NCBI GenBank assembly: GCA_034687125.1
Contig: JAQGBZ010000196.1
Coordinates: 54,138 to 118,137, forward strand
DNA length: 64,000 bases
Direction: 5' to 3'
Source: Neelides folsomi
Taxonomy: Eukaryota > Arthropoda > Collembola > Neelipleona > Neelidae
Part shown: positions 1-64,000 of the stretch, piece after piece
Position numbering within the stretch: the first letter of the stretch is position 1
Layout: each line of letters begins with the position of its first letter
Translations under genes and position numbers: made by a program
Notes under the pieces: model-generated
Seen by the model: the letters and a program-made list of their open reading frames with translations, nothing else
Databases searched by the model: none
Told to the model about the DNA's origin: nothing

Positions 1-153
1 ACTTTACCAAAATATTGCGCATGAATCCCTCCCTGTGTGGGTAGATCGGGGGGAGAAATTTCCTCTCATTCTTCCCGATCCGACGGTGGAGAAATTCCTT
101 TCTTGAATAATTAGCCTTCTTGGACCCGTTGACTCTCTCTTTGGTGGACGAAG
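1..153. other. Upstream flank of the allatostatin-CC-like gene
   Basis: Sequence before the first ATG of the neuropeptide gene. It would contain 5' untranslated sequence and part of the promoter. I see no clear TATA box or other motif I would defend. The minus-strand open frame across it is a shadow. Confidence 0.4.
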
Positions 154-3100
154 ATGAGGAATGAAAAGAACAACATGATTTTGTTCCTCCTCCTTGTCAT
201 CATCGCCTTCATCGCCGTTCCGTTCGACTGCGTCCCTTTGGCCACCCCGAGTCAAATCTCGAGCAGCCCCGTGGAGAACAACCAAAGAGGACTCCTGCGG
301 AAGACCAGGAACGTGGATGGAGACGAATACGACGATTATCCTTACAAGGTTTGCCCTAAACCAAGTTCTTTCATTTAACTTCATTATCATCATTCCATTC
401 TTCCCATTATTCTTTTATCCTCATTTTTAGTCTCATTCTCTCATTAACTTTCATAGCACCGAATAATTCTTGATTGTAATTTACAGTAGAAGAATTTAAA
501 TAAGATTTAGCCAGACGAAACACTTTAATGTTAAGTGAAATACGTTGAAGGCATTTGGGTCATTTAAAAAAGGTCCTTCTAATGAACTTCGAGGAAAATT
601 GTTTTTTCTCCTATTTAATTTTGATGACGAGTGAAATTGAAAGTGGACGATGGATTTTTTTCCATCCCACGATTTCCATTCTGTTGAGGACTCTTGTTTT
701 ATTCTTTTATAAAAGAGACATGAAATTTTGAATAAATGAACAAGAACTGATAAGAACATGGGAGGAATAGAAGAATTTGTATCCTTAAGGTAGAAAAGAG
801 CAAGAGATGAAAAAGCATAGGAAATTGAAGAAGGTAAAGTGACGCTGTGATGGAGATGTGAAACGTTGGTATTTTTGAATGAAGGGGAACTGCAGAGGAC
901 AAGGAAGGATTTCGTGAGTTGGAGGAAGCTCAACATTAAGAGTAACTTGTTGCACGGGAAGAGAAAATCTCTAGAGATGAAAAGGAGAATCTTCAAAATC
1001 CTTTTAACTCATTCAATTCTCCAACCACCTTCACCATTCACTCACTCACATTGGGGAGAGAGGAAATAATAAAATATTTATGCCTAAACCCACGTACTTT
1101 CACACCTATGAATTTTAGACCATTTGCGAAAATTTCCCCGTTTTTACCAACAACTTTATGCTTTTGAGTTCACACTGAAGAATTCTTATGAATCACTCCT
1201 GACTTTTCAATACTACATGGTTTACTATTTTTAATTCTTTAGTTAACCCCATTAACTTAAATTCTTATATTATTTGGTCAAATATTGCACACATTTTGTT
1301 GCAATATTTGAACAAAAAATTTATTTTACCAAATTTTTTAGCCTCTAATGTGTATGTAGGAGAGTATGAGGATTATTGTGTAAGATTTTTTATAAGTTAG
1401 TTATAAGTTATAACCTTTTAATTTTACTCAATTTTTTGCCTTTTTTCTCAGAACAGCTCAGCAAAAGGTAAATAATTGAAGGTTTGTGTTTTGTTCAATG
1501 CATAGAAGCGATGATTACAAGTCTTGTACAGAATAATTCTAATTGCGCATTGCGACGCAAATCGCAATATCACTATACTTGACTCATGAATATCAATTTA
1601 ATTTTATCTTGATAAAAAGGTTCACATAACAAGAAATGAATAATCATAAGTGATAAACTGCAAAATACTAAAAATCGAAAATCAGCTCATTAAAAGTTTG
1701 AAATCATTTGAAAAAGTTTCATTTGCACTTTCAATATAGAAAAGTTTGACTTATGTATTTTTTACTCTAAAATGCTAACAAAATATAAAGATGTTCTAAT
1801 GTCGTTCAACTTATTCCTTATGTATAAAAATATGTAGAGTAGTTATTCAATAAATATTTAGTTTGATGGTTAAAATGGTGGAAGTATATAACAGGCATTG
1901 TTAAACTTTTCATGTAGGTAATATACCTATTTATTGATTCAAACTTATGTGAGACGGTAAAGTTGTGAGATTTGAAGAAGTCTTGAAAGACTCAAAGGCT
2001 TAAGGGGAATTCACCTTTTCTTGATCCCTTCTCAAAGGAACCGACATTTTCCCTGTCGCATTCAGACCCCGTCCGCCCCGACATTTGAACAAAGTCAATT
2101 TCTTGCTCCGAAAGATCACTTTCCTCCAGTCTCAACAAGGTTTTTAAAGCTCACTTCTCCCCCCGCATTCAATCAATTTCCCATTATAGATAAGGAGATT
2201 TGGCCCACGCAGAAATAATTTCCAAAGGTTGAGAGATGACCCTCCAATATTCCTCAAGTGGAACATGAACATACAAATTTACCTAAAGAGCTTCTCAATG
2301 GGATGAGAAACGCTTTTTCACCCTCTTCATATTTGCCAAAGAGAGGAAGGGCAAACAGCTCGGACATTCAACAAAATGTATTCTTATAATAAACAAACTC
2401 CTCTTTCTTATACCAAACTTCTATTCAGTATTTAATATGAATCATATGAATCATCCAGTATATGTATGTATGGTACAACTCGTATTATTTAAACAATTAA
2501 CATAGCCAGATGCATCCTTAAGGTCAATAAGTACAATGATTGAATTTGACTTATTGTATGTATGGTATAGGTAGTCATGATTTGCATAATAAAACTAACC
2601 TTTAACTAACAATATTGCAAGGACCAAAGGAAGGAATTTCAGGAGTGTTTAAAAAAGTCCAATTTGTATTTATTTACTAATAATGAACATTGTTTGTCTT
2701 AGGCCATTGCAGCAAAGAAATCCGCACCGGTTCTGAACAAATTGATGTACGCTCTTAGGGATCATTTCTACCAGGTTGATCGGGACTCTGCTGGAAAGGT
2801 AAATTGGAGTTCATTAAAGTAGCCAATCTTCTTTACTTAATTTGATATTCACCAGTAAGTTACGTGTACGTGCTGAGAGTGTGTCCCATTGTCTATAGTC
2901 TCTATAGTCCATTATTTCTCATTCTTCGCGCACTTCTTTTTATCGCTCAACCTTGTAAAACTTTCATTTACTAACAACATTCATACTTTCTATAAGATCA
3001 AAGAGCTTTTAATTACCTAACATTATAAAACCTACACATTATAATACACTGTATATTATAAAGTATATTTGCTACTTTATGAGTAATTTAACTTTTCTTA

Positions 3101-3465
3101 TTGTATGTCGAGTTTGTCGGTTTAACCTGATTTTGAATGTGAAGTGAATGTGTTTGTAATGGATGGTTTGTAATATTTGTTAAGTTTTAAGTCACTTGTC
3201 CAATGTAAAATGAATGTTTACGCTAGATGCATGGCAATGGGGATCGGGTTGAGATCCTCGAGGATCCCCGTGAGGAAGGAGGAATCATTTTGAGGAATTT
3301 GGTGAGTGGAGAGAAAAGAGAAGAAAAATATTAAAATTTAATTTTTCTTCTAATTAGATGCCCCTGTATGGAAACCTGGAAGGTGTTAATCTTCAAAGGA
3401 GGGGACAAAAAGACAGGAAGAACTTCAGGATTTGTTATTTCAACGCTGTTTCTTGTTTCTCATGA
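154..3465 (+). CDS. AstCC: Allatostatin C / double-C type neuropeptide precursor
   Basis: Four exons in phase: 154-348, 2703-2798, 3227-3301 and 3358-3465, giving 157 residues. All splice sites are GT..AG. Residues 8-26 are a hydrophobic signal peptide. Dibasic sites occur near residue 49 (RK) and at RR 136-137. After RR the C-terminal peptide 138-157 ends in NFRICYFNAVSCFS, with Cys148 and Cys155 spaced C-x6-C. The core CYFNAVSCF is the hallmark of arthropod allatostatin C paralogues (double C), somatostatin-like cyclic peptides acting through G-protein-coupled receptors; known family roles include inhibiting juvenile hormone synthesis and modulating muscle. A serine follows the usual terminal phenylalanine, which is unusual. 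Intron 1 is about 2.35 kb. The gene is convergent with the SAND-SAM gene. AstC versus AstCC assignment rests on the NAVSCF core and lack of an amidation glycine. Confidence 0.9.
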
Positions 3466-3595
3466 AGATCTTTTAATTTATCCAAATCATTATGATCTTT
3501 CGCTTTGATCCTCCTCTGCTTTTCCCGAGCTTTTGCTTCCTCTCAAATGCTTCCTGTGTCCTACTCTAATCAAATACTATTTCAAAGATATCATA

Positions 3596-3601
3596 AATAA
3601 A
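3596..3601 (+). promoter_or_regulatory. Possible polyadenylation signal of the allatostatin gene
   Basis: AATAAA lies about 130 bp after the stop codon in a run of overlapping AATAAATAAATG. The distance suits a short 3' UTR. Such hexamers are common by chance in AT-rich DNA. Confidence 0.4.
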
Positions 3602-5632
3602 TAAATGTAGTTTAAATGCCAAATGTCACTAGCTAATTAATGTAATATAATGATATGTAAGAAAATGTAAAATAAACTGTAGTTATATGGTATAAGTATA
3701 TAAACAAAATCTAATCCTTAATAAATGTTCTTCATCCAAGCATCCATGATGCTCATTGGGTTTTTTTCGAATAAATCAATGAATCTTTTTCAGAATTATA
3801 TTTAACCGAAAATTATAATTTGAAATTACTGTGTTATTAGCAATTACAATCACTCAAATTATGCTTCATTAGTCAAATAAAATAAAAATTAGATCACATT
3901 TGATTAAATCAAAGTTTAACAACTTTTGTTAGAAAAATTAATGTACCTTGAACATAAAAAATCTCAGAAAGTATTAGATATATTTTATTATATTTGAATT
4001 TCAAGTTAAAGTTAATTTATTATTTATTTAGTGAAATATTTATTATTAAAAATAATTAATGGACTTCCAAATATTAATCATGAATGATCGTAATTAACGA
4101 ATGTACCATATATCTAATAATCTAAAAGTTTATTTTACTAAATATTAAGTTTTATGAATTTAGTGATCGAGATTATGAGAATGTGCGATTGTGAGAATGA
4201 ACCAGAGATTTATGGATTAAAAATACAAAAAATATATTAAAAACTTATTAAAGTTTGTTTCTTTATTTTACTAAACTTATTACATGATATATCAAAGCCA
4301 TGACCAAGTTATAATTTAAAATTAATAGGCAATGAAACTTTTATGGTTAACTAATTTCTATAAAATAATACTTCGTTGATTGTAAACCCTTTGATTTGGA
4401 ATTAATAAAATACAACTTCTTGGTTTCTTGAATAATGAACATTACACACACGGAAGTTTTATTCATCTCCAATATTAAAGGCATCATTTGGGACTCATTT
4501 AATAATAATAATACCATCATTACTCATTCGTATAAACACGACGAATCATTCAAAATGACATTAAATTGCATTGGTTCATCCCAACAAGTAATAATATCAC
4601 ACTCTCCATTTATACACCGAAAGTTGTCTCTATGAGTCTTCCTCATTAAAGACTTATTACTATGCTCATCATTACAATCTCACAATAATGTTCTTGATTG
4701 TTGAAATTAATATGTGTCAAAAACTTGCCACTTTCTCCCTCACTTTGGTCATTATCCTTACAATAGTAATTTACCATTTGCAGTTCCAACTTTCAAAATA
4801 GTCGGCGTAAGAACCAAATTGTGGTTTTAGTTTATTTGGAAGGAATTTATTTAGGAATGTGTTGATCGCTCCCATCGGACAACAATAATACAATTAAGGT
4901 TAAAATGTGTACAAAGAAGGAAGAGCTTGATGGCGCTCACGGGGGGAGTTTGATTGTTCAAATGGCATTATTAGGAAAAGATTGCTCTCATCACTCAACT
5001 GAAAATTCCTCACCGTTACGCCGAATTACGTTCAAATTTATTACATGTATTTTATTACATAAAGAAAAGACTAGAAAGTTCGTCGTTGGTTTAAGAAAAC
5101 ATGAGAGGATTTTGTTTGCAAAATAGTATTTTTTTCATAGTACTTTGTAATTACTCTGTACTTAAATAAAAGTAATAAACATAACAAATACTCATCACAT
5201 CACTCTGGGTGTCTAAATAATGCTACAAATACTATAACTTTTAAAATGTCTTTAAAGTGCCTTTAAAACTTTTAAGGAAACTTAACTTTGCAATAAGTAA
5301 ATAGTAAATAAAACAGTTTATTAAAAAAAACTTTAAAAATGTTTACTGTTTTTACTAAGAACTGTAATAAAAACATTAAAATTTAATCGATTTCTTCAAA
5401 ATCCTAAGGTGTAAAATACAAGTAATAAATGCTAAATAACAATAACGTTATTATTTCACTATTATTATTATTATAATTAAGTTTAAAAGTAGTTGGGCTC
5501 ACGCGGCGATGAAAAAGCTTATAAATCTAATGGAGTTGTTCCTTGGTTCAAATCTAGCGAATTTGGATCCCTCGGCGAGCTTCACTCGCTCCGTTTTAAT
5601 TACTCAGAGTGCGGTAATGAGGCGGATCGGAA
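3602..5632. other. Region between two convergent genes
   Basis: AT-rich sequence between the 3' ends of the allatostatin-like gene (+) and the SAND-SAM gene (-). Both 3' UTRs probably end here. Several short AATAAA and TTTATT words are present on both strands. I see no coding exon: open frames at 4435-4635 and 4905-5126 are short, lack splice-consistent partners and look like chance. Confidence 0.5.
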
Positions 5633-8600
5633 TTATTGCTTATCATTATTGTTCGCTCCTCCATTGTTGTTCTCGTGACAGTGGATGCAGTGAGAGCAGA
5701 GCGAGCAATTCCCCAGCAGCTTCGCCACGACCGATTTGAACTTCAGGGCTGGCCCCAACTTCATGTTCATGTTCGTCATGAGATGATCCTCCGTGAGTAA
5801 AGGAAGACTCGAACCGTCGATCGACTGATCTTTGAACGCCTATAAATTGATAAACATCACTCAATCAATACAAAGCTATAACCTCAATCAACATAATAAG
5901 AAAATGATCTCATCTAATATACTTGAATAAAATTTCCTATAAGCTATAGTTTACTATTTACTCTCACAATAACAATAAGTAATAAATACCTATACTTATT
6001 GTGTACATAGATGTAAGGTGTAATATTAGGTATGTATTTATATTAATCGTCGTCGTTAGTTTCATTAAAGACACTTTTTCATAAGGACGAAAAAGCATTT
6101 AGATAAAGAAGCTTAAAGAATCACAAGATGTTAGGGATCATAATCCCAAGGTGTGACATTTGATGATCTCTTCTAAATTACTATAATTGAGATGATCGCA
6201 GGGGATTAGAGATTTGGACAAGAAGAGGACGAGACCAATTTGGCTAAGACCCTCCCACCAGAAGCTTGTAGAAGTTGAAAGAGATTTGACTCTCTCTCCT
6301 TCGCCTATCATCTCACCCCCAGGACTATCATTTGTCAGCCTCTCCTTGTCAAATGGAGGGCGAACAATGCGAAATTCAAAGAAGGAAGGAGACAAAAAGC
6401 AAAGCACAATGACTCCGTTCTGCTCTCAGATTCTCAAATTTTACTCCTTTGCCATAGACCATCATTTCATATGCCTTTTAGTCCAAACAGGTAAACCAAA
6501 GTTGTGCTTGTAAACTTTAAGCTTTTTCTTGACGTAAGGTAAGAATATCCAAACTTAAGAATGTACAGTAGATATAAAATAGGATATAATATAAAATGGC
6601 ATATAAAAGGACAGGATTGTAAAAAGTGTTTTTCCCTCGAGAATCTTCCTCATTTGAGGGGACAATGTTCGTTAAAAATAGGGGAAATTCACGTCTATGT
6701 CAAGACTCCGCGTGAGAGGCTCATGTAAAAGACGTTTAGTTCGGAGATTCATGTTGGGATGAGCACGTCAGGGAAGTGATCGTGTAATAGTGTGTAATCT
6801 CCTTCTCATTGAGCATAAATGATGGTCAACCAAAAGCCACAGCCACCAAAGAGAAAAAAACCTTTCTCGATACTTTTCTCGCTTCAATGAATAGATTGGC
6901 CAAATGAGAGAGCTTCTTTATAAATAAAATCTCATTGCCTATTGCAATTTCATACAAAATAATCCAACAATTTTCATCCGATGAAACTTTAATTCTCATG
7001 CAAAGAAAAGTATAATTTGAACTTTTAAAAAAATATTTCTCGGTTTTTGGGTATGGGAATCAATCTGTAATTGAAGTCAGAAATCTATCTACATAGGTAT
7101 GTATTATGTAGATGAGACAATGTAGGACTACCTGTATGTATGAATACTTTTATTTATTATTAGCTTGGGAAAGGAATTGGAAAAGAAAGATCATTTGAGT
7201 CATTAGGAGAAAAAAAGAAGATGAAAAATAGCCGTTGAGAGAAAAGATGTAAAAGAAATTACCTGAACATATTCCCTGCACAAGTCGATGGTCTGAACAA
7301 ATCTACAAACTTCTTCTACACTCCATGAGACCATGGACTGAGCCTCGGTGGAACATCCGGTGATGCAGGCAGAGACGCAATTTTTCTTTTTCTTTGTCGG
7401 ACTCGGAGAGGCGGAGAGGTCCAGGGGGCTGTTGGCTCTTTTCGCGCTCGTCTTAACGTAATTCTCTGCGATTTGATTCGACTGGGCAGATCGGACCATG
7501 GAGAGAAGTGTATTTGTCGAACTCATGTCTATCACCGGAAAAGGCATGTCTTTCTCGAGGTTCTTCTCAAAGGAGGAAATTAATAATGACGCTGCAGCGG
7601 CGGCTTCTCTTGCTCCGGGTTTAAGGAATCGGGAGTCAAAGTCAAGCATTCTTGAAGGATATCTGCAATGAAAAGATTTTTATTAAAATTCCATAAAAGT
7701 GTACTACTGCTACTAAATAATACCAATATAAACTAAAAACTACTAAAAATTACACTTTTAAAAAAGACTCATCTTTAACTAAACTTTCCTAGTTTAACTA
7801 AAATCTGCCTTTTCTCAAAATTGTTCCAAAATACTTGCATGTTTTACAAAAGATGTTCCTTTCTCCAGATAGAGCATTTTGTTAAATGACTCAAATATTG
7901 TCAAAAACTTAATACCTACCTATAAAAGTAGAACTACTGATTGTGAGTGAGTATACTTAAGTTTACTAAAAATACTTATCTGTACATATGTCTGTAATTA
8001 ACTAACATTAAGTTATTATAATTATTTATGTGCAATACAATATCTACAACTATGAACTTAAAGTCATAACGTCATATTTCAATTTTAGCGACTTAATCAT
8101 TATTAAATACATCATGTTTAATTGTCAATCAATTAAACATCCGCGACATTCAAAGATTGAATAAACAATAAATATGTGTGCCATGTGGATTTCTTTCGAA
8201 GTATTGACACTCAATTAAAGTTTTATTATTTCAGGTGCGGAGCAGAGTCAACAAAGAATAAATTAAAATCTTACTCGTTTGGGTTTGTGTGATTGTATTT
8301 AGCAGCGAGGTTTCTCATGAGGTCCGAGTAGTTCCTGGTCATCATGTGTTCCATCTGTTTCAAAGGCGGACTTGTGCTTGCACTCCGCTCTTCCGGACTC
8401 AGGCGCTCATTCTTCACAACCTCAGTCTGTTCGCGGTGTCTTTCGACAATCCTCTCAACGTGTTTGTTCTTTTTCCTTCCCATGCTCGGCTTCTTCACAG
8501 CGTCCTCTTGTCCATCAGGGTCAGCGGCGGCTGAAAGGACCAAAATTGTTTACATAACGTCCATTTAACCTCTCTCTATGTAGTTGGGGCTAGTTAGTTA

Positions 8601-11600
8601 TTTGCCCATTGGAATTCAGAGAAGATGTCAATATTGAAGACATGTAGCGTGTGAGAGGTCGCTTTACAACTCTTCTCCTTTACAACTCTCCTACTTAGCA
8701 AACCAGGGAAGATTGAAACAGGGAAGAAGTCCATTTGCATAACGACTTGTTGACCCCGACGTTGGGGCTCTGTGGCTAAAAAGGATGTGTTGAGATGGTT
8801 GAATGGAGTCCCTGCCACCCAACCTCATCATCTCCACGGCTCAAAGCGAGAAATTTTCCCATCCAAATTGGAGAGGATGAAAGTGGTAAAGGAGTCAGCA
8901 CTTCTTTTAAATCCTACCTGTATATATTTCTCCCCATATATTTCTAATATATATTTTTATATTTCCTATATCCGTATATCTATCTAGAGACCTTCAATAT
9001 CTCCACAATAATTTGGCAGTTTCTTTGTGTGTGGCTTAGTTTTTTTTCCCGAGTCCGAAGCGTGAAAATAGTTTCAGTAGCCGTCTGAAAACGAAGAATC
9101 TCATCGTTTTTTCTCATCCATCTGCCCTCGTTGGCTCTCTTTTCTCTCCTTCGTTTCTCTGAGAGGAGTCGAAGGAGCAGCGATGAAATGAAGATGACGA
9201 AGCGAAATTCCCTCTTTACATCTCCCGAGTCCAGATGCATGAATTTCTAAAGCCCCTTTTGATTCCTTTCAAATTGTGGAGACGCGAAGGCTCCAACCAA
9301 CCACTCATAATAATTTCAATCCAAATCCTCGTAAAGTTCCTCAAAAACCCCTCTCTCGGGTCCAACACGGCCAGAAGATCGGGAGGAAAATGGGGAAAGG
9401 ACATAAATCACCAACAGTTTCGGATCCTTAATTTGGGGGTGGTTGATGGTTCGGATCTTATGACTTTTATATTCTCCCGCCTCTCTCTCGTTCTTCTCAG
9501 GGAGTGCTTATTATCTTTCATTCACAACCCATGGGAGAAATTTTTGGACATATCCACCGAGGATATTTTTGTATGATAATTGGCCCGTCCCCTCCCCTCT
9601 TTTACTTATGCACGTCAATGAACGGAAGATCACGAATAATTGCTCCTTCCACTAATAAGCTCATTTGTAGGCCGAGACGCCGAGTTCGAGACTCCAGAAA
9701 AAGTTCATACTTTTAAAATACATACCTCAACTAATTCAAACCTCCAAAATAACGTCTCATAAGTCTCATTTGTCTCATACTCCTTATATTAAAAAAATGA
9801 TCCCAACACACGTTTTGAGAATGTATGAGAAGTTTGGTTATTTATTTGGAAATTCTTGCCACCCTCGAATCCCATTTCTCCCCTTGGTAGATTCTTTACG
9901 GCTCACGGCCTCAAATTGCATTAATACACAAGTTGTAGTTAATTACAACCATCTCGGCCTGACTTCTGATTAAGAAATTATTAAGGAAGTTGCCTTACAT
10001 CCGTAGCACCAACTTGGCCACACAACCGGCGAACATGAATCCAACTCGGTCATTTTATTCAACATGCATGAGGATCTTGAGTCTCTTGAGAACTCAGTTA
10101 GTTAATCCTTGTCAGATTGCTCAATTTATTACTATTTTTATAAATCGGTTAATTTCACACCTTTAACACTGTCCACTTTTTAATTACTTTTTAATTAAAT
10201 TCAAATAATTGGTTTAAATTAGTAATAGTATCTTAATGATTGGAGGTATACAGGTTAATAGGAGAAAATTTGATTTTTTTGAAAATGTTAGTAAAATTTT
10301 GTGAGAACCGGGGGGAATGAAGCACAGGTATGATCAGGTAGTTTGTATTGTGGAATAGGGAACACAAGGGCCCACTCAACCTGAAGTCAATCGAGGAACT
10401 GAAGTCGAACCAGGAGCTGCTGAAAGATGCATTGGGTACCTGTGAGCCCAAGGGGATTTTGCTGCTCCTCTTTTCAACCCGGAGGATTCCACCTTTACCC
10501 AACTCATCCCAGCTTCAGGGAATCTGAGGGAACAGATGGATCATTTCCTATGCATAAGACACAATCTTCGTTCAAACTCTTCCAGATCTCCCGTTCATTA
10601 ATAGGAGTGAAGTGAAAAAGGCAGCCCTTTCGTGAGTTCCTTCTCATCACTAATTCCTCCCCTAACTCTTTTCTTACAGTTTCCCTCACTTTCAAACTCA
10701 AATTATGAAAGATTTAAACAAAAAAATCGCCCATGCCTCACCCGATCGTAAATGAAGCTTTTGAACCCCGCGCAACTGAGCACGGATTTAAGATATACTA
10801 ATTTAAGCTACATAAAATTCTCTAAAGATGCTCAAAAGCTCAAATTGATCCAACCCATTTTATAATACTCAATTTTCCTATATGTAAAAGCACAACCTTA
10901 TAATGTACATAGAAACTCTCTTAGGTATATTGTTTGTCCTTATAGGGTTATGTATTTCATCCAATATAAGACAAGTAGTAGTCTATATGGAACATGTAAT
11001 ATAGTTAACTACATATGGTAATGAAGGAGTAACGATGGATAAAAGAGACGTCTTAACCGTCGTCGCATTCCAAAATCAAGACGATCATTGAACTCGGAAT
11101 ATTACAAGAAAAATTATCACCTATTTAAGTTCTGCCAAGCGGAAACTTCCGGTTATCACCACCACCTGTTGTTAATAGGAATTTCGAACATTTTTATTCC
11201 TCATCATCCTCCTTTGACTCTCCTCGCACACGCTGCAAACTCCACCGGAGTAAATTGAGCTAAATGAAGGAGAAGACCCTTCGGTTCCTCTTGGTGGACG
11301 CGGACAGAAGACACGGAGAACAATCTTTCAAAGTGAAGCGCGATAAAAACTTGGAACGATAAACTCATAAAAAGAAACGTCTCTCGCTTTTGCTAATTTC
11401 AATACTCCGCCAGTTGCCTTCGCCAGTTGCTTCACTAACTCCTTCTTTTTAAAAGACAAGTGAATTCTTATAGACCTTTTTTATTAACTCTACAAGACTT
11501 CCACATACTTCCTATGTCCGATATTGGAGCATTTAAATAAATTGACTGTTCTTCCGTATATTCTCTCCTTGTTATAACCTTTTAAGACTGATTGACAAAA

Positions 11601-14600
11601 AGCTTCTTGAAGAATGAATTGCATATAACTGCACACACACATTTAATATATTTTTCCATGGTGTAGATGTGTTCAGATTGTGCCGCGCGAGGTAACAACT
11701 TGAGAGTTTTCTCGGGATCTCTTAATAGTTAAATCTAACAATTCACCACTCTCTTACTTTATCCAATTTGAAGTTGTAAAAAACACAATTTCAAGAAAAT
11801 ACCTGAGAGTTATTTATGTGCAAATGCAGTTAGATAATTATGTCCTATTTAATACAACATTAAAGAGCCGAATCAATTTATCAATAATCTTAATCAAATT
11901 AAATTTTTAGTTTAATTTTTAGATACTTTACCTCCAAAGGGTATTTATTATACAAACTTTCAAAAATAATGAAGCTTTAAAAAGAATTATCAATGAGTTG
12001 AAGAAATTACATGGGTTTTTAGAGTTTTGAACAAGATATTCAATAAAGAATCTTAAGCCATTCTTTGTGCCATGCCTGTGAAGTATTAAAAGTTCACCCA
12101 TCTTCTCACCATCATTACTTCGAGATCGTGAAAAATAGTAGGGGATCTCTAACAAGAGATATTCCAGATCTGTCTCTCGTAGCTTTCTAATTCCATTGTC
12201 CTCTGCACCATGTGAAACATCAATGAAACATGATTGAAAATCCTCAATTGAGATTCAATCCTCGTTTTAAGCCCAAACCATTCTAGAACTATTCAATCAA
12301 TCCTTTTAATAGTTTCCTATAAGTGAGGGAAAGTTCAATAAATACAGTAGTCAATTTCTTTCATGAATTGGTACAAATGCTACTTGTTGCTCCCTTAAAT
12401 GAAATAAAAATATTTAAAACACTTAAATTAAATGAAAAGATAAATATTCTACCATACATACGCCTACTTAAACGAATTTGATTTATCAGAATTTAGAACT
12501 GATTCAACTGATATTAGAAATCCTTACCCGTATAGATATTTAAATAATTTTTATATATTTTGTTTGGAACTTTTTTTGACCAAATGTTGAATGGTGTTTG
12601 GAAAGCACGGGAAAAACACTCGATTTAAACCATGACCAAACGGATATTATTTCACACAATTTAAGCATTTACATAAAAATGGGTTCGGAGTTTATATGAA
12701 AGCCCCTGTGGGTTTGGGTTTGACAAAAGCCTCCTCCATTTGTCTTTGTTTGAATGAGAAGGAGGTGGGAATTTTGAGCCGAGAAAGCTCCCTCACGAAA
12801 TGCCCACTTCCTGTCCGGAGATGCACTTTGACTACCTCGAAGGTCGGTGAAGATTCACTAAATACTCACACAGGTAAAAACAGAGAAGCTGAATGAAGGA
12901 TTCCACGTTTCCTGCACGCTCACCTTCTTTCCGTCTCTCCAGGTTGTTGTGCTTCCTCACATATAATACAATACATACAAACTACAACTAACCCTTACTA
13001 CTTATATCTACCTACTTATCCTTATGGCTATATAAAAATAATCTGTAGTTATAATTTCTACATTATATAATATGACAAATACATCATACAGATGCATGTA
13101 AATGGTAGACGACGGAGAATATGTGAATGTACAGTATATGAATAATATGAGGGATATGTAAAGAGAACAAAGAAGATGTGTATTGTTATATTGTGAGTAG
13201 TAAAAGTTGGTAAAAGATCCCCAAATTGCGTCGGCGAGAAGAGATAAGGTCACGGATGAACTCCGTCTCATCTCTCTCTCTGGAGAGAAGAATGGAAGGG
13301 TAAAGAAAAGAGAGGCAGTGAAGCATAGGGCATGGAACCTTCTCATGAACCGGAAGTCTGGTCACTTGCTCTTCTACCAAATAAGAGTCGTCCGATGTGT
13401 CGCCGCGGCCCTACGTGCCCAATATTTCCGCCCATCTCCGTAAATTTAAAGGGACCAAAAAAGCTAAACCCATCAATTATTCACCATCTCTTGTAAAATC
13501 ATCCTTCCTATTCTCTCATCATTCTCTCATCATCCCTCTCTCATGAGGACTCGAAGAAGGAGGAGGAGAAATGACAAGAACCATCCGGTACATCTAATGA
13601 GGATCCTATTGAATCTCCTCTATTAAACCCAAACTAACTGTAGCATCCTTAAATTATTGCTTTTAAGATCCTGATGGGAAACACTTGTTGGATTCTGTGG
13701 ATCTTTCACTGATGGATCTCTGAGGTCCTTTGAGATATTCACTGTTGTTGGACGTTGGTTTTAAACTAGGTAGGAAATCACGCCTCTTAAATGCTCTTGA
13801 GAATTGGAATGCCCTAGAAAACGGTTTGGGCTTGGTTTGGTGTGAGGAGAAGATGGGCGAGATATTCAAAGGAGTCATTCGGACAAATCGGACAGTGGAA
13901 ATCAATCAAAGCTTACCCTGCGGACTTCCGTCACTCGCCCCGTTCACGGCGCTCACCACACCTGCAATTAAAACCATTCGTCATTTGGAATTCATAACAT
14001 TGAGGAGACACAATGGTCGTCATAAGCTTCATCCTACATTCATCCAGCGAACAATTTGCTTCCATTTCTAAGTACTTGACCATTGTCATGATCAAAGTTC
14101 GATTCCAATTTAATGATATGGACCGTGTAATCCAATGACAAAATGCCAATGGGCAGATTCTAACATCCAATACCTTATATTGGTATTCTATACTCATATA
14201 AGAAAAGTATTTTAATATGAAATTCAAGATCTGAATGTTAGTATAATTCTTATGAATATAAATCTAATGCCATTGCCATTTATGAATATAAATTTCTGCA
14301 ATACGGCCCAATACATATTGCATATGAAGGTATGTTGAAAAGATCAGATAAAGACTTGTAATAAGATTGAGAGATATCGAAGGAAGCGCGCGTTGAGGTG
14401 AAATCGATTTGATTCTAATCACTTCACTTCTCAATCTTCTAATTACACGGCTGTTTAATAATTCCGAATGGACATTGTTTTATGTAGGATGGTTCCGGAC
14501 GCCGCCTGACCGGCGGCAGCCCCCCTCAAACCCATCGAATTCACACTACGCTAATATCTCAGACTTTGGTTCAGATCCCTCCAGGGACTTTTTCCTCTCC

Positions 14601-17600
14601 GGGCAGTAAAAGAAATGAGCGTATATTTCATAGCGGCCGACCCTTCGTCTCACTTTGGGAAGGAGTGCGAATGCAAAAGGAAAATGCCGGGACGAAAAAA
14701 TCCACTCATAAACAAAAGAACAAAAGATGAATGCAGCGAAAGAGTTATGCGTACGGGTCATCAGAAGTAATAAGCGCGTTGTCGTTCTTCTCTGACGGTA
14801 TGGTAATTACTACCTCGCCTCCCGACGATATAGACCGCCCAAAAAAATCCTTCTTTTTTTCACAAACACGAGCTATTTATTAGGCTTTTCTCCCCTTTAT
14901 CGCTACCTGAAGACTCCAGCTCAATTCCTTCGTCTTCCAAGGGACGGAGGCTTAATTTAATCACTTCTTTTCACTCACACTCCCAAGAGATCCTGATGAG
15001 CTTTATGTTAAATAAAAAGAGGAAATTTAAAAATTCCCATCATAAGAATTCAGAAGCCTTTTCAATATAATAATATGCTCCTTAGGTTTAAGCTATACTG
15101 GGTATTATTTTTAAGTTAATTAACGATGTATGTACCTTTAGAATATTACTTATACTATAATAAATAGGTAGAAGAAGGTTGCATTGTGAGCTCCTTCACT
15201 TTTTAAGCAAATACAATTATTAGAGATGTTGAGTCTTTGGAAATGGTTGAGAGGTTGTGGAGGCTACAAATAGAAACTCATAATTAAAAGAGGAATGTCT
15301 GTGTGCTGCCCGGGAGCGTCTGGCCAATGACCAGAGTCCTGGGGGTCAGGATGACCAGAGAGAGATTAATCAGCCGAGGTTTATTTTTGAGTTGATTGAT
15401 GAGCAGGGTTAAGGAGTAGGTGAACTGTTCCCGCTTTGTCCTCATACACAATTCCAAGAACAACAACTATAACAGACTTCAAATCATATTACATGTTGAA
15501 CACTCCAATACTCAAATATGCAATATTTGAATACAACTCCATGTAATAATATATGTGCAATTATGTGAATACATTCGTTGAATTCTTTTTGAGTGATGGA
15601 GCACATAAGCACATGGAAGAATTTTGCACGACCAGTTCAGTCTTAAGAAATTCATCCTTAAGAAATTTAACATGAAAAATTCATTAAGAAATTCATTTGG
15701 GAAAAATCCATGTTTAAAAAGTTCATTCTTACTTGAGTCACTTGAGTAAGATTTAGTCATTGAGTAATGTAACATGAAAGTGTAAAAGTACTTTTTACCC
15801 GGACTATTCAAACCATTCAGAGTTTTGAAACCAACAAGGGTTGAACAATTTGAAATTTTTAAGACAGTCGGGAGAACCTCATTGTTAGTTTCATTTAATA
15901 ATAGTGAGAAAAGTCGAGGAGGAGTTAAGACTCATCTGGGTAAGTAATTGGAGATTCATGAGAAGATTCATAAAATGTTTGTTTGGTTCATTCACTTATT
16001 TTCATTCATCCGCCGAGTTTCACCAGAAGATGAATTTGGTGACTTCAACTCGCCATCACGACAATTCCATTATCCTTTTTTCAAATTTCCCCACCATCTG
16101 TTGTGACACGGGAGGAGATTACCTCACACGAACCCTGAGATTACTTTTATTTAACAAAGGTCATTTATTCCCTCCCCTTGGGGAGTTCAAATCCCACATT
16201 CATTTATCCAGTTGGGGCTACTGGTAAACTGATGTTTTTTATAAGGAATATTTTATATCAGGGAAATATATATTTATATCATACGAATTTTTATTAAAGA
16301 AAATCTCTTTGGTTCATTTATTGAATCATGACGAATTTAAGCCTGGAACTGAAATGACTCGGAAATGCTAAGATGACTCGATGGGAATTTAATGAGGTTT
16401 TTCAAATCTCCTCTAAATGGATGATGATGAATAATCCCGGGTCACGACAGGGCTAAGGGAATGAATCGCGAGTTTGACGCGTCGCCTTGAAGATCAAGGC
16501 ATTTGGTTTGGATCCATTCAACCCCCGTCACAACTCTTTTTCAACCCAAGTCTCCTTAATCTTCTATTAGCTCATCAGCTACCTCATTCCTCATCCTCTC
16601 ACCGGACAATGAAAATCCCACCACTTGTTGAATGTCCATACAAATCCCTTTCCCATTCGTCTCATACTCCAAAGACTCTAAACCTTTCAAATACCGAAAG
16701 CTCCGAATACGCGTTTAGCCTTCAGTCCTCAGTTTCTTCAGCTTCTTCATCCGGATCCAAAGAAATCACCTGGGGAAGGTGCGCAAGGTTTATTATACAT
16801 ACGTCAAAGAAGTCTTTGGAGCGTCTTTGGAGACTTTTTATAATAAATGGTTGGGCTGAGTTTTTACCAAATCTTCGTTTTTTTAACTGACACGACGAAG
16901 AGAGATTTGACGGCGATGGTGACAGAGATTGTTCTGTATAATCAAATGGTTAATGGGTTGGGAAGAGCTTGGAGGGAGAAAAGGAGGTGAGGGTGACTCT
17001 GATGGGACGGGAGTTGTAGATAAAATGACGCAAAAAGATTCATCATCAATCTGCCGTGACATTCTAATCATTACTTCACAAATGTGGGACTTGAAAGACT
17101 TTTTCCCTCTCTGCCTCGTAGCAGACAATTCACAAAGTCAGACAAGTCCGTTTTTGAATAGAGTAGTAATACATTAGGATTATTTCGCAGCCCCGACACT
17201 TCATTTCTCACTGGACATCTCCGAAAGTAATTTGGTTGAGTGGAATTTCCCATATATCTTTATGAGCTTCTATTTATTAAAAAAGTGAATCGCTATATTA
17301 AATCTATTGCCTATTGTGTTTGCTCCATCATTAGGATCATTAAGGATACACATTCAACATATAGAAATATGGGATACCGGATACTGATAGAAATATAACA
17401 TAATAGTTCCATATAAGAACTGATGTGTATTGTATCGGAGTAGCGATTGATCTTCCGACCACTTGTTCCATACTGCTACATTGAATCTTTAAGGAACTTT
17501 GGTCAATTAAGGGGCTTTTGAGGCTTCACTGGGTGCTTTTTTATTTATTTGGGCTCATTCCGTCCGGTGGTGTAGGAATCCATTAAAGGTCATGAGTGGG

Positions 17601-20600
17601 CAGAGTCGTGAGGTGCTACTGGTCTGCCTGCTGTTCTTCACTCCCATACCATTGTCTGAACATCCCGGAGAATGAAACCCAGGGATGGGTTCGATCCACA
17701 AACATCGGCAATTGAGGAATGCGAGGAATAGGAAAAAACCAGTAGATCGACAGGTCAAAGGCTGCTTCATATTCCAGGGTGGGGCACGAAGTTCAAAGTC
17801 ACAATCTAGTTTGACTTGCTTCATTACTCTCCCCATCTTATTTACTCATTCAACCTCTTCCATTCCCACAGGCAGGTACCGAAACATCCTCGCAATATGG
17901 CCAATCCTCATTCTGCTCTAATTCAAAATTCCTCACGTTTTGAAGTCCGTAACTCTCGTGGTTCTCAACTTGGAGCTCAAGACGGAGTCGGAACAGCGGT
18001 ATAATGAGCCCTAATGAATTCCTCGGTTCATTACAACCTTCTGCACCTCAAACCTCCCTTATTCCATCTTAGGCCAAAGAGCCACTTTGACTCATGCCAC
18101 TTTAAGCCACAAAGCTATGTATAGTTCAAACCTCTCTCTTTTACAAGAACCTTCATATATCTGTAATATTCATAGTTAGGGTTAGTCAGTAGGAATTAAT
18201 ATAGAGCAATATTCAGAGAGCAATTTCTTTTTTAATATTACTTGTGAGATATTAGTAGGCTGAACATGGAGGTATTATAGGAAACCAGGTATATTTATTT
18301 TATTACAGATAGGAGTCATAATTGGAAGGTAAAGTGGTGGCCCGAAGGTGAAAGTAAAACAGCTCCGGTATCATTCCACCCCATCACCTTTATCTGCGGC
18401 AGGTCAATCAGAGCTCGCTCCAAGGTCACCTTCTTACTCAATTCACAGAAGCAAACGACGGTGCTAAACATTCACCACCATCAACTCTTAACCTTTCCTT
18501 GTATTAATAACAAAAGTTCACTTCGGAGAACCTCATATTACAACTTCATTTTCTCTTATTTATTATATTCAGTCAGTTCAATACTCAGTCAGCTTAAAGT
18601 ATACGGTTGAATACACAATTCTATGTATAATTTGCATTATTAGTTAGTTATATGAACGCGTACAATGGACAATGATGATGTAATATATGAATATGACGTA
18701 TGGACTTATATAAAATTCTTTTTTTGTATGTATTTATTCGAGATGGAAGTGGAGGGAATAAGTCTCCTTATTTGCGTCTGAAAAGATGAGAGAAGAATTG
18801 AGACGAATCTTTTGATTCTAAAGAGGTGTGACGGAATTTGAATATGATCCAAGGAGTTGGGTCACAAAGGGAATTTGTCGACTTGGCTCCAAGCACCTGT
18901 CATCACGCCTTTTTCTTCCATTGATGTGTCAATGGTGAGTTTATTAGCTTCGAGACCATTCATTTTCTTCCACTCCGCTTATGCTCCTATTATCAAACAG
19001 GGCTCTATTATGAGAGTCGGCGATCTCTTTTGCTCGCTCGACTCGTCCCATGCCAAAGCACTAACTTTGAAAGATTTAAGACGCCAGAGAGAGATTCAAA
19101 TGGAAAGGTGAAACTTTTGACATCCAACTCACCTCCTTCTTTTCCTGAGATGATAATCAGCCACAGTGACATGACATGCCATGACTCCAATTCTTTCGAG
19201 CACTTACCACGTCGAAGGCCAATAAAATAAATCCCTATCATTTGATCCAATTGGAATTGATATGTAAGTTACTCCTTTTTATTATCACACCTCTATTAAA
19301 TAATGCTCCACTCTGAGTCCTATGGTTCTCATAATGGTCTCTATCCTTGTTCCAATAGCAAAATTAAGCTCAAACGCCCGCTTCTATCAAAAGCCCCGTT
19401 CCAATTTAGATTTACAATTTTATCATATTTTTTCCAATCCCCTCAATTTCCAAAGATAAATCATAAGGAAAAGTAGAGTAGGAATATCAAAATTGGAATC
19501 ATAAATTATCCAATAAATTATTTAATAAATAATCTTATTATTGTTATTATGCAAATTGAGTTATCCCTTAAAAGTCTTCTTTATTTAGTTCCAATTTGTC
19601 CAATTCGGATTTGCCCAATTGGGAAGCTACAGAACAAGAACAAGTGGAATGAAAATAGGATGAGTGTAATAATCAGAACTTGTGTGTAGGTGTATTAACA
19701 GGGTTATCAGGGGGCTCAGGTGAGTGAAACCAATCGCTCATTGAAAGAGGGAAGATTAGATTGGATTCCAATTCGTTTCGCTCAGCTCCCCTTCTTCCTC
19801 TCATTCCATTATCATCATTATTATTATTATATAAAACCACTTGGGCCCAGAGACCTGACATGATGATGGCCAACGATTGTGACTTGTGACCTAGGAATTA
19901 CTCAACCCGAGGACATGCCCATGAGAACCTTCCAAAACTTCCTCGAGCTCATCCCAAGAATGTCCATCGTCACGATGGGACAGTCTAAATACGGCCTTAA
20001 TCTACACAGCAGCGGCTCCCCATCTTCACCCCTTTTCATCATCCCTTCCATTCCTTGATTCATTAAATTGCCCGTCTTTACAATGCTCCCCACAATGGTT
20101 TGTACAAAACCTCCTTGCCATGTTCCTTGCAATGGTCCAATGGGTTCCCTTAGGACCATTTCGTGATTGCCATTAGACGATTATGATTGTAATTGTGAAT
20201 GCCATTAGGAAAGGAGTCTTTTATTAGCAGGCCGTGGGGAATGTTGAATATTGAGAAAAGTCGTGGGCTCGGAGGAGACCACCAGGTTTAATTAGGATCT
20301 CATACGCCGCTATATGGCTCTATTCATTAAAGGAATGACGGGGCGAAAAGATGTTTCAAGCCGCCGTCGCCAAGGAAGGAGGAAACCGAAGGAATGCGGC
20401 GACGACACTCAACGACAGACCTTTGATTTCCCTCCTCTTCATTTCTCACCACTCATATAAATATACCTGGGATTTGGGAATTTGAGATCTGCCCACTCTG
20501 TCAATCTCTTCATTCCCAACCTCTAAGTTTATAAACGATATGGGAAGGTACAAGAAATAAGTTTAATGGATCTACGCGTCCAGATGATTAGAAATACACG

Positions 20601-23600
20601 AGATGAGGCTTAGTCGACCGGGAAGATCAAAATGGGAAATCTCACCTCCGAAAGATCGACTTATCAAGAGTTGATCAATGATGGACGTCAAGCGAGATTC
20701 ACGCTTTTCCAATTGCTCCGGACTCCGCCTGTGTCAAAGCATAGGAATGAATTAGGATCCCATTGTCATCCCCCTTTACAATCAAAAACTACACGCTATG
20801 GATTTACAAATTGTGTTCAAGGAACCATTAAGGAAAAATGGGAGGCTATTAAACAACATTTATTTCCCGACTACTGCTTTACTAACATGTTTTAACAACA
20901 AGTTTGCAAACAATTTGAATGATAACAATAACTTTACTAATGTATTGAAATGTTAAAAATCATAAAAAAACAATTTTACCTTTTAACGATAAATTAAGAA
21001 AAATTTAGGAAACATCACTATTTCTCAATGTTAGCACAAAAGATAAAAATCAATAAAGAAATTGAACAAAAAAATTAACAACCATCTTTAATCATCCTTT
21101 ATTTTTGTAATGTTTTTTCAACAAATCAAGGGGGAAACGACTATCAAAAGAGTAGTCCTTTTTGACTACACAGTATGCATACTATAAATATTGTTTATGT
21201 AGTATATGATATATTTAGTTATTTATTTGTGATTCAGAAGAGTTCATAAAAAGGGTTGTTGTATTGTGGTAATGATTTGTGTTCATGAATGTTTTGAAAT
21301 ACCTGCCGAACGACATTTGCGACTGTTGATGATGTTGGAAGTTGGGGGTTGAGCGAAGGAGCTCGGCATTCGACATCTTTCCAGACTTCCTAATGAGACC
21401 GTCGTCGTTGGTCTGAAAATGAGATCATATTAACTCTCAGCTCCTTTGTACCAACGCGGAGTTGAACTCCCAGACCCCTCAGAGCCTTCAAAAGCCAGAA
21501 TCCCGAATAGGTAATTCCGAGCGGCAAAAAAAGGACACAATGAGGAGAGAATTGGTTCCTTAGGCCAAGCGGAGGAGCCGAGTTAATGGGCGACTCTGGA
21601 TCTGATGGGAAGACGATGGATCTCTCAAGGTCTCCGCTTAATTACTCAAATTGATAATTCCCCGCCCTTGAACTCTTGATCCCCTCCGCCGCAAGGTGCG
21701 ACTTCATTAATCATAATTTTGGGTTCACATCCAGGGCTTTGAAGCAGCTACTGGGATTCCTCTCGCCCCATAATTGGAGTATTGTGTGGAGTCGTGTGGG
21801 CCTCTGCGTCCTTTGTCCCCTGCCCTCCCGATTCCCCTCAGGTGGAGTTTTCCATTGGGAGCTCCATTGGGAACTCCATGGGAGCGCATAGGGAGATCAC
21901 ACGAAGTACCGCTGAGATCTCCCTTAATACACCTCTCATGATTTCTTATTACACCTTACGATTATACATCCAATATACATAAACCCATACTTTTCATATA
22001 ACTCTTCATATAAATGCACATTTAATACACCTTTGAAATCTTTACACTTCTAACGCTCATTACACAGTGTATTAAAATTACAATATTAAAAGTTCGTGTG
22101 AAGAGGAGAACAGGTGAGCATAGAAGTAATGTAATATTTTATATATTGGAAACAGGTGAGGATTACAGTAGAAGTTAAAGGCGAAGACGGAAATCAATGT
22201 GTTATAAGATAAAGTTAAAAATAAGGTTGCTCCAATCACTACCACCAGAACCTTATTTATAAGCAAGTAATGTCAGGTGGACAAGGCGAGGGAAATAAGT
22301 TCAAGATCATTTGCTTCCAAAGGCGAGGTCGTTCCTTTTTAATCCAAAACCCAAGACTTACTTCCTTTTCTCATTCATTAGAACCATTCGGCTCCCTCGT
22401 CATTTTCCCATCGCTTCGACCTTTGAGAGATGAAGTGTTCCATTGAGCAGAGGTCAGAAGTCACTTTCCTTTCGGGAGGGGTTCAAGGGACAGGTGGCGA
22501 AAAAGGTAAATTGGTCCAAGATGAGAATCCCTTTTACAGAAGAAACTCATACATTGGACTAAGGGATTTTCTCTTTCTCATATTGTTTTAAACCCCCATT
22601 TGGACCTGCATTTGGGCGATAAAAAAGGTGAACTTACGGTGTGGTAATTTGAGGTGAAAAAGTGGAGACCGGCCCTTCTTCACTTCATTCACAATTTGAA
22701 GTATTGGGAATTACACACAAGTTGTAAGGAGAAGCGTAAAGCTCCTCAATGAGCCGGTGAAGGGTCTTAAAACCGGTTTTCTCTCAATTCCAAAATAATA
22801 AGACGATCTGCGGTTCTCCTCTTTTACAACTTCTATACAACAACAGCACACAAGAATCAATCTCTGTATATAAAGTCAAAGGGGTCTATGAGTTTTTTCT
22901 ACAAATGAACTGACCACTGTTTACAAACTCTTTTCTTTCACAAAACTTTAAGATTTAAGATTGTCTTCACTTTTTTGATCAAATTGCCTTTGGTTATAAT
23001 TTATAAATACAATTGCAAGATTGTGCACTATTATTATACTTAATGTTATGTATACAATATACAGTGTTATAGTGTATAAATAGATAACATAAAGGTATTT
23101 TAATATCTTATAATGTTTAAAGAGATAGAGTTGATATTAAAGGTCGTTTATGGCTATAGATATATGCATGTAAATATAAGCTTATTGGGTATAGTTAAGT
23201 AAGTATAAGCACTTTGGCACTCGAGCGGTACGACGATAAACAAAGGGAGCTTATTAAAGAAAAATTTTCAATTTCTTTTTAATGGCTCGCATGGTTCTTT
23301 ATTTCCCGAGAGTGGCAATGCTAAAAATAAGGAGGGAGATGAAAAATAATGAAGGGAGAATGGAACTTCACAGGTCGAGTGCGAAATAGAGAATGAGCAG
23401 AGAGGTGAATTGAAAGGGGAAAAAGCCTTGAGTTGTACTTACCTGTCATTGATGATGTGATAAGGTCGAGGTTCGTGGAAGCCTTCTAACAACCCAACTA
23501 ATAATAAAGAGACACACACTCGTCACGAGGTCTCACATTTAAATCGGACCTTTAGGTTCCCCATTGTTAAACCAAGAACTTCACTCCCACATCCTCCCAA

Positions 23601-25028
23601 AAGAACATAAACCCACGATGCATTAAAAACCATATACCAACAAATATAATTGAGAATTTTACTTTTGCCCTATTGGTAATGAATTTACTTAATTTTAAAG
23701 GTGAGAAAAAATTACTGGGATCTTACAATGCAAATTCCATAATGTACACACATATTTATTCCATATACCTACAATGAAATGTTAAGGTTGTTGTAATGGG
23801 AAGAAATGTTTAAATTACACGATTTACTTAATTTGCTTACTTAATTTTCCAATTATCGAATTAGAATGTGAATAATTGAATGATAGGAAAGGTTAGAATT
23901 AAATGAACATGTGAACTATGAACCGTGAAAATCAAATATGATTCCATATTGGCAAACACAAGCGAGCAAACACAATTTTCATATCAGTAAGAGACAGTAG
24001 AGATAAAGTCATAAATGGTTTAAATATTATTAAATCTTTAAGAACCGAGTTACCTTTCTCATTGTCAGTGGTTTAGCAAGTTGGAAACTGAATAATTTTA
24101 AACCCAATCAGGGAGAAATGTTAGTATTAATAGAACAATTATTATCATTTACGTTATCTTTGTGTATTTATTATATTAGTAGATACATAATGCGTGCATC
24201 GTCAATGTTAAACAATACATAATTTGACTCTGTGACAAAGGTTTTGGAGTTTGAGTATTCGAGTTTTGCATTATAAAGTTTGTAATCCAAAAATTATATT
24301 CAAAATTCAGTATTTCTAGATAATTAGGCATTGAGAGAAGTTCTTTGAAACTCACCTTGTTTGTTCCACATTCGCATATCGGAGAATGGACAGTGATAAT
24401 TCCTTTATTAATCAGCAATTTGATGCTTTTCCCACTATGCCTAATTAAAAGTAGTAGGTTATTAATAGCTTTACTCTTATTGTAATTGCAAAGCTTTAAA
24501 GTCCATTCAATACTTGAAATTATTTGTTTTTAATTAAATAAACTGATTAAATATTAATAGATAATCTTAATATTTGAATAAATAATATTTTATTTTTCCA
24601 TTACCTTATGCTTCGTTTCCAATCTTTGGCAGTTTCCCTTCCACTAATGAATTGAAATTCATTCGGAGTGAGCCAATTTCTGTAATGTAATATACATTGC
24701 CCTCTCGAACCTTGGCACAATTTGGACAAATAAAGCAATCTAAAACCAAAAAATAATCCAAATTAAAAAATGAGATAAAATGGTGAAAAACTGTCAAAAG
24801 GACAAAATTATTCACTGACCCTTTATTACATCCACACTCAATTTCCAGCACTAATTGTTTCTCTTTGGTGAAGAGCGGATAAATGTATCTCTCATTAGCG
24901 GCTTTAACGAAATGTTCGCTCACGTTACATTCTCTTGGGGAAAAGTCCCTTTGGAAAATGTCTTGAAAGAATAAAGAAATTTGATCTCCTTTCGACTTTT
25001 TTCGTTTCTTCTCATTTATTTTCATCAT
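5633..25028 (-). CDS. SAND- and SAM-domain transcriptional regulator
   Basis: Exons in order of translation: 25028-24820, 24739-24605, 24440-24356, 23485-23443, 13961-13917, 8530-8275, 7662-7263 and 5839-5633. This gives 459 residues with every phase matching. Exons 1-3 encode a SAND domain (about residues 62-143), with NWLTPNEFQF and GRETAKDWKRSIR; SAND domains of DEAF-1/GMEB type bind DNA through KDWK. Exon 7 carries PLDLS (337-341), a CtBP-docking motif, then TKKKK. The SAM domain (371 to about 435) starts at WSVEEVCRFV and continues in the last exon with LPLLTEDHLM and MKLGPALKF, closest to polyhomeotic/SAMD11-type SAM domains that self-associate. A Cys/His-rich tail follows (CSLCSHCIHCH). 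A further exon at 21303-21412 is coding-like but does not join in phase by the same sites. The start is the first ATG after an in-frame stop; an upstream exon remains possible. Likely a nuclear chromatin or transcription factor. Confidence 0.8.
5840..7262 (-). other. Last intron of the SAND-SAM gene
   Basis: 1.4-kb intron that splits the SAM domain. It contains moderately GC-rich blocks near 6.2-6.8 kb. I see no exon joining in phase and no repeat worth naming. Confidence 0.5.
8531..13916 (-). other. 5.4-kb intron of the SAND-SAM gene
   Basis: No supported coding exon on either strand. Patches near 9.0-9.7, 10.3-10.7 and 11.0-11.4 kb are richer in G+C than the surrounding DNA and could be conserved regulatory DNA or decayed repeats. 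Open frames here lack domain signatures and in-phase splice partners. Confidence 0.45.
13962..21302 (-). other. 7.3-kb intron region of the SAND-SAM gene
   Basis: No gene recognised. GC-richer blocks lie near 14.5-15.0, 15.3, 16.4-16.9, 17.5-18.0, 18.8-19.2, 19.9-20.4 and 20.5-20.9 kb. An interrupted ATT repeat lies near 19.81-19.83 kb. The 138-codon frame at 16474 is serine-rich without a recognisable domain, and I do not accept it as a gene. Confidence 0.45.
21303..21412 (-). CDS. Candidate alternative exon of the SAND-SAM gene
   Basis: A 110-nt stretch with a strong acceptor (TTTTCAG) and donor (CAG/GTATTT) on the minus strand. One frame reads TNDDGLIRKSGKMSNAELL and then a His/Gln-rich end, and it follows SAND exon 3 (24356) exactly in phase 0. 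It leaves phase 2, which does not fit the main acceptor of the exon at 13961. It would fit a second AG ten bases downstream, giving SAVNGASDG. It therefore looks like an alternative to the 43-nt exon at 23485-23443, which itself fits in phase. Neither choice is proven. Confidence 0.5.
21413..23442 (-). other. Intron between candidate exons of the SAND-SAM gene
   Basis: Mostly AT-rich with GC-richer blocks near 21.5-21.9 and 22.3-22.8 kb. No exon, RNA gene or clear repeat was seen. Confidence 0.4.
23486..24355 (-). other. Intron between SAND exon 3 and the 43-nt exon
   Basis: 870 bp of AT-rich DNA with no supported feature. Confidence 0.45.
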
Positions 25029-26329
25029 CTCAAATTCTCAATTAAAACATGATAATTAGTCACAAAACTAACATTAAGAAAATGTATCAAATTAAAAAAT
25101 AATGAATCATGAATTTGACATAATTATGCAATTGTTTAAATAAAGCACCAAAATGTCAAAATAATAAAATAAAAAGAGAGATGCTCCAATATGAATTTTA
25201 AAATTATAATGTAAAAAGTGCAGAGGTTTTAAAGGTGTTCATCCCTTCACACCTTTGTCGAAACTACGATAATCGTTCCGATTATCGACTCCTTCCGTTT
25301 CATCCATTGGGAATCGGAGGTGATGGAGCAGAGAGCAGAGATCAAAATGGATTTTAGGCACGAGCCCCACTTCAATGAGTACCCGTTCAATCGGAAACGA
25401 TTTCCCGAGACTTTCCATTCATTTTGGCATATGATTTGAGACGGTTTTCGGCCCGTTTCTCTCCCTTGCCGTATCGAGACTTGTAATGGACAGCCGAGTC
25501 CGTGAGATGACTTGAAACTTGAAACCAATTATCTGGTGAGAGAAAACTATTTCGTTTAATCTCAATATACCATACTTCTTTCCATCATTTTAAATACCAA
25601 ATTAATAAAAAGATAAAGAAACCTTCAAATATTCAAATCGGATATTATTTTTTAAAAAGTGTATAATTTTAACAACCTACAAATAGGATAGTGCATTAAG
25701 AGTCTATATAGGTATTATAGTTATCAATAAAGATAAGAAATTCATTGTTTTATTTTTTTATTTTCTATTTACCGAATAAAGTTTTTTCTTCCGACTCCTT
25801 TGCATGACCGAGCAACTAAAAATAAGTCGCATTTATGTATCAATCAACCACAATTCCATCATTAATATGAATTCGCATAGGTATTACCTTCATGACTTTA
25901 AACCATTTAATAGGCTAATTCATTTAGTATATTGTTATATCCTCCTTTGTTTGTTAGTTAATACATGCCGAATATCATAAATAACGAATTTTGATGAATT
26001 GATATGTGAAGAAGCATGATGAGCAATTTGATGATAGAAACTCTTTAATTGGTAGTTTTTCTTAATTAATACAGATAACTCTGTTGGTATTAACTTTCTA
26101 ATACTAATTTATGTTATATTATCATATACCTAAATGAAAATTAAGATAAAATTTGATTCATAAAGATTTGATTCATAAAATTCCAAGTAATATCTAGATA
26201 ATACAGATATATTTATGGTAATATGCTTAAAACAAGATTAAGTATAAAAGAAAAGTTCGTTAACTTTTTTTATATCCCAAATAATAATCAAATTATAAAG
26301 AGAAGTAAAAAGAATTTCCAAAAAGTTAA
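25029..26329. other. Spacer between the SAND-SAM gene and the ionotropic receptor
   Basis: Should hold the promoter of the minus-strand SAND-SAM gene. A GC-richer block at about 25240-25530 stands out from AT-rich flanks and contains a perfect 9-bp inverted repeat (CGATAATCG, 3-nt loop, CGATTATCG) at 25267-25287. A word ACCGAATAAAGTTTTT at about 25771 recurs near 28651. The 93-codon minus frame over the block has no recognisable domain. Confidence 0.45.
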
Positions 26330-28267
26330 ATGTTTTTGAAAATATTTACAATATTTATTATGACACAACTACGAACTTTATATTCATTTCCGAATATTTT
26401 TATTGATCAAACAATGCTGAATTATAAATTATTTATTAAAAGTGATACTTTTTGCAAAATATTAATTAATTTTCAAAACATCGTGATTATTGATGAAGAA
26501 AATATTGGAATCAATATTGAAGAAATTTCATTACAAAATTCTCCTATTCGTTTATTAATTTCCAATAAAAATGATTCGAAAGTGAGCAAACCTTTGAATA
26601 CTATCAATAAAATAAGCGGGCATTCAACCCTCGTAATTGTCCCATGCAAAAAATTTACACAATCTTTGGACAATTTATTAAATAATATTTTTTCTAAACG
26701 TGAAAATCCCACTTTGAGAAAAGATGAAGATTCATTTTTATTTATTTTTAATAAACAAATTGCAGATGATTTTTTACCGCTAAGCTCTTTGAATATAAAA
26801 TATCAGATATTTTTTAATTTCGAATCAAAAGAATTTTCAAGTATTTGTTATTATTGTGCCAATAGATCGTCGAATTTAGTCAAGATCACAGTTAATAAAA
26901 TTATCAATGATCAAAAACTGTTTCCAGACTTTGAAAATTTTTATGGAAAAATAATAATTGTTTCGGTTCCTATTAGAATAATTTGGGGCGTTGAAATTGG
27001 AATTATTAATCAAAAATGGGTGCCTAAACGTGGGCAGTATATAGCTTTATTGTACGAAATGGAAAAAATATTTAATTTCACTCTTGATGTTATGCCTGGT
27101 TCCAATGGAGGAGGTTCTGGACTTTTCAAAAATGGAACTTGGAATGGCGCCCTTGGTGATATTTCTTACAAAAGAGCACATCTTGCGGCCATTATTGCAC
27201 AAATTCAAATTCGCCGTCGCCATTTTAGTTTTTCAGCGCCAATTTCATATTGCCAACTTACATTTACTACAAACACTCCGAAACAAATTTTCACTTGGAC
27301 TTCTTTATTTTGGCCATTTTCAATCGAAGTATGGCTTGGAACAATTTTATCAATAATTGCTACAATATTTACTTTTTCCATTTTCAAATTAATTTTTACT
27401 TATGCCAAACGAAATGACAATATTAAACCAAATAATTCCAAAGTTGATATAATAATTGAAAACTCTTTTGACGTATTTGCATTATACATGGAACAAGGGC
27501 TGAGAACACCTCCAAGAGAAAATTCATGGAAAATATATTTTTGTATATTTTTATTTTTTGTTCTCATAATTAACACTGGATATAAATCAAAACTAGTCAC
27601 ATTTTTAGCATTTCCTCAAGTTGAACTTCCACCTTTGACTTTTACAGAGCTTGTGAATTCAGAATTTAAATGGGGACTAGAAGGTGCGTCAATTGGTGGG
27701 GCATTTATAGATAATTTAAAAAATACTTCTTCTTCAACCTATATAAAACTGAGAAAAGGAATGACAATTGTGAAAGAAACAATTCCATGCATTTTGAAAT
27801 CAGTGAATGAAAAGTTTGGATGTATTTTATTCAAATCGATGGCTGAATATATCGGATATAAAAATTTTACCCAGCAGTTTATTAAGAAGAATTTAGCTAT
27901 TGCACCGACATCTACATTTTTTATTCCTGTGGGATGGGCCATGGAAAAGAGAGCTGTTTTTAGAAGCAATTTTGATAGAGTTATTCATGCTTCTACTGAT
28001 ACGGGATTGTTGAATAAATGGGAAATTGACGATTATAATGAATTGAAAAGAAAACGGATTAAATGGGAAAACAAAGAAAATTTAACTTCGCAGCATTTAG
28101 ATTTTGAAACCGACGAACCACAAAAGCTTGCATTAAAAAATTTTAAAGGACCATTTTTACTATTGATATTTGGATATATTTTGGCAAGTTTTTATTTTAT
28201 TTATCAAAAAATTGAAAAAACTTTATTTTTGAATGTAAAAATTTCGAAATTTAAAATTTTATTATAA
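26330..28267 (+). CDS. Divergent ionotropic receptor (IR), chemosensory
   Basis: Single open frame of 645 residues without introns. The layout is that of an arthropod ionotropic receptor derived from ionotropic glutamate receptors: hydrophobic start (MFLKIFTIFIM), a divergent extracellular N-terminal region, then a split ligand-binding domain (S1 from about residue 212, with VPIRIIWGVEIG). A first membrane segment lies near 320-360 (WPFSIEVWLGTILSIIATIF), then a pore region with WKIYFCIFLFFVLIINTGY. S2 follows, with a final membrane segment near 615-638 (PFLLLIFGYILASFYFIYQ). Canonical glutamate-binding residues are not obvious, as expected for tuned, divergent IRs. IRs form cation channels with IR25a/IR8a-type co-receptors. 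Lack of introns fits lineage-specific, retro-duplicated divergent IR clades. The neighbouring gustatory receptor is another chemoreceptor but shows no sign of shared regulation. Confidence 0.85.
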   Translation: MFLKIFTIFIMTQLRTLYSFPNIFIDQTMLNYKLFIKSDTFCKILINFQNIVIIDEENIGINIEEISLQNSPIRLLISNKNDSKVSKPLNTINKISGHSTLVIVPCKKFTQSLDNLLNNIFSKRENPTLRKDEDSFLFIFNKQIADDFLPLSSLNIKYQIFFNFESKEFSSICYYCANRSSNLVKITVNKIINDQKLFPDFENFYGKIIIVSVPIRIIWGVEIGIINQKWVPKRGQYIALLYEMEKIFNFTLDVMPGSNGGGSGLFKNGTWNGALGDISYKRAHLAAIIAQIQIRRRHFSFSAPISYCQLTFTTNTPKQIFTWTSLFWPFSIEVWLGTILSIIATIFTFSIFKLIFTYAKRNDNIKPNNSKVDIIIENSFDVFALYMEQGLRTPPRENSWKIYFCIFLFFVLIINTGYKSKLVTFLAFPQVELPPLTFTELVNSEFKWGLEGASIGGAFIDNLKNTSSSTYIKLRKGMTIVKETIPCILKSVNEKFGCILFKSMAEYIGYKNFTQQFIKKNLAIAPTSTFFIPVGWAMEKRAVFRSNFDRVIHASTDTGLLNKWEIDDYNELKRKRIKWENKENLTSQHLDFETDEPQKLALKNFKGPFLLLIFGYILASFYFIYQKIEKTLFLNVKISKFKILL

Positions 28268-29131
28268 TATAATAAGAAATTTCCCTGTATTTTTCTAATA
28301 GAGGGTTTCCCTATCAAGAGGGTGTTTTTTACCTTCTCCTTCCCTTTACTGACGCAGCAAGACAATGGGACGTTCAAGGGAAACCCTACGAAGTTCTTTC
28401 CGTAATTTCTTGTTTTTGGTTGTTTGGGAAAAATAAATGTAAGACCTGCGCGGAAGGTTCCCAATCTGAAAGCTAGAACATTACGTTTCCTTCAATAATC
28501 CTATGCAACGCGCAACCAAAAAGAGCTCCCTTGCTTTTTAAGACATTTTTGCCCGATAGATGATACAAGTGCGCTCTAGGCAAGGGGACCTCAAGGATAT
28601 GCTACGGAAACCTTCAATATATTATTGGGTTTTATGTTAAAATGAAATTTACCGAATAAAGTTTTTGTTATAAAATATGTAAAATATTCTTATTGTTAAT
28701 CATACTTAATTAACACTAGCATTCATAAATACCATGTACCTGTAATCATTTATTATATTACATAGTAATATTTTATAACGCGAGTCATGTAATGGGAAGT
28801 ATCATTTAATTTAAGTATAATCGATAAAACCGTCTACTATTTCCTGTTAATTCTAAATGACAACAATATTTAATTATTTTTTGAAAAATTTTGATCCTTA
28901 AGATTGATAAAATTTAACATTTAATTTTCGTTTCAAATCATTGTCATTGTCATTCGCCTTTATCCAATAAATAATAAATGTTTTTCTTTTTCAAATCAAA
29001 TTGAGAAATTATACACGAAATCAAATTACTGATATCTAACATCTACAGTTATTTTTAGTTACATTATTTTTGAAAATTTTACAAAACTTTCACATCATAA
29101 AATATTATTTCGATTCATTCTTTTATTTTAC
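28268..29131. repeat. Intergenic DNA with decayed inverted-repeat sequence
   Basis: Spacer after the ionotropic receptor. A perfect 11-bp inverted pair lies at 28302-28312 (AGGGTTTCCCT) and 28377-28387 (AGGGAAACCCT). The GC-richer block at 28.28-28.62 kb contrasts with the AT-rich flanks and looks like an old non-autonomous mobile element. It is followed by ACCGAATAAAGTTTTT, also seen near 25.77 kb. No gene was seen. Confidence 0.4.
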
Positions 29132-29394
29132 TCAATGTTTTGAAATACACAAAGGTACATGCTCCCGAAACCAATCTAGGCATGCACTTCGGGGCTTTAG
29201 CGTCATATCAAGATTTGAATGTCTCAAATTGCCTCAAGCAATTATCTTTTACTCCGTTTAGAAAAAAATTAAAGAGAAAATGTTCAAAACGTTATAAAGG
29301 GCAATTGAGAAATTCAAATATTAATATGACGCTAAAGTCCCGAAGTGCACTGCTAGGTTGGATTTGGGAGTACACAAAATGTTTTAAAATTGGA
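29132..29394. mobile_element. Fold-back (MITE-like) element
   Basis: Two imperfect inverted arms. The left arm, 29132-29234, contains GCACTTCGGGGCTTTAGCGT. The right arm, about 29309-29394, reads back as GCACTTCGGGACTTTAGCGT. Arms of roughly 90-100 nt flank a spacer of about 75 nt with no coding capacity. This structure is typical of non-autonomous fold-back elements. It ends about 40 bp before the gustatory receptor ATG, so it may form part of that promoter or 5' UTR. The open frames read through it are artefacts. Confidence 0.75.
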
Positions 29395-29436
29395 AAGCGT
29401 GAGCATTTAATAATAAAACAAATATAAATTTCTACC

Positions 29437-30816
29437 ATGGAAAATTTTAATTCTGAAACTATCAGATTAGCTTCAAATTATTTAATCGTAGCAAATCATT
29501 TAAAATTATTTCCTTACGTTTGGGATTTCAAGATTCAAAAATTTTCGACCTCAATTATTAACATTTTGTTAACGTATTTTTCAATCTTTATTTGTGTTAC
29601 GCTTATAATTTTTCATAATATTCGTTGGATTTTAGAAATACGTTTCAACACCGAACTTAATTTAGAAGCCAAAATTTATTTGGCATTTCAAATATTGAAT
29701 TTCACCCAAATCAACATTTTTGTAATTAATTTTTTTATTAATGATTATAAAATCAAACCAATTTTTATGCAATTATTCGGTAAACTCTTTGGATATAAAT
29801 TTTCATAATGATTAAACAAAGAAAATGCTAATTAATTTTAAATGTTTAATTGTAGATCAAAACAAAAATCCCGTAGAACAAACGAGATTTGAAACAGTAC
29901 TTGGCTATTTTTTAAGTACAACATTGGTTATAGAACCAATTGTATTTTTCTTAATAGCCGCCTTGAGGGAACCGTTTCCAAAAATTTGGATTCATTTTTT
30001 CAACATCGAACAGCAATTTGGGTTTGCAATATCTAAAATACTTCACGTTGTAAGTGAAATATTTATGCTCTATTTTGGAGATATTGCTGTCAAATTACAA
30101 TGCATTGTCTTATATGCTAGTTTGGACCAAATTAGGTCCAACATTCAAAAATTAAAGTAAGCTAAAATAAAATCATAAATTTTCTAATAAATATCATATA
30201 AATTTTTCATGTTTAAAATTGTAAAACTTTACACAATTATGTTAAAATATATTTACTTTGACTAATTTTCTATAAAGCGAATATTAAATATTAAACCATT
30301 AAATGAAATGAATTTATTAAAAATAATAACAGAATTGCAGTCACTAAATTATGCGGAATAAACGATAGTGCAACTATTAAAAAGAAATTTGACATTTTGA
30401 AAGCTTTTCGTGTAAACCAAATTCACATCATTCGTCTGCGAATGTTTGCAAGTTTTTTTTCGCTCATTAACTTTACAATGAGTTTATTTTTCGTCTCAGG
30501 AATGTTTTGCAGCATCAGACTACATTCCAAAATTTCAGCATCAGTCATTTCTCTCATTATTTTTAACGCTTTTTTTTCCGTCCTTTTCGTTTATAAAACT
30601 AACATTAAAGCGAATGACATCATCTTTGAATCAAATGAGCTTAAAAGAATTTATAAAATATTGTACTTTAGAAACAAATTAGATCAAATGATAGGGAATT
30701 CAATCTCATGTTGTAATATTAAAATCGACCCTTATGGAATCATGGGAAAACATAATTTGGTAGCTTTTTTCTTATTCTCATTTGAAGCACTTATAAGTTT
30801 GCTTGTGAATACTTAA
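29437..30816 (+). CDS. Gustatory receptor family chemoreceptor (seven-transmembrane)
   Basis: Three exons, 29437-29779, 29856-30156 and 30333-30816, join in phase to 375 residues. The first frame appears to stop at 29806, but the donor CG/GTAAAC at 29780 and acceptor TTGTAG at 29855 remove that stop, so the gene looks intact. The protein is highly hydrophobic with about seven membrane segments and few charged residues outside loops, the pattern of arthropod gustatory/odorant receptors. The C-terminal part, with a KHNLVAFFLFSFEALISLL stretch, corresponds to the conserved last membrane helix, although the classical TYhhhhhQF ending is not evident. These receptors are ligand-gated cation channels in sensory neurons. 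Confidence is higher for the class than for the subfamily. A fold-back element sits just upstream. Confidence 0.7.
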
Positions 30817-31181
30817 AATTCCAATTCCATTTACCATCACAATTTCAAATATATTAATTTCCGATTGATTTCAGTATGGGATAAGTCTTATTACATAATA
30901 TGTATTTAATTTTCATTGTTTAATTTCTTTACATGATTTTTCCAGCCCAATATTGATAAAATAAAAGGTCATTGAGAATCATTCATAATCAATTTACATT
31001 GGCCTACAATTTGTATCAACTGTGGCTAAACTCTTTTAGTTAACAATAGAAAAAAAATGTATAGACATTAATGTAATGTATTATTACAATGTAGCATAAT
31101 AAATAAATGTTAGATATAATATATGTGAGTAGTAAATAAAAATCCTAAAATGATTTATCGCTATCTTATTTCGACGTTTCA
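30817..31181. other. Short spacer before the subtilase
   Basis: 365 bp of AT-rich intergenic DNA between two plus-strand genes. No motif or gene recognised. Confidence 0.5.
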
Positions 31182-31259
31182 ATGAAAATCATATTGCTCC
31201 TAAATAATCTAATTATTATAAATATTGAATACTTTCTATCATTCAATAAGACAATCGAA

Positions 31260-32642
31260 ATGAAATTAATTTCATTACAGTTTGTATTTTTTCTTATTGA
31301 TTTTTCCCATTCTACTGAAAATTCTATTTTTCCTCACAAGATTGATTTGAATCTGATAAACAAATTAAAAAATCAAGAGAACGCAAATTTAATCATCTCA
31401 TTTGGGTCTATTGAATCGATTCTACACAAAATCAACAATCAAAATTATTACACACGCGAAGACCGCCTCAATAATTTATATAATTCTTTAACGAACCACG
31501 CTCAAGATTCTCAAGAAAACGTAATTCGAAACCTCCAACGCGAGAATTTAAAATTTAAATCATTTTGGGTCACTAATCAAATATTCATTAAAAATGCCAA
31601 TTTGTCAACAATCTCCTTCCTGGAACAATTTACAGAAATCATTTCCATTGCAGAAGAAATTGTATTTCCAAGTGCATCAAAATCTCACAAATTAATTCAA
31701 AATGTCAAACGGTCAATAAATGCCGAATGGGGAGTTGAGAACGTTGACGCTCCTCAAGCATGGGCTCTGGGATTCAAAGGTCAAGGAGTCAAAGTTGGAA
31801 TAATTGACACAGGAATCAGATGGACTCATGAAGGCTTTAAAAACAAAATGGCCAACGGTTATTATTGGTTCGATCCTACAACGCTAAATCCTGTTCCTTA
31901 TGACGACACCGGATTCGGAACTCATTCAACGGGAGTTATTGTCGGATCTCCCAATATGGGCGTCGCCCCTGAAGCAAAATACATTTCCTGTTTGGGATGT
32001 CCAGAAGGAGCTTGCAGTCAAAGTAATTTAATTGCATGTGGTCAGTTCATAACATGTCCGCATGATACAAATGGCGCAAATCCAAATTGTGCTCAAGCGC
32101 CCGATATAGTCTCAAATGGATGGTTGAACGAAAGAGGCCAAACATGGTATAATGACGTCATTGATACATGGCGTGTCGCAGGAATTCTCCCAATATTTTC
32201 TGTTGGGAATAATGGACCTGCATGTGGAACTGTTAACTCTCCGGGGGACAATTTAAAAGTTATTGGAGTTGGCGCCATTCCTCAAGCTAATAACGTTTTC
32301 CCGCCTTCCTCCAGAGGGCCGTCATCTTTTGGCGGAGTTATTAAACCTGATTTTGTTGCTCCGGGATTAAACGTCGTTTCGGCTTCGCATACTTCAGACA
32401 ATGCTTATGCGACTTATTCGGGGACATCGTTGGCTGCTGCGCACTTGACCGGAGTAGTGGCCATTTTAAAATCGAAGAATTTAACAAGTGATTATTTTAC
32501 TATTTTGAATGCAATGAGAGCTGGAGCTGGATTTGTGACATCAACAGGACAAGATTGTGGTGGAATTGATGATGAAAAATTACCAAATAATAATATTGGA
32601 GCTGGAAGAGTTTCCGCTTTAAAGTCCCTTGATCACGTTTAA
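31260..32642 (+). CDS. Secreted subtilisin-like serine protease (S8), intronless
   Basis: Open frame of 460 residues from the ATG at 31260, chosen because it begins with a clean signal peptide (MKLISLQFVFFLIDFSHS). An in-frame ATG at 31182 would add 26 residues. A propeptide runs to about residue 151, where KR precedes the catalytic domain. The full triad is visible: Asp183 in GIIDTGIRWTHEGF, His222 in GFGTHSTGVIVG and Ser390 in SGTSLAAAHLTG. The oxyanion Asn317 lies in SVGNNGP. The frame reads WGVENVDAPQAWALGFKGQG before the Asp motif, as in bacterial bacillopeptidase-F-type enzymes. Several extra cysteines (about residues 244-277) suggest disulfides. There are no introns, unlike most neighbours with 3-12 exons. 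Possible horizontal acquisition is discussed in the findings. Likely role: extracellular or digestive proteolysis. Confidence 0.9.
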   Translation: MKLISLQFVFFLIDFSHSTENSIFPHKIDLNLINKLKNQENANLIISFGSIESILHKINNQNYYTREDRLNNLYNSLTNHAQDSQENVIRNLQRENLKFKSFWVTNQIFIKNANLSTISFLEQFTEIISIAEEIVFPSASKSHKLIQNVKRSINAEWGVENVDAPQAWALGFKGQGVKVGIIDTGIRWTHEGFKNKMANGYYWFDPTTLNPVPYDDTGFGTHSTGVIVGSPNMGVAPEAKYISCLGCPEGACSQSNLIACGQFITCPHDTNGANPNCAQAPDIVSNGWLNERGQTWYNDVIDTWRVAGILPIFSVGNNGPACGTVNSPGDNLKVIGVGAIPQANNVFPPSSRGPSSFGGVIKPDFVAPGLNVVSASHTSDNAYATYSGTSLAAAHLTGVVAILKSKNLTSDYFTILNAMRAGAGFVTSTGQDCGGIDDEKLPNNNIGAGRVSALKSLDHV

Positions 32643-32791
32643 AAATATTCATTGTTTTGTAATAAATATATTTTTTTAATTAAAAAATATTATTTATTTT
32701 TGCAGTTTTATTATAATCTATATTTGTCATTTTTTATTGTAATAAGATGATTATGTAAAATTATAAAAAATAAACAAAATTGGAATGATTT

Positions 32792-35003
32792 TTAATATCG
32801 ATTTACAAGTACGACCGAATATGGGTGAGTTTTGAGAGTAAATGTCACTTTGGGATTTAAAGTTGGTTTTTCTCCTTCAGCAAATATCGTATTAAATGTA
32901 GAATAAATTCCCATTATGAATAAAAACAAAGAATCTCTTGCAAGGTTTTCTCCAAAACAAGCGCGTTTTCCTGAAGAGAAAGAAAGCAAATTGTCGACTT
33001 TTTTCATACAAGTTCCATCTTCGTTGATGAAGCGTTCAGGGCGGAAATTCTCTGGGTCTCCCCAAATCTTCTCATCATGATGAACTCCATAAACATTTGA
33101 CACTAAACCCCAACCCTTTTTTATTTTGAATCCTTTAAATTGAACGTCTTTAGTTGCTGCGTGCATCACTCCATTTGGAAATATTGTAGATTTTCGAAGA
33201 ACTTCCAAAATTAATGCTTCAGTATAAGGCATCCTTTAATTAAATATTTAAAAATCCTTTAAAAATATTATAATAACACAATTTATGAATTATTTTGTAG
33301 TTAATAATTAGATACTTAATTTATTAGAACAAACACAGATATAAAATGTTAAAAATAAAATGTTGAAATAAAATCAAATTCAATTACATTGGTCTGTCTG
33401 AAAGAGCGGGTCTTCTTGATTTCCCCACAACGGTATCAATTTCAATTTGTAATTTTACTTGTATTTCGGTATAATGAGTTAAATATAAAATTGCCCAACT
33501 TAAAGTAGAAGTTGTTGTGTCAGAACCAGCAGCAAATAAATCTAAATGAAAGAATTGTTAATAAAATAATATTAAATTCATAAAAATATCAGTAAATTCA
33601 TTTTAATTTAGTTATTTTTAAATAAATATTATACGAACCCATTACGACCCCTATGAGTGTTTTTTCTGAAATTCAAAATATTAATTATAATCTTCAAATC
33701 ACAGTTAATTTATTCTATTTTAATGGGATATTAGAAAAACTACTTCCTTCTTCTTTATAAAAAGATGAATTTGGATTGGTGGTTTTCTTAATTTCTTTTA
33801 TATAAGAGTCAATAAAATCTCTGGGAACTTCGCTTTCCTCTTCTTTGTATTTCTCCCAATGTTCTTCGATAGGCCTTTCGATTGTATTTCGAAGGAAGTC
33901 GACAAAAGTGAGATATTTTCTCCAGCCAGTTAAACCAGGAGCAATTTTGGTCAACGAAGGCCAAAACATTGCAATTGGATTGATTTCGTTTAAAGCTCTG
34001 AAAAAATTAAATTTACAATTCTAATTTATTAAAATAATGAATATTTAAAAATTAAAATAAATTAAAATATATGATTCACTTTTCAAATCCGATGAACATT
34101 TCGTTTAAAAGCGGATTTGAATGAGAAAATCTCTCTCCGGTCACAATGAACCAAATGGAATTTAAAATTGCAAAATTAAATCTCTCGTCTAAATTTAAAG
34201 GTTCTCCCACTTTGCTCTTGCAATATTCAATGAATTCATTGACTTCTTCCATGATAATTGTTTCCATTGTGTGTTTGCCAAATCCGAAATCTCGCAATTG
34301 CCTTAAAGTAAATCTTCTCTGTTCATTCCAATGGGTTCCTTCGGCCATTAAAACTCCTCGTTTTCCTCCTCTTAAAACATTAATTGCTTCGAAATTTGGA
34401 CGACCGCACAATTCAGGAATATTAAATGCTTCTTTAATTGAGTCCAAGTCATTCAACATAATTATACTAAATTAAAAAACCAAACAAATAGACTAAATTA
34501 ATGTAAATGTATGTATGTATAAAATATTATAAAATATTTACTTTATTTATTGCTTACTTGAGCGATATTATTTTATATCTAAATATATTTCCATATTTAT
34601 TTGCCCACTCACAGCAACGAATGTGAGGATTGATTCCAAGTTGGAAAATATTTCCGATAATTGGAAAAGGATATGGTCCTATAAAACATAATAAGTAAAC
34701 ATTGCATTTTGTAATATTCATATGTTATTATATTATTTTTAATATACCAATATAATATTTTATCGAGGATCAAGATTTTGAATTCAAATAAATATACTTT
34801 AAAACTAAATTTATTTGATATTATTGATTATAAAATAACAATCTTATTTTAAATAAATATTGCTATTTGAAAATAAATGTAAAATAATTATTTAAACCTG
34901 GGATTTTCTGTGAATTTGTATTATTAAATTTTCTATACCAGATATAGGCAAACAAAGTTAATATTGCCAATAATAAATATTTTAAGTAATTAATGTCAAT
35001 CAT
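32792..35003 (-). CDS. Cytochrome P450, CYP2 clan
   Basis: Seven exons in translation order: 35003-34898, 34678-34558, 34466-34080, 33997-33744, 33665-33639 (27 nt), 33541-33388 and 33233-32792. All join in phase to 496 residues, a normal microsomal P450 length. An N-terminal membrane anchor (about residues 6-23) is followed by the proline-rich hinge PGPYPFPIIGN. Later come the I-helix AGSDTT (303-308), ExxR at 360-363, the PERF motif and the haem loop FSSGKRACFGENLAR with the haem-ligating Cys442. The enzyme would be an NADPH-cytochrome-P450-reductase-dependent monooxygenase of the endoplasmic reticulum. The sequence style is CYP2 clan, which in arthropods includes hormone-synthesis and detoxification members, and I cannot say which. 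The donors at 34897 (GTTTAA) and 33743 (GTAGTT) are weak but are fixed by phase. Confidence 0.93.
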
Positions 35004-35669
35004 TTTAAATTCAAATATCAACGAATTGTGTAGACTTTAGCAAAATTTACACTATCTTTCGATCTTAAGTGTTATCTACAGATGATTGAGCGTATGTCTC
35101 TTTGAATTATTCGACCTTCAATTTAATTCAATGCCAAAATCATTCATAGCCAGTGGAATTTATATAATATTAAAGTACCTAATATTTATTTATATTTATA
35201 TTTTAATGTATTCGTATCATAATACCTAATACGTTAAATAGGTATATATCTAACATTTAAAGAAAATATGAAAAAATAGTTATATGTTAAAATATTATAT
35301 ACAAACATCTTAATGTTTTTTTCAAAATTAATTTCCTAAAATAAAGTTAATATATAATTGATTTCCGATTTTATCAAAATAATACATATCTGAGATTTAC
35401 TATATACTATATATAAGAGTCTGTCAACCACTGCCCTTTTTCGGGTAATGGTTGTCCGTTTTAGGCCCATCATCTGGACCTTGACCCAATTATCTTAATT
35501 TGTATCACTGGAAATAATAAGACGGTTTGTTCAAACTCATGGGTAAAGAAATCGTGAATAAACATTAATTATAAATTGCTACTTTGGAATTTATTTTTAT
35601 TAATCGATATGAAAAATTAAGATTTTACTAATTCACTCAGATTTTATAACTTAAATTCTGACCAAACAC
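35004..35669. other. Spacer upstream of the P450, with a small hairpin
   Basis: AT-rich sequence expected to contain the P450 promoter. A short GC-richer patch at about 35420-35490 contains an imperfect inverted repeat (CAACCACTGCCC ... GGGTAATGGTTG, about 35425-35454). No gene seen. Confidence 0.45.
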
Positions 35670-36600
35670 AGAAATTTTTACTGTTTCGGGTTTTATGGGA
35701 CATCTTGCAAATATGACTTTCATAAATTCACTGGATATTCAACAATGCCAAGTCGTGATTATGAACATGTTAAACTTTCTTGTAGAAATCATCCACCATA
35801 TAATTTTATTTGTGGGAAAAGTGGAAAATGCGTATGGAAAAATGGTACATTCACCTATTACTACCAATCGAGTCCTAATGAGGTTTTTCTCACAAATAAA
35901 AAAGTGTTTACAAGAGGAGGATATCAAAATTCATCGGATTATCCTGATAGGATGGATGACAACAATGGCGCATGTCTGTATGAATATAAAATTAAATTAA
36001 TACCTAGCAATAATATTATAATCAGATCTAATAACTTATGATACATTTAAAAATATTTTAAACATTTTTACAATGTATTATAATTTATCTACTAAAATAT
36101 AAAATATAATTAATGGGAAAATAATATTTACTGTTTTCATGATTATTACCCATTGCAATCGAATAAAGATGGCAAGTGCATTAAAGAGATGGCAAGTGCA
36201 TTAAAGATTATGCCGAACATAATGACCCGTGAGTAAAGGGTTCGAAAGAAAAGCCTGAAATTTGTCATCCAAAAGAAAATTTCCATTGCAAGGAAGTTAA
36301 TGGTGAATGGAGTTGCGTTTGTAAATATGAATATAATTGGGATCCAAACACTTATAAATGCAAAAAAGTGATGGAAATATTGAGGTTTTTGGAGGCGCGT
36401 GCAAGAAACCTCCAAAGAAAAAACTGAAGAATGTGATCACTTTACCCTATTTGTAAAACACAGACTGGTTCCGAAGGTGGAATTTGCGAATGTATGGAAG
36501 ACTACTAGCCAAATCCTAATTATGACACTAATAATGAATATCCTTGTATCGAAGAATATAAACAATTATGTGAGGACTGAATCTTTTAAAATTGTACTCA
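35670..36600 (+). pseudogene. Broken EGF-like, cysteine-rich secreted protein gene
   Basis: Recognisable EGF-like pieces lie in shifting frames. One open piece (from about 35676 to 36041) contains YCFGFYGTSCKYDFHKFTGY and LSCRNHPPYNFICGKSGKC. A second (about 36249-36371) reads KPEICHPKENFHCKEVNGEW then SCVCKYEYNWDP, a typical EGF spacing. A third (about 36440-36560) reads PICKTQTGSEGGICECMEDY and then hits a stop. Between pieces 1 and 2 a direct 20-bp duplication (36168-36187 repeated at 36188-36207) shifts the frame, and a TGA follows near 36231. No splice sites rescue these joins, although piece 1 could be a real exon. I read this as a decaying member of a cysteine-rich extracellular protein family; the original function is unknown. 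Confidence 0.6.
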
Positions 36601-36729
36601 TCATCATTAATAAATGAATTATTGATAACAAACATATTATATTATTAAAGTTACGTGTTATAAATTAAATATCTGTAAATATTGATTTAATTCGAAAAAT
36701 AATTTTAATAGTTAAATATTTAAAATTTC

Positions 36730-39700
36730 TCATGGTTGATACATTTCTTCAAAGGAGTTTTGATCCCATCCGAGACTATATCCATGTTGGGCTCTTTCAG
36801 CTTGCATAAACTCAATTAAAGGTTGGAAATATTCAATGAAAGCACTGGCGTCTAAATTTCTCGTCCCAGTAACTTGCATTAAAATATCTTCCCAATGTTT
36901 GGAATTTCCAAGTTGAGTCAGTTCCCTATAAAAAGTTTTAAAAGTAAAACAGTAAGATGAAAGTAAGATTATTAAAAATTTATTATTGCAAATTTTAATT
37001 AAGCTTAAATTACCTGAATTTTGCCCATCCTCCTGATTTTTGATAAATATCGCAATTATGAAGTTGTCCTGTTTCACCAGCCGCTACACAGAACGCTTTG
37101 TGGAATTGGAATTGTAAAATGTAGCTAATAAAATAACGAAGGTACTGAACATTCGTTGGAATTTGTACTTTTCCAGCAGCGTCAAAATTCAATTCGCTTC
37201 TCACACTTGGTGGAATGAATCCTTGATATTCAGACCTAAATCCAACAAAACAAAGAGCATTATTACATTATTTTAATACATACATATTATTGCAATTAAT
37301 TATGTAATGCTAATTACAAAAATTAAAATAATTTTTAGTGAATATTTAAATAATACCTCATTTTAATCCAATTATATTCAAATTTATCTTTTGGAATTGA
37401 GCCATCAAATAATCTCCAACGGTAAACATCAAGTGTAAGTGCAAGAGGCATAAAAGCAAGCTGAAATATTAAGATTTGATTTAATAAATAATTTATATTA
37501 TTGTATTAACATTATGTACAGATATTAACGTTTAATTTCAAACTTTGTCCATAGCCATTTTCATCATAAAATTGACAATTGCTTCATCTGAAACTTCTCC
37601 AGCATCAATTAAGCCAATGGCTTCCATGTGTTTTGCTGAATTAACTGAAAGTTCAATGGAATTTCCAACTCCTTCATGAAATCCTTTATCGAAATTATAT
37701 ATTTTATTTCACTTGAACAGGCAAATTTCGATTTAGTTTAGAGATTTATGTGTATATTTATTTACCTGGATTAGCCCCATCTCTAAAGCTAATTGGTTGT
37801 TCTTTGTATTGAATATAATTCTGAACGTGACCAAGCTCATGATGAATTAAACCAAAATGTAACATATCTATTTCTGTGCAGATCTTAACCCTAAAACATT
37901 CATACATAAATATTAGACTATTAAAGTTATTTCAATACCTAATTAAACAATTGAAATTTAAAACTACTGTTGTACTTATTACATTGAAAAGTCATTTTAA
38001 AATAATCTCACCTGAAGTCATTTCCATCACACATGTCCCAGTCAACTTTTCCATAACAGACAACTTCACGATCTCCAGGATGAACAACCATCCCATCAGT
38101 AAATGCTTTGGTCACATCTGGCATTCCAGAGTCAGTGTAAAAGGCATTTGCAATTTCAAACATTTCAGTAATACCTTCCTTGTCTGAAGTAAATCTCTAT
38201 ATTTTACAAAATATTAATTAATTAGTAAAATTGTACATTAATTAAAAATTAAAAACTTAAGCATTTAAAATTGAGGATATTGATATTAGCATTAATTTAC
38301 ATTTTTAAGAATTTGTGTGGTATCATAAGGCTCTGTGTCTGGATATGGAGCAACGTCGTTGTAAAGATTTTGCCAACTTTGTCCCCACATATTACCTAAA
38401 AGAGTAGAAAGTTATATTAATTATTAAGATTAAATGATTACATTAAGTATGTCTTATTATAATTAATTACGTAAAATTGTATAAAATATAATAATATCAT
38501 AATGAGAATTGATTGTAAATCTACCAAGTAAATGAGCAGGAATTGGACGAGTGCCGTTAACTCTCCCAGGGAATTTGAGAGATAGTTTATGACGGATATA
38601 TGCATGGAATTCCAAGTAAAATGGCTTCACTTGAAGCCAGAGATCTTCAACCAAACCATACACATTTTCAGACTCGTAACGAAATCCCCAATATTTGGCA
38701 AAATTGTCAAAACCTAAAATTCATTTCAAAGGACTGATTTAACTAAATTCTCTATTAACGTGCTATTTAATTATATATCAGTTAATTTTTATTTTAAATT
38801 ACCATCGGCATCAGCAGCTATTTGACTATATTTCAAATATTCATCGAATAATAATCTCATTTCTCGTGACCCTGCGACGTTTCTCCATTCGGTCCACACA
38901 TAAGTAAGCTCGTCATAATTTAAAGAATCTCTTATAACAACTTCAACTCCTAAGATTTTTTTCAATTAAAATTAATCATTAAATTATTAATCCAATTTTA
39001 ATGATGCTTAAAAAAGAGTTAAATACCTCCAGCTGTCAATCCTTCCGTTTCCAAATTACATGAATCTTTTTTATCAAAAGGACAAATTTTTGCATTGTTA
39101 TAAAGATTCGTCATATTTGTAACGATTTGATCATACTAAAATATAATAAAAATTAATAAACCAAAATAAATAAATTATTTTTATAACATTCATTAAAAAT
39201 ATCAGTATAAAAATATCAGAATTAAAAATATTCACCATTAGCAAATCAACATTAGAAAGAGCTGCTGGTCCAAGTGAAGACAAAAATTTAAATTGTCGTT
39301 TTGTTGAAGCATCTGTAAAAGATTCCCAATCGAATCTTGATAAAACATTTTGTACTTCGGCTTTCATAAAATCATTCCTGTTTTTGGTGGCTCTTTGAAA
39401 TGCTTCTAAATTTTGCGCAGTAATGTCAGTTTGATATGTAAAGTCCGCCAACATTTGAGCGTGACAATAATGAGAGGCTTCCTTTTCATAATAATTAATT
39501 AAATAATCTCTTGCCACTTGTTCTGATCTGCAAGTACCTGTTCAATAAATTCATATTTAATTAATTTAATCTTTTAATGGAATTAAAATATATTATAAAA
39601 CGTATTTTACTATTAATATATTTACCAGGCTCGCAATCAATGCTCCTGAATGCAAGTTCATTAAAGAGCCCATCATTTAAATTCCCTATAAAACCACTTT

Positions 39701-39758
39701 CTACTGAAATTAATAAACAAAGTAAACCAAAAACGGCCAAATTTAAAAGTTTTTTCAT
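36730..39758 (-). CDS. Angiotensin-converting-enzyme-like M2 peptidase, atypical active site
   Basis: Twelve exons in translation order: 39758-39626, 39537-39236, 39135-39027, 38949-38803, 38713-38525, 38395-38301, 38196-38012, 37890-37766, 37683-37544, 37460-37357, 37235-37014 and 36925-36730. They join in phase to 648 residues, the size of a single-domain invertebrate ACE. A signal peptide (MKKLLNLAVFGLLCLLI) starts it and there is no C-terminal anchor, so it should be secreted. Zinc ligands are intact: HELGH at 404-408 and Glu432 in FHEGVGN, with the correct 24-residue spacing. Family substrate residues Lys532, Tyr541 and Tyr544 are kept. The positions matching human testis ACE His353 and His513 are Tyr373 and Gln534. 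Dipeptidyl-carboxypeptidase activity is therefore doubtful or altered. Confidence 0.93.
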
Positions 39759-40240
39759 TTTTCTAAGCAAGGAATTATTTGAAATTAAATTGACAAACTG
39801 AGCTTTTGTTGAGTTGTTTCCACTTGAAGTGGCCCGACATTTCTTGCATAATCATCATGATTAAATATCCTAGTAACCTAATGATGAAAAAATTGACAAA
39901 TTGAAATTGTTATTATTAATTTAGAGATAAATATGGTATATATACCTAATTAATCTTCAATTGACGAATGCTATCTTTTGGGAAAAACACATCAATTCAG
40001 TGGACAAATATTGCAGTTAAATCATGTCTTAACATTAACTTATCTTTATGTTATCTTGTATTATATTCGTAAATCTATATTTTGGTAATTTAAATGTCGC
40101 ATGGTATGAATATTGGCAATACTCCAAGTGCCTTTCAGTTATGAATTTAACAGTACAAAATTAAAGATGAGTTTGAATGGTGAAAATTATTTCCGTTTAT
40201 TTTTCGATCCAACATATCCATCGATGATTGAGATTTTCAT

Positions 40241-40535
40241 TTATGTGCAAACACATTTAGTGCAACCGTTTCCTCCATCAGCGCATGAACCACCGGTGAG
40301 TCCTCCAGCTTTGCATCCAGCGTCGCATCCAGCTCCTCCCTTGGCTTGGCAAAGTGGAGTGTTGTTCGCTTCAACCTGTCAATTAAAATCATTCTCGTTA
40401 ACATTTAATATTCCTCATTTCATTTAACAAGACTAAATTTTAATTTAATATTTGTCATTAATTTACCGTCTCAATGATGACTGAAGCTGAGCATAAAACG
40501 AGGAGGAACATAACGGTTAAACTCATGTTGGCCAT
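40241..40535 (-). CDS. Defensin-like cysteine-stabilised peptide
   Basis: Two exons, 40535-40467 and 40375-40241, join in phase 0 to 67 residues. Exon 1 is a signal peptide (MANMSLTVMFLLVLCSASVI). Exon 2 encodes a small Gly/Cys-rich mature peptide with cysteines at 32, 40, 44, 54, 61, 64 and 66. C-x3-C (40/44) and C-x-C (64/66) with nine residues between Cys44 and Cys54 match the alpha-helix/beta-sheet defensin pattern. The count is seven, so one cysteine (probably 61 or 64) may be unpaired or link a dimer. A defensin-type host-defence peptide is the likely role. The mature part is near neutral rather than strongly basic. It lies about 0.5 kb upstream of the ACE-like gene on the same strand, with no sign of co-transcription. 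Confidence 0.7.
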
Positions 40536-42591
40536 TTTACTCTGTTTAAAAGAATAATTATTTAAAATTGCTTTATCTACTAAAATTTTACAATATGTCG
40601 ATAAAGATTTTAATTTACCCCTTGGGCGATTGTTGAAAAATGTAGAAATTGTTGAAATTGAGCGAATTTTTCTGTAAGATACTTTTTCAAAATTTCTCGT
40701 CTTATTTATACTACAATGCTTAATTGCATATTCATCAAAATAAGTTCATTAGGAGTAATTATTAAGCTCAAAATAAAAGGTTGAATATTCATGGTGAATA
40801 ATTTTCATATAAAATTGTTAACTAAATGTTAATTAAATTATTATGATAATTTTCAATGATGAAAGGATTAGGTAAAGTGTAAAATCATATACCCAATCTG
40901 TATTAATGTATGTAAGGTACAATTCATTTATTATAATGTGTAGCTCTAGATATTTATTTATTGTATTTAAAATATATGTATACTTATCTAGAATAAGAAG
41001 ATAAATCTAGATTTTATTCAATTGGCGATAACTTATATTTACATAATTTTTGCACGTCAACAGAAAATTTAAGGATTTAATAAATTATTTTTACTTTGCA
41101 TTTAAACTCTAAATGAGCTTTAACCTTTGAGTCTGAAAGTGCTTTTTCGCATTGTAATTCGTAGTAATTATAATAGGACCGGTGTGGGAGCATATATTGT
41201 GTCCGACACACGTTTTGCAGGACACACTATATGCTCCCACACCGGCTTGACAATGAGTTTAATAGCTTATTTTCCTGCATATTCTTACAGCTTCATTGCA
41301 TCCATGCAAATAATTTGCATTTGGATGGCCCTAAGATTTATTGACAAAGAAGAATTTGGACATAGAAATGATCAAATTAAAAGTTACAATTTTAAAATAA
41401 ACTCCCATTACTTTTAGGTTGAGGTGACAAATTTCCATTATTCATCGACTTCACTAATTGTTTCTTATGAATAATTCAAACGAATCCTTAGTGTATTTTT
41501 TAGTACATGGATTTATCAGAAAGTGTATTGTCTAATACTTAAAATCTTCGATTTCCTTAAAATGAAAACGGCCTGGGTCAAAGATCAAATCAAAATACAA
41601 GAATAAATAGTGAGACTTTATTTGTCTAATAATACAATCATAATCCTCATAATTTTCATACATTCGCATTATAATAAAACATAGTAACAAACTACGTAGT
41701 GCCATAGACACAATCTATATAGTGATTCAAATCTAATTAGTAACGATCACAATATTCGTCAACACAGAAAGATTTCACTATAAAGATGATATATGATGAA
41801 TAAATAAATAAAATAATTAATATTAATATATTAATATGTAATAAATAAGTGAAAATATCGGGGAAAAGCCGGAAAAATAATAGTTGCATTTTTTAATTTA
41901 TTAGATTTAAAAATATTCAAAATATTTACTAACCAAATTATTTAATTTCAATCTTTTATCTTTAATAGGTATATCTATATTTTTTAGTGATCATATTATA
42001 ATCTATTTTTTAAAAAATGTATAATTATTAATTATTACTTATCAAATTAAATTGATAAAAAATTAAAATAGCAACATAACTTACATTATCAATTAAAATA
42101 GCATTTTGGCCTATTTTTAAAAACATTAATCAATTTTTCCACTTCGCAATTTAAAATGACGAAATTATAGCTAATTTCGTAAAAATAAATGAAAAAATCA
42201 TGTAAATTTTACTGAAAACACACTTTTTAATAAAATTTACATTATGTGAAACGTGAACAAACCTTTGATACATAGTTAATCTGATCAGTAGGTTAAGGTT
42301 AATTGATTAATCAAAACGCGAAATGTGAACCAGATAAACCTCCAAAAATGTCAATAACAGGAAATATGAATCAATTGTCAATATTTGGAACGACTTTAAT
42401 TATCTCCATCAAAGAGAAATTCTTCCGTACCGAAGTTCACCGAAGTTAAATAACAAAGGTATCAGAATAATCTATTGAGGATTTCGAGGAAACAAATTGA
42501 TAAATATTCCCTATAAATGATGGATATTTCAATTTTACTGTTCATCACGCTAATTTTTATTATATTCAATATACCAAAAAGAATAAAAAAA
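40536..42591. other. 2-kb AT-rich intergenic region with one hairpin element
   Basis: No gene recognised. It contains the fold-back at 41179-41245, listed separately. The frame 41127-41417 runs straight through that hairpin and is not credible. The frame beginning at 42517 is in phase with the first exon of the next gene and offers an alternative upstream start. Confidence 0.5.
41179..41245. repeat. Near-perfect 26-bp inverted repeat (hairpin)
   Basis: The left arm 41179-41204 and right arm 41220-41245 pair at 25 of 26 positions (CCGGTGTGGGAGCATAT ... ATATGCTCCCACACCGG) around a 15-nt loop. GC content is well above the flanks. It may be a tiny fold-back element, a remnant of a larger one, or a transcribed hairpin. 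Confidence 0.75.
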
Positions 42592-43883
42592 ATGAATTCT
42601 ATCAGAGTTATTCTAATATTGACATTTTCCTTAGTTGGAGCAAACAGCAAAAAGAAAGGTAGCAGTTTTATTTTAAAAAAATTGGGAGTACTGTTGTATT
42701 TAATATGTACGATAGACGATAGTTACATAATATATAATTTAGAATTGTAGAAATTAAACATTTTTTATTCTAATTTTAGCATTTGAAGGCTTTTGTATAG
42801 GACGCCCTGATGGAAATTATGAAAATCCTGAAAACTGCGGTGAAATAAAATAAAATAAAAAATTGCTTATAATTAATAATTAATTTCAAGAAAATAAACA
42901 TTTCTTTAATTTTAAAAATTAGCAAGCTATATTGCCTGTTCAGGCGGAAATAAGTACGTTATGTGGTGTCAAAAGAATTTATATTATGATATTAAACAAT
43001 CTCTTCCATGGGGTATGTATGTGATAATAATAACAATAACATTGCTGATATTTGTTTATAAGTTTAATAAACTATAAAGTTTTTATAACTAAACACGCAT
43101 TTGTTTAAATTAGGAGCGTGTGTTCCAACAACTGATCACTGTGGTGGTAGTGTAATTCCAACTCAACCACCAACACAGATACCAACAAAACCACCAACAG
43201 AACCACCAACAAAGCCTCCAACTGATCCACCAACAGAGCCACCTACAAAACCACCAACAGAACCATCAACAAAGCCTCCAACTGATCCACCAACAGAGCC
43301 ACCTACAAAACCACCAACAGAACCACCAACAGATCCACCAACAAAGCCACCAACAGAACCACCTACAAAACCACCAACAGAGCCACCAACTCAGTCACCT
43401 ACACATATTCCGACTCAATCACCTACAGATCCACCAACTCCAACAAGTAATCCAGGATGTCCAGAAACAACAACAAAGGAACACGAAAATAAATTTTCGT
43501 GTGTAAATCGAAAAGACGGAAATTATCCAAATCCAACTGCTTGCGATTCATACATCGTAAGTTTCAGAAATATTTGACATATGAAAAAGATTACATATAT
43601 GAAAAAAATATTGGTTCATGATTTGAATGCGATATTATTTTTAAATGAATTTTAATTCCGTTTAGGCATGCTCAGGAGGTCTGAAGTACGAAATGAGTTG
43701 CCAACCTGGCCTTCATTTCAACTGGCATAAAGATTTTCCACTTGGTAAGATTATATTTTTATATTTGACCATTTTATCCTCATGAGCGCTAAATTTAACA
43801 TTTTTGAAGATGTTTAATTATATTTTTCATTTTAAATAGGCCATTGTGATTATCCAGAAGAAGCCAATTGCCTTTTACAATAA
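42592..43883 (+). CDS. Secreted mucin-like protein with two chitin-binding type-2 domains
   Basis: Six exons (42592-42658, 42780-42839, 42923-43012, 43114-43556, 43666-43744, 43840-43883) join in phase to 260 residues. A signal peptide (MNSIRVILILTFSLVGAN) is followed by a six-cysteine peritrophin-A domain with cysteines at 28, 42, 48, 58, 75 and 82. A linker of about 100 residues is built from PPT-E/K/D-PPT repeats. A second six-cysteine domain (from about residue 197) contains DGNYPNPTACDSYI and ends at the C-terminus. Both domains share the GR/KDGNY...C signature. The Thr/Pro linker is a likely site of dense O-glycosylation. Family role: binding chitin in gut peritrophic membrane or cuticle. 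An in-frame ATG at 42517 would add 25 residues. The linker DNA is a 60-bp minisatellite. Confidence 0.88.
43150..43445 (+). repeat. Coding minisatellite in the Thr/Pro linker
   Basis: Units of 12 nt (CCA-ACA-XXX-CCA type, encoding PPTX) are grouped into a higher-order 60-nt period: 43201-43260 and 43261-43320 differ at a single base. A third, more diverged copy follows at 43321-43380. Such arrays change length by slippage or unequal exchange, so the linker is probably polymorphic. Confidence 0.8.
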
Positions 43884-44750
43884 TGTTTTTATCAAAACTC
43901 CAAGATTGTACAATTTATCAATTTATACTTTTTTATCTTCAAGTGTTCCGTTGCCTGTGGAAGGATTCAGATTATTTTATTACTACCTAATTATATATTA
44001 TTAATGAGTAATGACAATAATAAATATACCCATATAAGTTTTTTTGTTAAGCTACAAAATGTAAGAGTAACAAGTAATAAATCCTAAATCCAAATAAATA
44101 ACTTTCATAAAATACTGTTATGATGAGAAATGAGTAACACACCTTAATTGGGATTAACTTCCTGATTCCATGCTAATATTACATATTATGTAAGTATGTG
44201 TAAAATATGTAATAATTGTCTGCCATAATACACATTTTACATAATATATATAAAAGTTTATCATCATTAATTTCAATTACTATCAATTAGAATTTTGTCA
44301 GGAGTAAAAATATATTCCACATAAATTAAAACTTGTTGTTTGATTGTCATTTGAATGTGCTCGTTGTTGTTAAACAGATCTTTTCATTTGTATGGAAGTA
44401 TTTAAGTATGCATAGATGCTCGGAAAGTTAAAGCAAATAAAGACAAAATTCTTATAAATATACATTAAATACATATCTATCTGTACATGTATGTATCTAA
44501 CTGTAATATCATAATGGTTAGGGATGATTAATCGTAAGCTAAACTTAGGAAGTTGCGAGTAAATAATTAAAATATGTGAGAATAAATAAAATGATAATTA
44601 ATGGATTTATTTACGTTTACCCATTAAATGTAGTTTATAAAACTTTTACCACTTGTTCATTCACGCACATTTAGCGATTATCTTTAATAAAAAATATTAA
44701 TCTTTTATGAATTAAAGGCTGAGTCAAATTATATACAATAATCATTAATC
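43884..44750. other. Spacer between two chitin-binding genes
   Basis: 867 bp of very AT-rich DNA holding the 3' UTR of the first gene and promoter of the second. Around 44185-44245 an ACATATTATGTAAG/ACATTTTACATAATAT pair is weakly self-complementary. No gene seen. Confidence 0.5.
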
Positions 44751-45833
44751 ATGAAATTAATTATCACTTTAATAATTATCAAATGCACGTTTTATCAAAT
44801 AATGGTAAGTTGACACACATTCACATAGCAAGCTAACCGAGTTTTTAATTTCCCAGAAAAAATCCTTTACTTAATGATAGTAATTTTTCTGGGAATTTCA
44901 AAACTCGGTTAGCTTGCTTTGTGAAATATGGTTATAAATAGTAGTAGTTATCTACTCTGAATAAATATTATATTGTATTTGTATATTCATAATGAATATT
45001 ACTATTATATTTATACTATATTAAATCTAACACTACTAATTATTTGTATTGAAGGGAATTCATGGTTTTGGTATTTTGGGTGATTGGAAAGAAAAGAGTG
45101 AAAATGTGAGTGTTGGAGCCGTTGGAGGACTTCCAATTCCCTTCGTTTGCCCTCTTCAATTTGGAATTTTCCCTGATCTCTTTGACTGCGAATATTTTTA
45201 CGTGTGTTTCATGGGGATTCCTATGAGATTCCAATGCTTTCCTGGAATGGCTTATGACTTTACTCGGATGATGTGCGTTTCTAAATCTCAAGTTTTGACT
45301 TGCATTTTCACAGATCCTTTTGGTATTAATTATTATCATTGTTAAACTACATATTACTACTTTATTCCAGCTTTCCAGTCATGCACGTGAGTTTGAACGA
45401 ACCGCTAAAATATTGTTGAAAATGCATATATGTTGGGCGGCCCAACTTGGGCCCAGGAAACGCTTGTTCAAGTTACTATGTAAGGCCCTTCATGAGCATT
45501 TTAAATAATATTTTAGCGGTTCGTTCAAACCCACGTGCATTCCGGGCTGGAATGAAGTACATAATGAAAAATGAAAATAATGATAATATTGTAGACTTGT
45601 ACTTGTAATCTATCACAATAATTCCTCTATATTTCTCACTAGCTTTTCATTGCCCTTCTGATGGAGTTTTCCCTGATCAATATGATTGCCAGAAATTTTA
45701 TCTCTGCCTGAATGGTAACCCAACTGAACTTCAATGTCCGGATTCAACAAAATTCGACAAAAATTCTAAAATTTGTTTACCACCAAACCAAGCCGTATGT
45801 GAGACCGTGAATCCACTTCCTATTATTGGATAG
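44751..45833 (+). CDS. Secreted protein with two chitin-binding type-2 domains
   Basis: Three exons (44751-44804, 45055-45322, 45643-45833) join in phase to 170 residues. Exon 1 is a signal peptide (MKLIITLIIIKCTFYQIM). Exon 2 gives one peritrophin-A domain with FGIFPDLFDCEYFYVC and then YDFTRMMC. Exon 3 gives the second with DGVFPDQYDCQKFYLC and FDKNSKIC. Each domain sits in one exon, consistent with exon duplication. There is no long linker, so this resembles short cuticular or peritrophic chitin binders. Both introns contain fold-back elements (44822-44924 and 45363-45556). It follows another chitin-binding gene on the same strand, but the two have different exon structures and are not recent duplicates. 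Confidence 0.88.
44822..44924. mobile_element. Fold-back element in intron 1 of the chitin-binding gene
   Basis: The left arm 44822-44864 and right arm 44881-44924 pair almost completely (AGCAAGCTAACCGAG against CTCGGTTAGCTTGCT, then AATTTCCCAGAAAAA against TTTTTCTGGGAATTT) around a loop of about 16 nt. Arms of about 43 nt with no coding potential fit a small MITE-like hairpin. Confidence 0.75.
45363..45556. mobile_element. MITE-like fold-back element, copy 1
   Basis: Long inverted arms begin at about ATTCCAGCTTTCCAG and end at GGGCTGGAAT. Each contains GTTTGAACGAACCGCTAAAA and its reverse complement. The same arms occur at 60375-60560 in another intron, so this is a dispersed family. The central part (about 45425-45500) differs entirely from the other copy. 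The open frame 45320-45508 is an artefact. Confidence 0.85.
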
Positions 45834-46310
45834 ATTCATCATTCATCATACAATATACGAATATACCTATAGCAAGAAGAAAAAGTTTTATGAATTTGAG
45901 TCTTTATGTACATTTCTTAAAATATAAATAAACGGTGCAAATGTTTGAACTTATTGGTTTACTTGAGTGTTTATATAATTTTAAATGTACATACAATATG
46001 CTTGGATAATACTCTCCAACCTGCAACATAAAATGTTTAAAATGTTAAAAAGAAAGTTTACATAAGATTATACGGAAGTTATATAGTTTAAATTAGTTTG
46101 TACACTTGTATTTCTTTCCTTATATTATTTAACAAAAAATTCTAAGCTCTTTTAATGGCTAAGTTTAATTAAAATGTCTTACTCTTAACATACCAATAGT
46201 AGATATTGTTTTAAGTCAGCGTAAAATTAATTACTTAAATTGGAATTCCTACCAGAGCTCTACTGCTTAATTTCCCCATAAATATTATATATGTAAATGA
46301 AATAGATTTT
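45834..46310. other. Spacer between convergent genes
   Basis: 477 bp between the stop of the chitin-binding gene (+) and the stop of the eclosion-hormone-like gene (-). It should hold both 3' UTRs. No other feature seen. Confidence 0.5.
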
Positions 46311-46662
46311 TTAGTGATGGTGCACGTATTTGTTGAAGAGTGTCATCCTTCCCTCGTTGACTCTTCCTTTCCTGAAGAACAAAGGACATCCCTCGGAAAA
46401 GTTTGAATCTCCCATCATTCCTTCTGTCATGATACACTCATTTGCGCATTTCAACAGCTCATCATTCTGAATAATTAAATGTTAAAGATAATGAACAAAA
46501 TCAATATTATTCAATGTAAATGTATCTTACTTGAAAACAGAAATCGCAGGTGACAATGCAAACGTCAATTGGATCAATTTCCCTTTTAATGGGATTCATT
46601 TGACCTAAACCGTAAGTGAAGCCGATGATGGTGAGAAGAAGAACCGCGGAGGAAAAAGACAT
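46311..46662 (-). CDS. Eclosion-hormone-like secreted peptide
   Basis: Two exons, 46662-46531 and 46466-46311, join in phase 0 to 95 residues. Signal peptide: MSFSSAVLLLTIIGFTYGLG. The mature part begins near QMNPIKREIDPIDVCIVTCD. Six cysteines lie at 35, 39, 42, 51, 55 and 71, spaced C-x3-C-x2-C-x8-C-x3-C-x15-C. The N-terminal NPI...DPI-VCI-x2-C-x2-C arrangement and the CANEC element match eclosion hormone, a disulfide-bonded neuropeptide triggering ecdysis through a receptor guanylate cyclase. Differences from the family are a shorter third cysteine spacing (usually about 12), and a C-terminus ending in YVHHH rather than the usual SIxPFLxK-like end. It could be a divergent eclosion hormone paralogue or an unrelated six-cysteine peptide. 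A (CT)n tract lies upstream. Confidence 0.55.
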
Positions 46663-47861
46663 TTTAGAGATATTTGCAAAGTGAAGGTACGAAGAGATTT
46701 CAAGTTGGAAGAAGCTGAGAAATGGTGAAGATGAGAGAGGAAGGAAGTTTGTGACTTTCTCTCCGCTTCGCTCTTCATCTTTATTTGTTTTCTCCATCCT
46801 GCGCAATTCTTGGGAGATTTAATTCGGATTTCCGGATTAGGAATTCATCTCTCTCTCTCTCTCTCTCTCTCGAGTCTTGAGGGATTCATTGGATGAAATA
46901 TTGAAATTAAATCCCCTGACTTGTGATTCATCCATCATCCAATTCACATTCTTATACTAACAATAAGTGAATATTTATACTTTTTATTTAAATAAATATT
47001 ATAAATTAAATACAAAACTAGGGAATTTCTTTGTTTTATGAAATTGAAATTATTATAGTTTATATAATATATAGTTTACATATATACTATAGTCGAATTT
47101 CATTAAAGTCAAGTCCTCTCATACATAATTATAATTACTATAATATAGATATAGTACAGTTGTTTCATGTTTACGTAATAACAGCGTTCAGCTTGAAACT
47201 AACTTATTTGTCTCAATTCTAACAATATGTTTTTTATTAAATATGTTTATATATTTAATGGAGAAAATGTTATTTCAGAATGTCGGGATAAGCCCATTTC
47301 AAAGAACAAGTCAAAGATTAGCTTTCTTTCATGATTAAATTTCAAAGAATTTTGAGGAAAATATGAGCCTTGCAGGAGACAGCAATGTCGTCATATGAGA
47401 AAGCTTTGAATTAATTAAATCCTTGCCCACAATATCTCAATGAAATATCAAGCAAACATGAGAGCCACCATGATAATAATTTTAATCATGAATTGCTGAA
47501 TTGCGCATCTACATTGAAAAGATCAATATAACATATATTTATTATGAATCAAAAAATTAATAAATGTTATTTATTCATTATAAATATAAGATAACAACGT
47601 TAAATAGTTTATTAATTTTTAACAAGCAAAAATTGTAATGTATTTTTAGTACAAATTCCTATACTATACTTGTTGCAATTATATAATGATAAGATAATAA
47701 AATTATTATAATATATACAAATCAAATATTCTCATACAAGAGAATGAAATTGATAAATAATCTTAAAATTAATGATCTAATAAAAAGCGGATTCGGGAAA
47801 TTTGATTTGTTTTCAATGAAGTCAATATCAAATTATAGAAAACAAAGTGAGATATCATGAT
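46663..47861. other. 1.2-kb intergenic region with a CT microsatellite
   Basis: Should contain the promoter of the eclosion-hormone-like gene (minus) and the 3' UTR of PRP17 (minus). A pure (CT)n run sits at about 46850-46871. The remainder is very AT-rich. No gene recognised. Confidence 0.5.
46850..46871. repeat. (CT)n microsatellite
   Basis: About eleven uninterrupted CT dinucleotides, about 190 bp upstream of the eclosion-hormone-like start on its template side. On the sense strand of that gene this is a GA repeat, a motif bound by GAGA-type factors in insects; any role here is speculative. Confidence 0.8.
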
Positions 47862-50417
47862 TCAATCCCATAACTTAATGAGTCCGTCCCATCCAGCCGA
47901 TATAATCTTGGAGGTTTCATTGGGATGCCAAAGGACAGATATACACGTGTTATCATGAGCCTTCCACTTGCTAAACACCTGCGTGCTCTTCCAATCCCAC
48001 ACGAATACTTTCCCATCTGCATCTCCACTGATGAGATAACTATAAAAGGAACATTTGGTTATTCAATTTATTACCAATTATTTTCTTCCTTCGGGAATAT
48101 CTCAGAAAAATGACAGAAAAATGTAAATGAACCAATGAACCAATAATAGTCAATTAAGTTAATCAATAATAAAATGAATTGAATTTTACCTCATATCAGG
48201 CGAGAAATCAAGTTGGCAAGCATAACCAGCGACCATATGTCCCGAAAACGTCTTCTTCCTATGAAGCTTAAATCTGTTCATAGCTGTGAACACCATTACC
48301 TAAAATAAAAAAATATTATGTTATTGTGTCACGTTTGGAAGTGAAATAAATTTAATTTTTAGTTTTCCAATACAATGCAAAATGCAATAACGTAAATTAA
48401 TTTCATAGTTTACCTTATTGTCCATTGATTGGCAGGCTAGCCATTTGCCATTAGGGGCCATTGTGACAGCAGGCATTGAGTGCATTGAAGGATCAGCGAT
48501 ATACTGTAATAAATTATTAAACGAGTAATTTGCGAAATTAAATATTTTAAAACTTTTCTTTTCTTAAATTAGCAAATTAAAATTCCAAACCTTCATATCA
48601 ACAGGAATGTCCCATTCCCAAACACGGAGACTTTTGTCGTCTGAAGTTGAAACGAATCTTCGGTTCTCGTCAACAAATGTAATTGTATTAACTGCTCCTA
48701 AATGTCGATCATACTCTTGACAAATGTCTCCACTTCTTGTATCCCACTGGAATTAAATATTAATAAATATTAATATAAAACATACAAATTATTAGATCAG
48801 ATATTGTTATAATCAATTGTTTAAGTTATTAACGAGATAATATCCATACGCAAACAATTTTCTTATCCGAAGTTCCAGCAACAAACAAATGCTGCCTTGA
48901 AACCTCAGGATGAAACTTCACACAATAAGGAATTTTCCTATTTGAAAACCGCTTGATAACTTGGCCAGTTTCGGTGTCCCAAAGTTTGATGAATCGATCA
49001 TAAGCTGCAGAAAGGAACCGAGTTCCATCCCTGTTGAAACAAATGTCTCGAACAGCCTGGCGATGGCCCATGTAGGTCAACAAACATCTTCGCTCTCCGT
49101 AAACTTCCCATAACTGTCAATACAAAAAACGTTTTAATAAAATATCAAACCAATTTTATTTATTAATTTTTTTAAAAGTGTTAGTTTATGAGCATTGTCA
49201 TACTTTGACTTTTGTGTCCATTCCAGATGATAACAAAAGATGGCCAGAATTAGGAAAGAGTCGAATAGCCGAACATCCTTTTGTATGAGCCGTCCAAGTA
49301 TGAACAAGGTTTTTGGGAATGAAACATTTCGTGACGGCTTTTTGTTTTCCTCCAGTTTCTGGCCCTGCGACCATGAAGGACCTTCCTTGATAATCCACCG
49401 TGTCCTTAATGTGAACGATCGATTTCTCTTCAATGGGTTTATCGTCCACGTTTTTCCCACGTCTTTGCCTCTTTGAGAGGATCACTTCAAGTTCAGCACT
49501 TTCCTCCTGTTAAACAAATATAACGTTGAATAAAATAAAATAAATTCCCTCAAAATATAAATATTTAATATTTCATTAGTAGATACATTTCGTAGGCGTA
49601 TGAGATCAATTCAATTATACCTCAGTTGGTTTAGCCACAGTTTGTAAATCTTCATAAGGAGCCCATGGTCCAAGATAGCCATCAATGTCTTCTGGCTTGT
49701 CATTCCTATCCCTTTTACGCTTATCCTTTGGCCTCAAAGGAATTGTTTCAAACACAGTTTTAGAACTTTCGGCTGATGTTGGTTGGCCAATCATTTGAGA
49801 ATTTGTAGCTGTTGAGCTTGGATCAATCGCATAGCCATATCTAAACATTTTAAATAAACAATATTTATATTAAAAAGTATAAATTACTAAACTATATAGT
49901 GAAAAGAAGTATTCAACCCTTTTTACTCGCTTTAAATAATAATATAAATGGCTTACGAAGTAAAAGTTCTCCTTTGATTTTCGAAATGGAATTCGTTAAG
50001 GTGAGCTTTCTCGACATAACCAGCCAAGGTGTTTCTTGTAGCCGCCTTTTGTCCAGTTTTGAAGGGATTCTTAGGGCCAACGTCTGGAGCAAAGAGTTGT
50101 TCATATTTGGGGTTGAATGTGAGTTCTTTGCATTTGGGATCAATTGGTTGACCAACAGGATCAAGGCCACGCTATTTTATAAAAAAGTCATTTAGCCACC
50201 ATTTACTTTATTTTCAAAGGTATTTATTAAAAATTACATTGAGGGAGATGTCAGGAGCGGAGACAACTTGAAGGGCAAAAGAAGACCCGGGTTCGGATTC
50301 CAAGGGTTTGAGATGCTCCGGAATTTCTTTAGGCTTTTCAGTTTGGATCTCTTCTTCTTCCTCCTCTTCTGATGAAGATGAAGAGCGATCGGCGTATGCA
50401 GCCAATGCAGCTAACAT
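47862..50417 (-). CDS. CDC40: Pre-mRNA-processing factor 17 (CDC40/PRP17), WD40 splicing factor
   Basis: Nine exons in translation order: 50417-50238, 50171-49957, 49840-49621, 49506-49204, 49113-48850, 48746-48591, 48503-48414, 48299-48190 and 48039-47862. All join in phase to 571 residues, near the usual 579. The N-terminus has the acidic/serine tract ([14 protein letters not shown]) typical of PRP17. The middle carries [15 protein letters not shown] and a basic KRKRDR stretch. From about residue 275 a seven-bladed WD40 propeller runs to the end, with repeats such as [33 protein letters not shown] and a final LIKLWD. The protein acts in the catalytic spliceosome for the second step. It is transcribed divergently from SepSecS. 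Confidence 0.97.
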
Positions 50418-50842
50418 GATTAACTTTTATATAAACTTGATATATCAATAAAATTTTTAGTTTATAATCGATTTTATAACGTCCAAATTTAATTTTGTTA
50501 TTCTTCCGGGAAGAGAATTGAAAACTACGAAGACTGCGATTCAGAAATTCCGACAACAAATTCGAACTTGGATTTAGGTCTTTTAGCAATATCTATCATG
50601 GAATGAACTTCTATTGTTACACACTGCCCATTGAGATTTTACGTGCAATGTCATTTTAATCCTAGAATTGTAATCCCGGATTCTTCAAAAAGAGGATACG
50701 TGTGAAAGATGGAACTTACTTACTTACCGGTTTATTTTACATTAAAACTCAATTAAACTTTTAAGAAAAATTGTATAGAAAAAAATTGTAAGAAAGATTG
50801 TGAATTGTATAGAATTAAATGTGTAGTATTAGTTAATTAGAA
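50418..50842. promoter_or_regulatory. Shared intergenic region between PRP17 (-) and SepSecS (+)
   Basis: 425 bp separate the two ATGs. Both genes are housekeeping type, so a bidirectional promoter is plausible. A less AT-rich block occurs at about 50590-50710. I see no diagnostic core element. Confidence 0.55.
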
Positions 50843-52995
50843 ATGGATTTAAGTTCGGTGTTCAAAGAGGCATGTCATCTGCTCCCCGCAACTTACCTTG
50901 ATCAAGGGCTCAATTCTAACAAAGCACTTGAAACAAAGTTTAAGAGTCTCATTAGTCAAGTGAGTTAAATAATTAATTTTACTTTAAATAACTATTAGGA
51001 TTAATAAATATTTAAATAATGAATATAATATCTCTATAATTTATAATATATGGAATTCTAATTATTTTAATCATTATAGCGAAAGTGGCCTAGAGAGTCA
51101 TGGGACGATCACAGTATTTCTCTATTCCTTAACCACCTTTCTTCCTTGGACACCAACAACTTCCCAACGAAAGTCGGAGTCGGTGAAAGAGAAGGGAGGG
51201 TTTATTCTGGTAATTACTCATTACTTTTTATGGATAGAATTGACATTTAAAATCACTAAAATTAACCTTTGATGATTGTTGATTGCCTAACAGATCTCGT
51301 ATTAAAAAGACATTTCCGTTTCTGCCACGGAATTGGCCGTTCTGGCGATTTGACTGAAATTCAACCAAAAGCTGCAGGGTCCAGTTTATTAAATGTGCTC
51401 ACAAATTGTCTTGTCCTTGATTTTTGTAAAACGATAGGTAAAATTATTATTTTAAAATTCTTTAAAATCTTGACCTATTTATTTCATTAGTGTTATTACG
51501 ATAAATAATATTAAATCATTAAAGTTACATTAACGAATATTTTTCTGAAATAGTCCATCCAAAAATATCTGATGCGTTCCTTGTACCTTTTGCTACAGGC
51601 ATGAGTCTTGCCTTTACCTTCATGACACTTAAAAAATTGAAACCCAAAGGGAAATATGTCATATGGAGTAGAATCGATCAAAAATCGTGTTTCAAGAGTA
51701 TTATTACTGCAGGTTTGTCTTTACCCCTTAATACAAATCACAAATGAATCTATCGAATTTATTCGATCATATCATAAATACGCACTTATTAATTTATTTT
51801 GTCAGGTCTTCAACCAATTATAATAGAGCCAGTCATCGAATCGGAACAACTTGTCACTAATTTGAAGAAAGTGATGGAAGCGATTGAAACTTACAAAGAC
51901 GAGATTCTCTGTGTGATGAGCACAACGAGTTGTTTTGCTCCCCGAGGCCCAGATTCACTCATCGAACTCTCTAAGATAGCCAAAGAACATGATATTTTCC
52001 ACGTTGTGAACAATGCTTATGGACTTCAAAGTGGGAAATGCAACTTTTTAATTCATCAAGCTATAAGGTGAATAATGAATGAAAAATTCTTTTACAATGT
52101 TTAATTGCGTAAATTATATTTAAACTTTTGAGTTTATAAACACTAATTTTATTACTTTATATAATGATTTTACTGGGTTTTTTTCAGGGAAGGCAGACTG
52201 GATGTATTTTTACAAAGTACTGATAAAAATTTGATGGTCCCTGTTGGTGGTGCGATTATTGCTGGATTCAATTCTCAATTCTTGACACAAATTAAAAAAA
52301 ATTATCCAGGTAGGATTAAAAATTCAAGCTTTACTTATTGTTAAAACTGTATTGTTTGAATATTAGCATATTCTCAACATTCTTTTATTCAATAACAGGT
52401 CGAGCTTCTTCCAGTCAATCGCTGGATGTTTTCATAACTCTCCTCTCAATGGGAAGAGATAATTATGAAAAGATGATGTCTGAACGAAAGCAACTCCACA
52501 CTTATACAATAGAAAAATTGTCAAGTTTTGGTGAAAAAGTCGGAGAAAAAGTTCTCTCTACACCGGATAACCAAATTTCAATAGGCTTTACAATAAAGAA
52601 CTTGGGAAAAGAACAGAATGAAAAAGATCGACTCAAGACCTTAACTCAACTCGGCTCAATGTTATTTTTAAGAAATGTAACAGGATCGAGAGTCATTACA
52701 TGCAAGGAAACGAAAACAATAGAAGGCTTTGAATTTAGAGGTAAAAATGCAAAAAAATAAATCAAATCTCCAAATTTTGAATAAAGTCTTTGCTAAATTA
52801 TAACTAATTAAAATATTTAAGTTTGATAATTATATAAATTGATCATTGGAATATTTAGGGTGGGGAGCAAGCCACAACGAATATCCAGTTCCTTATTTTA
52901 CAGTAGCTGCAACAATAGGAATTACAAAAGAGGAAATTGACATTTTTCTTCAAAAGTTAGAAGAGTCTTATGACAAATTAGTGAAGAATAAATAA
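50843..52995 (+). CDS. SEPSECS: O-phosphoseryl-tRNA(Sec) selenium transferase (SepSecS)
   Basis: Eight exons (50843-50959, 51080-51209, 51294-51437, 51554-51712, 51806-52067, 52188-52309, 52399-52740, 52859-52995) join in phase to 470 residues; the family is around 500. Motifs appear in the expected order: [20 protein letters not shown], then [15 protein letters not shown], then [19 protein letters not shown]. Lys284 in STDKN is the pyridoxal-phosphate Schiff-base lysine and falls at the same number as in human. The enzyme converts phosphoseryl-tRNA(Sec) plus selenophosphate to selenocysteinyl-tRNA(Sec), the last step of selenocysteine synthesis in eukaryotes. The intact gene implies that this organism makes selenoproteins. 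The N-terminal exon is short and the extreme C-terminus is shorter than in human. Confidence 0.97.
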
Positions 52996-53341
52996 TGTTA
53001 CATATAAGTAATTGACTTTTATAATTTTACATAATTGATACATTTTCCATGATTTGATCACTTAATTATAGAAGAGGTATGTCATTATATCATTTAATGG
53101 TCACCTCATTCGACATAATTAGTCAAAGTGAATAGTTTTGAAAAAGGAATTTAGATTGTGCAAATGAGGAAATGGTTGATATTCTGCATATGCCACTTTC
53201 TCAACATTCTCTCATACTAGGTTAAGTTATAAATAGGAAAGTGTCAACGTCGTGGAGAGAAAAGTAAAAGAAAATTCAGTTTAATTTAGAAATTTTCTTA
53301 AAGCTAGTCGTTGATTTTGCATTTAAATAAATTAAATAACA
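52996..53341. other. Short spacer
   Basis: 346 bp between SepSecS and the small secreted protein gene. A TATA-like TTATAAATAGG at about 53229-53239 lies roughly 105 bp before the next ATG and could be its core promoter. Confidence 0.4.
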
Positions 53342-53992
53342 ATGATATTGAATTTGTTTTTAATCGCTATTTTAGCAGTTCCATTACGTGGAGGTAATTT
53401 CGTGATTTTTTATAGATTTCATATATATCGAAGTGAGGATGATTGTTTTATACCATTTTTTAATTTTGAATAATTTAGGCGATATCAACGTTCCTGGAGA
53501 ATTTTGCGTTTTTTCTCTCAAGGGTCAAAATGGTGATTTAATTAAAGCCCTTTATATCACAAAATTAATTAAAAAAAATTATTTAAATCTTTACATTAAA
53601 ACCGTTAATCATCATTGTAAAAATGTTAGATGATTGCTTAATGAATTCTAATAGATTATTTTTTTAAATTTTTATATAATGATCAAAGGAAATCAGTACT
53701 GCTTTTTTGCCAAAAGTGTATGTCAAAAATTTCCCTACTACGCCGCGAAGGATTTTAGGTCATTGATTACCGAAGAATGTGTGATTTTTTATACTAGGGA
53801 TTCCTGCAAAGGGGTTTGTTAACCACAATTTTTAATTTTTTCACCATATACCAAAATCCTATTTGATTTACATTTATAAGTTATGTAAAATATTTTTGTG
53901 TCTAGTCTGGAAGCGTATATTTTCCAGGCGTTTATTCCAAGCTTCCTAAAGAGATTGCTGATAAAGCTCAAACCTACAGATCCTGTGCTTAA
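53342..53992 (+). CDS. Small secreted protein, beta/gamma-crystallin-like
   Basis: Four exons proposed: 53342-53393, 53479-53532, 53689-53813 and 53906-53992, giving about 105 residues in phase. Exon 1 is a signal peptide (MILNLFLIAILAVPLRGG). The last two exons read GNQYCFFAKSVCQKFPYYAA, CVIFYTRDSCKGSGSVYF and VYSKLPKEIADKAQTYRSC. The CVxxYxxxxxxG ... L ... DKAxSYxxC layout resembles one Greek-key beta/gamma-crystallin domain as found in small secreted arthropod and microbial proteins. The donor of exon 2 is uncertain: GTGATT at 53533 and GTCAAA at 53524 both keep the frame. Function is unknown; calcium binding or defence would be guesses. It stands alone between SepSecS and the lectin-like pair. 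Confidence 0.5.
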
Positions 53993-54159
53993 TCTCCATT
54001 TAAATCAAAAAAAATTGAATAAAATACACTTTTAATTGAATGCTACTTTTATTGATCATTTTATTGGTGTTTTGACTAATTAACCAATAACTATCTTGGA
54101 AGGAGGAACATGCATACTTAACATAATATATATTAAGTTAACATATTGTCAAATTAAAT

Positions 54160-55062
54160 TTAAAGTCTTTGAGGTAGCGGATCTGAAGATTTTCCTTTTC
54201 TGTAAATCTGCCAATGTTGATCGGTTCTTAAATCACTTTCGTCAGGCTCACATGGAGTCGTTGTAACTCGACCGTAGGTTCTTTAATTATAAGAATACAA
54301 TTGTTATTTTAATAATAATGAATGATTATTAATATAAAATATATAATAATAATAATAACTTTACAACTTATTGTTAATATTATATTTTACATTTACCCAT
54401 GTCCTTGTAAACATTTTTTGCTTTTGTTGTTCATAACTTGATAAACATAACTGTCGGTAGTTTGATTTAACAATGGTTTAATTGACCACATTTGTTTATC
54501 ATCTTGTGAAGCACTCTATGAGTTAATTGTAATAATGTTAAATTATAAATTAAATCAATTAATTTAAAATATTAAAAACATTTATTGTTTAATACGTTGA
54601 CTAAAATTTTTCCATCAATATGATCTTCGTCCATCATGCAGCGATAAACATGATAGTTTTGAAAAGTTGCACCGCCGACAAGGGCTTCATCTTTTAACAA
54701 TTACCCAATTGAGAGTGTTTATTTATTAAAATTAACACAAAAATATAATTCATAATCATAAATTGTAAATAAAAATTCATGGGTCAATCTTACTCCATTG
54801 TACTTCCCACATTTCCGAAAGAGCAAAATTGTACGGGATTGTTAAAACTGGAGCTCCGGGAGTATCTCCAGAGGCAGTCAGCCACTATTACCATTTACAT
54901 TATAATAAAACTAATGAAGATACTTGAAAGAAACCGTTGAATGAGACTTACGTTCCCATCTTTAGCGTTTCTCAAAAGAATTGCAATTGGATCACAACGA
55001 GCTGCTTCAGAGAGGGTCAAATACCCCAAAAGAAATATAGAAAGGCCCACGATTTTGGTCAT
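54160..55062 (-). CDS. Secreted lectin-like (beta-trefoil type) protein, copy A
   Basis: Five exons in translation order: 55062-54952, 54884-54794, 54690-54596, 54515-54397 and 54280-54160, giving 178 residues in phase. Signal peptide: MTKIVGLSIFLLGYLTLSEA. The body reads AILLRNAKDGNWLTASGDTP, FALSEMWEVQW, then EALVGGATFQNYHVYRCMMD and QMWSIKPLLNQTTDSYVYQV with CLQGHG. Repeated W-x-I and Y-V-Y-Q-V-x-N-x-x-S-x-x-C-L-Q-G elements are typical of a ricin-B-type beta-trefoil carbohydrate-binding fold. This is a family resemblance from motifs and not a proven assignment. The paralogue at 55797-56674 has the same five-exon structure, with identical sizes for exons 2 and 4 (91 and 119 nt), showing tandem duplication. 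No enzymatic residues are visible. Confidence 0.7.
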
Positions 55063-55796
55063 TTTTTTTATTTAAACTATGATTTTCAGATTGAATTCTG
55101 GGTTTGCAACAACTTGCGAAATGAGTGATATAAGATTTTAATCAATTGAAAATTACTAAATTGCCAATTGGCTATATATTACTTTTAGTATAGGAAAGAT
55201 TAGGTTATAATTATAATTTAATTTACCATTACCTTAATTTTAATCATACCATAATGAACCACGAATGTTAACATTTAATTTTATTGGCAAATCTCAATTT
55301 CATTAAATCATAACTCAATCGATTAATGTCGATAATGACTATGTGACATTTTGTTTGAAATTTGGCATTGTTCTGTCAAATTTAATAGATTAGACGAATA
55401 ACATCACTTTGTGTTAATTCTGAGTAAGTAAGTTATACTAATGTAGGTTTTTAATACATAGTTAGTCTCAATACACTATCTATCCCACCCATCTCAATTT
55501 TATATAGGCACATTATATCAATTAATTATATTATAAATAACATATGTTAATGATATTCTTATATGGTGATTGCTATTATTATAAATTAATGCAAATTTTG
55601 ATAAATTAAAGATTCTCAGGTCAAGGTGAGGTTGTTGAATCTGCCAAGGTGAGTATTTTATAATAGATGAAACGAGCAAAATCACTAATTGAACGGATGA
55701 AACAATTTTAATTTATCGATTTTAATTTATTAATTTTAATAACTCAATTTTTTATGCAAATTGTAAATGGAACAAACACATAATATTATTCATTAT
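55063..55796. other. Spacer between the tandem lectin-like paralogues
   Basis: 734 bp, AT-rich, containing the promoter of copy A and the 3' UTR of copy B. No further copy or gene seen. Confidence 0.5.
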
Positions 55797-56674
55797 TTAA
55801 ATATTGATTTCTTCAGGTTGTGGAAGATACGCCATCAAATCTTTGGTATAAGCTGACCAGAACTGTGGCGAATTTAGATCCATCTCATCAGCATTTAAGC
55901 AGATTTCTGAAGTCACAGCTCGGTAAACGCTTTTAAATATGGAGATTTGTATATTAACTGTTTTATGCTTTCGAATTCTTTTAAATAAAATATGAATGAT
56001 GAAATATTGAAAAATTACTTATTTCCCTGAATGCATCTCCCGCTCTCCTTGTTTATGATTTGATAAACATAATACCCAGTTTCGTTGTTCTTGAAAGCTT
56101 TCAAGAGAAACTTTTGATTATTTGTTGAAGTCGGAAACTTAAAAATTACAAAAAAAATAAAATTTATAATATTTTTTAGTAAAATGTAGCAATGCAATTA
56201 ATATTAATAATTGTTATTATAATAAGCTATTAAATTACTTACCCGCATTAGTATCTGATAATCAAATCTATTTTCATCCAAAATTTCCTTTGGTCCAATT
56301 CCATCTTGGTTGTAATTCAAAAACGTTGATCCGCTAACCAACGCGTCCTCTATGTATTTAGATAAACTTTTCAATCTTAACTTTATGAAATGATAAATGA
56401 GTTAAATTATAAAAAGTCATTTACCCCAAGCGACCTCCCAAGTTTCGGATAAAGCCCAATTATCTGGGGAAGTAACGACAAGAGCTCCATCACCGACACC
56501 AGCCACGCTAAGCCACTATTAGAATTAAAACAATTAAATTAAATCTTCGCGCTAAGAATCACTTACGCTTCCATCGTAGGCATTTTTGAACAACATTGGG
56601 ATAGGAGCACATGCTTCGTTTCCCAACAGATGGAATAAGATGGTCACAAGAATAAAGCTAAAAGATTTATTCAT
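55797..56674 (-). CDS. Secreted lectin-like (beta-trefoil type) protein, copy B
   Basis: Five exons in translation order: 56674-56567, 56515-56425, 56349-56243, 56137-56019 and 55929-55797, giving 185 residues in phase. Signal peptide: MNKSFSFILVTILFHLLGNEA. It aligns along its whole length with copy A: WLSVAGVGDGALVVTSPDNW against WLTASGDTPGAPVLTIPYNF, ALSETWEVAW against ALSEMWEVQW, GYYVYQIINKESGRCIQG against SYVYQVMNNKSKKCLQG. Exon 4 seems to end at a TAA, but the donor AA/GTAATT just before it matches the exon-4 boundary of copy A. The next exon (NVYRAVTSEICLNADEMD) matches its exon 5, so the longer model is preferred. Divergence is substantial, so the duplication is not recent. Likely an extracellular carbohydrate binder. 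Confidence 0.7.
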
Positions 56675-58380
56675 TTTGTTAATCCGAATTTATTTATTGT
56701 TGGATCGATTTTAATTTAATAATTTTGTAATCCTCTATAAAGCTTGAACATTAAAAATATATTTATTTACAATTAATCTTTTAATCTCAATAGCTGATGA
56801 GATTAATTAGACACATCCATATTTTAAACTTATCGACTACCTCACTTACTTAACACTTTTTACAATAGTTCCTCTGTTCTTCCACTTGAATGCCAATGCC
56901 AATTGAATTGATAAAAAAGATAAAATACAAAGTTGTTAGTCGAGGGAGTAAAATGGTTTATTAAAATCTTGCTTTGTTTCATTTATTTCAGGAATGAAGA
57001 GTTTGGCAATTTTTTAATTTTTCATAGCCAATATATTTTTATTAGTCAGCCTCAGACGCATTTAAATTCTGGAAATGTTCTTGACAAAAATTATGTATTT
57101 AGGTCCATTTAGGGAAATGTTTTACTAATTTGGAATTTTGAATCATTTCCTCCTTTTATTCAATGAGTTCGTTTAATTAAATTTGAATAACAAAAAATAA
57201 AATCATTTGTGATCTATACAAAGAACACATCCTAAATAAATAATATTAAATGGAATTTGAGTTCATCAAAGTTCATTTGTATTTTCAATCACATTCACTT
57301 TTAATGCATTTTAACAAGTAATTTAGGATATCCACATATATTTAAGCCTTTATTGTAAAAGGAATTAAATGTGTTTAATATGAATTTCCCCTTAATATGT
57401 AAATATTTATTTAATTACCAAGCTTCAATTTATACTACTGGTATATAACAAATATTGCTCATCGTAATTATTTTGTGACGAAATTAATTCCACATAATTC
57501 TTTAATTTAGCATTTATCTTTTAATTAACAAAGATCGGCGAGATCAGCATTTGCTGTTAATCATTACTACTATTATATTTTAATACAAATATTTGATATG
57601 TTATAAAGTTCATGTACATTCTGAACCAAACCAATTAATTGTTGAATTAACATTATAAAACCCGAACAAAGAGATATGGGTATAAGCTTTTAGTCTCCGA
57701 TTACAAAAGTGCCGTCTACCGCTAAACAATAATTTGCAAATAAGATATCTACAAAAAACTTGACGACTTCAGATCAAATCGGTTACCTATGTTATAGTGC
57801 ATAGTTATACTGTTAAATACAGTTTAATACATAATACCGATATAGTAATTATTGTATTTACTAAATGTGATTATTTCATTCGTATTTGAATATTAAGAAT
57901 TACGAAAACTTGACCTTTGTTCAAGAGCCTATTAAAATTTGCAGCGTATACAAGAACAATAAAATACATCAGCAACAGACATCAAAATTTTATATACATT
58001 ATATTATTTAATAATATATGTATAACGCTAAGTTCTTTTTATATAAGAATTCAACTAAAAATTAATACAGTGATATATTTTACATTTTATCTTTTTAATA
58101 AGCTTTCCACTCGATCTTACGATAAAGATAGTTCAACTTAAAATTTTATACAACTAGAGAAGATTTTTATTATAGACTATTCATCATTTGTGATATCTTG
58201 ATTTATATGCAAGTTATTAAAATTAAATCATGTAGAAATTTTATGCCAAATGAACGATAAAAATCATGGATTCAGCCTTCAGGGTATTCCAATCTTTCCC
58301 AGAACAATTCTATCACAAAACCATTGACAAATGACACAGTTGAACCTCAACTATACAAATATGGAGTACTTTCAGTTCTA

Positions 58381-58408
58381 ATAGAGCTAATAGCTATATT
58401 AGCTCTAT
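58381..58408. repeat. Perfect 12-bp inverted repeat upstream of the ZIP gene
   Basis: ATAGAGCTAATA at 58381-58392 and TATTAGCTCTAT at 58397-58408, separated by GCTA. It could form a hairpin or a symmetric protein-binding site. It lies about 200 bp before the ZIP ATG. Confidence 0.7.
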
Positions 58409-58474
58409 CATTTCCATGGTAATTAATTAATGACGAGCCGAGCCGCGTTGGATAGTCTGCCTTATAAGCACTTT

Positions 58475-58503
58475 TGCGCACGGCTCGTCCCTCATTTGCA
58501 CCC
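58475..58503 (+). promoter_or_regulatory. Two metal-response-element cores before the ZIP gene
   Basis: TGCGCAC at 58475-58481 and TGCACCC at 58497-58503 both match the MTF-1 core TGCRCNC. The first continues as TGCGCACGGCTC, close to the full consensus with GGCC-like flank. Spacing between starts is 22 bp. They lie 105-133 bp before the ATG of a zinc transporter, where zinc-dependent control is expected. They could also be in the 5' UTR. Confidence 0.6.
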
Positions 58504-58607
58504 GAACCTCGAGCGAAGAAAAGGCGCCGTCTTCCACTTTGTAAAACAAAGAATTCTCTCGAGGTTCCGTTGTCGTTTTTGTTTTTCCGAGTTCAAAGGT
58601 CAACAAA

Positions 58608-60915
58608 ATGAGTCTCAGTTGGGAAAAAATTGTAGTGGCCATCGGGCTGGCCGTCGCATCGGCCGTGTTAGGTCTTTTGCCATGGGTCACGATCCGGCGA
58701 AAGGGAAGTCCGTCGGCCAAGTTCAATTTATTTCTTTCGCTCCTCTCGTCATTCGGTGGCGGAGTTTTATTGTCAACGTCGATTCTCCACATGCTTCCAC
58801 ATCTGAGGGAAAGGGTCATTCGGGTCGAATCACTTTGGACATCCGTTGATGAACATTTTCCGCTTGCTGAGGTTTTTGTTCTCACTGGGCTTATCCTCAT
58901 ATATTTCATTGAAGAAGCAGCTCATTACATTATGGGAGATGACGGGGTAATTTTAATTAAATAAATTAATATTTTAATGTTGAATGTTAAAGTGGTCGAA
59001 GTATAAAATTTAAAGATTTGGATTATAATAATTAATTTAATAAAGGATTGAATAAGCTAAAGTTTAATTTCAATTCAAATAAAGAAACATCACGGACACA
59101 GCCACCACGAAACTGTCGCAAGACATAATACAATGGCTCACAACATCCCTGTTCCCGATTGCAGCCATCATGAAGCATTTAATAAAGAAGAATGCCCTCA
59201 AGAGAAAAACCGGGGTCAGATAGTTCGCGGAGCTTTGGCCCTTTTTGCGTTGTCCTTCCATGGTGTCCTTGAAGGTATCGCAGTTGGTGTCCAGGTATGT
59301 GTATTTTAAATGTCTACTTAATTTAGAGGTAAACGTCTTAATTTCTTGCAATACTTATTCAATTGATCAACTTATCCTTAATTGATAATATTGTGAGGTA
59401 ATAGTATTGCAATGTTTATATTTGCTAGACTTTTCCTGGAATACTTTTCCTGGAATACTTTTCCTGGAGTACTTTTCCTTGAAAAGCCATCATGTTGAGA
59501 ATTAAATGATTTTATTATCGAATCTAATTCAATGTGGTTTTACAACTGCCCTTATCAATGTTTATAGTATGTATAAGTATATCAAATAATAACAAATGTC
59601 ATATATTTATATATCTTACTAACTAAATAGTATTTAAAACATTTGGATAAAGTTTCCGATAAACACTTTTCTTGGTCAATGTCAGCATTTAAATATCTGT
59701 GGGATTTATAAATTAAATGCCTTTATTGTTAGTGGCATTTTTCCACTCCACTGGTTGTCATTCACGTGGACATTTGCATATATCCAAGCGAATATAAATA
59801 GGATTTGGTGATAGCATTTTTTATTACCCAGCACTGGGATAAGAAATGTGTTTATTATGATTTTTGGAACAAGTATTACACATAGACGTTTTAGAATTAT
59901 TTGCATATTTGTACGCAATTTGTAAGTTTCTGCTCAATCAGCATTACATAGTTGTAGTTCATTATCATTTATCAGCTTATGATGTGTCCAATGGACATCC
60001 TCGATAATTAATTAATTTTTATTAATTAAAGTCAAACTAATTTCATTAACTTAAATTATGTTACAAAAATTAGCGTATAAGATAAGACTGAATAATAATC
60101 TAATCTGATTTTGATCCTTGTAGGAAAAGAGTAACGTTTGGTTTTTGTTTGGAGCCGTCGCTTCCCATGAGTTTCTCATCTCATTCTGCATGGGCCTTGA
60201 ATTGGCATTGGCGAGGGTTAAAGCTCTCGTCTTCGTCTCTTCTGTTCTTTTCTTCTCACTCATTTCCTCCATTGGAATCATCATTGGTGCCGCTATGACT
60301 TCTGCAAGCTCAACCGACACTCCAACAATAGCCATTATTGAAGTAAGCATTTTAATTACTTTAAACAACTCTATTATACCTCATTCCAGCCCGGAATACC
60401 CGTGAGTTTGAACGAACCGCTAAAATATTATTGAAAATGCTCATGATGGAGCTTACATGGTAACTTCCACAAGCGTATCCTGGACCCCACATATGCATTT
60501 TCAATATTATTTTAGCGATTCTTTCAAACTCACGGGTATTCCGGGCTGGAATGAGGTATAGTTTGTTGTTTTCTTGAATTTAACTCCATGTATTTAGAAT
60601 ATAATTAAAATGTTAAATATTGGTATCAAGTTATAATTGGAGATTTTATTTAATTGCATTTTTCACTTTCAGGGTATTGCAGCTGGAACTTTACTTTATG
60701 TCGTCTTTTTTGAAATTATGAGCCGTGAGAGAGAACGAAAAGAGAAGGAATTAAAAGAATGGCAATCTGCTGGATTTCTCCAATTTATTGCTTTGACTCT
60801 CGGCCTTGTCATTATGGCAGTTCTCATTACAACAGTCGGAAACTCACACGACCACGCCCATGGTCCACAAGAGTGTCAAGATGATCATGGCGACCACGAT
60901 AGTCACGAACACTGA
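58608..60915 (+). CDS. ZIP-family zinc transporter (SLC39A1/2/3-like)
   Basis: Four exons (58608-58946, 59085-59294, 60124-60342, 60673-60915) join in phase to 336 residues, a typical length for ZIP subfamily II. Predicted membrane helices start at WEKIVVAIGLAVASAVLGLL. A cytoplasmic loop carries the histidine cluster HHGHSHH (115-121). The metal-site helix reads SFHGVLEGIAVGVQ with His172-x3-Glu176, and the next helix has SHEFLISFCMGLELA with His198 and Glu199. The protein would import zinc (and possibly iron) into the cytosol. The C-terminus is an unusual His/Asp-rich tail (HDHAHGPQECQDDHGDHDSH) that could bind metal; ZIP1-3 proteins normally end soon after the last helix. Intron 3 holds a MITE-like element and intron 2 a 14-bp tandem repeat. 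Confidence 0.95.
59429..59484 (+). repeat. 14-bp tandem repeat, four units
   Basis: Unit ACTTTTCCTGGAAT at 59429-59442 and 59443-59456, with variant copies at 59457-59470 and 59471-59484. It lies inside intron 2 of the ZIP gene. TTCCTGGAA is itself partly palindromic. Confidence 0.85.
60375..60560. mobile_element. MITE-like fold-back element, copy 2
   Basis: Terminal inverted arms of about 75 nt begin TATACCTCATTCCAGCCCGG and end CCGGGCTGGAATGAGGTATA. The arms contain GTTTGAACGAACCGCTAAAA, shared with copy 1 at 45363-45556. The centre (about 60451-60484) is unrelated to the centre of copy 1. It lies in intron 3 of the ZIP gene. There is no coding capacity, so mobilisation would need a transposase from elsewhere. 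Confidence 0.88.
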
Positions 60916-62162
60916 TTCATTATTTTACAAAAATATTTTATTTATGTTGTATATAAAATATGGTGCAGAGTAGATTATTTTGTAATTTAAACTGAGGAGT
61001 AATTGGGGACGCTAATTGACAATCTCATTAGTTCACTCACCCGTGATTCATTTATTATTTATAATTGCTCAAATGTCAAATAATTAATTTTTGTTGTTTA
61101 ATATATAATTTAAATGTTAGATTAATTAACAATGTATCTTCTAGAGTACTTATATAATAACTACTTATTATAAAGAAATGAAGTTCCTTTAATTATGTTT
61201 ATATAGTTAAATTTGATATTAGGACTATTAACTCAAATGTTTAAATGGTTTGAGCTATGTTCGTTTTATTTAAAATTTTGACAAACGTTGAATAGTTTAT
61301 AATAATTCATAATTTATTAGTACTTTTACTTATAATGGTTTAGCATTTATTACATGCCTTACATGCCAGTTTTGACTCTTTCCCATTAAAATTTTAAACT
61401 ACTCTAAATACTTAATGTTACCCTTATCTTATACACTACATAAATATCTGTAATAAAATGTAATTAAGTATTTATGTACTCTACAGACCTACTAAATATA
61501 TTATATCAACTTTATTCATTATCTTAAAACGAATTTAAATTTATAATTTTATTGTCTATTATACCTTTATTATTTTGTTTTAACTATGAATTTGATATCT
61601 CTCATTTGTCAATTTTAAACAAGGAGTTCATTAAACTAAAAGAGATTATTATTGTACATAACATACATAATTATATCATACAGAGATGTATGAATTATAA
61701 AAACAAATCGTAATCAGATATTGATAAATAATTAACTTGAGTATTTTTATTTTATTCCATATCAAAATTATATAATAAGGTATCTAAAAAAATTTGTTAA
61801 GAAATTATAAGAATAAATAATTTTAAAGTATTTAATTTTCAAAGATCTTATCATATTTCAAAATCATCATTATTATTAAATTAATGTAGATATATCTTGT
61901 AATCCAAATACGTAAAGTATAAATAAACTCCAAAGAACAAACAATGACAAATAGTGTTAATATAAGATCTACCTGTAGACCTTGAATTTTCAGCCTTCCC
62001 TTTTTTCAAATCCATTTTGCCTCAAAGTCAACTCAACTCAAAGTTGAGAGAACTTTGAGGCTCCTACAAACTTCCAATTCTAAAATCTCATTTAAAAGCC
62101 TGTTACAGTCTTACAATACTTTATTTTACTTTCGATCAGATCAAAAGTCCAATAAGGTAAAA
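60916..62162. other. AT-rich intergenic region
   Basis: 1.25 kb after the ZIP gene with no recognisable gene. Near its end an interrupted palindrome spans 62019-62061 (GCCTCAAAGT ... ACTTTGAGGC, with a partly self-complementary centre). It lies about 100 bp before the next possible exon. Confidence 0.5.
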
Positions 62163-62275
62163 ATGGGTGATTGTGGATGTTTTTTCAAACAATTTATCGT
62201 AACTTGCACCTCAATCTTCGTACTGTATCGTGTGGCCAAAAAGTTACTTTTCTCCTATCTGGAAAAAAAGAAGCT
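62163..62275 (+). CDS. Possible first exon of an unidentified membrane-anchored protein
   Basis: ATG at 62163 opens MGDCGCFFKQFIVTCTSIF and then VLYRVAKKLLFSYLEKKK, with a strong donor (CT/GTAAGT) at 62276, giving 37 residues plus two bases. The exon has a single hydrophobic segment followed by a basic stretch, the usual form of a membrane anchor at the start of an endoplasmic-reticulum enzyme such as a short-chain dehydrogenase. No downstream exon is seen within the window before the MULE remnant, so the rest would lie beyond 64 kb. The frame can also be extended upstream to 62055. Confidence 0.35.
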
Positions 62276-62556
62276 GTAAGTTCCATGTTTATTTAACACA
62301 AATAAAATCAAAATACTTATTACTTGTTATGTGAGGTGTCCTCACGTTTGGGCATATACTCTTCGGTACTTGTAGTAGTGGGCACCGTCAGTACGGTACA
62401 CCGAAATTTGTGTACAAGAACCTTGGGATTTGATGATTAGGTATATATACTTTTTGGACTAACAAACATTTTTAACGATTATAGGGAAGGTATTAATATT
62501 ATAAATAGCAAATCTTAATTTATGTATTTTGAGTTCTATGAATGTGAAAGAATTTT

Positions 62557-63968
62557 TGGCGATGTTCAAATAGATCGTGCAACGGTAAAGTGCAAACTAC
62601 AGGAAATCAAGTGTATGAATCGTGTGAGCATTCGCATTTACCAAGCCAAATTGCAACAGAAGGTCGAAGAGTGAAGGCTCTTATTAAACAGAAAGCCAAA
62701 GATGAATTATTTAAACCTACAAGTGTTATTTTAGCTGAATGTGCACCAAATCCAGAATTGCTTTCAAGCTTGCCAAAAGTTTCATCTTTAAAAAAAACAA
62801 TTACATCTACTCAAAAAGCGATCGAAAATTTCCCTAATCAACCAAAAGCACTTCGTGATTTAGAAATACCACCAGAATTCACCATTCAAACCAATGGTGC
62901 AAAGTTTTTATTTCATGATTCAGGAAAATCTAATGACCGTTTCCTTATTTTTACTACTGAAAAAATCTCCAATATTTAGCCACATGTTGAAAGTATTTTT
63001 TGTGATGCTACATTTTCAGTCGTTCCAACAATTTTCAATCAACTCTTTGTGCTTATGGGATATAAAAATAACAAGTGTCTTTCTCTAATTTACACATTAA
63101 TGGCAAACAAAAAGAAAACCACTTATATAAGCGTATTACAAGAGATTCAAAAGTTAGTGCCTAACTGGATTCCAATCAATGCTATCACGGATTTTGAAAA
63201 AGCAGAAATCAATGCTTTCACCAAATTTTGGCCCACAACCCAGAAACATGGATGTTTTTTTCATTTTCTACAGTGTAATAGACGTAATTTCCAAAAATGT
63301 GGCTTGTCTGAAATTTTGAAAAAGGATCGAGAGTTTGAGAAGAACATTAAGTTTTTATAGGCTCTTGCTTTTGTTTCACTCGACAAAGTTGTGGAAGTTT
63401 ATGAGCTAATTATCGCATTAGAATATTATGTTAATGACGAAGCTAGACTTTCAGAATATCTCACATATTTTGAAAACACGTGGATTGGAGCATTAGATCG
63501 AAGAAAAGTTAGGAAAACTCCACTTTTCCTCATTGAGATGTGAAATTGCTTTGAGGCGACAAAAAATGGTAATGTTTAACTAATACTATGAATTTAAATA
63601 TTATAATAAACGTACCATGTAAAATATACATATTATGTATTAGTAGTATTACTCTTTTACCATTTCTTTAAATAACTTATTTTTATTTTTACATTAGATA
63701 TGCCTAAAACTAACAATTTCTGCGAAGGTTGGAACTTCTTTTTTGCTACCATGACGAATTGCAAACATCCTTCAATTTTCCGTTTTATTAAAAATCTACA
63801 ACTAAAGCAAAATCTTGTTGAACTTGCCTTGGATAGAGAGAGCGGAGGAGAAAGGAACCCAAAGAAATTGAAAATTTGAAATTGAGATTGAAAAATATTG
63901 TTTTAGACTATGACAATAGAGAGATCATGGACTATGTTCGAGCTATATCTTACAATCTTTCACTTTGA
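62557..63968 (+). pseudogene. Decayed MULE-type transposase with FLYWCH-like finger
   Basis: Translation from 62557 starts WRCSNRSCNGKVQTTGNQVY then CEHSHLPS, a FLYWCH-type zinc-finger half. The same frame continues into a MULE transposase core: FCDATFSVVP (first acidic residue), ITDFEKAEINAF (second) and GCFFHFLQCNRR (Cys-His signature). Three in-frame stops interrupt it: TAG at 62977, TAG at 63358 and TGA at 63539. A GT..AG intron (63569-63697) separates the last part, which reads KTNNFCEGWNFFF and CKHPSIFRFIKNL. A one-base frameshift near 63855 precedes the natural C-terminal end DYDNREIMDYVRAISYNLSL at 63968. The upstream finger half is also out of frame. It is inactive, but few other lesions suggest fairly recent death. 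Terminal inverted repeats were not identified. Confidence 0.85.
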
Positions 63969-64000
63969 AACATAAATTATTATTTATGATATTTGTTTAC

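Follow-up and report, generated by a model that had tools for sequence, protein, structure and literature searches.

Human SAMD11 carries an N-terminal SAND domain and a C-terminal SAM domain (PMC11450717), and the protein has been placed in a SAND cluster (IPR000770) (PMC10376189); full-length SAMD11 is thus known to combine the two domains. According to a study on the human retina, the SAND domain is absent from all SAMD11 isoforms detected there but one, and a novel retinal isoform is described without the N-terminal SAND domain and with the C-terminal SAM domain kept (PMC11450717). In two other papers, SAMD11 is said to have no obvious DNA-binding domain (PMC1435744, PMC5062157). The mouse protein, mr-s, represses a reporter and self-associates mainly via its SAM domain, and its repressive activity maps to the 80 aa tail past the SAM domain, SAM alone being non-repressing (PMC1435744). 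The partners given for mouse Samd11 are Samd11 itself, Samd7 and Phc2, and it has been proposed to be a PRC1 component (PMC7892874).

When we searched the literature for an arthropod SAMD11 (arthropod; Drosophila and SAND; insect), no title among the matches listed fitted, and protein databases may well hold such orthologues. A literature search joining SAND domain, SAM domain and Polycomb found nothing, as did a literature text search for peptide strings of the SAND domain described here, and two papers naming both the SAND domain and the sterile alpha motif treat them apart.

Structure of the gene

The gene was read from the minus strand between positions 26300 and 5000 of the window, by which we mean the whole 64,000-nt stretch of Neelides folsomi DNA that was analysed. 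Nine exons, running from 25028 down to 5633, join to 1530 nt, corresponding to 509 aa and a stop codon (Table 1), and this model exactly reproduces the span that an initial annotation had given for a large minus-strand gene. The same annotation had counted nine exons, eight of them joined in phase, and a translation of 459 residues; its number of exons stands, whereas in our model the introns are GT-AG and the phases fit at all eight junctions, and the protein is extended to 509 aa. The gene looks intact, and an in-frame TGA begins 12 nt 5' of the first ATG in exon 1.

The frame used is the sole stop-free frame in eight of the nine exons (the terminal stop aside), exon 4 having two open frames. 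Codon scores, trained on seven ORFs of the window, were positive for the used frame in 8/9 exons and slightly negative in exon 9. Because an alternative frame scored higher than the used one in three of the nine exons (2, 4 and 9), codon use alone is not decisive for the frames. Further small exons may lie hidden in three introns, 2.9, 6.7 and 5.4 kb long, and the 5' end is a predicted one. With the protein as query, the genome (75.1 Mb in 840 contigs) gave nine matches, eight of them inside the gene and one in another SAND gene, on contig C2, with 40% identity; no second copy of the gene was seen in this search of the genome contigs. Just past the SAND part there is an in-frame methionine at residue 156 (window 21374-21376, minus strand, exon 4), which judging from its position could start a SAND-less isoform like the human retinal ones.

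Table 1. Exons, domains and motif of the gene, in positions of the window.
Feature	Position	Strand	Content	Basis
Exon 1, 209 nt	24820..25028	-	start codon, N-terminus rich in lysine, beginning of SAND	
Exon 2, 135 nt	24605..24739	-	SAND core with KDWK	Pfam SAND match on genome
Exon 3, 85 nt	24356..24440	-	SAND end and CxC motif	
Exon 4, 110 nt	21303..21412	-	linker	splice sites and phase alone
Exon 5, 83 nt	20646..20728	-	linker	splice sites and phase alone
Exon 6, 45 nt	13917..13961	-	linker	splice sites and phase alone
Exon 7, 256 nt	8275..8530	-	charged linker	
Exon 8, 400 nt	7263..7662	-	linker, PLDLS, lysine run, first part of SAM	
Exon 9, 207 nt	5633..5839	-	remainder of SAM, short Cys/His and Asn-rich tail, stop codon	
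SAND domain, residues 57-129	24398..24860	-	exons 1-3	Pfam, mapped by hand through exons
SAM domain, residues 419-482	5717..7331	-	exons 8 and 9	Pfam, mapped by hand through exons
PLDLS, residues 387-391	7413..7427	-	CtBP-type motif	mapped by hand

Elsewhere in the window, at 26330-28267, one uninterrupted frame of 645 aa contains a ligand-gated ion channel domain (Lig_chan, 6.6e-14) and is read by us as ionotropic-receptor-like. Next come a 497 aa frame at 31149-32642, which contains a Peptidase_S8 domain (4.7e-35) of the subtilisin-like proteases, and cytochrome P450 exons at 32792-34471 (minus strand). Threonine/proline-rich repeats (PPTEPPTKPPT) at 43089-45345 are found close to a CBM_14 (peritrophin-type) chitin-binding domain, and a MULE transposase domain (3.3e-13) at 62980-63360; neither the Rfam nor the tRNA scan of the window gave a match. 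The four 4 kb bins over window positions 8001-24000, which are mostly introns of the gene, have a GC content of 37-39% vs. 28-34% in the other twelve bins, and regulatory elements are one possible reason for GC-richer intron bins in a compact genome of 75 Mb. In the genome at large there were 39 Chitin_bind_4 matches and a COX1 frame without stops when read with the invertebrate mitochondrial code, which together with the Lig_chan, P450 and peritrophin-type matches of the window point to an arthropod; a search for odorant receptors (7tm_6) gave three weak matches (25 to 36 bits), too few and faint to bear on this.

Domains and motif of the protein

The domain search that had been proposed earlier was run on the 509 aa translation, and Pfam SAND, SAM_2 and SAM_1 all matched. 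The SAND domain, which is N-terminal and contains KDWK, was found at 3e-24 (84.9 bits, cut-off 22), and the SAM domain towards the C-terminus was matched by SAM_2 over residues 419-471 (7.8e-11; 42.4 bits, cut-off 20.5) and by SAM_1 within residues 419 to 482 (1.8e-9), with about 25 aa of protein remaining after it; two further SAM relatives in the scan were weak and below their own cut-offs. The arrangement is the one that the initial annotation had read, SAND (KDWK) at the N-terminus and SAM at the C-terminus, and the PLDLS it had pointed out is likewise present, occurring once in the protein. PxDLS is a CtBP-binding motif; when the protein was shuffled 20000 times, 1.3% of the shuffled sequences contained PxDL[ST]. 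The FCS zinc finger, a polyhomeotic feature, was not found in the protein, and with E values up to 1 the Pfam scan matched no families other than SAND and SAM.

Among the 46 PDB chains matched by the SAM domain, the nearest are Ph (1.2e-13) and PHC3 (8.2e-13), and the solved structures nearest to the SAND domain are an SP100-like nuclear protein (1ufn), SP100 and GMEB1. A search for SAND relatives among viral contigs and among the genomes of bacteria and archaea gave 15 and 166 pattern matches, none of which was confirmed, as expected since this is an animal gene.

A pseudogene was considered as an alternative. The frames are open and the splice sites intact across nine exons, however, and both domains score well over their cut-offs, so that we regard a pseudogene as having a negligible probability.

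Relationship to SAMD11

For human SAMD11 we used provisional sequences of the 681 aa form and of the SAND stretch of the longer form. In four checks (length, K45, R168 and R630) the provisional 681 aa sequence is consistent with PMC5062157. The SAM domain is identical to the SAM of this form at 36/69 positions, as compared to 31/63 for fly Ph, 26/54 for PHC3 and 26/59 for L3MBTL3; the SAMs of the same genome gave 23/64 (Scm-like), 22/66 (PHD-SAM) and 19/60 (L(3)mbt-like), and two outgroup SAMs align over just 25 and 11 residues. The SAND domain is identical at 55/79 positions to that of the longer form of human SAMD11, for which the provisional sequence lacks the four checks, at 32/79 (41%) to the other SAND of the genome on contig C2, and at 30/71, 26/66, 25/78 and 25/71 (32-42%) to four SANDs from the PDB.

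In a SAND tree with seven rows, including four of the five PDB chains matched (the one left out nearly duplicates another), the domain pairs with provisional human SAMD11 (95/97), with one of the four inner branches starred and three open. The SAM tree has ten rows, among them three of five PDB chains drawn from the 46 matched (the other two are near-identical variants) and five SAMs from this genome, chosen among 25 + 20 matches and further places. Here again the domain pairs with provisional human SAMD11 (87/86), one of seven inner branches being starred and four open. A SAM phylogeny that would include SAMD7 had been suggested earlier, and of this the placement beside SAMD11 was obtained, SAMD7 being absent from the tree. 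On the rows used, which are few, lack SAMD7 and include the provisional human sequences, both domains are nearest to SAMD11. Outside SAND and SAM, the linker gave no match to provisional human SAMD11. Residues 1-15 of the provisional 681 aa sequence can be aligned with the end of the SAND domain here (9/15 identical), and judged by this alignment the reference 681 aa SAMD11 seems to begin inside SAND. That would account for the absence of a DNA-binding domain in earlier descriptions.

Two domains may come together in a gene model by mistake, and exons 1-3 could belong to a short SAND protein and exons 4-9 to an adjacent gene for a SAM protein. Consistent with such a division, a 2.9 kb intron separates exons 3 and 4, the 4 kb bin above 24 kb has a GC content of 29%, the four bins between 8 and 24 kb one of 37-39%, exon 4 contains an in-frame methionine, and SAND-less transcripts are described for human SAMD11 (PMC11450717). 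However, the GT donor of exon 3 and the AG acceptor of exon 4 are both in phase 0, and SAND and SAM share one human protein (PMC11450717), to which each of the two domains is closest. Wrongly joined neighbours are in our view very unlikely.

Alternatively, a SAND gene could have been fused in this lineage to a polyhomeotic-type SAM gene, independently of SAMD11. Ph and PHC3 are the best solved relatives of the SAM domain, as such a fusion would have it, and the human comparison depends on a provisional sequence, but each domain is separately nearest to this human SAMD11. An independent fusion would not give that pattern and is therefore disfavoured; we consider it very unlikely.

Polyhomeotic and other SAM genes in the genome

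The SAMs of fly Ph and PHC3, used as genome queries, each led to four places, namely this gene, a PHD-SAM gene (contig C325), an L(3)mbt-like gene (C154) and a place on C260. This gene was the best match with the PHC3 query and second to the PHD-SAM gene with the Ph query, and no separate Ph SAM was seen in these searches. A search of the genome for zf-FCS_1, made without an animal positive control, gave no match. A Scm-like SAM on contig C221, which it shares with MBT matches, is split over three exons and was caught only by direct tblastn of that stretch; as the Ph and PHC3 searches missed it, a Ph gene could have been missed alike. On contig C325, a Ph-type SAM split by an intron lies next to exon pieces in which a Cys/His stretch looks PHD-like by eye. 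Possibly, a separate polyhomeotic was lost in this lineage and the SAMD11 orthologue has become its chief SAM protein of the Ph type, with the SAND domain directly targeting PRC1 to DNA, but we consider this scenario very unlikely.

Proposed function

Taken together, we hold it very probable that the gene is an arthropod orthologue of SAMD11 (mr-s), with a product that is most likely a nuclear repressor. The gene model, the domain content and the family placement are the part of this reading that the analysis shows. By analogy with the family we infer DNA binding, SAM self-association, PRC1 association and repression. The KDWK SAND domain would contact DNA, and the Ph-type SAM, through contacts with itself and with other SAM proteins, would link the protein to Polycomb complexes. 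PLDLS may in addition recruit CtBP, a binding that we can only guess from the motif. Since the tail of the arthropod protein is short, repression, if any, would more likely proceed by Polycomb via the SAM domain, or by CtBP, than by a tail of the vertebrate kind. The genome has four matches to RAWUL, a domain found in PRC1 RING proteins, three of them over the cut-off.

Comparison with known systems

GMEB1, SP100, SP140 and the SAND protein on contig C2 resemble the protein in having a SAND domain with KDWK or a close variant, but the identity is just 32-42%, and to our knowledge none of them has a SAM of this kind. Polyhomeotic and the PHC proteins are the best relatives of the SAM domain among solved structures, although their SAM identity is below that of SAMD11, and we know of no SAND domain in Ph. 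Vertebrate SAMD7 has a SAM domain 69% identical to that of Samd11 (PMC7892874) and is described with an isolated SAM domain (PMC3615016), unlike the combination of SAND and SAM found here.

With vertebrate SAMD11 (mr-s) the protein shares the N-terminal SAND domain and the C-terminal Ph-like SAM domain, and the suggestion of the initial annotation that SAMD11-type vertebrate proteins have the closest architecture is borne out by the human protein (PMC11450717). The protein is shorter (509 aa), however, and has no match beyond the domains, and PLDLS is by eye absent from the provisional human sequence. For the 80 aa repressive tail of mr-s, as it is described in PMC1435744, there is no clear counterpart here, as no match was found past the SAM domain. 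A Trp and a Gly that are 49 residues apart, like W404 and G453 of the mouse protein (PMC1435744), are also present in this SAM domain, and we read them as corresponding to these two residues. As the combination of SAND and SAM was already known in SAMD11, the gene adds an arthropod member to a known architecture. The presence of both domains in one arthropod gene model suggests that a SAND-bearing SAMD11 is ancestral and predates the split between arthropods and vertebrates, and that the SAND-less forms of the retina are derived.
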